From: Patiria pectinifera
Lineage: Eukaryota; Echinodermata; Asteroidea; Valvatida; Asterinidae
Direction: 5' to 3'
NCBI GenBank assembly: GCA_029964075.1
Contig: CM057148.1
Span: forward strand, 26,963,916 to 27,027,915
Length of the DNA stretch: 64,000 bases
The translations under genes and the position numbers were made by a program. The notes under the pieces are model-generated. The model saw only the letters and a list, made by a program, of their open reading frames with translations, was not told the DNA's origin and did not search any database. Of this stretch, positions 1 through 64,000 are shown piece after piece (within the stretch, counting starts at the first letter, position 1; each line of letters starts with the position of its first letter).

Positions 1-3000
1 CCATCAGTTCTATAATCCCCTTTTGAATTATAGGGCCCAGGTACTTCACTCTGTTCCAAGTGGTTTGTTATAACCTTGTTCTGCTCACCGAGTTGCACAA
101 GAATTTCCAGAAATGTTGCTATCCCGTTGCAACTTTCTACCTGTTGCCTGCCTCCACGCTGCCCAATTGAGTAGTAGTTTGACTGATACCTTGGCAATCT
201 GATTAATGTAGTGTCTGCTTTCTCAAATTACTTCCGATGTGCAGACACGACTCTTTCCAGACACATTACACTCCGTTGTGGTATGCATTTTTTCTCATGC
301 TGTTTAAGTCCTGTAAATCCGGATATTAAGGTTTTAAGGGAATTTTCACGATGACATGACTCAACAACGCACATGCATGCCGATGTAAATTAAGTTCAAT
401 TTTGGGGACCGAAACTATTGTGAACCGCTACTCTTGCTTAAATTTGCTGTATTTATCAATACTGTACTACTGTATCCTGAAAGTACTGAATAGTACTATT
501 TAAATACAACTGTATGTTAGGTTTCGCCATATACTGTATACAAACCTGAAAAAGTTGGGTTTAAGTCGATACACTGGATGGATATACTTTGTTTAGTAGT
601 TTTTCAGAAACTTAAGGATATATATTCTTTGCCGTTTTACAACTACTATTCAATGATATTTACGGGCTGTTGGCTGTGCACAAATTTATAAATAACTAAG
701 TCTTAAAGTAAAGTTAACAATCAAGTATATTAAAGCCGATCTTAGAGCTCACAAAGTTATACTTAGATAATTCAGAATGGCTCAAATGTCGTACAATGAG
801 CTGAAGTGATAACGTGTATGAACTATACAAACGTATAAAAAAAATACACTTTCGCAATTGACGTTAAAGGGACAATACAACATTTGCAGACATCAAAAAA
901 TAAAACTACCAAATCATTTTGAAAACCTTCCTGGACTGTAAGTGAATGACAGTGTAAAGCATCCTGTAAAATCACCGGGCACCTGGTATGCTGTCATATT
1001 TAAGAAAAGTGGTATTTTTGTATCAATTTCCAACGCTGATCGGTCCATCAGCGTTGGAAACAACTGGCTTTTTTTTCAAATACTGGCCCCAATTGACCAT
1101 CGCACTTGTTTGCAATCGATTACAAACCTATGAACGGGTACGAGCCAGCTAGACTGGTTCCCTGACCTTACAATTCCCCAATGTATGTAAACTGCTCTGT
1201 TTTTCTTATATGGAGTCAGGAACCAGACTGCAGGAAAAGATCGTTTTTCTTGGTTTGTATAGCATTTTCGAACCCAAAACCTCAAAAAAGTTTAAGAATT
1301 GACTTATTGTCGACACCTGTATCTTGAAAGTACATGGGACAAGCCTTGTTAGACTAAAGAACGCGGTGTACATGCTACATCACATATGAAAAGGCTCGCC
1401 TGGAAAAGAAATTGACTGGGATATATGCAACTAGTCAATTCATTTGTGATATTCAGTCAGTCAGTCGGGCTGGCCTCATCTGGGACAAGCGAAAGATAGG
1501 GCACAAAATATGTTAAAGTTTTCAATGCCATTTCACTGTGTACATGTAAGAAACACCTAACACCTGTCAGGGTACTTAAGATCAATTATTAAGTACGGTA
1601 ATAATGTTATGTTAAAATATCAATTTTGCTGTTTTCAAATCAAATGGTAGGTCCGATGGTTTGCAATGAAAACATGACGTGTATAAAACAACAAATCTGG
1701 TTAGTATGAATAGCAATCATAAATGTGACTGAAGTAAATTAAAAATCAATCGGGTTTCTCGTTGTAGTTTGAAGGTTTAATTTGATTGTGACAATAAATT
1801 TTCGCAAACGGCTCTAAAGCACCATCAGAGTAACACCTGGGAAATAGGCGGACCATGATTACAATAGTTATACGAATTGTTTAACTGTCTTACACTTTTA
1901 ATGCAACTTATTTACTGCGCTTTATATTTCATAGCTGACCTTTTGTACAAATGTTTAAAGAATGCTTTTAACCCAAACATTGTCATTGTATTTATATTTC
2001 ATTTTCCATCCGAGGCTGAATTTTGAACCTAATAATACGATGCAAACACGATGAGCGGTCTGTTTGAACAGTACAAAATGGCGATACTGTTGCCTGGAAA
2101 CTTATTTTTACATTATCCAAAGTCCAACTTCAAACGTGTTCGTAAACATGTAAGGTATTCTGGATTACACGCACTCTCTTGTGATTGCTTTGGAAATATG
2201 AGAACAATAAAACCAAAAATAATTGAATATAAAGCATTTGGAGGGAGATTCTTATTTTTTTGCTTTTGTTGAGAGAGATTCTTAATTGTTCGCTTTTGTT
2301 TTCGCGTGAAGTGTGAACCGCCAGTTAGCATCCCTCTGCCCTATTCCCCTTTGTCCCCCCTGATATACTGACGAACAACACCACCTTGTGTTTGATAGTG
2401 CTCAGTGCATCATTGCATCCGAGGATGCAATGATGTTTCTTTTCCCCCCCCCCCCCCCTTAATGATATCAAGGTGATAAATAAGTGTTTGTTCTGGTCAT
2501 CTGATGAGAAGAATTTGCAATACGACAGTTAGGAGTCTTGCCTTTGAAAACACATGCCCATCTTCTGCATACCTGTGGTATGCAGGGAGTGGGGATAAAA
2601 TGGGTCTTGTGTTAAACTAAAATTTGTGTGAAAAAAATGTGGATGGGTAGAGTTCAGACTAAACTGGATACATTTTGCAAAGTAGGACGAATACTCCAAA
2701 TAACTGCAGATTGTATTTAACTACATCATGTGCATGACGAAATTGATTTGTTTTGAAGTATCCCTCAATCCCCAAGTTAAAATAATCAATGAAAGTTCAA
2801 TGTTTACGGAAACTGTCATTTAACTCCAGAAATTCAAATCAATGTATATACATATACGGTATGAGAAACTGTAACTCCAATCTCCAATGTTGAGGCGCTA
2901 CTCAAGATGTCGTATCTGGTATTCCATATAACAGATTTCTAAAGAAGCATGGTCGTTGGGTATCCAAAATAAATGTAAAGATTTGTGTATTACAGAGCAA

Positions 3001-3334
3001 TATATTGCAAATTGTGGCATTCACTTGTTTTTTTTTTCATAGAAAATGATGAAGGATTGGCAAAAAGAGTTTATATCCTGATCCTTGCATGTGTTAGCAA
3101 TAACTTAAAAAGTAAAAAACAAGCTCAGGAATGAATTTCATTTTTGGGGGGTCATGTCTCTGTTTGCTTGGAATAGCCCCTATGCAAACATTGAACAACA
3201 GTTGCATATAGGAGAAGATGGTCGATATCATATTTTCCGATGCGATGTGCAAAAGCTGAGCTTCCAATATCTCGTGCTTGATCTTCTTTTGTTTGGTGAG
3301 ATCCTTCTGACATGATATCTTTTCTATCTTTCAG
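1..3334 (+). other. Intron of KIAA1549-like gene, copy 1
   Basis: I find no convincing coding exon here. The stretch is collinear with 19935-24166 in the second copy, which is the main evidence for the segmental duplication. It holds one M4-family MITE (864-1291), a short hairpin near 2400-2440 and poly-C tracts. The sequence before the exon at 3335 is intronic, so the 5' exons of this gene lie to the left of the window. The duplication may begin left of base 1, since homology is already present at the first base. Confidence 0.6.
864..1291 (+). repeat. M4-family MITE, copy 1, internally deleted
   Basis: It begins with a TTAAAGGGA-type end and has a central hairpin (an inverted pair around CCAACGCTGAT, 1029-1060). 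The paralogous element at 20797-21326 keeps about 90 bases near the 3' end that are missing here. Related copies lie at about 3640-4115 (opposite strand), 24470-25005 (opposite strand) and 53041-53238 plus 60034-60368 (split by the DIRS element). The family has terminal inverted repeats of the type TTTAAAGGGAAT. Confidence 0.65.
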
Positions 3335-3523
3335 ACTTCCGGGCAGAAACGACCTGAAGCTCTCCAAGAGGCAAGAAGACGAGTTCATAATCTGATCGAC
3401 GAAGCCTTCTCATTGGTCGGTTTACCAAAGAATGCTATCTCTCCAGTCATACCCCTAGCAACCAATGCCCCGCCCATAGCGACAGATCAAGAGGAACGGA
3501 CCAATAACACCAAAGATAATCAG
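3335..3523 (+). CDS. KIAA1549: KIAA1549-like copy 1, exon a
   Basis: The acceptor is a pyrimidine-rich tract ending TTTCAG before 3335 and the donor is CAG|GTATAG at 3524. The exon has 63 codons in phase 0 at both ends. It carries the charged helix with LQEARRRVHNLIDEAF followed by a Pro/Ala/Asn-rich stretch. Copy 2 (24167-24355) differs at three residues only. Confidence 0.8.
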
Positions 3524-6500
3524 GTATAGTAAGATAAGGCCATGTCAGAATCAGATATTTTGGGGCTATGACTTAATTTTTGCCATAAGTGCACTGCAGC
3601 AAATGGTCGTAGCCGCAAACATATCCCAATGTGAACTTTAGGGTACCGGTAATATGCGGTAATTTTCAGAAATGGATGGATTTGGGGGTTAGTATTTTAT
3701 TGCAAATATTGTTACGTTGACCAATTTAAGTCTTGGGCATATAAAGATACTGGGGGAAAAAAACAAGGAAAAAAAATGTTCTTTTTGTCTTGTTCCCTGA
3801 CATTACCTCAGACAAAACAGAGCAATTTATAGAAGCCGGGAATTGCAAAAAAAATAAGGTCTAACTAAATTTGGTAAATTGGGGGCAGTATTTGAAGGGA
3901 AAGAAAAGTCAGTGTTTTCAATGATAGTTGGCCAACCATCGTTGGAAATTGATACAAAAATTCCACTTTTCTTGAAAATGACAGCACACCAGGTGCCATG
4001 ATTTCACAGTATGCTTGAGACTATTATTCACTAACAGTCAAGTAGGGCATTTCATAATAATTTGGCAGTTTGGTTTTTTGATGTTTGCAAATGTTGTATG
4101 TTACCTTTAACCGAACAAGCATTTGTTTCCATTAGTGGTTGAAAACAATGCAAAATTATTAAAAGTTGAAAGAATTTTTTTGTGTTTATTTTTACAGACT
4201 TTATTTCAGAGGAAAATATCGGATTCTGTGACCAGTTCAGCTGCTGACATGTGAGTAAAATGCCTTGTCTTATCCCTGATGAATTCACCATTGATTATAT
4301 GAACAGATGGCCTGATGTTACCGGTAGTTCATGGTGTCAGCTATGATCTGTTTTGAGTTTAAAGCTATAGTCCATCATTTGCAGCCATCCGAAAAGTAAT
4401 GGCGTAATTATTGTTGAAAAACATACTTGGTTGAAAGATAGGAAGGGGACTAAACTCCCTGTGAAATTATTCTCTCCGGCAAGCTGTCATTTTGAAGTAA
4501 TCAACGAAAAAAGGCCTTTCCAACAGTGCTTCTTAAGACTCACTGTAGGAAATTTAAATTAGTAGTTCGTTTTGTAATTCGGCGAAGTGCGCGCAAGCAT
4601 TGGCACAACGCACACGTGCGCACGGTTGCTTCGTGTCTCGGACGCTGAATTCAGGCCCAATTCAAAACATGATTCAGCAACTTTTTATTTGAAATCGAGA
4701 TCCTAGAATGCTGTTTTTCTCGGAATACATGTATACAGCTAAAGCTGAGCTGAAACTTCATCAGGTTAGTTGTTCAGTACCCTTCTTTAGATTTTGAGCA
4801 CTTTTGTTGCTTCAAACGAACAAAATACACAAATTACAAATGATGGACTATATCTTTAATAATCATTGAACAACTGCTTTCAATGTTTTGTCTATGTGCC
4901 CTGCTGATACTTAACTCTTTTACAGAAATTATAAATGAAGTGCATATTTTAAGTGCTGCTTATACAGTAATTTTAAAATAATTAGCAAATTGTCAAGATT
5001 TACTAATCCAATGGAACCAAATGTTTTTGCTCAATGGGTTAAAAAGAGAGAGTTGGGGGGGGGGACCACTGGGACAGACATTCCAACGCATTGCCAATGA
5101 TGCTGGACGTTCACACAAACATGACAAGACGCTGTAGCTTAAATTTGTGCACTATACTTCACGCTATACTCGTGAATCCAGAATGTGTACGCGGTGTGTC
5201 TCCTCTGCATAGTCTGGTTCCCTGTCCCCATTGTCCTTCGGACTCCAAATATGGGGACAGGTAGCTAGCAATGAATTCTGAACACATTTGGAGGCTTCCT
5301 TCCTAATGTATGCAAATTATATGCATGACGTGCATAGGTCTGAATCCTGCCTCCTGATGTGCATTCAAAATCACAAGGATAATGTCTGCGCGCAACCAGT
5401 ATGCCACGAATGTCCAGTTAAGTTTCGGAGGTGATTCGATGTTGGCTGAATATGAAAGTGTTTCTGGTAACTATCAATAAAGAAAGGGGCATTACTGTTC
5501 AGTATCTAAAACCTATGCAGTTGAAATGCTTGAAAGTTGCCTTCATGGAGACACTGGCGATTTTGCATACTTTTTGTGGTAAGAGAAGGGTAAGTTTTTT
5601 GATAATCATGTGTTCAAGTTTCGTCCATGCACTAAGCTGAATAAATAGTGATTGAAAATAAACAATCATGATGCGCACAGAGGTGATCCAATCAATGGCT
5701 TTAAATGGGAGCTACATGTAGCTACTGGTCTCCATATTTGTTAGTCTATGTAATAGACCATGGCGGAGCTATAAAAACATTTGAGCAGATTCACTGATTA
5801 CTTATGCAAGACAACCACATCTTGACCTCTAGATTGTCACCAATCAGCGGGCGCTTTCTATATCGGGTCTTGGGTCATTCACCCATTGTCGCGTCATAGA
5901 CATGGATAAAAAAAAACAGACACAGCAACAAAGGCTGTGGTCTCGTGCTCTGTATTATATGTTACGCGATGTGCACCCGGCTGTTGTTGTATTACAAAAC
6001 ACTGCATTCGAATTGACCAATCAAACTCTTGGTCCTGATTTGGGAATAAAATGACGTTACGGTTTAGTAAAGTCGACTCCGATTGACTGAGGCGAGATCG
6101 CATAAATCTGCATGCTTTGACATACCAGACGTTAGACAGGAGTCTGGGCTCCGTGGATAACGGGTGATACTCAGACCACATTTTTGTAAACAGGAACAGT
6201 CTATCCTCCGCAGAGCTCTCGAAAGTGGTCGAAAAGCGCCCTCTTTTGTCCATTAACGGAGTCCATAAGGAGAAAGTGAATACTTTTTGTAAATGCATGT
6301 AAAATATAAGTACAGTAAAAAAGTTTAAAATCCTTGTTTTCTATCTTTAGCAAAGGCAGAGAGTTTGGTTCGTCACCGGCAGAGATCGGCAGGAGTCATC
6401 ATGACGGGAAGGATGCAGACGAGAAAACGACGCGGGTTGTGGTAGTGCCTGTATCCCATCAAGCAGATGCAGCAGCTAACATCGTCTGGAATCCATACAG

Positions 6501-7649
6501 TGCTGAAGACGAATGGGCTCAGCTTCACCAATCACAACAATTGGTGAGGGGATATTGCCAAAAAAAATGCCAGTTTCAGGGATGACACAATAGATCTGTT
6601 ATAAATAATTCTTAAACTTAAACTGGAATCACAGTCTATTTAACTTGTAGTGGTAGGATTTGAATTCAGATTTTTCAAAATTCGGTTTGAAATCCACTAT
6701 TCGGCTTAGATTTTTGAAACCGGATATTCGAAATAACCTTAAAAAAACAATTAAGCCTTCCAGTTTTTTGTGAAACAGGCTAAAGAAAACAACTGGAACA
6801 TCCCCCAGATTACTCCATGGTCTCTGATTGTAACTGCATTCACTTGCTAGTGGTCTTCTTGGTATATGAACAGCCTGCCCATTCATTTATAAAGTGTATG
6901 GTTGAAGATGTGTTGCTGTTTTTGCTACAAGGTAGTGAAGAGGAATGCTGAGAGAAACATTAATACTTCTTTTCTTCTTTCGGTCTGATCAGACCTCAGT
7001 TCCTGGAGGCGTAGAGGATACTCACCATCCACATCAAGCTGCTCATCATCTGACGATGCCTCATCCTGTCAGTATCCCTGAAACCTCCAGGGAGCCATGG
7101 ATTAAAGGATTAACATCCTCTCAGCAAACTGACAATGAGAAGAAACGTGCAACAAGCCAAGGGAAGCTGTCAAATAGCCAAGAAGACCTGATGCAGGGAA
7201 GACCATCAACCAGCATGAGAAGGTCATCAACTAGCTCAAGAAGGCTGTCAACTGATTCAGACATTCCAAAGCTACGGAACACTGCTCCAGATGATCCATA
7301 TTTGGACCCATACCTCAAGAGCAGTTTGAATGATGAACTGATTGGTACCTATACCTTGTCTCCACGCTCAGATGATCCCACTACACCACAGGAAGACCCA
7401 TATGCAATGGCACTTTTAAGATCTGACAGAGAACCTCAGTCTCCGAAACCAGACTCTGGCAGAGGTGACATGTTGTCCACATTGTCCAAGGAGCGTGGTG
7501 TAGGGAAGCCAGTTGCTGATGGGTATGATGAGTTTGACGTTAGTAGAGATGTTGCTGGCAGAGATAAGTCAGGTCAGCTTGTAGCAGCTATCAGAGATGA
7601 GTTAGTCAGACTTGCTAAGAAAAGTGGACAACATGGAAGCGGTGTTTAA
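3335..7649 (+). CDS. KIAA1549: KIAA1549-like protein, C-terminal exons, copy 1 (partial gene)
   Basis: Four coding exons join in phase: 3335-3523, 4198-4250, 6351-6543 and 6993-7649, giving about 362 C-terminal residues that end in a stop at 7647-7649. The first exon encodes an RPEALQEARRRVHNLIDEAF segment and the protein ends with a helix-like IRDELVRLAKK stretch. Both resemble, from memory, the cytoplasmic tail of the KIAA1549/KIAA1549L (UPF0606) membrane-protein family. Neighbouring HIPK exons support this call, because the two families are linked in human. The middle is rich in Ser, Pro and Asp, and probably disordered. The 5' exons, including any membrane span, are outside the window. 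Function is unknown here. The family call is moderately sure and the exon structure is strong, being duplicated with all splice sites kept. Confidence 0.72.
3640..4115 (-). repeat. M4-family MITE, reverse orientation, in intron
   Basis: Matches the reverse complement of the element at 864-1291, including the central GATAGTTGGCCAACCATCG hairpin region near 3921-3940 and the end that reads GTATGTTACCTTTAA. It lies between exons a and b, and the same insertion is at 24470-25005 in copy 2, so it predates the duplication. Confidence 0.6.
4198..4250 (+). CDS. KIAA1549: KIAA1549-like copy 1, exon b
   Basis: A 53 bp exon after TTTACAG and before the consensus donor GTGAGTAA at 4251. It enters in phase 0 and leaves with two bases of a codon, completed by exon c. 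It encodes TLFQRKISDSVTSSAAD. It is too short to be convincing alone, but it is conserved with its splice sites at 25080-25132. Confidence 0.75.
4359..4859. mobile_element. TTAA-flanked MITE (piggyBac-like), copy 1 only
   Basis: Terminal inverted repeats AGCTATAGTCCATCATTTG and the reverse complement of CAAATGATGGACTATA lie just inside two TTAA sites (4359-4362 and 4856-4859). The paralogous site in copy 2 (around 25230) has a single TTAA and no insert, so the empty site is visible. TTAA target duplication is characteristic of piggyBac-type transposases. No ORF, so non-autonomous. Confidence 0.85.
6351..6543 (+). CDS. KIAA1549: KIAA1549-like copy 1, exon c
   Basis: The acceptor is CTATCTTTAG before 6351 and the donor is TTG|GTGAGG at 6544. 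The exon supplies one base to finish the exon b codon, then 64 codons. It encodes a basic and acidic stretch (SSPAEIGRSHHDGKD) followed by ANIVWNPYSAEDEWAQLHQ. Copy 2 (27018-27210) differs at two residues. Confidence 0.8.
6993..7649 (+). CDS. KIAA1549: KIAA1549-like copy 1, terminal coding exon d
   Basis: The acceptor is GGTCTGATCAG before 6993. The exon encodes 218 residues and the stop TAA. The first part is rich in Ser, Thr and Arg (RPSTSMRRSSTSSRRLSTDS), the centre in Asp/Pro (DDPYLDPYLKSSLNDELIG), and the C-terminus is a short helix (LVAAIRDELVRLAKKSGQ). The open frame extends upstream to 6945, but the part before 6993 reads through the polypyrimidine tract and is intron. Confidence 0.82.
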   Translation, partial: TSVPGGVEDTHHPHQAAHHLTMPHPVSIPETSREPWIKGLTSSQQTDNEKKRATSQGKLSNSQEDLMQGRPSTSMRRSSTSSRRLSTDSDIPKLRNTAPDDPYLDPYLKSSLNDELIGTYTLSPRSDDPTTPQEDPYAMALLRSDREPQSPKPDSGRGDMLSTLSKERGVGKPVADGYDEFDVSRDVAGRDKSGQLVAAIRDELVRLAKKSGQHGSGV

Positions 7650-7714
7650 GTCTCGAAATCCGGATTACAAAAATGGAAAGCAAGTACATTTAATTCCTTT
7701 TTGTCATGTTTGTA

Positions 7715-8007
7715 TTAACCCTAACCCTCCAGGGTATATTGGCCAGAAACCCTGCTAAACACAGCAACATGCAACACTTGTCTCAATGACAAGCCTGCCC
7801 AGTGTAGCTAGATTCATCAGGCCAAAAGTCTCAGAGTCCGTGGTCACCGAATGCAGCAGGATACAACTGTGGCATTGTTCAATGGGACTAGCTCTCATTG
7901 TCTCAGAAGCGGCCGTTGATGCACTGGTGTTGATCGCTGAATGCATCAAAGTGCACCAGACCTTTCCACCTGATGCACCGTGTTGCGTCTGACAGGGTTA
8001 GGGTTAA
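7715..8007. mobile_element. TTAA-flanked MITE with CCCTAACCCT ends
   Basis: Inverted ends TTAACCCTAACCCT and AGGGTTAGGGTTAA enclose about 290 bp with no ORF. TTAA at both borders suggests a piggyBac-type element. The inner CCCTAACCCT resembles telomere repeat units but is only two units long and symmetric, so it is better read as a TIR. The paralogous copy is at 28982-29276. Confidence 0.65.
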
Positions 8008-8730
8008 CCCACCACGTCTCTTGCTACCCTTAGCTTTCAACTAAGCTTTCTGATCAACGTTTAATGTTACATGCTATAACACAGGGCTAGTGATCAGGGT
8101 AGGGTTACAGCAGTTCTTTAGCGTGAGGCCAGACAGGGCAACAGCCTCCTCTCCTCAGGGTTGACACCCTTGATGAGATCGCTATTTTCCGCGATACATG
8201 TATTTAGTTATTCAGTGTGTGCTAGTTTTATTCCCAACTACAACTTCTAACGTGTGTGCTCCAGATTGTCGTGAGAACAAATTTAGTTTGTACTTGAGAA
8301 TTTTTATCTGTATATTTTATGCCAGCTGTAGACTTCTCAGAGTTTATTATTGATGTGTTTATCCTTTCATGTGACAATCATTCAAATTATTTAAATATTA
8401 ATATTTGAATCTTTTATCAATTCAATTACTTGAAACATGCTTTTTGTTAAATGCTTAGAACAAAGTGCACCAAAGTTTCCACATGCTGTACATTAATTAT
8501 TCGATCAATTTAATTTTTCATAGAAATTGTCTACAACTGGAAAACTAGTCATGATGATTGATTGATTTCACTTGTTGTCATTTACTTATTCACTTATTAA
8601 TAATTCATTTAACCCTGACTTGATGAATCGACCAATGGCTGCTGTTCTTATGTATAACAATAATATGTTCCGAGGGGCAATGCAAATGCTGTTATCAATT
8701 TTTTGGGGGATATCTTTAGCAGAAGCTAAG

Positions 8731-8983
8731 GCCTGGGCCCAATTTCACGGCGCTGCTAAGCACAAACATTTGCTTAGCACAAAAAAGTCTGGCTTATAAA
8801 AGCAGGTTACCAGCCAAAACTCCATGTGGTTTTCATGCTAAGCAAACAACAGCTGGATACTAATCTCGAGCAATAAACATCACATGGAGTTTTGGCTGGT
8901 AACCTGCTTTTATAAGCCAGACTTGTTTTGTGCTAAGCAATTTTTTTCTGCTTAATAGCAGAGCCGTGAAATTGGCCCCTGGC
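8731..8983. repeat. Stem-loop MITE, family M1
   Basis: A long imperfect palindrome: the left arm has CAATTTCACGG, TTTGCTTAGCACAAA and GGTTACCAGCCAAAACTCCA, and the right arm carries their reverse complements. The two arms can pair over roughly 100 bases. Related copies are at 30001-30253 (paralogous site) and 48171-48411 (HIPK 3' region). If transcribed inside a 3' UTR it would form a long hairpin. Confidence 0.8.
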
Positions 8984-10076
8984 TATGCCCATGTCTTTGA
9001 GATTTCAAATAAACAACCGGAGGTAAAGATGCATGTATGTGATCACTGTGTCAGTGTTAGAGAAATATCTCACTGCCAAATGAACAACCCTGACAAACCT
9101 ACTGCAAACAATTTTCTTTTGTGGAACTGTACATTTGGGGAAAACAAGATTTTAACTTTCAATTTAATTTATGCAAATCAAAAAAATGACAGAACTTGGT
9201 AATTCATAGGTGATTTTCCAGTTGAAATTGATTTGTTGAACTTCTGTTTTAACATTCCTAATATTTGTTGTTATTTTTTATAAACTTTTATAAGTGTGCT
9301 TTTATGTGACTGGTTTATGTGCTTTGTGCTTAGTGCTACTCCTACCATTCACTTGCAACTGAACTGACCAGACATTTGAAACGGAAACAAACTCACGAAC
9401 AGCTGTTGAGGAAAAATCAATTATGCTAATTATTACTGATTATGCGCCGTTGTCTCTGTGAAGCCACCCCCTTTGGGAATGAGTGGGCGTAGTTTCATCG
9501 CTCTGTTTAATGCTATCAGCTAAAATGGTTTCCATGTTTTCCTCAAATCAGCACGGTATCTTCTGATACAACATAACAAAGCAGTGACAAAGTAACAGCA
9601 TTCGGTTTTGTATATTTTTTGTTGTATGACATCAGAGACATTAAGAGACATCAAGCAGGCCACTTATCTTTTCCAGCTCTTCTACTATTGTGCACTAGAT
9701 ACTTATATTGTATAGATTGTGTTTTTGATATTTATTTGCAGTTTTAGAAAGTGTGGGAACAATTTTGAAATATTTATGGATATTTGCGGTACATTTTCCC
9801 CTTATATTGTTTTCTACTTCTATAGATCCATCTTTTTTTATTAAAAATCTCCCAACAATCAAACATGATAATACAGGCAACCAGTTGGTTATTGTTGCAA
9901 TTCTAGTCGGGCTGGGCTTCCATCATATTTTGGAGGATGACCCATTTATGATTTGCTGACATTTTGGGAGTTGTTACCGAAAATTGAACAAACTATTGTT
10001 GTTTAGTTAAGAAGAACATGAAGGAAGAACATGGACAGATCAGTGATGGATAGAATTTTAAACAAACCATGTCCCT

Positions 10077-10443
10077 AAGGCCAAAAAAAAAACCACTCGG
10101 TCTCTGCTCAGGCCAAAGTTCCGGAATTGATGCGGCGACGCGGCTTTTTTTTTTTTTTATAAGCTTGGATTGTACAGACAAGGTGGGGTACTATTTTGCT
10201 TTTTTGGGTGTCCTCATGTACATTGGTGTCCTCCATAATTTGCCTTGGTGCCCTCGATCATTTGCCTTGGTGCAATTTCCCATTCCTTGGTGCTCTTTGG
10301 TAAAAGAAAATTGAGGAGGTGCGGCAATAGAGGGCGCTGTTGGAGCTACCGCAGAACATTTTGGGGAAAAAAGGTTGACGCGCATCATTAAAATCGACGC
10401 GCGCGCTGACCAGAGACCGACTTATTTTTTTTTGTTTTTGCCT
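10077..10443. repeat. MITE with CGGTCTCTG-type inverted ends
   Basis: The left end reads AGGCC, an A-tract, then CGGTCTCTGCTCAG; the right end carries GCTGACCAGAGACCG, a T-tract and GCCT, so the ends are inverted. No transposase ORF. The same insertion is at 31735-32110 in copy 2, and a truncated inverted relative lies at 12719-12890. Confidence 0.65.
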
Positions 10444-11366
10444 AACCTGTGTGCTGTACATTTTGTGTGAGCCTTGAAGTTTTCAGATGTGAATAGTCTT
10501 TTAAGATAATTGTTTTTTGCTGCAGTGCGATGTAAATATTTTGTATAATTTTGAATTGTATTCACTGTGTTGATGCCAAAGAAAATGTTACCGCTGTGTA
10601 GGCTGCAAGTCAATCTTTACCTAAAAAAAAGTGTGTGGGTTTTTTTTTTCATTTTAAATGCCACTGCCCAAAAAATGCCATTAGTTTATAGTTCTTTTAA
10701 TATGTACCTGATTTTTCGGTTTCCTTTAACGTGAGTTGCATTAAAACAGGGTTTGATAGGCATGCAAGGTATTGTGTAGAAGGGTTTCAAAAGAATATCA
10801 CTTTTCGCTACTTAATGTTATCACTGACCATTTATAAAGAATTGTGACAATTAAGCGTTTACCTTTAAAGTGAATATTGGGAAAACCGATTGTACTGTCT
10901 GTGTGAACCTATTCTATGTCAAACGAAGTTGCCAGAGATGATTTTTTTTATGGCTAAACATTAATGCACAAGAATGGCTGATATTAAGCTCACTTGCCCG
11001 TCTTTTTTTTATAGTATAGAAAAGCACTTAAATGTAAGCACTAAGTTGCAGTATAAGTTAAACTGCCTATTATATTAATGCAGTTTCAATGTTTATGATC
11101 CATTACAAATCGGAGTACTTGTAGATGTGAAACGTTCCTTTTTTGCCAGCGTTTCATGTTGCACGCCTACATACCCCGAACAAAATCTCTATGACAGAGT
11201 TTCATCCCCTGAAGATGCTAAAATATAATTAAACCAGTCGACTGTACCTCGGGTATTTTGTCTCTGTCGCAACCAGACTTCAAATACACTGCGTTGAAAG
11301 ACTCGTCTCAAAATGACTTACATGTAGATGCATTGTAATACTAATGTTTATGATTACATATTGTTC

Positions 11367-11372
11367 AATAAA
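11367..11372 (+). terminator. Poly(A) signal AATAAA, KIAA1549-like copy 1
   Basis: Canonical hexamer about 45 bp before the point where homology between the two duplicated copies ends. The equivalent hexamer in copy 2 is at 33034-33039. Confidence 0.55.
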
Positions 11373-11416
11373 ATTCTGTTTGCAACACAAAGTCTTCAGC
11401 TTGATGTTTTATTTTA

Positions 11417-12535
11417 ATTAAGGGAATAAATGTGTGATCCCGAGGTTTTTATCATTCTGTTTAACACCACTTAGAGTCTGGGTGCTGATAATTACCCGAG
11501 CCGGAGGCGAGGGTAATTATCAGCACCCAGACTATAAGTGGTCTTTAACAGAGTGATAAATACCGACGGAGCACATATTTATTCCCATCCATAAATACCT
11601 TTTCGGTAAAAGAAAATCATATAATTCGTTCAAAACATCCGATTTTGTTCAACAAATTCACTTTATGCTTTTTGAAACATCCCTCTTGCAAAATAATGGA
11701 GTGTTCAGCTGGCGAGTAAGATGTAAACAACCTTTTTATGGAGATTGACGCGCGCGTATCATGTTCTGCGCGATGTCGCGCAGAACGCACCTGGCGCGTT
11801 GCGTTTTGAATTAAGAACTATAAAATTCTGACTCCCTGGTAGTGTTGCGCATGCCTACGTGAGGATTGTGAACGTTCAACCAATGAAACGATAAGAGGCA
11901 CTGGATTTTTAGGAGTCCACATTTAATTGTGACACTGGAAAAGTGTTTAAGCCCAGCTAGCCCAACCTCGTCCCCAGTGCTTACTTTATTTCCAACACGG
12001 TTTCCAATAGTAAACCCTGGATAGGAAACTTTCTTCCTGTATCCTGATTGGATACCGCCAGTAGTGCCAGTAATGGATTTTTATCGTGTACTTGGTGCTA
12101 TTCATTCACAACGTGCAGTACGTGTTTTCGCGATCATTCGTCCACACCTTCTCGAAAATACTAATTTCCTTTCCAATTTGCTCCTATTAATATAAAATAT
12201 GATACTGCATGTTGTCTCGATAAGATCGTAGCAGCTTGATTTCGAAAATCGTGTTTTCGTAACTCACGCTGCGCTGTCTACCTACCCATTGACTTTACCC
12301 CAGACACCACATACAAAAACAAAAACAAACGTGTATGTACGCACGCCCAGGCACCAGAGACTCCTCATTTGCATATGCAAAAAAAAAATCTTGCACATGA
12401 TCCAATACCAGGCAGTGGTGAGAGAGCAGGTAGTACTGGGCAGCTAGCCATGTCTTTATCATCCGTTTAAGACCGGCCACGTGACGGGCTCTCGACCAAT
12501 AGGAATGCGTAAACTGTCTTAGGTATTTATGAATA
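11417..12535. mobile_element. Foldback element with near-perfect hairpin, itself interrupted
   Basis: It starts where the duplicated block ends. The first part has a strong hairpin (GTCTGGGTGCTGATAATTAC and its complement, about 11474-11533) enclosed by GGGAATAAATGTG-type arms. Sequence matching the reverse complement of 27285-27893 continues to about 11960 and resumes at about 12448. Between the two lies about 490 bp bordered by CAGCTAGCC on both sides, consistent with a 9 bp target duplication and a younger insert. No coding capacity. Confidence 0.6.
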
Positions 12536-12896
12536 TGATTTAAAGAAAATAGGCCTAAGCGTTGAATTTAATTACGAAAACTTCACTCCGAATTTTATTC
12601 TCTATGCGTATGTGTGGATGTCAAGCAAATTTGTCGTTCGGAAACGTTTGCTGCAAAATTCCCCCGAGGTTGAAATTTGCTGAACTGTTGCAAATGTCTA
12701 CCATAGTACCAATGATCGAAAGCACCAAGGCAAATTATGGAGGACACCAATGTACATGAGGACACCAAAAAAGCAAAATAGTACCCCACCTTGTCTGTAC
12801 AATCCAAGCTTGAAAAAAAAAAGCCGCGTCGCCGCGTCAATTCCAGAACTTTGGTCTGACCAGAGACCAAATATTTGTTTTTTGGCCTAATCACGA
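12536..12896 (-). repeat. Two inverted repeat fragments upstream of the Ig-NACHT gene
   Basis: 12536-12710 is the reverse complement of about 33600-33790, including a segment matching AACCTCGGGGGAATTTTGCA. 12719-12890 is the reverse complement of one half of the CGGTCTCTG MITE at 10077-10443. Open frames across it are repeat-derived and I do not call them genes. Confidence 0.65.
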
Positions 12897-13057
12897 GTTT
12901 TAGTATAGATGTTTGGTGAACTTTGAAACGTCACGCCCCAATGATTATTTGTACTGGTGGTATATGTGCGCGATGGATGGTCGGAACCATTGTTCAAGAG
13001 AAGCAAGTTTTAGACACAGGGGATCGCTGACGAATATCCTCATAGATATCTGAGAAT
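12897..13057 (+). promoter_or_regulatory. Presumed promoter and 5' UTR of the Ig-NACHT gene
   Basis: Between the last repeat and the start codon lie about 160 bases of single-copy sequence. I see no clear TATA box or initiator. The start site is assigned only because the first ATG opens a good signal peptide. A further non-coding first exon upstream cannot be excluded. Confidence 0.3.
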
Positions 13058-13142
13058 ATGTACATGTATGTGTTAATAATAGCGACGGCTATCTTCGCGA
13101 GCAGCCCGTCTGTTGCTTATGACATATGTCCTCCAGGCACTG
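13058..13142 (+). CDS. Ig-NACHT exon 1: signal peptide
   Basis: ATG at 13058 opens MYMYVLIIATAIFASSPSVA, a short hydrophobic core with a plausible cleavage after the Ala, then YDICPPGT. The donor CTG|GTAAGT at 13143 is consensus and leaves phase 1, which matches the next exon. Another ATG two codons later would also work. Confidence 0.75.
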
Positions 13143-16100
13143 GTAAGTTATATTGCCCATTCCATGAACGGTTGGTCATGCCAATGAGCTTGTTCGATAA
13201 ACCTTTCATTTAACATGCGCATTGTTGAATAGATAAAAGATGATACTGTATTCGTGAACTGGTATTTTGATCATATTATTGGTACCCATTCTCATGGATT
13301 CTAGAGGCATTAATCTGTATGACAGTGCTCGTGACCCTTTCTTTTAGTAATGCAGTTGATATAAAATAAATCATGCCGTAACTCAAACCTAGGATTCTGG
13401 TCTGTCCCAGGAACCAAAATAATAGGAGAGACTCCAACCCGTTACATTTAAATGAATTCAAGTATAACATGAATTATGCATCTGTAGAGTATACCGGTAT
13501 ATAAAGAAAATGGGGATTAAATTAAATTTCATTAAAGTATAGCAGGAATGCCAAACTGCTGTAAAAACAAAGGCTTATTGAAGGATATTCTTGTATCAAG
13601 TGTTTTGAGGAAATACTGTATCACATTTTTTTCTTACGATTTGCTTGTTTTAAATTGGTTCTTAGAAAAATTGAAATTCAAGGTTTTAAATAGAATATAC
13701 TGATGTACCACTCAGTTATTTTTGCTTTTTTTTCAGAAGAGATTATTCATGATGTATTCGGACAGTCTGCAAGTAAAGCACATGTACAGATCGGGCTTTG
13801 GCACAGGGTTCCCTGTACATCGGTCACAGAAGGTGACATCCCGAAGGGAGTTACTTGGTACAAAGGTTCACTGGAGGATCCTTCCAAAAAATCACTTATA
13901 AGTCACACCGATGGTAAAGATCATCCCCCCTCGAGCGACAGATATGCATTTTCATCAGGTTTCAGCCTAGTGATTAAAGGTGTCAGTGAATCAGATAAGG
14001 GGAGATACCTTTGTCAGGCCATACATGCCATAATTACACATGGTACCAACAACATTCGACAGGAAGAAATTGTCCTTGAAGTTATTGGTAAGTTCAACGA
14101 AATGTACACACCAACTTGTCTCATTCGTCAAGCAGATAAAACGATTTGCTCAAAAACATAAACAAACGGCATGTGAAATTTCACGCAATGATAATTAAGA
14201 TACCTTTTTCTTTTTTTCTCCCAAACTAAATCACAACATGAAATTGACTAGGCGCATTATAATATCTTTTTCGATTAGCCAGCCTTGTGTTGGCGGTACC
14301 CCATTTTGTCAATGTCTTTCTTCACGGGGCGCTATAGTCAGAAGTCATAAACCCAATTGTGCCGTGTAGCTAGGGATCAATCCCAAAGTCATGATGCTTG
14401 CCTTGCAAATAAGCGATGCTGCCCATCTGGAAAATAGCAAAGGTGCGATGGTTCATCAGTTGGTAGAGCACCGGAACGGCAATCGTGAGGTCGCAGGGTG
14501 AAACCCCTCTCCAGTCAATTTCTTTTCTTTCTTCTTTTCAACTTTGAAACACATTAAAATACTATACCATAATTCTTTACTGCATTTTGAGATATCTGTG
14601 CTCTTTGACGGACTGCTACTCTTAATACACGCAATTATTGTGTCGCCTTTACATGTATTCAGGGGACTCTTTTCCGGCCACAACCAAGTACACATCGTCC
14701 ACTGCTACATTGCAGCGAGAAGGCAGACAGACGCTACCGTGTCAGTGCGCGTCACTGACACCAAACGCAATATCCGTTGTGTATTGGTCAATGGGAGAAG
14801 GCATAACTGAAGATACAGAGATCATTGGTGCACGTTTTGCTGATGGTGCTACACTACAGTTCCGACATGGCGTTGATTACAGCATTGACAGCGACGCGTC
14901 ACTTACAGTTAATTCTGTCGGTAATTTACACGATGCAGCGAGGTTCTGGTGTCATGTATATCAGTCAGACGGATCACGGACCGATTGCTACACAGATGTC
15001 CACGTATCAGGTATTTTGTTTTATTAAGATGGTTTCAAATATGAATATCATAATCGGACAACTGTAAATTTTGCGCCGTCCCTAAGCATCGCCAATTAAT
15101 ATGAACATCATGTTTGCAACATGAACAAGAGCGTTTTATAGTCCATATGCATGTACACTTACAATCAAAGTTGAACATTAATTATCTCATCGTTGTTCAC
15201 GTAATCCAGGTGAGACTCCATTGACTGGTCCTCTCAGGGCATCAGAAGCATCATTCTACCTGCTGAAGGGAACGAGGCAGATCATTCCTTGTACATCTTG
15301 GAAACCTGGCAATGCAACATGTTTGGTGCAATGGTTTAAAGTTGATATCTGGAGCCATCATCTCCTCATCAATTACACGGTGTCCACCAGTACTGTTCAT
15401 GCTGATCCATCGTTTGACCTTGCTCTTGACTTCGATCTGATAATCAAGTCCGTTGATGAGGATGACGGTGGGAGCTACAGCTGCTCTGCAAATCCTGAAG
15501 CCAATGAAGGACTTGTCGAAGTCCGTGTAATTGGTAAATGTTTAGTCGTTTCTTTCATGGGGTGGGGTCATTTTGGTTCCGCACGCTCATTTGACTTTTA
15601 GTGTAACATTGTTGATATCTACCACAATTCTGTTTGTACGTTTGACTCTTGCCTCTTCATGTAAGTGTCATTGTATACGAGTTTGGTCACTGTTAGCGAA
15701 CTACTTGCTTTTAAAACACTGGGCTGTCACTTGTTGTTATTGTTGTATTACACAGGAGATATGTTTCCGTTGGATGGAGGAAGCGCAACTAAAGGAGACG
15801 TCAAAACATTTGCATCGGATAGCAAATTTGCACTGCGCTGTCCAGCCATTGAAGGTGTACCTATAGGTAGCAGAGCCACGTTGATTTGGTCATTTGGTGC
15901 TGTTGATGCACAACTGACCACTGTGGTTGGCAAGCTAGATCTACCAGCTGGCTCCAAATGGCTGTCTGACAAAGACGGCCACACCTGCTTCGGCGTAACA
16001 GTTGAAGGGTCTCTCCTTCTAACAAACTGCTCTCAAAAAAATGCTCTCAGATTCTGGTGTCATGTGTTCCCTCATGGAGAAGCCTTACGAAGGTCCTACG

Positions 16101-19100
16101 TGGATGTGATAATGAAAGGTAAGATTCCCTACATATTTTGTGGTCGTAAATAAGAACTTTGTTTAAATGAAGAAAAATGTGTTTATCTGGTCCGTGATGT
16201 GATGAATGTAGCTAGGTTAAAAATGAGGAAGTTATCAGATAATCGCCGTCTGATACATCCAGACGAATAGATAGTCCAGATGTATCGATATGATTGTTTT
16301 CTTCACATCAGCAATTCACAGAAAGTCATACACAAACACTCTCTGGAATTCTGTTCTGGGGATGATTGAATGTAATTGCATTTCTCTTTTACTTTGACAG
16401 ATTCCATCCAGCCTTCTAACGTTGGTCTCATAGCTGCTGTTGTCTCTATTTCTTTACTTGTTCTCGTTGGTATCACTGCGTGTTTGTTGTGTAAGCTAAG
16501 CAAACGGAATCCAACTCACGATCGAGAACAAGTTGTCTACCACCCAATTCCTAAAACAGGTAAGTGACGTTGAAAAAGGGGCTAATTTGTCGGTGGTGTA
16601 ATCATGCAGTATTTTTATACTTGATTGTACTCCATCGATTGTGCAGTACAGAATATTATCATCTTGTATGGTTCATAGTGCAAAAAAATAAACAACACAA
16701 TGTGCAAAGTATTGCTTATTTTACGCTGTTATGTTGGTAATCTATGTTTCTTAACAGAACCTGCACGACAGTTTAGCGTGGCTACGCTCACTACGATGAT
16801 CCGGGAGTTTGTGGCAGAGAAAATGAGCAGACTGCCCATCACGCCTTGGGTGACAGGTGACGACAGCTACGCAGCGATGGATGATGTATACACACCACTG
16901 GAGATGTACATCAATGTATCTATTGCAGGTTGTAAAGCTAGATATAGAATAGAGTCAGAGTCTGAAATCTTTGATGACGGTATCTCTGAATTGTCGAATT
17001 GTCATGTACTCCTTGAAGGTAGATCAGGCTGTGGTAAAACTGCCTTCTTAAGCAAAATGGCATCTGACTGGTCACTGGAAAAGCCGCACGCAGTACTCGG
17101 TCAGAAAAAGATGGTCTTTGTTCTGCCGGCGAAAATTCTCATAAAAGCTAGGAATGTTGGGCAAGCAATTGTTCAATATATGCTTAAAGGTGGCACGAGG
17201 CATTGGGCAAATTCCATCAATGAATACTGTTTGACGCACCCCGACGAAGTGGCCATTCTTGTTGATGGCTGCAATGACACACATGACATAGACAACGTCA
17301 TGGAGATCATGACGGAACATGGTCTTTTGGGATGTCAAATAGTGATAAGTGCAAGACATACACAGATGGTGGAAAAAACAAGCAAACGTCATAAACTGCG
17401 CCACATAACGATTACTGGTTTTACCCAAGAAAGTGCAAAGGTGTACGTTGATAACCACTGTGATGCATTCAGTCGCAATTGTGCCAAAGATCAGACTCAA
17501 ACTAGGGCAAGTCATGACGAAACACAAGAACACAAGGAACAAGATGATGCAGAGTTACAAAGTGGTTGTGACAAATCGGACAGCAGCCGTGAAAATCAAA
17601 ATCAAAGAGTGCATTCACTCATTCACAGCTACTTAGACGCAAACATTCTACACCCAAATGTGGCTTGTCTTCCCGTTATCGTAACGACTCTGTGTCAGTT
17701 ATCCCTTTGGTCTGATGGGGTGGCTTTCCAAGATGATCCAAGTATGGGCGACTTGTTTATCAGGTTGGTGAAATGTTTGTTTGAGGGAAGCAGTGACAGA
17801 GGCGATGACGATACCAGAACACCTGAGGCTTTGAACAGACATGTGGAGTTTGATGACGTAACAGGCCTATCAAAGGTACAGCTTGTAATATTGAAAAAGT
17901 TAGGAGAGGTAATTCTGCCGAATATGTTTGAAAATGAATGTCAAGCTACATTTTCCAAGGCGCATTTCGTGAATTTGTGTGATAACGGTCAGGCAATTTT
18001 AGACGTGGCAATTAAAATTGGTCTTGTCCGTTGTGAAGGAGATACAGATGTTGACTTTGTCCTTGAAATACTTCGGGACTTCTGCGCTGGTCTTTCCTTG
18101 GCTCATACTGCTGAACAAGATGAAAACTGGATGGCTGAACTTCAGCACATTGATTTGATGAGTGAAGCTGAAACGTTTTCAATCGTGTATGCGTTTGCGT
18201 GTAGGAAGAGTCAAACGGTTTCCAGCGGACTTGTGCAAAAGATGGCACGGTGCAACAATAGAGAAACGACCAATGTCATTGATATGCAAAAACTGATCCA
18301 GTTTTGTCTATTGCTGAATTTTGAAGGAAAGTGCAAAGGTTCGTTGAATACCAAGTTCGCCGGCCTCTTTGAGGGAGGTAAAGTTTGTCTCGGAGGCGTT
18401 TCTGGTCACACGATCAGAATGCTGTCATATTTGTTCGAACATGCAAAAAAAACGGTAGAAGGTGTTGCTTTGTGTATTGAATCTGTTGAGTTGTTGCGAC
18501 TTGAGAAAAATGACTGGGGAGAGTTTCGGGAATACTTTGAGTACTTTTTTCCATTGAATCTGGAAGAGGACATCCTGGAAACTGAAGAGATGCAGAGGTG
18601 CTCAGAAAATGAGACACTGGCAAAGTTGCGTGAAAGAGTAGAGTCCAGAAACAAAGACATGCCTTGGTTTCCCCCAGACCAGTCAGACATCTGGGTCCTT
18701 CGTACCGTGCAGTCGTTGGGTCTTTATGAGCTTCTGGAGGGCCAGGCAGGTGTATCCAATGCTGGTGAAAGTCACCAAACAAGTGCATCAAGCGAGTTAG
18801 TTCGATGTCTGTCGTATCTACCGAACCTTGAAAACCTCGTTCTTGTGGGGACAATTTTCAGTTCAAATGATGTCTGCAACTTTGTCCGTGAACCTGAAAA
18901 CACTCCGAAGTTGAAAAAGCTTGATCTCCGTCTGAATAAGCAGTTTGATGATGATGCGTTCTATGCAGTTGCAAGATCACTCATCAGACGCTGGGGAAAA
19001 GGCTACAGTAACATTGCAGACCTCCGATTGTCTTTGTATAAAGTAACCCGTAAAGGGTTTCTTGACGTAGAGAAGAACACCGGCAGTGATGGAGGTATCG

Positions 19101-19303
19101 GCTGGTCTTATATACAAACTACATATCTACTGCATGGTAACATTCCGAAGAAATTATGTGAACTCCTCAAAAATATCCTGAATCAGAAAATACCATTCTC
19201 GCTTAGAATTGATAGAGGACCATATACCGAGATACTATATGGTGAAGGAACAGAAACGCTGAAGCCACCCTTTTGTGGCCTAAATCACAAAGGCAAATCA
19301 TGA
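13058..19303 (+). CDS. Membrane-anchored Ig4-TM-NACHT-LRR receptor (seven exons)
   Basis: Join of 13058-13142, 13737-14087, 14663-15010, 15210-15533, 15756-16118, 16401-16559 and 16758-19303: 4176 bases, 1391 residues. Order: signal peptide (about 1-20), Ig-like domains at about 29-145, 146-261, 262-369 and 370-490, membrane helix about 498-521, ITIM-like VVYHPI at 535-540, NACHT with Walker A GRSGCGKT at 631-638 and Walker B AILVDGCND at 709-717, an NLR-type winged-helix/HD2 motif near 975-990 and a weak LRR tail near 1224-1300. Every intron is phase 1. NACHT-LRR proteins are normally cytosolic sensors with a Death-fold or similar N-terminus; here that position is taken by an Ig ectodomain. 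Inferred role: a surface immune or recognition receptor with an NTPase oligomerisation module inside. It lies between the two KIAA1549-like copies on the same strand. Confidence 0.82.
13737..14087 (+). CDS. Ig-NACHT exon 2: Ig domain 1
   Basis: After a TTTTTTTTCAG acceptor, one exon encodes a V-like Ig domain: first Cys in VPCTS, core Trp in VTWYKG, and DKGRYLC around the second Cys. The donor is ATTG|GTAAGT. The length is 351 bp, phase 1 at both ends. Domain 3 shares its PCTS and W[YF]K signature. Confidence 0.87.
14440..14520 (+). repeat. tRNA-derived SINE head in intron 2
   Basis: An A-box-like TCAGTTGGTAGAGCACC and a degenerate B-box near GGGTGAAACCC are spaced as in a tRNA gene, followed by a T-rich tail. 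It is too diverged for a functional tRNA. Confidence 0.5.
14663..15010 (+). CDS. Ig-NACHT exon 3: Ig domain 2
   Basis: Phase 1-1 exon, 348 bp. Cys in LPCQCAS, core Trp in VVYWSMG and second Cys in AARFWCHVYQSDG. The RFWCHV signature recurs in domain 4 but not in domains 1 or 3. Extra Cys residues at the first-Cys site (CQC) and near the end (TDCYTD) could form a second disulphide. Confidence 0.87.
15210..15533 (+). CDS. Ig-NACHT exon 4: Ig domain 3
   Basis: Phase 1-1 exon, 324 bp. IPCTS, VQWFKV and DDGGSYSCSAN mark the Cys-Trp-DxGxYxC core. An extra Cys lies just before the core Trp (NATCLVQW), and NAT and NYT are possible N-glycosylation sites. Confidence 0.87.
15756..16118 (+). CDS. Ig-NACHT exon 5: Ig domain 4
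   Basis: Phase 1-1 exon, 363 bp. ALRCPAI, TLIWSFG and ALRFWCHVFPHGE give the Cys-Trp-Cys core. Closest to domain 2 within the protein. The donor is AAAG|GTAAGA. Confidence 0.87.
16401..16559 (+). CDS. Ig-NACHT exon 6: transmembrane and juxtamembrane
   Basis: Phase 1-1 exon, 159 bp. It encodes a hydrophobic helix (VGLIAAVVSISLLVLVGITA), then CLLCKLSKR, a basic stop-transfer pattern that puts the C-terminus inside. The tail DREQVVYHPIPKT carries VVYHPI, which fits the ITIM pattern (I/V/L/S)xYxx(I/V/L). Two membrane-proximal Cys residues may be palmitoylated (inference). Confidence 0.85.
16758..19303 (+). CDS. Ig-NACHT exon 7: NACHT NTPase, helical region and LRR tail
   Basis: One 2546 bp exon after TTCTTAACAG, with the stop at 19301-19303. 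It has a pre-NACHT strand (DDVYTPLEMYINV), Walker A GRSGCGKT, Walker B AILVDGCND, a sensor-like CQIVISARH and a Lys-, Gln- and Asp-rich insert (about 790-830). VDFVLEILRDFCAGLSLA corresponds to the NLR helical motif that usually reads F-H-x-x-x-Q-E-F; here the His and Gln-Glu are replaced. The C-terminus has only about two LRR-like segments (LPNLENLVL, LKKLDLRLN), much shorter than most NLRs. The open frame upstream of 16758 is intron. Confidence 0.87.
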
Positions 19304-19934
19304 AAGCGTTGAAGGCCTTAAGAAAGAGCCAGGTGTGTTTTTCTGAGAAAGTTTTTAAGTTTCGTTTTTCGCAGTCATTATGTAGGCCTACACAGTAAAA
19401 AGTTGTCCAAATCAAGTAGGAAATCAACATTCTGTGACACTCTGATTTTTAATTATATCTTTGAAAGCTTTTTTTCAAAGAAAGACTAATTCGTTGAAAG
19501 ATGATCGTATAGGTCAACACTCAATATCAACAAATGCCCTGCTGCTGTTGATTTCATCAGCTGCTTTTTTTAACAACACCGAGAGCTTATCACAGGATAG
19601 TACAATATGGTACAGCCATCTGGCTAAAATTACTGACGGCGGAGTAACCAAAAGGACTTGGCATTATAGATACTGGTGTCACTTACCGTAGGTGTAACTG
19701 AGTTTGCGTGGCTGGTATCTTTATACTCCTCCTGTGCCTTGAGAAAAATTTCATTGGTTCACATGGCATTCAACTCTTGCAGTCCGGAAAATGCAAGGAA
19801 CTCTTTATAGATGCAGTTCTGCTACACCTATCTCACCACCACTGAGATATTGCTTTATCTGCTGTTGCTTATGTTCTTTGATTGTCAACCACGATGGAGA
19901 ACTGTTTCGATTGTTTCTTCTTGAACCATCTTAG
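19304..19934 (+). other. 3' flank of the Ig-NACHT gene
   Basis: About 630 bp of mostly single-copy sequence between the stop codon and the start of duplicated block 2. I see no AATAAA here. The first hexamers downstream are inside the duplicated block (near 21776 and 22187), so the 3' end of this transcript is unclear. Confidence 0.4.
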
Positions 19935-20796
19935 CCATCAGTTCTATAATCCTAGAGTACTTCACTCTGTTGGGACCTTCCAAGTGGTTTGTAATAACCT
20001 TGTTCTGCTCACCGAGTTGCACAAGAATTTCCAGAAAAGTTGCTATCCCGTTGCAACTTTCTACCTGTTGCCTGCCTCCACGCTGCCCAATTGAGTAGTA
20101 GTTTGACTGATACCTTGGCAATCTGATTAATGTAGTGTCTGCTTTCTCAAATTACTTCCGATGTGCAGACACGACTCTTTCCAGACACATTACACTCCGT
20201 TGTGGTATGCATTTTTCCTCATGCTGTTTAAGTCCTGTAAATCTGGATATTAAGGGTTTAAGGGAATTTTCACGATGACATGACTCAACAACGCACATGC
20301 ATGCCGATGTAAATTAAGTTCAATTTTGGGGACCAAAACTATCGTGAATCGCTACTCTTGCTTAAATTTGCTGTATTTATTAATACCGTACTGTATCCTG
20401 AAAGTACTGAATGTAATTAACGACTATTTAAATACAACTGTATAATAGGTTTCGCCATGTACTGTATACAAACCTGAAAACGTTGGGTTTAAGTCGATAC
20501 AGTGGATGGATATACTTTGTTTGGTAATTTTTCAGAAACTTAAGGATATACATTCTTTGCCGTTTTACAACTACTGTAGTATTCAATGATATTTACGGGC
20601 TGTTGGCGGTGCAAACATTTATAAATAACTAAGTCTTAAAGTAAAGTTAACAATCAAGTTTATTAAAGCCGATCTTAGAGCTCACAAAATTATACTTAGA
20701 TAATTCAGAATGGCTCAAATGTCGTACAATAAGCTGAAGTGGTAACGTATATGAACTATACAAACGTATAAACAAAATACACTTTCGCCCTTGACG

Positions 20797-21326
20797 TTAA
20801 AGGGACAATACAACATTTGCAGACATCAAAAAATAAAACTACCAAATCATTTTGAAAAACCTTGCTGGACTGTAAGTGAATGACAGTGTAAAGCATCCTG
20901 TAAAATCATGGCACCTGGTATACTGTCATTTTCAAGAAAAGTGGTATTTTGGTATCAATTTCCAACGCTGATCGGCCGATCAGCGTTGGAAAAAACTGGC
21001 TTTTTTTTCAAATACTGGCCCCAATTGACCATCGCACGTGTTTGCAATCGATTACAAACCTATGAACGGGTACGAGCTAGCTAGACTGGTTCCCTGACCT
21101 TACAATTCCCCAATGTATGTAAACTGCTCTGTTTCTTCTTATATGGAGTCAGGGAACCAAACTGCAGGAAAATGATCGTTTTTCTTGGTTTGTATAGCAT
21201 TTTCGAACCCAAAACCTCAAAAAAGTCAGTGTAACTATATTTGCTGTATATTTCCAAACCCCCCCCCCCCCATTCCATTCATTTTTGAAAATTACAGCAA
21301 AAGCAAATGATGTATATTCCTTTTAA
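20797..21326 (+). repeat. M4-family MITE, fuller copy in block 2
   Basis: Paralogue of 864-1291 with the 3' part kept (about 21226-21323, including a poly-C tract). It has a central hairpin on CCAACGCTGATCGG and ends with ATGTATATTCCTTTTAA, which pairs with the 5' end TTAAAGGGACAATACA. Confidence 0.65.
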
Positions 21327-22484
21327 GAATTGACTTATTGTCGACACATGTATCTTGAAAAAACATGGGACAATTAAGCCTTGTTAGACTAAAGAACACG
21401 GTGTACATGCTACATCACATATGAAAAGGCTCGCCTGGAATAGAAATTGACTGGGATATATGCAACCAGTCAATTCATTTGTGATATTCAGTCAGTCAGT
21501 CGGGCTGGCCTCATCTGGGACAAGCGAAAGATAGGGCGAAAAATATGTAACAGTTTTCAATGCCATTTCACTGTGTACATGTAAGAAACACCTAACACCT
21601 GTCAGGGTACTTAAGATCGATTATTAAGTAATAATGTTATGTTAAAATATCAATTTTGCCATTTTCCAATCAAATGAAGGTCCGATGGTTTGCAATGAAA
21701 CATGACATGTATACAAAAACAAATCTGGTTAGTATGAATAGCAATCATAAATGTGACTGAAGTAAATTTGATTGTGACAATAAATTTTGGCAAACAGCTC
21801 TAAAGCACCATGATCTGAGTAACACCTGGGAAATAGGCGGACCATGATTACAATAGTTATAGTGTTTAACTTTCGTACACTTTTAAAGCAACTTATTTAC
21901 TGCGCTTTATATTTCATAGCTGACCTTTTGTACAAATGTTTAAAGAATGCTTTTAACCCAAACAATGTCATTGTATTTATATTTCATTTTCCATCCGAGG
22001 CTGAATTTTGAACCTAATTATACGATGCAAACAACAATGAGCGGTCTGTTTGAACAGTACAAAATGGCGATACTGTTGCCTGGAAACTTATTTTTACATT
22101 AGCCAAAGTCCAACTTCAAACGTGTTCGTAAACATGTAAGGTATTCTGGATTACACACACTCTCTTGTGATTGCTTTGGAAATATGAGAAGAATAAAACC
22201 TAAATTAATTGAATATAACGCATTTGGAGAGAGATTCTTATTTTTTTGCTTTTGTTGAGAGAGATTCTGAATTTTTCGCTTTTGTTTTCGCGTGAAGTGT
22301 GAACCGCCAGTTAGCCTCCCTCTGCCCCATTCCCCTGTGCCCCCCCCCCCTCCCGATATACTGACGAACAACACCACCTTGTGTTTGATAGCTAGTGCTC
22401 AGTGTCGTTCGCATCCGAGGATGCAATGATGTTTCTTATCCCCCCCCCCCACCCTTAATGTTATCAAGGTGATAAATAAGTGTT

Positions 22485-23019
22485 CTTAAGGTGATGCTGA
22501 GAATCAAAGCAGGGTGGATGAAATTTGGTCAACACAAAGACATGCTAACAGACAACAAATTACCAATATCACTAAGGAAGAGACTATTCAATCAGTGTGT
22601 GCTATCCACTATGAATTATGGATCAGAAACTTGGTCATTAACTAAAGAACTTGAACAGAAACTCACAACAGCACAGATAGCTATGGAAAGACAGATGCTT
22701 CACTTATCCCTACGAGATAGAGTAAAACATGAAGTAATTCGGCAGAAAACTGGGGTGAAAGATGTCATAGAGAAAGTCAGCGAAGCAAAATGGAGATGGG
22801 CAGGGCATGTAGCAAGAATTCAGGATAATAGATGGACATGCAGATTATTGGCAACCACGAATGGGAAAGTGAAGGAGAGGAAGACCAAAGAAAAGATGGA
22901 GAGATGATATAACTACATATATGGGAACAGCGACTTGGACTAGGACAGCCAGAAACAGAAGTGATTGGAAACGTCATGAGGATGGATGGACGTAGCCTGA
23001 TAGATAGATAGATAGATAG
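22485..23019 (+). mobile_element. 5'-truncated RTE-type non-LTR retrotransposon
   Basis: Insertion of 535 bp absent from copy 1, bordered by the 11 bp direct repeat AAATAAGTGTT (22474-22484 and 23020-23030). It encodes the C-terminal end of a reverse transcriptase (CVLSTMNYGSETWSLTKELE and AKWRWAGHVARIQDNRW are typical of RTE-like RT C-termini), then shifts frame near 22873 where the family usually reads RPKKRWRDDI. The 3' end is a GATA microsatellite tail, usual for this group. Confidence 0.88.
22494..22907 (+). pseudogene. RTE reverse transcriptase C-terminal fragment
   Basis: 138 residues from the thumb/C-terminal region; no catalytic core (no FxDD box) is left. The frame ends early after a one-base shift, and the related frame continues to about 22975. 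Non-functional remnant. Confidence 0.8.
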
Positions 23020-23767
23020 AAATAAGTGTTTGTTCTGGTCATCTGATGAGAAGAATTTGCAATACGACAGTTAGGAGTCTTGCCTTTGGAAACACATGCC
23101 CATCTTCTGCATACCTGTGGCATGTAGGGAGTGGGGATAAAATGGGTCTTGTGTTAAAGTAAAATTTGTGTGAAAAAATGTGTACGGGTAGAGTTAAGAC
23201 TAAACTGGATACATTTTGCAAAGTAGGACGAATACTCCAAATAACTGCAGACTGGATTTAACTACATCATGTGCATAAAGAAATTGATTTGTTTGGAAGT
23301 ATCCCCCAATCCCCCAAGTTAAAATAATTAATGAAAGTTCAATGTTTACGGAAACTGTCATTTAACTCCAGAAATTCAAATCAATGTATATATACGGTAT
23401 GAGAAACTGTAACTCCAATCTCCAATCTTGAGGCGCTACTCAAGATGTCATATCTGGTATTCCAGATAACAGATTTCTAAAGAAGCATGGTCGTTCGGTA
23501 TCCAAAATAAATGTAAAGATTTGTGTATTACAGAGCAATATATTGCAAATTGTGGCATTCACTTGGTGTTTTTTTTTCACAGAAAATGATGAAGGATTGG
23601 CGAAAAGAGTTTATGTCCTGATCCTTACATGTGTTAGCAATAACTTAAAAGTAAAAAACAAGCTCAGGAATGAATTTCATTTTTGGGGGGTCATGTCTTT
23701 GTTTGCTTGGAATAGCCCCTATGCAAACATTGAACAACGGTTGCATATAGGAGAAGATGGTCGATAT

Positions 23768-24057
23768 TGTAACGGCGGTGCCGGGCCGCCGGCAAAGGGC
23801 GCCAGCACGGACCCACGGTGCAACCGTAGCGTTGGGACTCCTGCTGCTGGGCCAGGGAGACCCGTTGCCAGACTGCGCCGACTCAGTAGTGTGACTTTTG
23901 TATAGCGTTCCTTTTTGTCGTGAATTGTATAAAGAGAGAGCCTCGTGTAAAGAAAGTGGCAAGAATAAATGGCCGTAGAGCCCCGAAGCCCTGAAGAATA
24001 GTGTCTGTGGTTTCCTTCGTCTGGCGTGTGAGAACCCCAGATTCGTTCTAGGTTACA
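23768..24057 (+). mobile_element. Solo LTR (290 bp) with 4 bp target duplication
   Basis: It starts TGTAAC and ends GTTACA, flanked by ATAT on both sides (23764-23767 and 24058-24061). Copy 1 shows the empty site with one ATAT (near 3228). It contains TATAAAG at 23928-23934 and AATAAA at 23964-23969, the spacing expected of a compact promoter and poly(A) signal. It is GC-richer than its surroundings. A 4 bp duplication fits a Ty3/Gypsy-type element. The internal region is lost, probably by LTR-LTR recombination. Confidence 0.87.
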
Positions 24058-24166
24058 ATATCATATTTTCCGATGCGATGTGCAAAAGCTGAGCTTCTTA
24101 TATCTCGTGCTTGATCTTCTTTTGTTTGATGAGATCTTCTGACATGGTATCTTTTCTATCTTTCAG

Positions 24167-24355
24167 ACTTCCGGGCAGAAACGACCTGAAGCTCTCCAAG
24201 AGGCAAGAAGACGAGTTCATAATCTGATCGACGAAGCCTTCTCATTGGTCGGTTTACCAAAGAATGCTATCTCTCCAGTCATACCCCTAACAACCAATGC
24301 CCCGCCCATAGCGACAGATCAAGAGGAACGGACCAATAGCAACAAAGATAATCAG
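24167..24355 (+). CDS. KIAA1549: KIAA1549-like copy 2, exon a
   Basis: Acceptor TATCTTTCAG, donor CAG|GTATAG, 63 codons. Relative to copy 1: Ala to Thr in IPLxTNAPP, and Asn-Thr to Ser-Asn near the end. Confidence 0.78.
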
Positions 24356-27300
24356 GTATAGTAAGATAAGGCCATGTCAGAATCTGCTATTTTGGGGCAA
24401 TGTCTTAAAATTTTTGCCATTAGTGCACTGCAGCAAATGGTCGTAGCCGCAAACATATATCCCAATGTGAACTTAAAGGTATACAACATTTCCTTTTGCT
24501 GTAATTTTCAGAAATGGATGGATTTGGGGTTAGTATTTTAAAGCAAATATTGTTGCACTGACCTATTTAAAGTCTTGTGCATATAGATGCTGGGAACAAA
24601 AAAATGTTCTTCTTGTCTAGTTCCCTGACCCTACTTCAGATAAAACAGAGCATTTTATAGACGTCGGGGAATTGTCAGGTCAAGGAACCAGACTAACTCG
24701 CTTGGGCCCATTCATAGATGTGTAACTGATTGCAAAAAAAAAAATGAGGATTAACTAAAGTTGGTAAATTGGGGGCAGTATTTGAAAAAAGTCATTTTTT
24801 TTCCAATGATGGTTGGACGACCATCGTTGGAAATTGATACAAAAGTCCACTTTTCTTGGAAATGACAGCACACCAGGTGCCATGATTTCACAGGATGCTT
24901 GAGACTATTATTCACTTACAGTCCAGTAAGGTATTTCATAATAATTTGGTAGTTTTGTTTTTTGATGTTTGCAAATGTTGTATATTACCTTTAACCTAAC
25001 AAGCATTTGTTTCCATTAGTGGTTGAAAAAACGCAATATTATTAAAAGGTGAATGATTTTTTTTGTTTATTTTTTACAGACTTTATTTCAGAGGAAAATA
25101 TCGGAAACTGTGACCAGTTCAGCTGCTGATATGTGAGTAGAGTGCCTCGCCTTTTCTCTGATGAATTCACCATTGATTATATGAACAGATGGTGTCAGTT
25201 CATGGTGTCAGTAATAATCTGGTTTGTGTTTAATTATCATTGAAAAACTGCTTTCAATGTTTTGTCTATGTGCTCTGCTGATACTTATACAGAAATTACA
25301 AATGAAGTGCATATTTTAAGTGCTGCTTATGCAGTAATTTTAAAACAATTAGCAAATTGTCAAGATTTACTAATCCAATGGAATCAAATATATTTGCTCA
25401 AAGGGTTACAAAGAGAGAGTTAGGGGGGACCACTGGGGAGACATTTGAACGCATTGCCAATGATGCTGGACGCTCACACAAACGTGACAAGACGCTGTAG
25501 CTTCAATTTGTGCACTATACTTCACGCTCTAGGGGGAGTGTGTGGCCTAGTGGTTAGGGTTCGTGACTCATGATTAGAGGGTCCGGGGTTCGAATCCAGC
25601 CGCTGGTCATATGTTGTGTCCTTGGGCAAGGCACTTCACCCCCACTTGCCCCTCTCCACCCAGGAGTATAAATGGGTACCGGCATTAGCTGGGGAGGACT
25701 AGCATCCCATCCAGGGGGAGTAGAAATATTCTCAGTCGTTTCATGCTACTGAAACCGGAGATAAACGCCGGCCTGATGGGCCACATTGGCTCGTGACAGA
25801 CTTTGCTTTATACTTCACGCTATACTCGTGAATCCAGAATGTGTATGCGGTGTGTATCCTCCGCATAGTCTGGTTCCCTGTCCCCATTGTCCTTCGGACT
25901 CCAAATATGGGGACAGGCACCAGTAGCTAGCAGTGAATCCTGCATACATTAGGAGACTTTCCTCGTAATGTATGCAAATTATATGCATGACATGCATAAG
26001 TCTGAATCCAGCCTCCTGATGTGCATTCAAAATAAGGATAATGTCTGCGCACAACCAGTATGCCACAAATGTCCAGTTAAGGAGGTGATTCGATGTTGGC
26101 TGAATATGAAAGTGTTTCTGGTAACTATCAATAAAGAAAGGGGCATTACTGTTCAGTATTTAAAACTTATGCTGTTGAAATGCTTGAAATTGTATTCATG
26201 AAGACACTAGCGATTTGGCGTACTTTTTGTGGTTACAGAAGAGTAGGTTTTTTGATAATCCTGTGTTCAAGTTTCGTCCATGCACTAAGCTGAATAAATA
26301 GTGATTGAAAATAGACAATCATGATGCGCACAGAGGTGATCCAATCAATGGCTTTAAATTGGAGTTACATGTAGCTACTGGTCTCCATATTTGTTAGTCT
26401 ATGTAATAGACCATGACGGAGCTATATAAACATTTGAGCAGATTCACTGATTACTTATGCAAGACAACCGCATCTTGACCTCTAGATTGTCACCAATCAG
26501 CGGGCGCTTTCTATATCGGGTCTTAAGTCATTCACCCATTGTCGCGTCATAGACATGGATGAAAAAAACAGACACAGCAACAAAGGCTGTGGTCTCGTGC
26601 TCTGTATTATATGTTACGCGATGTGCACCCGGCTGTTGTTGTATTACAAAACACTGCATTCGAATTGACCAATCAAACTCTTGGTCCTGATTTGGGAATA
26701 AAATGACGTTACTGTTTAGTAAAGTCGACTCCAATTGACTGAGGCGAGATCACATACATTTTTGTAAATCTGCATGCTTTGACATACCAGACGTTAGACA
26801 GGAGTCTGGGCTCCGTGGATAACGGGTGATACTCAGACTACATTTTTGTAGGGGGCCAGGAAACAGTCTATCCTCCGCAGTGCTCTCGAAAGTGGTCGAG
26901 AAGCGCCCTCTTTTGTCCATGAACGGAGTCCCTAAGGACAAAGTGAATACTTTTTGTAAATACATGTAAAATATAAGTACAGTAAAAAAGTTTAAAATCC
27001 TTGTTTTCTGTTTTTAGCAAAGGCAGAGAGTTTGGTTCGTCACCAGCAGAGATTGGCAGGAGTCATCATGACGGGAAGGATGTAGACGAGAAAACGACGC
27101 GGTTTGTGGTAGTCCCTGTATCCCATCAAGCAGATGCAGCAGCTAACATCGTCTGGAACCCATACAGTGCTGAAGACGAATGGGCTCAGCTTCACCAATC
27201 ACAACAATTGGTGAGGGGATATTCGAATACACCGAAACATTTTACACTAAAAAAAAATGCCAGTTTCAGGGATGACACAATACATTTTTATTCATAAATA

Positions 27301-28917
27301 CCTCAGACAGTTTAGCCATTCCTATTGGTCGAGAGCCCGTCACGTGGCCGGTCTTAAACGGATGATAAAGACATGGCTAGCTGGTCTTAAACACTTTTCC
27401 AGTGTCACAATTAAATGTGGACTCCTAAAAATCCAGTGCCTCTTATCGTTTCATTGGTTGAACGTTCACAGTCCTCACGTAGGCATGCGCAACACTACCA
27501 GGGAGTCAGAATTTTATAATTCAAAACGCAATGCCCCAGGTGCGTTCTGCGCGACATCGCACAGAACAAGCCACGCACGCGTCGATCTCCATAAAAGGTT
27601 TGTTTACATCTTAATCGCCAGCTGAATACTCCATTATTTAGCTAGAGGGATGTTTCAAAAAGCATGAAGTGAACTTGTTGAACAAAATCGGGATTTTTTG
27701 ACCGAAATTTTATAGTTTTTTGACTGAAAAGGTATTTATGAATGGGAATAAATATGTGCTCGGTCGGTATTAATCACTCTGTTTAAGACCGCTTAGAGTC
27801 TGGGTGCTGATAATTACCCTCGCCTCCGGCTCGGGTAATTATCAGCGGTCTTAAACAGAGTGATTAAAACCTCTCGAGCTCACATTTATTCCCTTAATAA
27901 ATAATTCTTAAACTTAAACTGGAATCACAGTCTATTTAACTTGTAGTGGCAGGATTTGAATTCAGATTTTTCAAAATTCGGTTTGAAATCCACTATTCAA
28001 TTTAGATTTTTGAAACCGGATATTCGAAATAAACCTTTAATAACAATTAAGCCTTCCAGTTTTTTTTGTGACACATGCTAAAGACAACTGGAACATACCC
28101 CAAATTACTCCATGGTCACTGATTGCATTCACTTGCTAGTGGTCTTCTTGGTATATATAAAGTGTATGGTTGAAGATGTGTTGCTGTTTTTGCTTCAAGG
28201 TAGTGAAGAGGAATGCTGAGAGAAACATTAATACTTCTTTTCTTCTTTCGGTCTGATCAGACCTCAGTTCCTGGAGGTGTAGAGGATACTCACCATCCAC
28301 GTCAAGCTGCTCATCATCTGACGATGCCTCATCCTGTCAGTATCCCTGAAACCTCAAGGGAGCCATGGATTAAAGGATTAACATCCTCTCAGCAAACTGA
28401 CAATGAGAAGAAACGTGTAACAAGCCAAGGGAAGCTGTCAAATAGCCAAGAAGACCTGATGCAGGGAAGACCATCAACCAGCATGAGAAGGTCATCAACT
28501 AGCTCAAGAAGGCTGTCAACTGATTCAGACATTCCAAAGTTACGGAACACTGCTCCAGATGATCCATATTTGGACCCATACCTCAAGAGCAGTTTGAATG
28601 ATGAACTGATTGGTACCTATACCTTGTCTCCACGCTCAGATGATCCCACTACACCACAGGAAGACCCATATGCAATGGCGCTTTTAAGATCTGACAGAGA
28701 ACCTCAGTCTCCGAAACCAGACTCTGGCAGAGGTGACATGTTGTCCACATTGTCCAAGGAGCGTGGTGTAGGGAAGCCAGTTGCTGATGGGTATGATGAG
28801 TTTGACGTTAGTAGAGATGTTGCTGGCAGAGATAAGTCAGGTCAGCTTGTAGCAGCTATCAGAGATGAGTTAGTCAGACTTGCTAAGAAAAGTGGGCAAC
28901 ATGGAAGCGGTGTTTAA
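24167..28917 (+). CDS. KIAA1549: KIAA1549-like protein, C-terminal exons, copy 2
   Basis: Join of 24167-24355, 25080-25132, 27018-27210 and 28261-28917. Same phases and splice sites as copy 1 and no premature stop. Differences from copy 1: three residues in exon a, two in b, two in c and two in d. In exon d, I count about five silent against two replacement changes. No 5' exons or promoter lie between the Ig-NACHT gene and this block, so it may be an alternative 3' end of the upstream gene, a chimeric gene or a decaying partial duplicate. Intact frames argue against long decay. Confidence 0.7.
24470..25005 (-). repeat. M4-family MITE, reverse orientation, copy 2
   Basis: Paralogue of 3640-4115 and longer because about 80 bases near 24640-24740 are kept. 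Central hairpin on GATGGTTGGACGACCATCG near 24807-24825. Confidence 0.6.
25080..25132 (+). CDS. KIAA1549: KIAA1549-like copy 2, exon b
   Basis: 53 bp with acceptor TTTTTACAG and donor GTGAGTAG. Asp-Ser of copy 1 is Glu-Thr here; phase is kept. Confidence 0.73.
25529..25808 (+). mobile_element. tRNA-derived SINE, 280 bp
   Basis: Flanked by the 13 bp direct repeat TATACTTCACGCT (25516-25528 and 25809-25821), single in copy 1. It has an A box TGGCCTAGTGG and a B box GGTTCGAATCC spaced as in tRNA genes, then a body with CCTTGGGCAAGGCACTTCAC and a T-rich end. No ORF; it depends on a LINE in trans. Confidence 0.93.
27018..27210 (+). CDS. KIAA1549: KIAA1549-like copy 2, exon c
   Basis: Acceptor GTTTTTAG, donor TTG|GTGAGG, 193 bp. 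Two changes from copy 1: Ala to Val and Val to Phe around the DEKTTR segment. Confidence 0.78.
27285..27893. mobile_element. Foldback element, copy 2 only
   Basis: About 610 bp absent from the paralogous site near 6590. It contains the same hairpin as 11474-11533 in the other orientation (27793-27845) and the CACGTGGCCGGTCTTAAACG segment also found near 12465-12485. GTCTTAAAC and its complement recur as sub-terminal motifs. Non-coding; the 122-residue frame at 27257-27625 is chance. Confidence 0.7.
28261..28917 (+). CDS. KIAA1549: KIAA1549-like copy 2, terminal coding exon d
   Basis: 218 residues plus stop, colinear with 6993-7649. Replacements are His to Arg (HHPxQAAHH) and Ala to Val (KKRxTSQ). 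The long downstream UTR has also been kept. Confidence 0.8.
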   Translation, partial: TSVPGGVEDTHHPRQAAHHLTMPHPVSIPETSREPWIKGLTSSQQTDNEKKRVTSQGKLSNSQEDLMQGRPSTSMRRSSTSSRRLSTDSDIPKLRNTAPDDPYLDPYLKSSLNDELIGTYTLSPRSDDPTTPQEDPYAMALLRSDREPQSPKPDSGRGDMLSTLSKERGVGKPVADGYDEFDVSRDVAGRDKSGQLVAAIRDELVRLAKKSGQHGSGV

Positions 28918-28981
28918 GTCTCGAAATCCGGATTATAAAAACGGAAAGCAAGTACATGTAATTCCTTTTTGTCAAGTTGTA

Positions 28982-29276
28982 TTAACCCTAACCCTCCAGG
29001 GTATATTGGCCAGAAACCCTGCTTAACACAGCAACATGCAACACTTGTCTCAATGACAAGCCTGCCCAGTGTAGCTAGATTCATCAGGCCCAAAGTCTCA
29101 AGAGTCTGTGGTCACCGAATGCAGCAGGATACAACTGTGGCATTGTTCAATGGGACTAGCTCTCATTGTCTCAGAAGCGGCCGTTGATGCACTGGTGTTG
29201 ATCGCTGAATGCATCAAAGTGCACCAGACTTTTCCACCTGGATGCACTGTGTTGCGTCTGGCAGGGTTAGGGTTAA
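28982..29276. mobile_element. TTAA-flanked MITE, copy 2 paralogue
   Basis: Same element and site as 7715-8007, with TTAACCCTAACCCT and AGGGTTAGGGTTAA ends. Confidence 0.65.
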
Positions 29277-30000
29277 CCCACCACGTCTCATGCTACCCTT
29301 TAGCTTTCAACTAGCGTTTCTGATCAACGTTTCATGTTACATGCTATAACACAGGGCTAGTGATCAGGGTAGGGTTACAGCAGTTCTTTAGCGTGAGGCC
29401 AGACAGGGCAACAGCCTCCTCTCCTCAGGGTTGACACCCTTGATGAGATCGCTATTTTCCGTGATACATGTATTTAGTTATTCAGTGTGTGCTAGTTTTA
29501 TTCCCAACTGCAACTTCTAACGTGTGTGCTCCAGATTGTCGTGAGAACAAATTTAGTTTGTACTTGAGAATTTTTATCTGTATATTTTATGCCAGCTGTA
29601 GACTTCTCAGAGTTTATTATTGATGTATTCATCCTTTCCTGTGACAATCATTCAAATTATTTAAATATTAATATTTGAATATTTTATCAATTCAATTACT
29701 TGAAACGTGCTTTTTGTTTACTGCTTTGAACAAAGTGTACCAAAGTTTTCACATGCAGTACATTAATTATTCGATCAATTTAATTTTTTCATAGAAATCG
29801 TCTATAACTGGAAAACTAGTCACGATGATTGATTGATTTCACTTGTTGTCATTTACTTATTCACTTATTAATAATTTATTTAACCCTGACTTGATGAATC
29901 GACCAATGGCTGCTGTTCTTATGTAGAACAATAATATGTTCGGAGGGGCAATACAAATGCTGTTATTAATTTGTTTGGGATACCTCTAGCAGAAGCTAAG

Positions 30001-30253
30001 GCCTGGGCCCAATTTCACGGCTCTGCAAAGCACAAACATTTGCTGAGCACAAACAAAGTCTGGCTTATAAAAGCAGGTTACCAGCCAAAACTCCATGTGA
30101 TTTTCATGCTAAGCAAACAACAGCTGAATGCTAATCTCGAGCAATAAACATCACATGGAGTTTGGGCTGGTAACCTGCTTTTATAATCCAGACTTGTTTT
30201 GTGCTAAGCAATTTTTTTCTGCTTAATAGCAGAGCCATGAAATTGGCCCCTGG
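30001..30253. repeat. Stem-loop MITE, family M1, copy 2 paralogue
   Basis: Same palindromic element as 8731-8983. The stem keeps GGTTACCAGCCAAAACTCCA and its complement, with a few mismatches. Confidence 0.78.
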
Positions 30254-30255
30254 CT

Positions 30256-30643
30256 GCGTAATTTTTTTTCCTAGGAGGGTTAGGGGCAATGTCATGAATA
30301 ATTCAGTTTTTCCTTTGAATCATTGCAAGACTAAGGTTCTCGTTCTATTTTCCCCTTAATTTAAAATTATCTCAGTGATAAATTTGGAGAAGAAAAATAG
30401 CTGATGAAAATGAGCAGCGACGACGTGGATTCGAACCAGGGATCTTTGTATCCATAGCTCATCTCGCTACTCACTAGGCTACTGTGTGATAGCTCGACGA
30501 CAACTGTTCTTTAAAATGCTTTAATGTATTGTAACTAGTTGAGTAACTAACAACAATGCTGTTGATGTCATTGTCCGTTCTCATGGATAAACATGAATTA
30601 TTCATGACATTGCCCCTAACCCTCCTAGGAAGAAAAATTACGC
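30256..30643 (-). mobile_element. Long-TIR MITE carrying a tRNA-type promoter
   Basis: 388 bp insertion missing from copy 1, bordered by CCCCTGGCT and CCCCTCGCT (9 bp target duplication with one mismatch). Inverted ends of about 50 bp start GCGTAATTTTT and contain CCTAGGAGGGTTAGGGGCAA. Inside, on the - strand, are an A-box-like TAGCCTAGTGAG and a B box GGTTCGAATCC, so a pol III promoter sits within a DNA-transposon-like shell. A 9 bp duplication would suit a Mutator-like transposase (inference). Confidence 0.82.
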
Positions 30644-31734
30644 CCCCTCGCTATGCCCATGTCTTTGAGATTTCAAATAAACAACCAGAGGCAAAGATGC
30701 GTGTATGTGATCACTGTGTCAGTGTTAGAGAAATATCTCACTGCCAAATGAAAAACCCTGACAAACCTACTGCAAAAAAATTCTTTTGTGGAACTGTACA
30801 TTTGGGGAAAACACAATTTTAATCTCAATTTCATTTATGCAAATCAAAAAAATGACAGAACTTGGTTATTCATAGGTGATTTTCCAGTTGAAATTGATTT
30901 GTTGAATTTTGTTTTAACATTCCTAATATTTGTTGTTATTATTTTTAAACTTTTATAAGTGTGTTTTATGTGACTGTTTTATGTGCATTGTGCTTAGTAA
31001 CTACTCCTACCATTACTTGCAACTGAAGTGACCAGACATTTGAAACGGAAACAAACTCACGAACAGCTGTTAAGGAAAAATCAATTATGCTAATTATTAC
31101 TGATTATGCGCCGTTGCCTCTGTGAAGCCACCCCTTTGGGAATGAGTGGGCGTAGTTTCACCGCGCTGTTTATTGCTATCAGCTAAAACGGTTTCCATGT
31201 TTTCCTCAAATCAACACGGTATCTTATGATACAACATAACGAAGCAGTGACAAAGTGACATTCGCTTTGTATATTTTTGGTTGTATGACATCAGAGACAT
31301 TAAGAGACATCAAGCAGGCCACTGATCTATTCCAGCCTTTCTACTTTTGTGCACTATATATTTATATTGTATAGATTGTGTTTTTGATATTTATTTGCAG
31401 TTTTAGAAAGTGGGGGAACAATTTTGAAATATTCATGGATATTTGCGGTACATTTTTCCCTTATATTGTTTTCTACTTCTATAGATCCATCTTTTTTATA
31501 TTAAAAATCTCCCAACAATCAAACATGATAATACAGGCAACCAGCTGGTTTTTGTTGCAATTCTAGTCGGGCTGGGCTTCCATCATATTTGGAGGATGAC
31601 CCATTTATGATTTGCTGACATCTTGGGGAGTTGTTACCGAAAATTGAACAAACTTTTTGTCTAGTTAAGAAGAACAGGAAGGAAGAACATGGACAAATCA
31701 GTGATGGATAGAATTTTGAACGAACCATGTCCCT

Positions 31735-32110
31735 AAGCCAAAAAAAAAAAAAATACTCGGTCTCTGGTCAGGCCAAAGTTCCGGAATTGATGCGGCGACG
31801 CGTTTTTTTTTTTTGTTTTTTTTTTATAAGCTTGGATTGTACAGACAAGGTGGGGTACTATTTTGCTTTTGTGGGTGTCCTCATGTACATTGGTGTCCTC
31901 CATAATTTGCCTTGGTGCCCTCGATCAGTTGCTTTGGTGCAATTTCCCATTCCTTGGTGCTCTTTGGTAAAAGAAAATTGAGGAGGTGCGGCAATAGAGG
32001 GCGCTGTTGGAGCTACCGCAGAACATTTTGGGGGAAAAAAGGTTGACGCGCATCATTAAAATCGACGCGCGCGCTGACCAGAGACCGACTTATTATTTAT
32101 TTTTTTGCCT
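31735..32110. repeat. MITE with CGGTCTCTG-type inverted ends, copy 2 paralogue
   Basis: Paralogue of 10077-10443 with longer A and T homopolymers. Confidence 0.65.
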
Positions 32111-33033
32111 AACCTGTGTGCTGTACATTTTGTGTGATCCTTGAAGTTTTCAGATGTGAATAGTCTCTTAAGATAATTGTTTTTTGCTGCAGTGCGATGT
32201 AAATATTTTGTATAATTTTGAATTGTATTCACTGTGTTGATGCCAAAGAAAAGGTAACTGCTGTGTAGGCTGCAAGTCAATCTTTACCTAAAAAAAAGGG
32301 TGGGGTTTTTTTTCATTTTAAATGCCACTGCCCGAAAAATGCCATTAGTTTATAGTTCTTTTAATATATACCTGATGTTTCGGTTTGCTTTAACGTGAGT
32401 TGCATTAATACAGGGTTTGATAGGCATGCAAGATATTGTGTAACTAGAAGGGTTTCAAAGGAATATCACTTTTCGCTACTTAATGTTATCACTGACCATT
32501 TATAAAGAATTGTGACAATTAAGCGTTTACCTTTAAAGTGAATATTGGGAAAACCGATTGTACTGTCTGTACGTGTGAACCTATTCTGTGTCAAACGAAG
32601 TTGCCAGAGATGATTTTTTTTTATGGCTAAACATCAATGCACAAGAATGGCTGATATTAAGCCCACTTGCCCGTCCTTTTTATAGTATAGAAAAGCACTT
32701 AAATGTTAGCACTAAGTTGCAGTATAAGTTAAACTGCCTATTATATTAATGCAGTTTCAGTGTTTATGATCCATATTACAAATCGGAGTACTTGTAGATG
32801 TGAAACGTTCCTTTTTTGCTAGCGTTTCATGTTGCACGCCTACATACCCCGAAACAAATCTCTAGGACAGAGTTTCATCCCCTGAAGATGCTAAAATGTA
32901 ATTAAACCAGTCGACTGTACCTCGGGTATTTTGTCTCTGTCTTAACCAGACTTCAGATACACTGCGTTGAAAGACTCGTCTCAAAATGACTTAGATGCAT
33001 TATAATACCAATGTTTATGATTACATATTGTTC

Positions 33034-33039
33034 AATAAA
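33034..33039 (+). terminator. Poly(A) signal AATAAA, KIAA1549-like copy 2
   Basis: Equivalent to 11367-11372. The duplicated block ends about 45 bp later. Confidence 0.5.
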
Positions 33040-33119
33040 ATTTCTTTTGCAACACAAAGTCTTCAGCTTGATGTTTTATTTCAATTGATTGTTAATACAT
33101 GTAAAGTCCCCAATCTTAA

Positions 33120-33420
33120 TAAGAAGTCGGAGTTGGTTCGGTGGTTGTGCAAATTTGGCTAGTATGTTGACCGTACTGGTTCGATACCAGCCCATTTGCT
33201 GGGTGGTTGCTTTTTCTCGACCTTGTTCATATTATACTTTAAAAATAATGCTAGGATACTTTTTATTTTATTCAGTGGCGGAAAAGGGAGGGGCCAGACT
33301 CCTGTCTACCACAGGCCTCAGTGGATCTGGCAGGGATTCGAACACGGATCACTGGTTTGGGAGTCGGGACTTCACAAGCCACAACACCTGCACCCGATTT
33401 CACTAAACTCTTCTTAACTT
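33120..33420 (+). repeat. SINE-like debris with tRNA-type boxes
   Basis: A B box GGTTCGATACC at 33178-33188 follows an A-box-like GTTGGTTCGGTGG. A second tRNA-like segment lies on the opposite strand (GGATTCGAACACGG near 33335). Probably two adjacent or nested SINE remnants. Confidence 0.5.
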
Positions 33421-33600
33421 AAGACGCGTCGCACGGTTTACGATGCGTCGCAGCCCTGCGACACGTCGTAGCTGCGACGTGTTCTGCGAACCATTTCACT
33501 AAACGCGTCGTAAGGGCGATGCGTTGCATTTTCAGTTTTACTGACATACATTTCTTGGACGAGCCAAATTCTTGTCTCACCTACAACAAGGTGTACGTGT
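33421..33600. repeat. CpG-rich imperfect inverted repeat
   Basis: Short repeated CGTCGCA and TGCGACG words fold on each other (GCGACACGTCGTAGCTGCGA near 33458). CpG density contrasts with the AT-rich surroundings. Function unknown; probably part of a transposon. Confidence 0.4.
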
Positions 33601-33739
33601 GATGTCTTGGCTAGTCTTGCGCTGCACATTTGCAACAGTTCAGCAAATTTCAACCTCGGGGGAATTTTGCAGCAAACGTTTCCGAACGACAAATTTGCTT
33701 GACATCCACACATACGCATAGAGAATAAAATTAGGAGTG

Positions 33740-35190
33740 AAGTTTTCGTAATTAAATTCAACGCTTAGGCCTATTTTCTTTAAATCATATTAAATGTATT
33801 CTTCCACGATTCACGTCAATTTTCAAACGGGTTGTGACAAATGTTATGGTCAATAATCGTTCGCAATTTCAATCAAATGTGATATGTTGTTCTTGAGTTA
33901 TCGTCAACAAACTTAGAGTGTTGTATTTTTGTTTAATAATGTTTACGGTTCTGACCAGCGGTTGTGTAGGGCGCCTTCTCGTAGAAATGAATTTTCGTAA
34001 TTCTAAGCACTTCTTTCCTTTAATCATATTAAATGTATTCTTCCACGGTTCACATCAATTTTCAAACGTGTTGTGTCAAATGTTATGGTTAATAATCATT
34101 CGCAATATGTTGATCTGGAGTTATCATCTCAACAAAGAGTGTCAAAAGAGACTAAAATTCGGAATGAATTGCTCGTAATTGAAACGCTTAGGCCTATATT
34201 CTTTAAATCATATTAAATATATTTTTTCCACGGTTCATGCCAATTTTCAAACGGGTTGTGTCAAATGTTATGGGTAATAAACGTTCGCAATTTGAAACCA
34301 ATGCAATATGTTGTTCTTGAGTTATCCTCTCAACAAAGAGTGTAAGAGACTAAAATTCGGAATGAAGTTTTCGTGATTAAATTAAACGCTTAGGTCTATT
34401 TTCTTTGAATCGTATTCAATGTATTCTTCCTTGGTTCACGTCAATTTTCAAACGGGTTGTGTCACAATTTATGGTCAATAAGCGGATGCAATTTAAATCC
34501 AATGCATTATGTTGTTCTTGAGTTATCGTCTCCACAACGTGTGTCAAAAGAGACTAAAATTCGGAATGAAGTTTTCGTGATTTAACCGCTTAGGCCTATT
34601 TTCTTTAAATCATATTAAATGTATTCTTCCACAGTTCACGCCAATTTTCAAACGGGTTGTGTCAAATGTTATGGTTAATTATCCTTTGCAATATCCATCC
34701 GATGCAGTATGTTGTTCTTGAGTTATCGTCTCCACAAAGAGTGTTGTATTTTTGTTTAATGGGCAGATTGTGGCCGCGTGCTGAGCAGTGGTTGTGTAGG
34801 GCGCCCTCTTCTTAAGGAACAAATAATAGAGGGTAGCAAAATCTGGCATATGCACTGTTGCCCGTTAGTTATCACGGTCCAGTCGATTTCCACTTTTTTT
34901 CTGTAATTACATCACGACTTATTATCGAACAAAGTTTCGTTTCAGAACAAATTGTTTTTCTAGAGTTAATGTCTCCAAAAAGACTGAGTGCTTCATTTTT
35001 TTTCAATTAAAATAGACTCAGATTCGGAATGAATTTTTCGTAATTCTCAGCACTTCTTTCCTTTAATCATATCAAATGTATTCTTCCACGGTTTACGCCA
35101 ATTTTCAAACGGGTTGTGTCAAATGTTGTGATTAATAACCCTTCACAATTTCAAACCAATGCAATATGTTAATCTGTGGCCATGTGATTT
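33740..35190 (+). repeat. Satellite A block, left (about 200 bp units)
   Basis: Tandem, diverged units carrying CTTAGGCCTATTTTCTTTAA, CAATTTTCAAACGGGTTGTG and TTGTTCTTGAGTTATC. Anchor positions near 33816, 34056, 34240, 34440 and 34645 give units of roughly 185-240 bp. The same repeat in the same orientation returns at 41880-42490, enclosing satellite B. Confidence 0.85.
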
Positions 35191-35660
35191 GTCATGAAAA
35201 ATAGAAAAACTAGACAGAAGATTTAGACAAAATATTGTTTTTCTCTACCTCATCAGTGTCTTGTTTCAACCCGGGAAAAAACTTGGCTAGGTTTGCAGTC
35301 CCAGTCCAAACAGACCACTTTCCACACTTTTTGCACGGAAACGATAGTCACGTCTACAAATTATCTCAAAAATTAAGAAATGCATTTAATTGAACAGTAA
35401 GCAAGTGATTTATCATGAAAAATAGACAAACTAGACAAAAGATTTAGACAAAATATTGTTTTTCTCTCCCTCAACAGTGTCTTGTGTCAACGCGGAGAAA
35501 AACTTGGGGAGAGTATGCAGTCCAAGTCCAAACAGACCATTTTCTACACTTTTTACAGTGAAACGATAGTCACGACTACAAATTATCTCAAAAATTAAGC
35601 AATGCACTAAACCGAACTGTGGCCTGGTGATTTATCATGAAAAAAAGACAAACTAAAATT
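35190..35660 (-). repeat. Satellite B, inverted left flank
   Basis: About two units in reverse orientation relative to 35740-40245 (ATAGACAAACTAGACA, ACAGTGTCTTG, CAAACAGACCA). The inversion junction is within about 35640-35740. Confidence 0.8.
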
Positions 35661-35739
35661 ATCTCAAAAATTAAGCAATGCATTTAATTGAACAGTAAGC
35701 AAGTGATTATCATGAAAAAAAGACAAACCATCGCCAAGT

Positions 35740-38700
35740 TTTGCTACGTGTCGCGACACAAGACACTGTTTAGGGAGAGAAAAACAATATTTATCTTCTA
35801 TATATTTTGTCTTCATTTCGTGACCAATCATCTGGCCAAAATTCAATTCCATGCTCCAATTAATTTTTGAGATAGCATGTCCTCTTGCACTATCGTTCCT
35901 GTGCCAAAGTGAGGCAAATGTTCTGTTTGGACTGCCACTGCAGCCCATCGCCAAGTTGCTCTCCGTGTCGCGACACAAGACACTGTTTAGGGAGACAAAA
36001 ACAATATTTCGTTGAAATCTTCTTTCTAGTTTGTCTTTTTTTCATGACCAATCATCTGTCCACAATTCAATTCGATGCCCCAATTAATTTTAAAGATAGC
36101 GTGTAGACGTGCCCTATCGTTCCTGTGCAAAAGTGATGCAAAAGTTCTGTTTGGACTGACACTGCAGCCCATCGCCAAGTTGTTCTCCGTGTCGCGACAC
36201 AAGACACAGTTTAGGGAGACAAAAACAATATTTCGTTTAAATCTTCGGTCTAGTTTGTCTTCTTTCATGACCAATCATCTGTCCACGATTCAATTCAATA
36301 CTCCAATTAATTTTTGCGATAGCGTGTAGACGTGGACTATCGTTCCTGTGCAAAAGTGATGCAAATGTTCTGTTTGGACTGACACTGCAGCCCTTCGCCA
36401 AGTTGTTCTCGGTGTCGAGACACAAGACACAGTTTAGGGAAAGAAAAACAATATTTCGTTTAAATCTTCAGTCTAGTTTGTCTTCTTTTCATGACCAATC
36501 ATCTGTCCACAATTTAATTTGATGCTCTAATTAATTTTAGAGATAGCGTGTAGACGTGCCCTATCGATCCTGTGCAAAAGTGAGGCAAATGTTCTGTTAG
36601 GACTGCCACTGCAGCCCATCGCCAAGTTGTTCTCCGTGTCGCGACACAAGACACTGTTTAGGGAGACAAAAATAATATTTCGTTGAAATCTTCTTTCTAG
36701 TTTGTCTTTTTTTCATGACCAATCATCTGTCCACAATTCAATTCCATGCCCCAATTAATTTTTGCGATAGCGTGTAGACGTGCCCTATCGTTCCTGTGCA
36801 AAAGTGATGCAAATGTTCTGTTTGGACTGACACTATAGCCCATCGCCAAGTTGTTCTCCGTGTCGCGACACAAGACACAGTTTAGGGAGACAAAAACAAT
36901 ATTTCAGTTAAATCTTCGGTCTAGTTTGTCTTCTTTCATGACCAATCATCTGTCCACGATTCAATTCAATACTCCAATTAATTTTTGCGATAGCGTGTAG
37001 ACGTGGACTATCGTTCCTGTGCAAAAGTGATGCAAATGTTCTGTTTGGACTGACACTGCAGCCCATCGCCAAGTTGTTCTCCGTGTCGCGACACAAGACA
37101 CTGTTTAGGAAGACAAAAACAATATTTCGTTTAAATCTTCGGTCTAGTTTGTCTTCTTTCATGACCAATCATCTGTCCACGATTCAATTCAATACTCCAA
37201 TTAATTTTTGCGATAGCGTGTAGACGTGGACTATCGTTCCTGTGCAAAAGTGAGGCAAATGTTCTGTTTGGACTGACACTGCAGCCCATCGCCAAGTTGT
37301 TCTCGGTGTCGCGACACAAGACACAGTTTAGGGAGACAAAAACAATATTTGGTTTAAATCTTCGGTCTAGTTTGTCTTCTTTTCATGACCAATCATCTGT
37401 CCACGATTCAATTCAATACTCCAATTAATTTTTGCGATAGCGTGTAGACGTGGACTATCGTTCCTGTGCAAAAGTGAGGCAAATGTTCTGTTTGGACTGA
37501 CACTGCAGCCCATCGCCAAGTTGTTCTCTGTGTCGCGACACAAGACACTGTTTAGGAAGAGAAAAACAATATTTCGTTTAAATCTTCGGTCTAGTTTGTC
37601 TTCTTTCATGACCAATCATCTGTCCACGATTCAATTCAATACTCCAATTAATTTTTGCGATAGCGTGTTGACGTGGACTGTCGTTCCTGTGCAAAGGTGA
37701 GGCAAATGTTCTGTTTGGACTGCCACTGCAGCCCATCGCCAAGTTGTTCTCCGTGTCGCGACACAAGACACTGTTTAGGGAGACAAAAACAATATTTCGT
37801 TTAAATCTTCTTTCTAGTTTGTCTTTATTTCATGACCAATCATCTGTCCACAATTCAATTCGATGTTACAATTAATTTTAAAGATAGCGTGTAGACGTGG
37901 ACTATCGTTCCTGTGCAAAGGTGAGGCAAATGTTCTGTTTGGACTGCCACTGCAGCCCATCGCCAAGTTGTTCTCCGTGTCGCGACACAAGTCACAGTTT
38001 AGGGAGACAAAAACAATATTTCGTTTAAATCTTCGGTCTAGTTTGTCTTCATTTCATGACCAATCATCTGTCCACAATTCAATTCAATACTCCAATTAAT
38101 TTTTGCGATAGCGTGTAGACGTGGACTATCGTTCCTGTGCAAAAGTGAGGCAAATGTTCTGTTTGGACTGACACTGCAGCCCATCGCCAAGTTGTTCTCC
38201 GTGTCGCGACACAAGACACAGTTTAGGGAGACAAAAACAATATTTCGTTTAAATCTTCTGTATATTTTGTCTTCTTTTCATGTCCAATCATCTGTCCACA
38301 ATTCAATTCGATGCTCTAATTAATTTTACAGATAGCGTGTAGACGTGCCCTATCGTTCCTGTGCAAAAGTGAGGCAAATGGTCTGTTTGGACTGACACTG
38401 CAGCCCATCGCCAAGTTGTTCTCCGTGTCGCGACACAATACACTGTTTTGGGAGACAAAAACAATATTTCGTTTAAATCTTCGGTCTAGTTTGTCTTCTT
38501 TTCATGACCAATCATCTGTCTACAATTCAATTCGATGCTCCAATTAATTTTTGCGATAGCGTGTAGACGTGCCCTATCGTTCCTGTGCCAAAGTGAGGCA
38601 AATGTTCTGTATGGACTGACACTGCAGCCCATCGCCAAGTTGTTCTCTGTGTCGCGACACAAGACACTGTTTAGGAAGAGAAAAACAATATTTCGTTTAA

Positions 38701-40245
38701 ATCTTCGGTCTAGTTTGTCTTCTTTCATGACCAATCATCTGTCCATGATTCAATTCAATACTCCAATTAATTTTTGCGATAGCGTGTTGACGTGGACTGT
38801 CGTTCCTGTGCAAAGGTGAGGCAAATGTTCTGTTTGGACTGCCACTGCAGCCCATCGCCAAGTTGTTCTCCGTGTCGCGACACAAGACACTGTTTAGGGA
38901 GACAAAAACAATATTTCGTTTAAATCTTCTTTCTAGTTTGTCTTTATTTCATGACCAATCATCTGTCCACAATTCAATTCGATGTTACAATTAATTTTAA
39001 AGATAGCGTGTAGACGTGGACTATCGTTCCTGTGCAAAGGTGAGGCAAATGTTCTGTTTGGACTGCCACTGCAGCCCATCGCCAAGTTGTTCTCCGTGTC
39101 GCGACACAAGTCACAGTTTAGGGAGACAAAAACAATATTTCGTTTAAATCTTCGGTCTAGTTTGTCTTCATTTCATGACCAATCATCTGTCCACAATTCA
39201 ATTCAATACTCCAATTAATTTTTGCGATAGCGTGTAGACGTGGACTATCGTTCCTGTGCAAAAGTGAGGCAAATGTTCTGTTTGGACTGACACTGCAGCC
39301 CATCGCCAAGTTGTTCTCCGTGTCGCGACACAAGACACAGTTTAGGGAGACAAAAACAATATTTCGTTTAAATCTTCTGTATATTTTGTCTTCTTTTCAT
39401 GTCCAATCATCTGTCCACAATTCAATTCGATGCTCCAATTAATTTTACAGATAGCGTGTAGACGTGCCCTATCGTTCCTGTGCAAAAGTGAGGCAAATGG
39501 TCTGTTTGGACTGCCACTGCAGCCCATCGCCAAGTTGTTCTCCGTGTCGCGACACAAGACACTGTTTAGGGAGACTAAAACAATATTTCGTTTAAATCTT
39601 CGGTCTAGTTTGTCTTCTTCTCATGACCAATCATCTGTCCACAATTCAATTCAATACTCCAATTAATATTTGCGATAGCGTGTAGACGTAGACTATCGTT
39701 CATGTGCAAAAGTGAGGCAAATGTTCTGTTTTAACTGCCACTGCAGCCCATCGCCAAGTTTTGCTACGTGTCGCGACACAAGACACTGTTTAGGGAGAGA
39801 AAAACAACATTTCGTTGAAATCTTCTGTATAATTTGTCTTCTTTTCGTGACCAATCATCTGGACAAAATTCAATTCCATGCTCTAATTAATGTTTGAGAT
39901 AGCATGTCCTCTTGGACTATCGTTCCTGTGCAAAAGTGAGGCAAATGTTCTGTTTGGAGTTGGACTGCCACTGCAGCCCATCGCCAAGTTTTGCTACGTG
40001 TCGCGATACAAGACACTGTTTAGGGAGACAAAAACAATATTTCGTTTAAATCTTCGGTCTAGTTTGTTTGGCAAAAGTGAGGCAAATGTTTAGGGAGAGA
40101 AAACCAAAATTTCGTTTAAATCTTCTGTATATTTTGTCTTCTTTTCGTGTCCAATCATCTGGCCAAAATTCAATTCCATGCTCCAATTAATTTTTGAGAT
40201 AGCATGTCCTCTTGGACTATCGTTCCTGTGCAAAAGTGAGGCAAA
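35740..40245 (+). repeat. Satellite B core array, about 20 units of about 224 bp
   Basis: Regularly spaced units, each with the 12 bp palindrome GTGTCGCGACAC, then AAGACAC(T/A)GTTTAGG, AACAATATTTCGT, TCATGACCAATCATCTG, CCAATTAATTTT and TATCGTTCCTGTGCAAA. The palindrome recurs near 35966, 36190, 36636, 36860, 37084 and onward. Unit length is not a multiple of three and short ORFs shift frame between units, so it is not coding. Confidence 0.93.
37535..39559 (+). repeat. Higher-order duplication inside satellite B (1119 bp, five units)
   Basis: 37535-38440 is nearly identical to 38654-39559. The shift of 1119 bp equals five 224 bp units, and unit-specific variants (for example the GATGTTACAATTAATTTTAA variant at about 37863 and 38982) recur at that shift. 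Indicates recent unequal exchange or amplification. Confidence 0.85.
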
Positions 40246-40655
40246 ATTCCAAAATTGTTGAAGGTCTCACAAGCGGCGGCCATTTTGTACACGAGTGATG
40301 ACGCGTGCACAATATTGGGTAAATGTTGTCACGTGCACCAATTTACCCCACACAGTGGTAACATTTTACTAATGCCATGGTAAATTCTAATCTTCAACGT
40401 GTACAATGAAATAATTGTTACACAGCGGTGGGGTAAATCCAGTTTCTTTAACCCATCACTTGGGTAATAACACCATGATTTGAACTCTTTGCCTGTGCTG
40501 CCGGGACTTGTAGTCAATGTTGGGTACTATTTTACCCTTTTCATGTGTAGCACATTTGACACAAGTAGGAGGTACAAGCGAAATTTTCATTATACTCAAT
40601 ATTGGGCAGAAATGACGCAATTTTTTCACACAACAGTTTTTTTACACTTCCTTTT
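40246..40655. other. Unique spacer between forward and inverted satellite B
   Basis: About 410 bp with no satellite homology, including GGGTAAATGTTGTCACGTGC and several GGGTAA/TTACCC words. It marks the right inversion junction. No gene seen. Confidence 0.5.
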
Positions 40656-41695
40656 TAGAGTGTAGACAGAAGATTTAGACAAAATATTGTTTTTCTCTAT
40701 CTCAACAGTGCCTTGTTTCAACCCGGAGAAAAACTTGGCGAGAGTATGCAGGTCAAGTCCAAACAGACCATTTTCCACACTTTTTGCTTGGAAACGATAG
40801 TCACGTCGACAAATTATCTCAAAAATTAAGCAATGCATTTAATTGAACAGTAAGCAAGTGATTTATCATGAAAATAGACAAACTAGGCAGAAGATTTAGA
40901 CAAAATATTTTTTTCTCTATCTCAACAGTGTCTTTTTTAACCCGGGGAAAAACTTGGGGAGAGTATGCAGTCCCAGTCCAAACAGACCATTTTCCACACT
41001 TTTTGCTTGGAAACGATAGTCACGTCGACAAATTATCTCAAAAATTAAGCAATGCATTTAATTGAACAGTAAGCAAGTGATTTATCATGAAAAAAAAGAC
41101 AAACTAGGCAGAAGATTTAGACAAAATATTGTTTTTCTCTATCTCAACAGTGCCTTGTTTCAACCCGGAGAAAAATTTGGCGAGAGTATGCAGTCCAAGT
41201 CCAAACAGACCATTTTCCACACTTTTTGTGATCATGAAAAATAGACAAACTAGACAGAAGATTTAGACAAAATATTGTTGTTCTCTCCCTCAACAGTGTC
41301 TTGTGTCAACGCGGAGAAAAACTTGGCGAGAGTGCATTCCCAGTCCAAACAGATCATTTTCCACACTTTTTCCACGGAAACGATAGTCACGTCTACAAAT
41401 TATCTCAAAAATTAAGCAATGCATTAAATTGAACTGTGGCCAGGTGATTTGTCATGAAAAATAGACAAACTAGACAGAAGATTTAGACAAAATAGTGTTG
41501 TTCTCTATCTCAACAGTGCCTTGTTTCAACCTGGGGAAAAACTTGTCGAGAGAGAGTAAAACTTGGGGAAAAACTTGGGGAGAGTATGCAGTCCCAGTCC
41601 CAACAGACCATTTTCCACACTTTTTGCAGTGAAACTATAGTCACGACGACAAATTACAAAAAAATGTATCTCAAAAATTAAGCAATGCATTTAAT
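40655..41695 (-). repeat. Satellite B, inverted right flank, about five units
   Basis: Reverse-oriented, more diverged units (ATCATGAAAATAGACAAAC, CAACCCGGAGAAAAACTTGG). Together with 35190-35660 it brackets the forward array. Confidence 0.82.
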
Positions 41696-42495
41696 TGAAC
41701 AGTAGCAAAATCTGGCATCTGCACTGTTGGCCGTTGGTTATCACGGTTCTAGTCGATTTCCACTTTTTCTGTCATTACATCACCACTTATTATCGAACAA
41801 AGTTTCGTTTCAGAACAAATTGTTTTTCTAGAAATACTGTCTGCAAAAGAGTGCTTCATTTTTTTTTTCAATTAAAATAGACTCAGATTCGGAATGAATT
41901 TTTCGTAATTCTAAACACTTCTTTCCTTTAATCATATCAAAATGTATTCTTCCACGGTTCACGCCAATTTTCAAACGGGTTGTGTCAAATGTTATGATTA
42001 ATAACCGTTCGCAATTTCAAACCAATGCAATATGTTGTTCTTGAGTTATCATCTCAACAAAGAGTGTCAAAAGAGACTAAAATTCGGAATGAATTGCTCG
42101 TAATTGAAACGCTTAGGCCTATTTTCTTTAAACCATATTAAATGTATTTTTTTCCACGGTTCACGCCAATTTTCAAACGGGTTGTGTCAAATGTTATGAT
42201 TAATAACCGTTCGCAATTTCAAACCAATGCAATATGTTGTTCTTGAGTTATCATCTCAACAAAGAGTGTCAAAAGAGACTAAAATTCGGAATGAAGTTTT
42301 CCTAATTCTAAACACTTCTTTCCTTTAAATCATATCAAATGTATTCTTCCACGGTTCACGCCAATTTTCAAACGGTTTGTGTCAAATGTTATGATTAATA
42401 ACCGTTCGCAATTTCAAACCAATGCAATATGTTGTTCTTGAGTTATCGTCTCATCAACAAAGAGTGTCAAAAGAGAATAAAATTGTGACAAATGT
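41695..42495 (+). repeat. Satellite A block, right
   Basis: Begins with the GTAGCAAAATCTGGCAT segment also at about 34833, then three clear 200 bp units (CAATTTTCAAACGG near 41966, 42167 and 42365). Same orientation as the left block. Confidence 0.83.
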
Positions 42496-42838
42496 TATGG
42501 TAAACTAATGTCAGTTGCAATAGTTTCTGTTTGTAGAGGTGCTAGAATCCGAACAGTGGGATCTCTGAATGAGAGATTGGGCATCAATTCAACTACAATG
42601 TACAATGCTTTGAATGCAGTCATATTTGGCTTGCCTTGCATTTCAGGGAGCAGTTTACTATATGTTGTTCAAAGGATTAAATCTCAAGTCTTTTTTCCTC
42701 TGACGAAAATACACCTGACCAGACATGCCTTGTTTACAATGTGTGCTTTCCTACGGGAGCCATTTGGGGACAAGAGCCACCACGCTTCCATACAGTGCAC
42801 ATGTACACAAAGCGTGACGTCATTAAATTTGGGGTCTA
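42496..42838 (+). other. Non-repetitive spacer
   Basis: About 340 bp with one 115-codon open frame of no recognisable family. I see nothing else. Confidence 0.35.
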
Positions 42839-43320
42839 CAGCCAACTCTCGTTAGTACAAACACTGTCAAATTCTGCTTATAGCAAACACAAAGGCTTGG
42901 TCCGGACTGTGCATTTTTGTGCACAATGAATGGGACTGATGTTCCTCTTAGTACACAATTCTGATATAACAAACAATTTGGCTAGGTTCGGTGTACATTG
43001 ATGGGTGAAGCTTAAGTGTGTTGCTTGAATTGGAAGACGGGAGCGTGATACCCGTTTCGGGACAAAAGGTCTGTCGTTGACAAGCTGCGATGGCCGTAGT
43101 TTTGAAAAGATGTCGTTGTAAATGGGTTGAGAACAATGCTTTTCCTCGCATTGGGTCAGCCAAAATCGTCGTAATAGCCATAGTCTCGTTATGTCCGTGC
43201 ACGTAATAACCAAATATTTCCCCATAGTAATGTACACAAATTGATCGGGACTGGGAGAATGTGCTCGTTACATCTGGGTTATCATTATGACCGAGCTCGT
43301 TATAACGGGAGCCGACTGTA
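42839..43320. mobile_element. Tigger/pogo-like MITE
   Basis: The left end CAGCCAACTCTCGTTAGTAC and the right end GTTATAACGGGAGCCGACTG are inverted with mismatches, with TA next to each. CAG...CTG ends and a TA duplication fit the Tc1/mariner superfamily (pogo/Tigger). No transposase. Confidence 0.6.
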
Positions 43321-43639
43321 GTTTCTTTTAAAAACAGTCGACTGTATTCACTCAAGGCTTAACTTGACTTCTAATCTGCATGAATTTTTTGGTGGACTAT
43401 ATTTTTTAGGGTGGTGATTTGATAACTTTGCATCAAGAATTAAAAAGGGATTTTTTAGCAAAGTCTTTTGAAATTTTTCATGAACAATAAATTATTTGCA
43501 TCTACAGCACTGTCTGTGGAGAAGAAGTTAAACAGGCTGTGATCTGCTGTTGACTGCCTAATGCTGGAATGTGCCTTATATTGACCTGAATTCTAGGTAA
43601 CAGAGGTATCGGAATATGGGGGACTCGGCTATTATAGTC

Positions 43640-43645
43640 TTTATT
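43640..43645 (-). terminator. Candidate poly(A) signal for HIPK
   Basis: AATAAA on the - strand. Other hexamers may exist nearer the stop codon; I did not exclude alternative sites. Confidence 0.35.
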
Positions 43646-45450
43646 GGACAAGAACAAAAACTACATGAACTACTTTTTCATACATTTGCCAATAAAATAG
43701 CTTGTCTTTATTGAAATATCCCTAATCACCCACACGAGTGGCAGTTCTACAATATTATTGTGGTTTGCATACATCCTAGGTGCTCTACAAAAAAACAAAA
43801 ACCAGGAGCAAATTAGTTAAGAATCTAATCATTCCAAATCTCGCTTCATCATGTTTCAATGTAATAAAGCTCAGTGCACAGATCTGACTAAATATACTGC
43901 GCGTGCAGAACAGACATCAAGCTAGCTATTCCAATAACTAAGTCTGGCTGGTTAAACAAAGCTGTAACCAATCCATATTTTGGCAAATGTCTCTGCAATG
44001 AATCTTCATGATATTGACTGAAAGACTGTCCTTTAGATACTCAAATTATTATCGATTTTTAGAGCATGAAATCAGAGAATGTTTTCCCCCATTTTTTTTC
44101 GCACGCAAAGATATTGCTTTTTTTTTCGCACATGCAAAACAGAAACTTGGACAGTCCTCTTTCCATTACAAGTTCACAAATACTGCTGGTATCTGCCCCA
44201 AAGATTACACCTTGTCATAACAAAATATGATGATGACGTAAATGCCCATAGCACAATGTGAACATTTTAAGTGTATCGCTGACCCCAATCTAATATGACG
44301 GAAATCTCTGGACTTCAACTTATCCGTGCAGTTAACACACATGGTTTTAAATAACTGAACATAAAACGCTTGATAAAAAATGCATGGTTCGTGTCACCAT
44401 GTAGCATTGGGAAAAAACCAGCAAACTTGCTCACATTAATCTTTCAACATTGATCACTGTAGCAACAGTGACCACAGCAACAACGCATTCGTTCACAATA
44501 AACAATGTCATATGGCAGGAAATGTCGAGAACTAAAATTAGCAAAAACTATAATCTATCATTCTATTACATATTGCACGCACACCAAAATATTACAACCA
44601 AATCTAAAACAAACTGCTAAAATAACTGATTACTGTTAGGCAAATCCAAAGCAAACAAAATCAAGAAGATACAAAAAATGAAAAACAAAAGGACCATTTT
44701 GACGACACGTCAGCAATTAACATTGTTCATATTGTAAGATCAGTCAAGTCTAGCGGACTGGACAATTTCTGGATGGTAATAGTTTCATTGTTCTTGGCTG
44801 TTTAATTCATTCTTTAACAATCAGCTTATAGGTACTGAGCCCTTTTGTTGTGCCGAATAATTCCAAGTAATAACTCATGCATTAATACAATTATGAAACG
44901 TTAATGAAGTTATTCAAAACTTGAATTTTATGCATAGCGCCCCCAAGGACAATCTGACATTATCTACAATCTGACGTGTATTAAAACTAAAACTGTCTGT
45001 GTTTTTGGTGTACAATTAAATCTACTATATTTCAGGTTCATTGTCATGGAAGAGAATTAACTGACCACAATCAACAAAAAACACGCAACTATTAAATGGT
45101 TAAAACATTGCAGTTAAAAAAAATCAAAAATCAAATCCAAAAATCCATATACACGTAAAAGCAAAACAAACTAAAAAGCATAAAACTGCATGATATAACT
45201 TGATACTAACTCTATGATCAATCGGCAATAACAACTATGAAACAGAACCAGCTCTTTGGAATTATCTTGGATGGAATGTCTACTATCTTCCTAAGGCTAG
45301 TCATTTCACATTATTGAAAAAGTCATTTGGTACATGTAGTGAAGAAATAATCTGTCAATCAAAAAGTCTTTCGTATTGGCTCAATCACACGACATTCTGT
45401 TCAACTTCATGTTTCTCATTATGATGACAGGGGAAAAAGCTTAACCCTCT

Positions 45451-45660
45451 CATAAGCCTTTTCGGAGTTCCGACTGCGCATTCGCAACCTGTGACAACGC
45501 GCATTATTGGTCTCAAATGGCCTTTGACAACATCGCGCCACTGACTTTACAAAAAGGCTGTTCGTGCATTGTGGCTACTGTCAAAGGGCATTTGAGACAA
45601 ACAATGTGCGTTGTCACAGGTTACGAATGCGCGCAGTTGGAACTCCGAAAAGGCTTATAA
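45451..45660. repeat. Hairpin MITE, 210 bp
   Basis: Arms ATAAGCCTTTTCGGAGTTCC and its complement, continuing through AACCTGTGACAACGC to a loop near 45550. Nearly the whole element is stem. Confidence 0.82.
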
Positions 45661-47339
45661 AGTGCAATGCCTGTAACTGCCAGTCAGCAATTTCTTAAGT
45701 TAAGTTTATTTAGTTTGGACAGATAATTCAAAAGACTGGTTCTGTAATATTTCAAAATTAAATCTAAATAAAACTGCTTGGATAAACTATACTCAAGCCA
45801 CTAAAAGACTCTGTTATTGTACATTATGTGCAAATACAGCTTTAAAAAAAACAAATCAAAATTCATTTATAACCACACACTTGCTAATTATGTTAATAAT
45901 GTCACAACCAACCAACAGCATCATTAATATCTGTACTGATAAATATTCATAACGTAAACTATGCATAACGCATGAAGCTTAACGACCATACTGCATTAAG
46001 AGTTACTACCAACGGTTAATACTGGTGTCAAAATATTGAAAACAAACAACTCGCTATTAATGGGTAAATATTGCTCCACAAATCACAACTCTAAACAATA
46101 AAAAGGAAGAAAAATAAAAATCAAAGAAAATTTTTAACCGACAACCTCACTAAATACCACTTCAAAACAAATTTTCCAAAACAAAAAGTCACATCAAACA
46201 ATGCCCGATTCTGATCTGATACTTCAAAACCAGACACCCCAAACAAGAAAAATGAACAGCAACTTTATCTGGTAAAAATGTGCTCTGCGGTGTTTGATAT
46301 TTTTATAAACAATTTTCAAAATTTGGATTTCAAAAAAAGTGGGTAAACATTGTGGAGACTTGTAATTAAAACGCACAAAAATATTCCACCATCCAAACCT
46401 CTTCAAATACACAATTAAAGATACTAACACAATACTCAACCAATACAATGGTCCTTTTTGTTCATGAAATAGCGCAATAATAAACACACCGTTAATACTT
46501 CAATACATGAAATAGCTGCTGAGTGGCTGAACAAGCCAGCGCTTTTTCTAAGTACAACTGTTTCTGGTAAACAATGACTAGCCGTGTCAGTAAAGCTACA
46601 ATTCATTTCATCCAATTAGTAAATACCAATCCATTAAATCCATAAATTAAACACATTGTGCAGGAAGGATATATATGAATATTATATTAAGTGTTAAACA
46701 CAATACTTTGGCCTTCGACTATCAGTGGTAACAGTAATCATTTCTATTATATACAAGTATAAGTACACTTCACGGCACAATGTTGACAAAAACGTCCTCG
46801 ATTATTATTTTCCTTCATTGCATTAGTGAAAGGATTGGATACAAAAGTAAAAGTCAAAGACAAAAGGAGCATGTCTTGAAACCTCTCGCATGAACACGAA
46901 ATCAATATTTGAATTGACAATGAAATGAATAACTGAAAAGTCCATTGTTTATTTCACGTAGGTGTTGTTTCAATATTGTTTCAAAAATTTCCGAAAGGTT
47001 GCGGACATATAGTGACTGCGATCACATGTAAGAAGGAAAATAATACCAACTAAGGACAGTCCCAGCGGATCTGATATATATTACCATGGCAACTAAGCTA
47101 AAACCAGTGATAAATAGAATAGATATACACCAAAATACATAGCAACAAGATTTAATCGGGTAACGGTGGCAACATGAAGACTGAAGAAAGTGGTTCAATG
47201 CATAATGTGCATGTTTCTTTATATGTAATAATGTGACACTTTAACAGACTAAACTGTTCCTTTAACTTCATTCACTATTACACTAAATACACAACACATG
47301 AAACTGAGCAATATTCTGCATGAAAACCAATACATATCT

Positions 47340-47767
47340 GTGACCTGTTCTGTCAAAAGCAGACGCTTCTGGGCAGAGGTTGAAATTAAGATAGAACCCA
47401 AAAAAAACGCTGTGGGGGTGATTTTTTTTTCGATTTTCTAATTTTTGCTGATTTGTAATCCTGAACATGTCTAAAATATACTATAAAAGTTTGAAACTCT
47501 AATTCGAACTCTAAATATAGTATTTTTGATGATTTGTTGAGGTATATCAGATAAATAAATGTCTGTTTTGTGACGTTTGTGGCCATTTTCGCCGTTTTCT
47601 ACTTTTCGACACAATGAACTTCAAAACAGCATAACTCTGCCCAGGAATGACCGGTTTCAAAAATTAAATCACTTATTAAAAGGAAAATGTACATATTTTA
47701 ACAATATGCAAAAATCTCATTTTCGACCTTATGCCCAGAAAAGTCTGATGTTGACAGAACAGGCCAC
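47340..47767 (+). mobile_element. M3-family MITE, first copy
   Basis: 428 bp. The left end GTGACCTGTTCTGTCAAAAG and the right end CTGATGTTGACAGAACAGGC are inverted, with TCTGGGCA and TGCCCAGA further in. Other copies at 60627-61050 and 62301-62725 share over 90% of positions by eye. Confidence 0.85.
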
Positions 47768-48170
47768 AATTCTGAGCAGTAAAGCGTCTAAATTGAACAC
47801 AACTAGATTATAGCCAATCTACGTACCACCAAAGTCAACTGATATAGAACAGCATGGAATGAAGGATACTTATTCACACAACGATAACACAACTTGCGAG
47901 TCGCATATTATTATTACTTTTGATTGCATCCAATGATACTCAACAATTAAACAAACTACCCTGATGTCTCGTTACATTAGGCTGCATTTACAGAAATCAG
48001 CTTATTATCATCTAGCCAAATCTGACAGATCTTCAGTTCTCCGTTCAGAAACACGGAAAGGCAAATCCAAACTGCACCCTTTTATGTTCAAACTGAAGCT
48101 TAAAAAAAAAAATAGAAATCGACAAAACAAAAAGGTCTGGTGGAACAGGAGTTGGAAAGCTACATGACCA

Positions 48171-48411
48171 GCCCAATTTCATAGAGCTGCTTAAGCACAA
48201 AATTTTGCTTAAGCACGAAAAAACAGTGCTTAGTAAAATTAGGTTACCGGCCAAAACTCCATGCAATGTACATTGCTTGTGACTGGTATTTAGCGGTTGT
48301 TTACTTAGCATGACAATCGCATGGAGTTTTGGCCGGTAACCTGATTTTATTAAGCAAGACGTTTTTGTGCTGAAGCAAATTTTGTGCTTAAGCAGCTCTA
48401 TGAAATTGGCG
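48171..48411. repeat. Stem-loop MITE, family M1, third copy
   Basis: Long palindrome with GGTTACCGGCCAAAACTCCA and its complement, ends CCCAATTTCATAGAGCTGC and its complement. It differs from the two copies at 8731 and 30001 more than those differ from each other. Confidence 0.85.
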
Positions 48412-51400
48412 CCATAATGCTACTTCAGGGGTTGTGTACAAAGTCTATGGAGAGTCAAGAATTTTTTTTTAAAGTATTTCCAAAGGAAATTGGACATGTT
48501 TCTCAGTCCCAGATTCATGTCTTATCATCATTTTTGCAATGACTGACCTTCATTGAGATGATATATGAAGAAAAAAGCAGCGTCAGGTTGCAACATTCTT
48601 TCCCGGGAATTGACATATAGTACTACCGGTAGTAGCCAAAAGGGTGATGATTTTAAATCGAGTGAAGCTATAAATAAACAAAAACCAGAAGGCAAAAAAA
48701 CTCTACCGTAATAATTCCAATAAAGTAAAGAAATACTTGGTGAAATTACTTGCCTCTGTAGCAGCAAGTTATCTCATCATAGAAATATTTTCTGTCTGAT
48801 GTCTTCATTGATCTTTAAATTTAACTGACAGAGTTGCTAAGAAGGTGGCTGAAGAGAAGAATTCTTTTCAGTGCAATTGATTGCAGATGGCAAGACTTAG
48901 GACCAAACTTGAGGATAAAAAGGAACAATAATGTTTATGAAGGGAATAACCAGAGAGCTAAACTGAGAAAGAACTGAAGATCTCTCAGACGACATACTCA
49001 ACAAGATTTGATCACTTTAAAAAATCACATTTCATCTAAAATCTATAAAATACTACGGATAAAATATTCATTACAGCAAGAAGCACCATACACCTTATAT
49101 GAACTGTGCAGACTTTTTTTTAAAAAACTTCATCTACAAAGTTAGTATTTATAGGTATTTATAATTCAAGATGTACGTACTGTATATCTGTGATGATATA
49201 GTCTATATACATTAGACAGCCCTCTGATTATCACATCGGACGGCTATAGACTGGGATAGACTTAAGCACCATGGACGCCATTTTGAAATTCGAAATGAGG
49301 CTCCTGTCAATTCGGATTTTCTCCACAAAATATTCAATCCATTTCACTTCAAAAATGGGGTGAGTTCATTTAAGGTGTACTGTCTGCGTAATTATCGCAA
49401 GACAGCGGGCCTCATTTTGGCTGCAGAATGGTCACCATGGTAACTAAGTTTAATGGACAGCCGGGGAAAGACATTGTGAGAGCAGGGAATCTGAGTTGGT
49501 TTACTCAAGATGTTACAACATCAAAGTGTCTAGCAAAAATACTCCAAATTTTTTACAAATCAGCAACACAAGTTCATTTTTTTTTTTTATCCAATAGACG
49601 CTCACACCATTAAGTTAGACACAGCTGACCAATAGCCTTACAGCTGGCGAAGATTTGACAGCTTTCACAGGATCAAAACAAGTACTAACTGCTAATAGTA
49701 TTGGAAAACTTAATCCAAGATTAAACATATGCAAATCTTATGTTTCAATAATCCCCATTCTATGTCAGGTCAAATGACCATGTTAAGAAATCCACAATGT
49801 TTCAGAATTAGTGAATGGAAGATCTTTGATACAATAAGACTTGCATTTATGGCACATGGAGAAAAAAAACACAAACTGCGTCTTCAACTAATCTAAACCA
49901 ATTACTTGCACCAATTCATTAGAGAACAAACCGATAATAAGCGATAATACCATTCAATTCAGCACACGATACAACTGGAAATTTTGTACACGGTAGAACA
50001 GTCATTTCACAATAATAACAGCGCAATGAACAATCAAGCAACAGATAAACCTCACCATGTCACTGGCATTGCAAGCATACAATCAATTCCGTAGCCATAA
50101 AAATAGTCTTCTTTTTATTTCATCTACAAAATGTACAATGATCTAGTTTTTTATCACATTATTATTATTATTATTTCACTTGACCCAATCTCAGCTAGTT
50201 TGTGCTTCACCGTTAGCAGTGTTAATATTACAAAGTTAATGCTCAATTTTTTCTACAAATCTTCTGAATATTTTACAAGGGGACGTTACTGAAATCGCTA
50301 CTGGTCCCACAACGCCAGTACACACTATCTGTACAACGCTCCAAAGGATTTCTCTACAAGTCCATTTATACACAGCTGTAGTGGATCGGTTATTACTTTA
50401 CAAAAAAATCCACACGTATTTCACAATCCAGGCCTTCAATATTTTAGTTACAAATGGATGACGGGTATCGGACATTAAATAGGTCGACTAAGACAGAGTA
50501 CATAGGACTTAAGTATCGTAATGCTGTTCAGGATTTGGTATATCAAACCACTAAATCTCAAAGCAACACACCCAAAATGTCATCTAAGTCAAGCTAAAAT
50601 ATTCCTGCAACCTACGCGCCCACGATAAAAAAACTGAAACTCTTGTGCTATGCATACAATGATAGGCTACCTAGCTACATGCAACATCACACTGCGCTCC
50701 ATTAAAATGTGCTCAAGTTAAAACTATAACTTCAAAGTCAATATATTTATATACTGTTTAAATAGGAATATTCAAAAGGGAAACAAAGTCTTCAATGCTA
50801 ATGTAATTAATATTGTGTTTCGGCAACACTTACATTGAGTCTACAAAAGCTCAGACACTAAACTAAAAAAAGACATTATGACAACATCTCCGATACATAT
50901 CCATATATTTGGATCAAAAGCTAAGATTAAAACACTAGATACATTCCTTATTGTGAAGCATACCATTCTTAAAACATTAAAAGCGGTTATTCCAACGTGG
51001 GAATTCCCCAATCAAACACTCTAAACCAAAGCCATACGAACCCAATCATGACTCATCCCTCATCTAAAACCCTGCAGCCAAAGGTCACAGACGGGTCAAA
51101 GACGGGTCAAAGGTCATGGAACTGCAGTTCTTTACTTCACACCGATCAATGCTTGGTATTATTAAGAATCAATTCAAACTTTTGAAACACATGCACACAG
51201 AGTTTAAAAAATCCAACACACATGCATTTTCCCAACCACACGTATGGGAAAACTGCGAGGCAAACTCCCTCAACTGAAAATATGACGAAAAAGGAAAAAT
51301 TTGCAGGTAACTGCTTTTGAACAATTTGGATGCCTCTTGAATTTCATGGTGGATCGATCTGGTTTGTTTTTGTCAATGATCGGATGTTGTGCCTTTCAGC

Positions 51401-51755
51401 TAATCATATGTGGGTTATATGGTTGTGGTATAAAAACATTGAAGTCATATACCCTGGTATTCCAACAACCTGTTTTCCTGGTATGTCCCTCTACTGTATA
51501 GTAGATGCACCTGTTCCCCATCGAGTCATAATTGATTGATTGGTGGTTTCACGGATGGCCAGGAGTACCTTGGCATAAACCAATAACCAAGACTACAGCT
51601 ACAAATGCATAGCTTGCGTATCACCCGTTATGTCCTTGCTCGGCAATCATAGTGAGCGTTCATTTTCATTTAAACAGCGCCCCCAAGTGTTGAAGGTCAC
51701 TTTTTTTTTTTCTTCACATGTGGAGTTGAGCGAATTTGTCTCGCAAGGCAACAAG

Positions 51756-52992
51756 TCAATCGCCTGTAAAGCCTTGGTACAAGTACTGGTAAGGGGGGTG
51801 GGTCTTGGTAGGGCTTAGCGGGAAGGTACTGTAGATGTTACCTGATGGTGATCGTAGGTAGACCGGCCTGCTGTACTGTGGGTGGTAATGGGCTGGGGGC
51901 GGGGCCATACCAGGATGGTAGGCGGTAGAGGCTGAAGGTGAATGTAACACAGCTGGGGGAGGCAGGTGAGTCGGTAGAGAAGATTTGTAATGAATATGGG
52001 CACCTTGAGGGGGTAGGGTGGTAGTTAAGGGGGAGTTAATGCCAGGTGTGGATCCATAGGAATAGATGTACTGGCCGTTAGATTGACCAGGTACCACAGT
52101 ATGCGACTGACTGGTCTTGGGTTTATGGATAGGACTACTGTGCTGCTGATAATACGGGGGTAGTGTTACAGTAGGGGATGTATAGACTGGCACGCCGCGG
52201 TGACGATCAGGTCGATCATGCTGCGACCTCTGAACTTGGGACGTCACCGGGTCAGCCCGGGTTGACCGTTGACTTCTTGACGACTGCTGTTGCGATGATA
52301 TGGTCAAGGTACTCGGACGCTGTCGGTGATGGGTTGCGTTTGGTTGCAAGGCTGGTAGCGTGGTCACTGCGGTATCCTTACTGGAACTCTTTTGGGGTTG
52401 TGGCTTGGGGGCGGAGTCGACTTCCAGGGGCGGGAGATTGACGAATGCTATTGCCGAGTCCGAGCAGTGGTGGGCGGGTCTCTCTTTCTTCAACGCCAAG
52501 ACCAGATCTCGACCTTGCGACTTCCTCAGTGGGTGCAAGATCTCCTCCTGCGTGTCGCTATGGACCTCTTCTTTGACCCTTTCCTGAAAACTTAAATGGC
52601 CACTTTGTGGTCTACTTACGATGACTTGGGAGTCTCTACGACGAGACTTCCTTGACTCGTGACCTCGGCTACTTCCCATGCCGTCGACAGCTTCTCCACG
52701 ATACGAGGTCTTGATGCTGTAGCTGCCGTCCACGTTACCATTACTTGCCACCGGTGGACTACCGTCGGGTGTGTCTCGGATGGTGACGCAACTCACCACG
52801 TTCTGTCTCTGCAGCTTCTCTAGGTCAATCTTGAGAGGCGACACGCCCAGCGACGAGTCACAGGAAGAAGACGAGGAGGAGTAGGGATGCTGTTGCCGTG
52901 GTGATGGTGTAAGGATGCTGTTGGAGCTACTCAAGGAGCACGAGTGAGTGATGGTGTTATCGTTGCATGCCTTGCACATCTTATCCTCACAT
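51756..52992 (-). CDS. HIPK: HIPK terminal coding exon
   Basis: The acceptor on the - strand is GATCATAG just before 52992. One base completes the Gly codon begun in the previous exon. 411 residues, rich in Ser, Pro, Gln and His, with NVVSCVTIRDTPDG near the start and TFPLSPTK near the end. The end extends past the usual SPTK-x-Y-x-Y stretch with QYLYQGFTGD. Confidence 0.92.
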
Positions 52993-55900
52993 CTATGATC
53001 AAATAAGAATATTATAGTGTGTCAATGATTAGTGGTGGGGTTTAAAGGGAATATACAACATTTGCAAATATCGAAAAATAAAACTACCATTTTTTTAAGA
53101 AATACCTTACTAGGATGTTGCTAAATGACAGTCTAAAGCATCCTGTAAAATTATGGCACCATGTGTGAAGTCCTTTTCAAGAAAAGTGGTATTTTGTATA
53201 AAATTCCAACGGTGGTCGGCCGACAACCGTTGGAAAAATCCCCCCCCACAGAAGTGTGGGACGAGTCTACGAGTGATACTTACCCAAATAGCTACTACAT
53301 ATGCATATTTATTCAGCCGACAGGCTCAAACGCTAAAAGATTTAATCAACCACCGAGCGCCCTCTCGGGGCCTACCCATTATGCTACGTCATGAATCCGC
53401 CATTATACTTCCTCTTTTTTCTCGCGCACTAAAGGTGAAAAACCATCGTAACGCGAGCCGAGAGTGGGGAGGAGGGCGGGAAGCTATTTGGGTAAGTATC
53501 ACTCGTAGACTCGTCCCACACTTCTGTGGGGGGGGAGTCTACTTCATTCACTTACCCAAATAGCTACTACATATGCATAGAGTGGCACCGACAACCGGTG
53601 GCTGGGTAGGCGAGACGCCCTGAAATCAAATGGTTAAACAACAGTATATAGATATATATACATAATGATTTAGACCATTTAGATTGAATATACATGTAAA
53701 TGTATTACCTGCTTAGTTAGTCTCCTGGTCAGGCCGGGAAGGACTACTGCGCAGGGTAGGGTTCGTAGACGAGGACTGGTGTTGTGTCAGTACCGTCTTC
53801 CCCGTGTTCCCTCCAGTCTGGAGTACGTCACGTAGGTAGCAGGATGTGAATGTCGTGGCAGACTTCCAGCATGCTGCTTGAGAGATCTCTGAGATAGGGA
53901 CCCCCCTAAAAAATGCCCAGGACGCCGCTACAGCGCGTCGTCATGGGCTCGGACAAGGCCTTGGACAGAAGCGTCCCTTTTGGATGGCCAGTCCGCATTA
54001 GCGAATTTGATAGCAGCTACTACCCAACGCGCAATGGTGTCCCTTGAGGCGGGGCCATGTGGCTTTATGGTTGTAATAAAGAGCTGCATGCATTTATCCC
54101 TGAGTGACTTGGTGCGTGCCAGATACCATTTTAGGGCGCGCACCGGGCACCATAATTTGTCTGAGGAATAGAGGAGGTCGACTCTATTTTTGGGAGGAAA
54201 ATATCAGGAGGGCTGAAACTTGCCGTCTGATTTTTCGTCAGGAAGGACGCCTTTGGGATCAGGCGAACCCCACCTGGTTCCCAGCGGATATGTCCCGAAT
54301 CTAAAGTCAGCGCATGGATCTCGCTGCTCCGCCTAGCGGTAGCCGCTGCGAGCAGGAAGGCCAACTTTATAGATACATTAATGAGGGTGCTTGGCCCAAG
54401 GGCTCGTATGGAGCCTTGGCCAACATGTTCAGGACCTGACCTAGATCCCAGGATGGGACCAGTTTCCGGATTTTAGGTCTCTCGTTGAACATTCCCGAAG
54501 TAGGTTAGTGATTGCCACATTAGAGGAGATAGATGAGCCATCAGCGAAGCCCTTGTGAACCGCTGCTATGGCTGATCGATAATTTCGTATCGTTCCTACT
54601 GACAAATTGGCTCTGAACAATGACAGTAGGAATTCTGAACAATGGCTTAAAGAAGCACAGAGCGGATCCACAGCCTGTTCTGTGCACCACCTACTATAAT
54701 GTCGTGATCGACTGTCATAGATTTGTCGTGTTGAGAGACGACGTCCCTTTGCGGCCAGAGTTGCAGCGTCTTCAGAAAGACCTGCTGCTCGGTAGGCACA
54801 CTTGACAGTGGCCAGCACGCTAAGTGGAGATCTCCCGGAGATGGGTGTCGGAACCGGGACTAAGATTGAACGAGTAGGTCGTGACGATCTGGGAGGATTA
54901 GAGGAGCCCACTAGGAGCCTCACCAGTCGCGGAAACCAGGGCTGACGCGGCCAAAGGGGCGATCAGCAGGATCTTGCACCTGTCTCTCTCCAGTTTCCCG
55001 ATGACCTTTGTAAGGATTGAGATTGGAGGGAAGGCGTAGCGAACATGTTTGTCCAGTCTATTGATAGTGCGTCCGAGGCCCATGCATGAGGATGATGGGC
55101 TCTCGAGCAGAACACCGGGAGCTGAGTGTTGACCGCTGAGGCGAACAGGTCTATGTGTGGACGACCTAGGATCGAGAAGATCTGACGTACGATCCTCCTG
55201 TTCAATGACCACTCTGTGGGAACTACTTTGCCCCTGGAGAGAGAGTCCGCTATGTCGTTTTCCGCACCAGGAATGTGAATGGCACGTAGATCGACTTTGT
55301 GTCTGATTAGCCACTGAAACATTTCCCAAGTTCGGTAGCACAACTGGGGTGATCTTGTACCGCCCTGTTTGTTGATATATGCTACCACTGTCGTGTTGTC
55401 GGTCTTGATTAGAACAGACCGACCCACTACGTCTGCTTGAAAGTGGTGTAGGGCATTGACTACAGCCTGGAGTTCTAGAACATTGATATGTAGGGACCGA
55501 GTGTTGTCGTCCCAAGTGCCTGCAGCTTTTCGATAGGGAAGGGAGGCTGCCTAGCCCTCGTTGGAGGCGTCGGTGGAAATTATGACGTGAGGACCCCTTC
55601 TGGCGAAGCTCCGTCCGCACGGAATGATCTGCTCCAATAGCCACCACAGAAGGTGTGGCGAATGACATCGTCGATCGAGACCAAAAGGGAGATCGGATCT
55701 GTCTTTGGTCTGTAATGTGCCAGAAGATGCATTTGTAAGGACGCATCCTCAGTCTGCACCATGGAACCAGGTCCACTAAGCTGGCCATGAACCCTAGAAG
55801 TTTCAGCCAAGCTCGGGCTGGAGCGACTTGAACGGATAGGAAAAGTTTGACGCACTTCCGAAGGCTGGTAACACGTTCCCCTGTGGGGACGGCTATGCCC

Positions 55901-58900
55901 CTGCGTAAATCGATCTCTGCTCCCAGGAAAGTGATTTCCTGGGACGGGATTAGGTGGGACTTCTTTTCGTTGATGATGAAGCCTAGCCTCGTTGTCAACG
56001 TATAAGTATCCCTCAAATTCTGAGCAGTCTGGCCTTCTGATTTTCCCACTATCAGCCAGTCGTCGAGATACATAAAAATCATTATGTTTTCTCGTCGGAG
56101 ACGTGATGCAACTGCCCGCACAACCCTGGTGAACACTCTTGGCGAGGTTGATAGCCCGAAGGAAGGGCAGTGAACTCGTAAGTGCGCTCCTGATACCGAA
56201 ACGCAGGAATCGGGAGTGCTCTTGGAAGATGGGGACGTGTAGGTACGCGTCTTTTAGGTCTAATGACGCTCCCCACGCTGGTGTGGGTAATGACTCTAGA
56301 ACTACATGGAGATTTTCCATTCGGAAACGTTTGGGTCTGACAAACTTGTTGAGCGGTTTCAGATTGATTATCGGCCGCCATTCGCCCGCCGCCTTCTTTG
56401 GTGTTAGAAAGAAGGAGGACAGGAAGCCTGTGAACTGCTCCATTGGTGGCACCAGGCGGACCGCTCTCTTCTCGATGAGGATGAGATCTCTTGCTCGAGA
56501 GCTAATCGTTTGTCTGTGTTTGCGGAACCGGTGTTTCGCGAACACATATTTCCGACGGAGGGTGCTTGTAAATTCTAGTTGATAGCCGTGGCTGACTATA
56601 GAAAGCACCCATGCGTCGGAGGTGATCTCTCTCCAGGGCCCTACGAAATTTCTGAGACGACCCCGACGGGCCCCAGTGTCGGGTCGGCTCGGTAGGCGTC
56701 ATCGCCGCCACCCAGAGCGGGGCGGATTGCCCACCGCCACGTCCCCGGCCGCTAAATTGGCGTGCAGGGGCAGAGTAGGCGTGGAGCTGAAACCATTGCA
56801 CCAGCTGATGCCTTGGCCGTCTGTTGGCGAAAAGGCTTGAACGGTTTCTTAAGGGCAGGGCGAAACGAGGAGCACCCTTCGTTGCCTTCTTCCCAGAGAA
56901 CTTGGGCTTGTTAGTGGCTGAGGGCTTCTTCAAGCTCAGTTTGTCTGCTGTCTCCATTCGTTTGGCCTCAACTTCCAGAACTTCCTGGAATTTGCCTCCG
57001 AAAGGTCTTTGCCCATAAGAGGAAGATCTTCTAACTTCTTCTTAGCGCCTTCGTGTGGTATGTACAGTGCATCCATCACGTTAGTCCTACGCGACTTGGC
57101 AGACAGGAGAGAGATTCTCGTAAATTGGTCTAGAGAGAAACGGAGTATTTCGTCCAGACATCGGAAGGCTGCTGCTAACATATCGGCTGGAATTTGTGAA
57201 TCTTCCTCACATGCGCAGACGATATATTCAGATAACAGAAGTAAAAGGCGCTTGTTTGTGATCCAAATCTAGCCGCCTCATCGACCTTCTGCATTGTATC
57301 CTCCATCTTTGCTCTAGTCTTATCGACAAATATTGACTTGGTCTGGGCTTTGCCGCTATCTCCAGTCATTTTGTCCTTGGGCGTATCCGAGATAGAAGGC
57401 ACCGTAAAGAAATCATTTCGGTCCTTTTTTGGAAATTGGAAATAGGCTGCCGACCTTTTTATTGAAGCTGTCCATTTCTTTGAATCGGCGATGCGTTGTA
57501 TGCGATCGGCGCATAAGCGATCCACCGGCATAGTTGGGAAAGCTGGATCCCGAGGTTCCTCGACGCCAGTCCGGCGTTTGAAAGAACGACGGGTGGTCTC
57601 TGGTTTACTGCTCTGTGGTAGTTGCAGTACCCGAACCATATCTCTTTGAACCAGCCTCAGCTGAGTCTCGAATGGTGAAAAATTGCCAGGGTCAGTGGCC
57701 TCATCATCCCCAGAGCGCTCATCTTGTGAGTGAGTGGAAGGGAGTGAGTATCATCGACATCTATGTCAGGAGCATCTTGAATAGAAGTTCCCAAATTCAT
57801 AGATGGGTGCAAGGAAATTCCGCCTGTGATCTCGCGCCCAATCGCGGCCCGGAGTAGGTGGATTATCTGAGCAGACACTGATGGTAACCCCAGGATCTGG
57901 GGGCCCAGTGTGTTCCCCTCTCATCCCGCCCGAAATCGGCAGGATTGCGCCCGGATCCGGCTGAATTAAGCCCGGATCCGGCCGGATCGCCGGACCGGCC
58001 GGATCGTACCCGGATCCGGCCGGATCACACCCGGATCCGGCAGGATTAGACCCGGATTTGGGTCCGGAAATGTGGCCGCCGGGAGTGACCTCTGAGTCAC
58101 CGCCGTTGAGGCCGATCTCCATTGTTGTTGTTTAGTGAGGGCTGCCAGCGAAACGTTGATGTCCTGGAAAGCTTTAGAAAGATTTCTGTGGATACACCTT
58201 TGTTTTCTTTTTCCGATGCGTCGACTTACGGGGGAATCCCTGAAGAAGACGGCGCGGCCTTGTGTTTCCTTTTCTTGCTTGGGTGACTTGATTCACTGGA
58301 TGAAAACTCCGATAATATCCTGGGAATTCGAGCATTGATCAAAGAATGATGTTGACTGCGTGTCCGTGGCCCGAATGGGGGAGGAGGCAAGTCAGTCACG
58401 GCGAGTCCTGCCCATTCCGCACCTGTGGAAGCCGGAAACTCGGAGCGCGATGAACTCGCAGACGGGCCGGTGAGGATTGAATCCTTTTACCGCTCCGTGA
58501 CTGGTCGTCCCGAGGTTGCTGGAGCCAGCAGACCGGGGGACGAGGCGAAGACATTCCCGTGAAACAACGGGAAATCGTCACCGGGTTGCAAGTAGACGCC
58601 GAAGGCCCGGAGAACGGAGGAGTGATCGAGCGACTATTGGTCCCTTTGGGTCTTACCCTTGGGAACGCCGGTGGCCTTTGATGCGGCCTTTTAACCGCGG
58701 AACCCTTACGGCTGGTCGCCTGGGGGGCCGTGGTTACACGGGGAGTTTTATCCCCGGTATCCTCACGGTGTTCCATACCGTAGGACGTATGTCTGATGCC
58801 GGTCAAAAACGCGTAACACGGGATGACCGTTACAGACTACGGCGATGTCCCTGCGTGGGGACTCACTGCTATCTCGTCTTTTTGGTACTACTGAGATGTA

Positions 58901-61900
58901 TGCAGTTGAGAACGGCCGAGGGAAGGAACGACCGCTGGTCGTTGTACCCCACGGAATTTCTCTTTACACGCCCGGCGAGGCGGCCGAGGAAGTGAACGGC
59001 CAGCGGCCGATATACCCACGAATATCTCGCCGCTATCTCGTTTGTCACCGCACTACCGAGATAGCTTAGGACGGCGAGGGCAGGGAACGACCTCTGTCGA
59101 TATACCCAACGAAACGTCCTCTTCTAGCTTACTAGCTCCCGAGCTAGCTGAAACAGTCAGGGGAAGGGAACGACCTCTGTCGATATACCCCACTGTACTC
59201 GTCTCGCTAGGCCCTAGCTCACCGCGAGCTTAGGGAAACGAACGGAGAACAGGGAACGGCCGAAACCGCTATATTCTTCGAAACGTTTCGCTAGTCCCTG
59301 AACGGCCGAAAGTCTGACTTCCGGAACAGGGGCCCCACGTGTGGGGCGACTAGCAGACCTTGTGGAGAATAACCGCACTTCTCTCCGGGGATATACGACG
59401 CACTGTCTCCCCTAAAGGTCTTTACGTATTTCTATGGAGTCATAAACTAAATGCACTTTTTTTTTTTTTTTTTACAAAGAAATATTATTATTAGATAACT
59501 GTACAACAGAAATAATAATAATAACTCAGGAAAGCCGACTCGGCTAAAATGGGATTGCACTTGATCCCAAAGGGAGAACCCACGATGCCTACCCGGCACT
59601 GGGCTAGTCCCGCGGTGCCGACCTGGCCCGCCGCACGTGGCGTCAGACAAAGGCTGAAAAACCTGCTACGTTACGTGCAAGAAAAACGAAAGCAAAATGA
59701 CTCCAAAATCACTCCAAATGAGAACTACTTAACTCAAACCAAACTCTACAGATTCTACACAACTCACTTGGTTGATAAATTCTATAAAACAGAAACTCTT
59801 AAAGCGAAAATCGTACAAAAACTCGTCAAAAGGCGAGAGCAAAAATATTTGCTTCTGCACGATGCCGTCGCTAAGAAAAAAGAGGAAGTATAATGGCGGA
59901 TTCATGACGTAGCATAATGGGTAGGCCCCGAGAGGGCGCTCGGTGGTTGATTAAATCTTTTAGCGTTTGAGCCTGTCGGCTGAATAAATATGCATATGTA
60001 GTAGCTATTTGGGTAAGTGAATGAAGTAGACCCTAACTATTTTCAACTACTGCTCCAAATTTACCATTTTTTTTCAGTCCAAATTTTGCTTGCTATTGGT
60101 TACATGTTCTTGAACGGGTGCAGGCCAGTTAGACTGATTCCAGTACCTTACAATTTTCCGGCATCTATAAATTGATCCATTTCATCTTTAGTGGAGTCAG
60201 GGAACCAGACTACTTGAACATTTTTGTTTTTCTTGGTTTTTGCAGTATTTTTGAACACAAAACTTCAAACATGTCAGTGTAACAATATTTGATCTGTTAT
60301 ACTAACCCCTCAAAATAGTTCATTTCTGAAAATTACAGCAAAAGCCAATGATGTACATTCCCTTTAAATCTGGATTATTTTTAAATTTGGTTTTAACTCC
60401 ACTATTCGGTTTCAATTTTGGAAACAGGATATTTGAAACAGGCCTGAAAAAATTCAGCCTTCCTTTTTTGGTGACACAGGCTAAAGAAAGCAACTGGAAC
60501 ATCCCCCAATTTGCTCTGTTGTCTCTGTAACTGCATTCACTCGCTAGTGGTCTTCTTGATATATATGTAAAGTATGAAGCACTATATAAATGTTAATTAC
60601 TATTATTATTGATAGCCTGCCCATTTGTGACCTGTTCTGTCAAAAGCAGACGCTTCTGGGCAGAGGTTGAAATTGAGATAGGGCCAAAAAAAGCTGTGGG
60701 GGGTGATTTTTATCGATTTTCAAATGTTTGCATATTTGTAATCCTGAACATGTCTAAAATATACTATAAAAGTTTGAAACTCTAATTTGAACTCTAAATA
60801 TAGTATTTTGGATGATTTGTTGAGGTATATCAGAAAATAAATGTCTGTTTTGTGACGTTCGTGGCCATTTTCTCCGTTTTCTACTTTTCAACACAATGAG
60901 CTTCAAAATAGCATAAATTTGCCCAGGAAATACAGGTTTCAAAAATTAAGCCACCTATTAAAAGGAAAAAAGAACATATGTTAACAATATGTAAAAATAT
61001 CATTTTCGACCTTATGCCCAGAAAAGTCTGATTTTGATAGAACAGGTCACATTTTACCTAAAAGAGAGTTCCAATTCGTTTTTGTTCAACATTACAGCTG
61101 TGGAGTGTTTTTGCAAAGGCCGAGTGGTCATTGAATCCTGCAAACTATACCCAGTCATCAGGAGGGCATTGCATGCGGTACCTCACTCGTCACTTTTTAT
61201 TGGCATGACTGTGAGAGCTGGATGGGAACTTCCAGTGACATCAGATAACCGTTATTCAGTTGGAAGAAAATTAGGATAACCGGATTTGGAAATCTCAGAT
61301 TCCTCCTACCACTATCACTAATGCCAATCACCTGGAGCAAGTTGCAGAAGGGCAAATTAGTGACATAGACTGTACAGGCAAACATGGCTGAAGGTTCCAC
61401 TGCTTTGATCAGGCATGCAACTGAGAATTTAGAAAAAATGTGGAAACTCCAGACCACGCAAGACTTTGTACAGTATTTTTTTCAATTTGTAATGGCATTC
61501 ACGAGAAGTTACAAACGAGGATATCAGCGGATCCGAGGAAAAGTTGCATGCCTGGCTTTCACTGGCCAAATGCTGCAAAATTTTCAGTCAGGCAAGGAGC
61601 AGCCCCAAAACAGAAAATGGTATCTTTTCACAGGGACCACTAAAAGTATGGTAACATTTAGAATTTTGTATAGTCTTTGTGATGTGCGCCTATATAGAAC
61701 ACTTGCAGATGCGTTCGATAATCGACGCGCGAAGGCGCGCCACGCCATGTTGTGGGACAGGCGTATATCTATCCATGCACATTTTGTCCCATAACATGGC
61801 GTCGTGCACCTTCGCGCGTCAATTATCGATCGAATGTTACGGTAGCTGTGGCTTTGATGAGCGCGATGAACAGTGAACACGGAGAAACAAAGACACACTG

Positions 61901-63269
61901 GTATGAGCTCAGCTTTATGGAAAGACTATCTTATTTTTAAGAACTCAATTCTACCGGGTCTTGTATAAATACAGAAGTATAACCTCAGACCATACGGCTG
62001 AAACAGCTTATGGGTATGGCTGGGTACCAGAATACAGGATTAGGAGACAGAAGATCGCAGATGAAGACTGGTCAGAGCATAGGGCTGAATCAGCTTATGG
62101 CTATGCCTCTGGTTTCCCAGGGAGAAGAAGGAAAACTCAATGAAAGTGGGGAAATGTTTCCGAGGGGTAACTTTGGGTGAAATTAGGAGATGTCATATTT
62201 AGGAAAACATAGCTTATATGACACCATTTTTGAGTAAAGTTAGACTGACCATGGACTGACATAATGGTCAGTCTGGGGGAGTACCCTTATGAGGTCATTT
62301 GTGACCTGTTCTGTCAAAAGCAAACGCTTCTGGGCAGAGGTTGAAATTAAGATAGGGTCAAAAAAAAGCTGTGGGGGTGATTTTTCATCGATTTTCTAAT
62401 TTTTGCATATTTGTAATCCTGAACATGTCTAAAATATACTATAAAAGTTTGAAACCCTAATTTGAACTCTAAATACAGTATTTTTGATGATTTGTTAAGG
62501 TATATCAGTTAAAGAAAATACTGTTTTGTGACATTCTTGGCCATTTTCTCCGTTTTCTACTTTTCGACACAATGAACTTCAAACTAGCATAACTCTGCCC
62601 AGGAATGACCGGTTTCAAAAATTAAACCACCTTTTTAAAGGAAAAAGAACATATTTTAACAATATGCAAAAATCTCATTTTTGACCTTATGCCCAGAAAA
62701 GTTTGATTTTGACAGAACAGGTCACATTTTCCCCTGTACAAGGGTGAAATCACAGTCTTGGTATGCTGTGGGTGTATTGCTTGGAAAAGAGTGACGTGAA
62801 GACCTTGGGGTGTAATGTGGAACACCTGTTGTGAGAGTGGCAGTATGGGTGCTCGGGGAAAGTCTAAATTTCAGTCTCACAGTATCGTCACGAATTGACA
62901 CATGTCCGCATGACATAAATGTGTGTATCTTTTGGCTGTTGAATTGAGAGGACTCACCCTTTGGCTGGTTTCTCCGTTTCTTCCTCGCTATCACTGCTGA
63001 TTGTGATCACGCTCGGGTTGGGACTCGGTGAGTCTGCTATCACAATGGGCTCCCGCTTGGTTGAATAGGAATCCTCTGCATTTGCACCGGTCAGCCTCTG
63101 GGTACTAGACTCTTGTTTAGTACTGCGGTTGTATCTTGTCGTCGGCTGGGTTGAGGCAGCGGGTTGGGCGGGGGGCGGGGGCTGGGTGATAGTTGAGGGC
63201 GGGGAGCTACCTCGGACACGTTTGGATTTCTGTGGTGATAAACTGCTGCTGAACGCCGCTGTATGTGTC
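51756..63269 (-). CDS. HIPK: HIPK-family protein kinase, C-terminal exons (partial gene)
   Basis: Two exons join in phase on the - strand: 63269-62958 and 52992-51756, stop TGA at 51758-51756. The encoded tail is about 515 residues. The first exon has KREPIVIADSPSP and SVITISSDSEEE, which match the SUMO-interacting segment of HIPK1-3. The second begins CEDKMCKACND, then has QRQNVVSCVTIRDTPDGSP, the HIPK NVxSCVTVxDSP motif. The end NIYSTFPLSPTKTHPP matches the conserved HIPK C-terminus. The kinase domain lies upstream, beyond the right edge. HIPKs are nuclear Ser/Thr kinases acting on transcription factors and corepressors. The intron holds a DIRS element and MITEs. Very confident in the family; paralogue number cannot be assigned. 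Confidence 0.92.
53041..53238 (+). repeat. M4-family MITE, left half (split)
   Basis: Begins TTTAAAGGGAATATACAACA and runs to the central hairpin CCAACGGTGGTCGGCCGAC. The other half is at 60034-60368 beyond the DIRS element. Confidence 0.8.
53243..53540. repeat. Large hairpin at the DIRS 3' end
   Basis: CCACAGAAGTGTGGGACGAG at 53247 and its complement at about 53512-53532, continuing through GTCTACGAGTGATACTTACC. The loop holds the ITR body. Followed by a second partial ITR copy (53523-53578). It may be the internal complementary region used by DIRS elements in replication, moved to the end, or a rearranged terminus. Confidence 0.65.
53928..54923 (-). pseudogene. DIRS tyrosine recombinase
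   Basis: Read from 54923: RSTRQIYDSRSRHYSRWC-like N-terminal SAM-type region (TRQIYDSR, SLFRANLSVGTIRNYRSAIA), then a frame break near 54440, then AFLLAAATARRSSEIHALT (the first catalytic Arg block) and, in another frame, ISxDTIARWV-like HGPASRDTIARWVVAAIKFA near the second block. At least two frame breaks. Family: DIRS/Ngaro YR, related to Cre/lambda-type recombinases. Confidence 0.85.
54898..56608 (-). pseudogene. DIRS reverse transcriptase, RNase H and putative methyltransferase-like domain
   Basis: From 56608: FLSSFFLTPKKAAGEWRPII and LKDAYLHVPI (RT palm), two one-base frame breaks near 56180 and 56160, then IMIFMYLDDWLIVGK (YLDD catalytic box) and FLGAEID. RNase H follows (IISTDASNEG; SVLIKTDNTTVVAYINKQGG; ENDIADSLSRG), with an in-frame TAG near 55550 where Trp is usual. 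The last part, DLFASAVNTQLPVF and a W-x-YAFPP stretch, resembles the DAM-like domain of DIRS elements (moderate confidence). Not functional. Confidence 0.87.
56502..58122 (-). pseudogene. DIRS gag-like region, several frames
   Basis: A possible start at 58122 (MEIGLNGGDSEV) opens a segment with repeated GSxxDPAG units (CCGGATCC repeats near 57945-58055), then frames with VDRLCADRIQRIADSKKW, MLAAAFRCLDEILRFS and a basic Gly/Arg-rich end (RQFSGRGRGGG). The order and composition resemble DIRS ORF1. No zinc knuckle seen. Frame breaks near 57760 and 57190. Confidence 0.6.
58130..59480 (-). other. DIRS 5' leader with degenerate repeats
   Basis: GC-rich, no credible gene. Between 58900 and 59290 a GGGAACGACC...TCGATATACCC motif recurs four to five times at about 60-90 bp. 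A 17-20 bp T-run near 59457 follows. Presumed promoter and leader of the element (inference). Confidence 0.45.
60034..60368 (+). repeat. M4-family MITE, right half (split)
   Basis: Continues the element begun at 53041: TTTTCAACTACTGC, GTCAGGGAACCAGACT, then ATGATGTACATTCCCTTTAAA, inverted to the left end. Joining it to 53238 restores the order seen at 20797-21326. Confidence 0.8.
60627..61050 (+). mobile_element. M3-family MITE, second copy
   Basis: 424 bp with ends GTGACCTGTTCTGTC and GACAGAAC-type complement (here GATAGAACAGGTCAC). ATTT on both sides is a possible 4 bp target duplication. Confidence 0.85.
61051..62300. other. Segment between two direct M3 copies
   Basis: 1.25 kb of intron. 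It contains a strong hairpin at 61709-61838 (ATAATCGACGCGCGAAGG and its complement) and a short duplication around 61990-62110 (GCTGAAACAGCTTATGG / GCTGAATCAGCTTATGG). The 136-residue frame at 61384-61794 has no family I recognise. Probably non-coding. Confidence 0.4.
61709..61838. repeat. Hairpin MITE with CpG-rich stem
   Basis: GATAATCGACGCGCGAAGG, GCCATGTTGTGGGAC and their near complements on the right arm, about 50 bp each, separated by a loop of about 30 bp. Confidence 0.78.
62301..62725 (+). mobile_element. M3-family MITE, third copy
   Basis: 425 bp, same orientation as 60627-61050. Ends GTGACCTGTTCTGTC and GACAGAACAGGTCAC are a perfect inverted pair over 15 bases; flanking ATTT again. 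Confidence 0.87.
62958..63269 (-). CDS. HIPK: HIPK penultimate exon in window
   Basis: Acceptor ATATTGCAG before 63269, donor AAAGG|GTGAGT at 62957; 312 bp, entered with one leftover base and left with two. It encodes SPQKSKRVRGSSPPSTITQ, a Pro/Gln/Thr-rich stretch and EPIVIADSPSPNPSVITISS followed by an acidic run. The hydrophobic VITI followed by SSDSEEE is a classic SUMO-interacting motif. Confidence 0.9.
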
Positions 63270-64000
63270 CTGCAATATAGCGCAAATAGAGTTGATCATA
63301 TGAATGGTGTATCATAGAAAGATAAACCTACAATCTTAACCATTCAACATGCCCATGCAATGTTAAACGTTTACTTGCTATGCCATCTGCACAGTAAAAT
63401 AAATTAAGTTTCCAAAGTATTTATTAAAATTAATCACATCAACTTTGACAACAGGCACGGATTATGCAACCAAAACTATGAGTAAGGTTAATCTATAATC
63501 TCTGTTGAGTTGGAAACATGCCTGGCGCCTGCACTTGGCGGTTAGTTTGCGTACTTCATTAAAAAATGACTTTTTCCTGGTCGTTCATTAACGGCTCTTT
63601 AAGAAAGTCTGCCAGCGGCAGATTACAAGCTTGAAATGTGTGGAGAATGACAAGGATCTAGTGATAGTTATCAGTGTTGCAATGAGTAGACCCATGTGTG
63701 GCAGTTAATAGGTGAGTAATGGGCAGAGACTCCAGGGAAGGCACAGTAACGGGAATGTCTAGGACAGCGGCAGATTACGACCCTGAATACACACTCTGTA
63801 TGACATGTGAGTCATACACCATACGCTCAGCCCGAGCAGCTATATATAGCAACTACTAGTTACTACTAGCTGCACACTACGGGAAGTCAGTAATTCCTGA
63901 CCTTTGACCTCCGAGTCAATTACAGATGTCAATGATTGGACTGGTTTTCAAGATGTAATAGAGTTGGTTGATCATTTCCTGACAAGCTGCATCTCAAATT
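63270..64000 (-). other. HIPK intron at the right edge
   Basis: No further exon recognised. A short duplicated segment, GGCAGATTACAAGC/GGCAGATTACGACC (63620 and 63770), is visible. The next exon lies outside the window. Confidence 0.6.

Follow-up and report, generated by a model that had tools for sequence, protein, structure and literature searches.

NLRs are usually regarded as cytosolic sensors. Does a single gene of the sea star Patiria pectinifera nevertheless encode a complete NLR that is anchored in the membrane behind an immunoglobulin (Ig) ectodomain? We addressed this question for a stretch of 64,000 nucleotides of contig CM057148.1 (the window), for which a sequence-only reading had proposed such a protein.

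Gene model

At positions 13058-19303 (+ strand), seven exons join in frame to 1391 codons followed by TGA. Each of the six introns is GT-AG and of phase 1; the coordinates and the in-frame splicing agree with the sequence-only reading. The encoded order is signal peptide, four Ig domains, one transmembrane (TM) helix with a basic stop-transfer, NACHT domain and NLR tail; every element claimed, Walker A and B motifs included, was recovered at its claimed place.

13058..13142, + strand, exon 1: start codon and signal peptide, with an ICP motif where the mature protein likely begins
13737..14087, + strand, exon 2: Ig domain 1 (V-set), phase 1-1
14663..15010, + strand, exon 3: Ig domain 2 (V-set), phase 1-1
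15210..15533, + strand, exon 4: Ig domain 3, phase 1-1
15756..16118, + strand, exon 5: Ig domain 4, phase 1-1
16401..16559, + strand, exon 6: transmembrane helix and juxtamembrane stretch, a single phase 1-1 exon
16758..19303, + strand, exon 7: entire cytosolic NLR part and stop codon

Exon 7 runs for 847 codons without a stop, which has a chance of ~1e-24 given its own base composition. No second copy or pseudogene was detectable in the window: when the window protein plus P0001-P0020 (21 queries) were used in tblastn, all 143 matches fell inside the gene, as did 136/136 matches of the 17 Ig-bearing homologues. NCBIfam returned nothing relevant, and Rfam and ARAGORN nothing at all. Judged from its sequence, 13058-19303 looks like a real gene.

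Signal peptide and Ig domains

The signal peptide was called by eye and by position. Exon 1 produced no significant tblastn match of its own with the 17 homologues; the Cys of the ICP motif (residue 24) is conserved in 11 of the 14 homologues that have a residue at that site. On the joined protein, for which an HMM check had been suggested, Pfam detected V-set in three stretches (E 5.6e-19), with coordinates of 44-144 for V-set and 281-356 for Ig_2. When the exons were scored one by one against the V-set cut-off of 26 bits, Ig1 (33.9 bits) and Ig2 (27.8 bits) exceeded it, while Ig3 reached 24.2 bits and Ig4 alone matched no Pfam family at E 1. Ig3 resembles Ig1, as it cross-matches Ig1 of the homologues, and its C-W-C core is kept in 16/16. 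Ig4 was accepted as an Ig domain because of its invariant C-W-C (16/16) and its cross-match to Ig2. By tblastn, exon 2 was matched by 16/17 homologues and exons 3, 4 and 5 by 17/17 each; exon 3, with 57.5-64.6% identity to Patiria, ranks with the most strongly conserved regions. Thus, the four Cys-Trp-Cys Ig domains of the sequence-only reading hold, Ig1 and Ig2 by Pfam and Ig3 and Ig4 by C-W-C and cross-match, and the core Cys-Trp-Cys places the protein in the immunoglobulin superfamily.

A comparison of the ectodomain sequence with the PDB yielded 21 rows of weak matches, most of them antibody light chains, and therefore says little about the ligand. The adhesion Ig proteins CEACAM1 and NCAM1 are included, which would suit an ectodomain that recognizes self or allogeneic cells in adhesion or allorecognition, with the NLR tail signaling cell contact. 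However, these matches come from that same weak search, and both characterized receptors of Ig-TM-NACHT design that we found, AjNLRC4 and AjNLR-new of sea cucumbers, bind bacteria as reported (PMC8699970, PMC13133943). We therefore consider a role in cell contact unlikely, albeit the most serious competitor of microbial recognition.

Membrane helix and topology

The hydropathy scan found a sole membrane-type helix at residues 500-518 (2.67), followed by LLCKLSKR, in agreement with the proposed helix and basic stop-transfer. Exon 6 is poorly conserved (14.9-37.7% identity in the Ig-bearing homologues compared) and gave no significant tblastn match in the homologues, the single match having an E of 0.014; all that its counterparts have in common is position and hydropathy. 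Nonetheless, the window protein and 16/16 Ig-bearing BLASTP matches carry a hydrophobic helix between Ig and NACHT parts. In P0001 this helix is weak (1.82), and P0005 and P0012 have a second stretch exceeding 1.8 (2.01 and 1.87, respectively), located much further along the tail.

The helix shared at this position speaks against a two-pass or inverted topology. Such topologies have been put forward for the sea-cucumber proteins on the basis of predictions and surface-binding data, namely a second TM at 776-795 in AjNLRC4, or NACHT outside and Ig inside in AjNLR-new (PMC8699970, PMC13133943). In addition, the site of the second helix of AjNLRC4 would correspond to a conserved CQLSxW segment located 177-189 residues past Walker A (Asterias, Death-NACHT proteins). 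The motif was found in 18 of 21 sequences, in all of which its hydropathy is 0.8-1.7, and the segment sits inside the NLR-like AlphaFold2 model. Accordingly, such a topology appears most improbable for the window protein, the least probable of the alternatives weighed here.

The juxtamembrane stretch contains one further element:

16538..16549, + strand, YHPI, a Y-x-x-hydrophobic motif

The motif type occurs in 13 of 18 family members as compared to 5.2 expected from shuffling, an enrichment that is weak because the members are related. As a lead only, YHPI could possibly serve as an endocytic or ITIM-like signal.

The cytosolic tail resembles a complete NLR

Exon 7 encodes the following elements:

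17006..17458, + strand, NACHT domain, residues 627-777 (Pfam PF05729, E 1.8e-11, 44.6 bits, cut-off 26.7)
17018..17041, + strand, Walker A GRSGCGKT, starting at residue 631
17252..17278, + strand, Walker B AILVDGCND, starting at residue 709
17459..18379, + strand, HD1/WHD/HD2-like helical part after NACHT; model elements, pLDDT and NLR alignments run across it, boundaries approximate
18380..19300, + strand, LRR-like solenoid in which strands alternate with helices, interrupted by a disordered insertion (AlphaFold2 model, last part of low confidence)

The NACHT NTPase with Walker A that is expected of NLR proteins was found by Pfam and by motif, and the Walker A pattern recurs in 16/16 Ig-bearing homologues from BLASTP. 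Modeled with AlphaFold2, exon 7 aligns with NLRC4, NOD2 and NLRP3 across almost all of its length, LRR included, and the NOD2 and NLRP3 alignments extend to ~800 of exon 7. In the helical part, polar stretches of low pLDDT lie near residues 791-819 and 890-911. Strands of the LRR region were modeled at exon-7 residues 541, 575, 692, 720, 754, 787 and 815, while pLDDT falls below 50 at exon-7 residues 591-655, 661-673, 792-802 and 808-847. Pfam did not detect LRRs significantly in the window protein (LRR_4, E 0.37); a family profile matched NOD2 and an LRR protein in the LRR parts of solved structures. The same profile, Ig parts included, hit NLRC4 in the PDB at 9e-17, whereas a single-sequence search with the cytosolic part gave no match at E 1. 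Going by the model, the tail thus has the helical domains and C-terminal LRR of NLR proteins, and the proposed Walker A, Walker B and NLR-type helical region are all in place.

By Pfam, the window protein has no recognizable Death, CARD, PYD or TIR domain. Lacking BIR, CARD and PYD by Pfam, and with Ig domains and a TM at the N-terminus instead, it falls outside the vertebrate NLR A/B/C/P scheme. Vertebrate NLRC4, NOD2 and NLRP3 share the NACHT-helical-LRR fold with the window tail at 14-16% identity in structural alignments; they are cytosolic and start with CARD or PYD, not with Ig domains and a TM.

The architecture recurs in three sea stars

Across three sea stars, the order Ig, membrane helix, NACHT was found in 17 predicted proteins (10 from Patiria miniata, 3 from Acanthaster planci, 4 from Asterias rubens), all of which are database predictions named uncharacterized proteins. 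LOC119726494 (Patiria), LOC110975472 (Acanthaster) and LOC117305409 (Asterias), for instance, share the order Ig, TM, NACHT, tail. The relatives are longer than the window protein (1437-2038 versus 1391 residues) and 29-42% identical to it within the stretch of the queried region that BLASTP aligned, with up to 66.7% in Ig2. The window protein forms a long branch in both trees.

A fusion artefact as the main reading was rejected, since the join recurs in the 17 sea-star models, with exons 2-5 and exon 7 each matched by tblastn, exon 7 in 17/17. A related possibility is that the locus makes two products, an Ig-TM receptor and a cytosolic NLR, through retention of intron 6 or an alternative start, the joined form being minor or artefactual. 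Indeed, read-through of exon 6 into intron 6 meets a stop almost immediately (16565), the exon 7 frame has no stop from 16679 onward and includes internal Met codons, and the proteins displaying the exon 6-7 join are themselves predictions. However, exons 6 and 7 join in phase, 17 models from three species show the same join, and AjNLRC4, whose domain order matches, came from a transcriptome and was localized to the membrane by antibody (PMC8699970). Two separate products are therefore very unlikely, and the reading as one membrane-spanning Ig-NACHT-LRR gene is supported by the 17 same-order proteins and the NLR fold of the tail.

The suggested search for Ig plus NACHT beyond the window was thus successful within sea stars; an occurrence in other classes or phyla was not established by sequence. 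A profile search of the best 7995 candidates by common words added one more sea-star protein and one NACHT protein (P0022). A narrow search with the NACHT region (71 candidates, 0 matches) missed even known sea-star proteins and is no test of absence. Sea-cucumber proteins were not returned by the protein searches, one of which missed even known sea-star relatives. The window gene belongs to a multi-gene asteroid set. We did not find this set, or any sea-star Ig-NACHT protein, described in the open-licence PMC literature searched, mostly titles and beginnings of abstracts, which is not proof that no description exists.

A proposed surface receptor with an NLR tail

We propose, with a probability of roughly 70%, that the window gene encodes a pattern-recognition receptor of the echinoderm Ig-TM-NLR kind, which crosses the membrane once (type I) and is exposed on the cell surface, probably that of coelomocytes. 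Its supported parts are one gene, four Ig domains, one membrane helix, a predicted complete NLR fold inside and the presence of the architecture in three sea stars. The proposed surface role gains support by analogy from AjNLRC4 on coelomocyte membranes (PMC8699970). As for function, we infer that the Ig domains would bind microbial surfaces and that ligand would cluster the receptor, gathering NACHT-LRR tails beneath the membrane. The NACHT module might then change its nucleotide state and oligomerize, and the tail could recruit the actin machinery of phagocytosis and perhaps a caspase, in keeping with the AjNLRC4 reports. In evolution, Ig and TM exons, all of phase 1-1, may have been placed before a single-exon NACHT-LRR module, itself a relative of the cytosolic Death-NACHT NLRs.

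More tentatively, and with odds well against it, sea stars may possess a locally expanded, hitherto undescribed family of complete NLRs anchored in the membrane, whose diversified Ig domains sense outside and whose LRRs sense inside, with extracellular ligand directly nucleating NLR assembly at the plasma membrane. If true, this would be a two-compartment, surface-triggered inflammasome-like receptor. The asteroid genes offer a system to ask whether extracellular binding alone triggers NLR assembly, and they have a bearing on how the sea-cucumber proteins are proposed to be oriented in the membrane.

Comparison with known Ig-NACHT receptors

The sequence-only reading knew of no characterized receptor of this design, but two exist, AjNLRC4 (2021) and AjNLR-new (2026), each with Ig, TM and NACHT. 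AjNLRC4 (Apostichopus japonicus, MN607598), found in transcriptome data, was detected by antibody at the coelomocyte membrane; its Ig part binds bacteria and its NACHT part drives phagocytosis (PMC8699970). With regard to the NTPase-driven clustering put forward in the sequence-only reading, the recombinant Ig ectodomain of AjNLRC4 oligomerizes by itself, and infection leads to a dimer-sized band (PMC8699970, PMC11932488). AjNLR-new (A. japonicus, PIK48001.1) contains Ig, TM and NACHT within 1197 residues, is induced by Vibrio infection and acts as a membrane receptor for phagocytosis; its reported topology, with NACHT outside and Ig inside, is by description the reverse of what we infer for the window protein (PMC13133943). 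In Chiridota heheva, NACHT proteins with an immunoglobulin V-set domain are included in a reported group of 6 NLRs that carry other domains, and such NLRs are said not to have been identified among sea-urchin NLRs (PMC8913654).

The layouts of AjNLRC4 and the window protein correspond closely. The former has an Ig ectodomain of ~480 residues with Ig-like 31-132, Ig 251-353, TM 483-503 and NACHT 600-757 (PMC8699970), and the latter V-set 44-144, Ig_2 281-356, TM 500-518 and NACHT 627-777. Both share an N-terminal Ig ectodomain, a TM between Ig and NACHT, and a NACHT C-terminal to the TM; relatedness here means matching domain order and coordinates, as given in the description of AjNLRC4. AjNLRC4 is described with two Ig domains, two TM helices and no LRR (PMC8699970, PMC11932488), whereas the window protein is predicted to combine four Ig domains and a single TM helix with an NLR tail that carries LRRs. 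From its sequence, the window gene is probably a new sea-star member of the known echinoderm Ig-TM-NLR kind typified by AjNLRC4, and what it would add to AjNLRC4 as described is the modeled LRR-bearing tail and the multi-gene asteroid set. A conserved set of this type would extend the AjNLRC4 design beyond sea cucumbers and demonstrate that it can retain an LRR-bearing tail.

The seven exons join in frame into one predicted Ig-TM-NLR protein

Joining of the seven exons yielded an in-frame product of 1391 residues with all introns being GT-AG and of phase 1, in agreement with the sequence-only reading of this gene. A symmetric 1-1 exon is devoted to each of the four Ig domains, and another to the TM segment, which is the classic form of exon shuffling. 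When the joined protein was searched against Pfam, a check that the earlier reading had proposed, V-set was matched in three stretches (E 5.6e-19; other Ig families matched as well) and NACHT at residues 627-777 (E 1.8e-11; 44.6 bits vs. a cut-off of 26.7). Run alone, exons 2 and 3, encoding Ig1 and Ig2, each reached the V-set cut-off, exon 4 scored below it and exon 5 had no Pfam match. Nonetheless, Ig4 (exon 5) is counted as an Ig domain, because its Cys-Trp-Cys core is invariant in 16/16 Ig-bearing homologues and because it cross-matches with Ig2, which upholds the four Ig domains claimed initially. As Ig1 and Ig3 cross-match likewise (tblastn; three homologues among the matches listed), the sequences suggest that a two-Ig unit was duplicated to give Ig1-Ig4. 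The Ig1 core is conserved in most homologues at its three positions (Cys 15/16, Trp 15/16, Cys 14/15 of the homologues having a residue there), and Cys 24 in exon 1 is shared by 11/14 homologues.

In the cytosolic part, Walker B reads DGCND vs. DGYDE in the Death-NACHT relative P0018, a difference by which the NTPase may be altered. The juxtamembrane YHPI may represent a Y-x-x-hydrophobic sorting signal; such a motif is present in 13 of 18 family members, with 5.2 expected, the members being related rather than independent. Intron 2 contains tRNA-like A-box and B-box letters at 14450-14520, as judged by eye, which perhaps mark a tRNA-derived SINE; ARAGORN and Rfam both returned no match for this segment.

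Sea-star homologues share the Ig-TM-NACHT order

Residues 480-1391 were used to query a database of 5.8 billion proteins. Of the 20 matches returned, 16 come from sea stars and contain Ig domains by Pfam, P0014 is NACHT-only, and three (P0018-P0020) are Death-NACHT proteins, which carry the NLRC4 helical domain. Pfam detected NACHT in 20/20 and V-set in 16/20 of them. A hydropathy scan placed a hydrophobic helix ahead of the Walker A motif in all 16 Ig-bearing matches, that of P0001 being weak by this simple measure, and also in a 17th Ig-bearing protein from Acanthaster (P0021), which was retrieved by profile search. The search for Ig plus NACHT in one protein, as suggested beforehand, was productive in three species: Patiria miniata (10 proteins), Acanthaster planci (3) and Asterias rubens (4). 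The longest contig listed has an identical length for all members within a species (38,186,250, 3,395,331 and 10,582,139, respectively), a hint that these lie on a common chromosome or scaffold.

In tblastn, exons 3, 4, 5 and 7 were matched by 17/17 of these proteins and exon 2 by 16/17, so that sequence similarity links the homologues to each of the two parts, Ig and NLR. Exons 1 and 6 had no match at E 0.001 from the 17 homologues, the sole hit to exon 6 coming from P0001 (E 0.014, 36%); for these two short exons, which carry the signal peptide and the membrane helix, the link to the homologues lies in position, hydropathy and reading frame. Support for the join comes mainly from the Ig-TM-NACHT order in the homologues and from the reading frame. 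As the 17 homologues are gene predictions, the join could in principle reflect a shared pipeline error, but this is unlikely, since it is common to three species and the reading frame in the window is intact. All 136 tblastn matches fell inside the gene, revealing no further copy in the window.

The receptor gene sits between two copies of a direct duplication of ~11-13 kb (54-11419 and 19978-33086; pieces ~90-96% identical). Both copies contain a nearly identical 236-residue open frame (6939-7649 and 28207-28917), the first of which had no Pfam match at E 0.01. At 35728-40067, ~19 copies of a 224-base unit with at least two sequence subtypes form an array that looks like satellite DNA and is crossed by no long open frame. 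Two further features were recorded:

51756-53021, minus strand: 421-residue open frame, Ser-, Pro- and His-rich by eye, no Pfam match at E 0.01
54441-57041, minus strand: retroelement fragments, reverse transcriptase and RNase H matches under Pfam cut-offs

A frame adjoining the retroelement fragments resembles a tyrosine recombinase, which may indicate a DIRS-type element.

Relationships within sea stars

All closest relatives found for the protein are from sea stars, and the window is thus probably of asteroid origin. Ig2 identity to the window protein is 57.5-66.7% in Patiria and Acanthaster vs. 40.7% in Asterias, and in the midpoint-rooted ectodomain tree only Asterias is set apart, on a long branch, the position of the window protein not being fixed. 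In the NACHT-to-end tree (22 rows, midpoint root), a split at 100/100 divides the Ig-TM-NLRs, with the NACHT-only P0014 among the Asterias proteins, from the Death-NACHT trio; the window protein forms a long branch of unsure position. Among the named sea-star proteins found that lack Ig domains, P0018-P0020 (Acanthaster, Patiria), of Death-NACHT-NLRC4_HD architecture, are the nearest relatives, and the cytosolic module may derive from proteins of this type.

Comparison with known receptors of the same design

The sequence-only reading named no characterised receptor of this design. However, the sea-cucumber (Apostichopus japonicus) protein AjNLRC4, a second Ig-TM-NACHT protein, AjNLR-new, with reportedly inverted topology (PMC13133943), and NLRs with an Ig V-set domain in Chiridota heheva, reportedly not identified among sea-urchin NLRs (PMC8913654), are in print. 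The design is therefore known, since 2021 in the case of AjNLRC4; the proposed anatomy mostly stands, backed by the 17 sea-star proteins, while its novelty was overstated. According to PMC8699970, AjNLRC4 is located on coelomocyte membranes, the ligands of its ectodomain include bacteria, LPS, peptidoglycan and mannan, and its NACHT part binds actin. After infection a dimer-sized band and partial internalisation are seen, and knockdown inhibits phagocytosis. PMC11932488 adds complex formation with caspase-1 via the Ig domains, and MLKL cleavage.

Our analysis supports the gene, its domain order, the predicted tail fold and their conservation. By analogy with AjNLRC4, the Ig ectodomain would bind microbes outside the cell and ligand would cluster the receptor; the NACHT would then oligomerise and actin-driven uptake would ensue, possibly along with caspase recruitment. 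Literature searches found no description of a set of several asteroid genes in which the Ig-TM part is followed by a complete NLR tail, and such a set is useful.

For AjNLRC4 a second TM (776-795) was reported (PMC8699970), approximately where a conserved CQLSxW segment of the homologues would fall. This segment was detected in 18 of 21 sequences (not found in P0007, P0009 and P0011). It follows Walker A by 177-189 residues in the Asterias, P0014 and Death-NACHT sequences, and by 225-249 residues in the window protein, Patiria and Acanthaster, which have an insertion. The same hydropathy scan found no TM in the Death-NACHT proteins sharing CQLSxW; judged from the coordinates, the segment is therefore unlikely to be a membrane helix, and a single-pass topology would be the simpler reading.

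By architecture, the gene in the window adds a member to the known Ig-TM-NLR design, set beside AjNLRC4 by domain order and coordinates. The sea-cucumber protein (Ig-like 31-132, Ig 251-353, TM 483-503, NACHT 600-757; PMC8699970) is a close parallel, but is said to be without LRR, whereas the fold predicted for the window protein includes an LRR-like solenoid. This LRR-like region is common to the 20 aligned homologues including the Death-NACHT proteins, with 27-52% identity to the window protein over residues 1241-1340.
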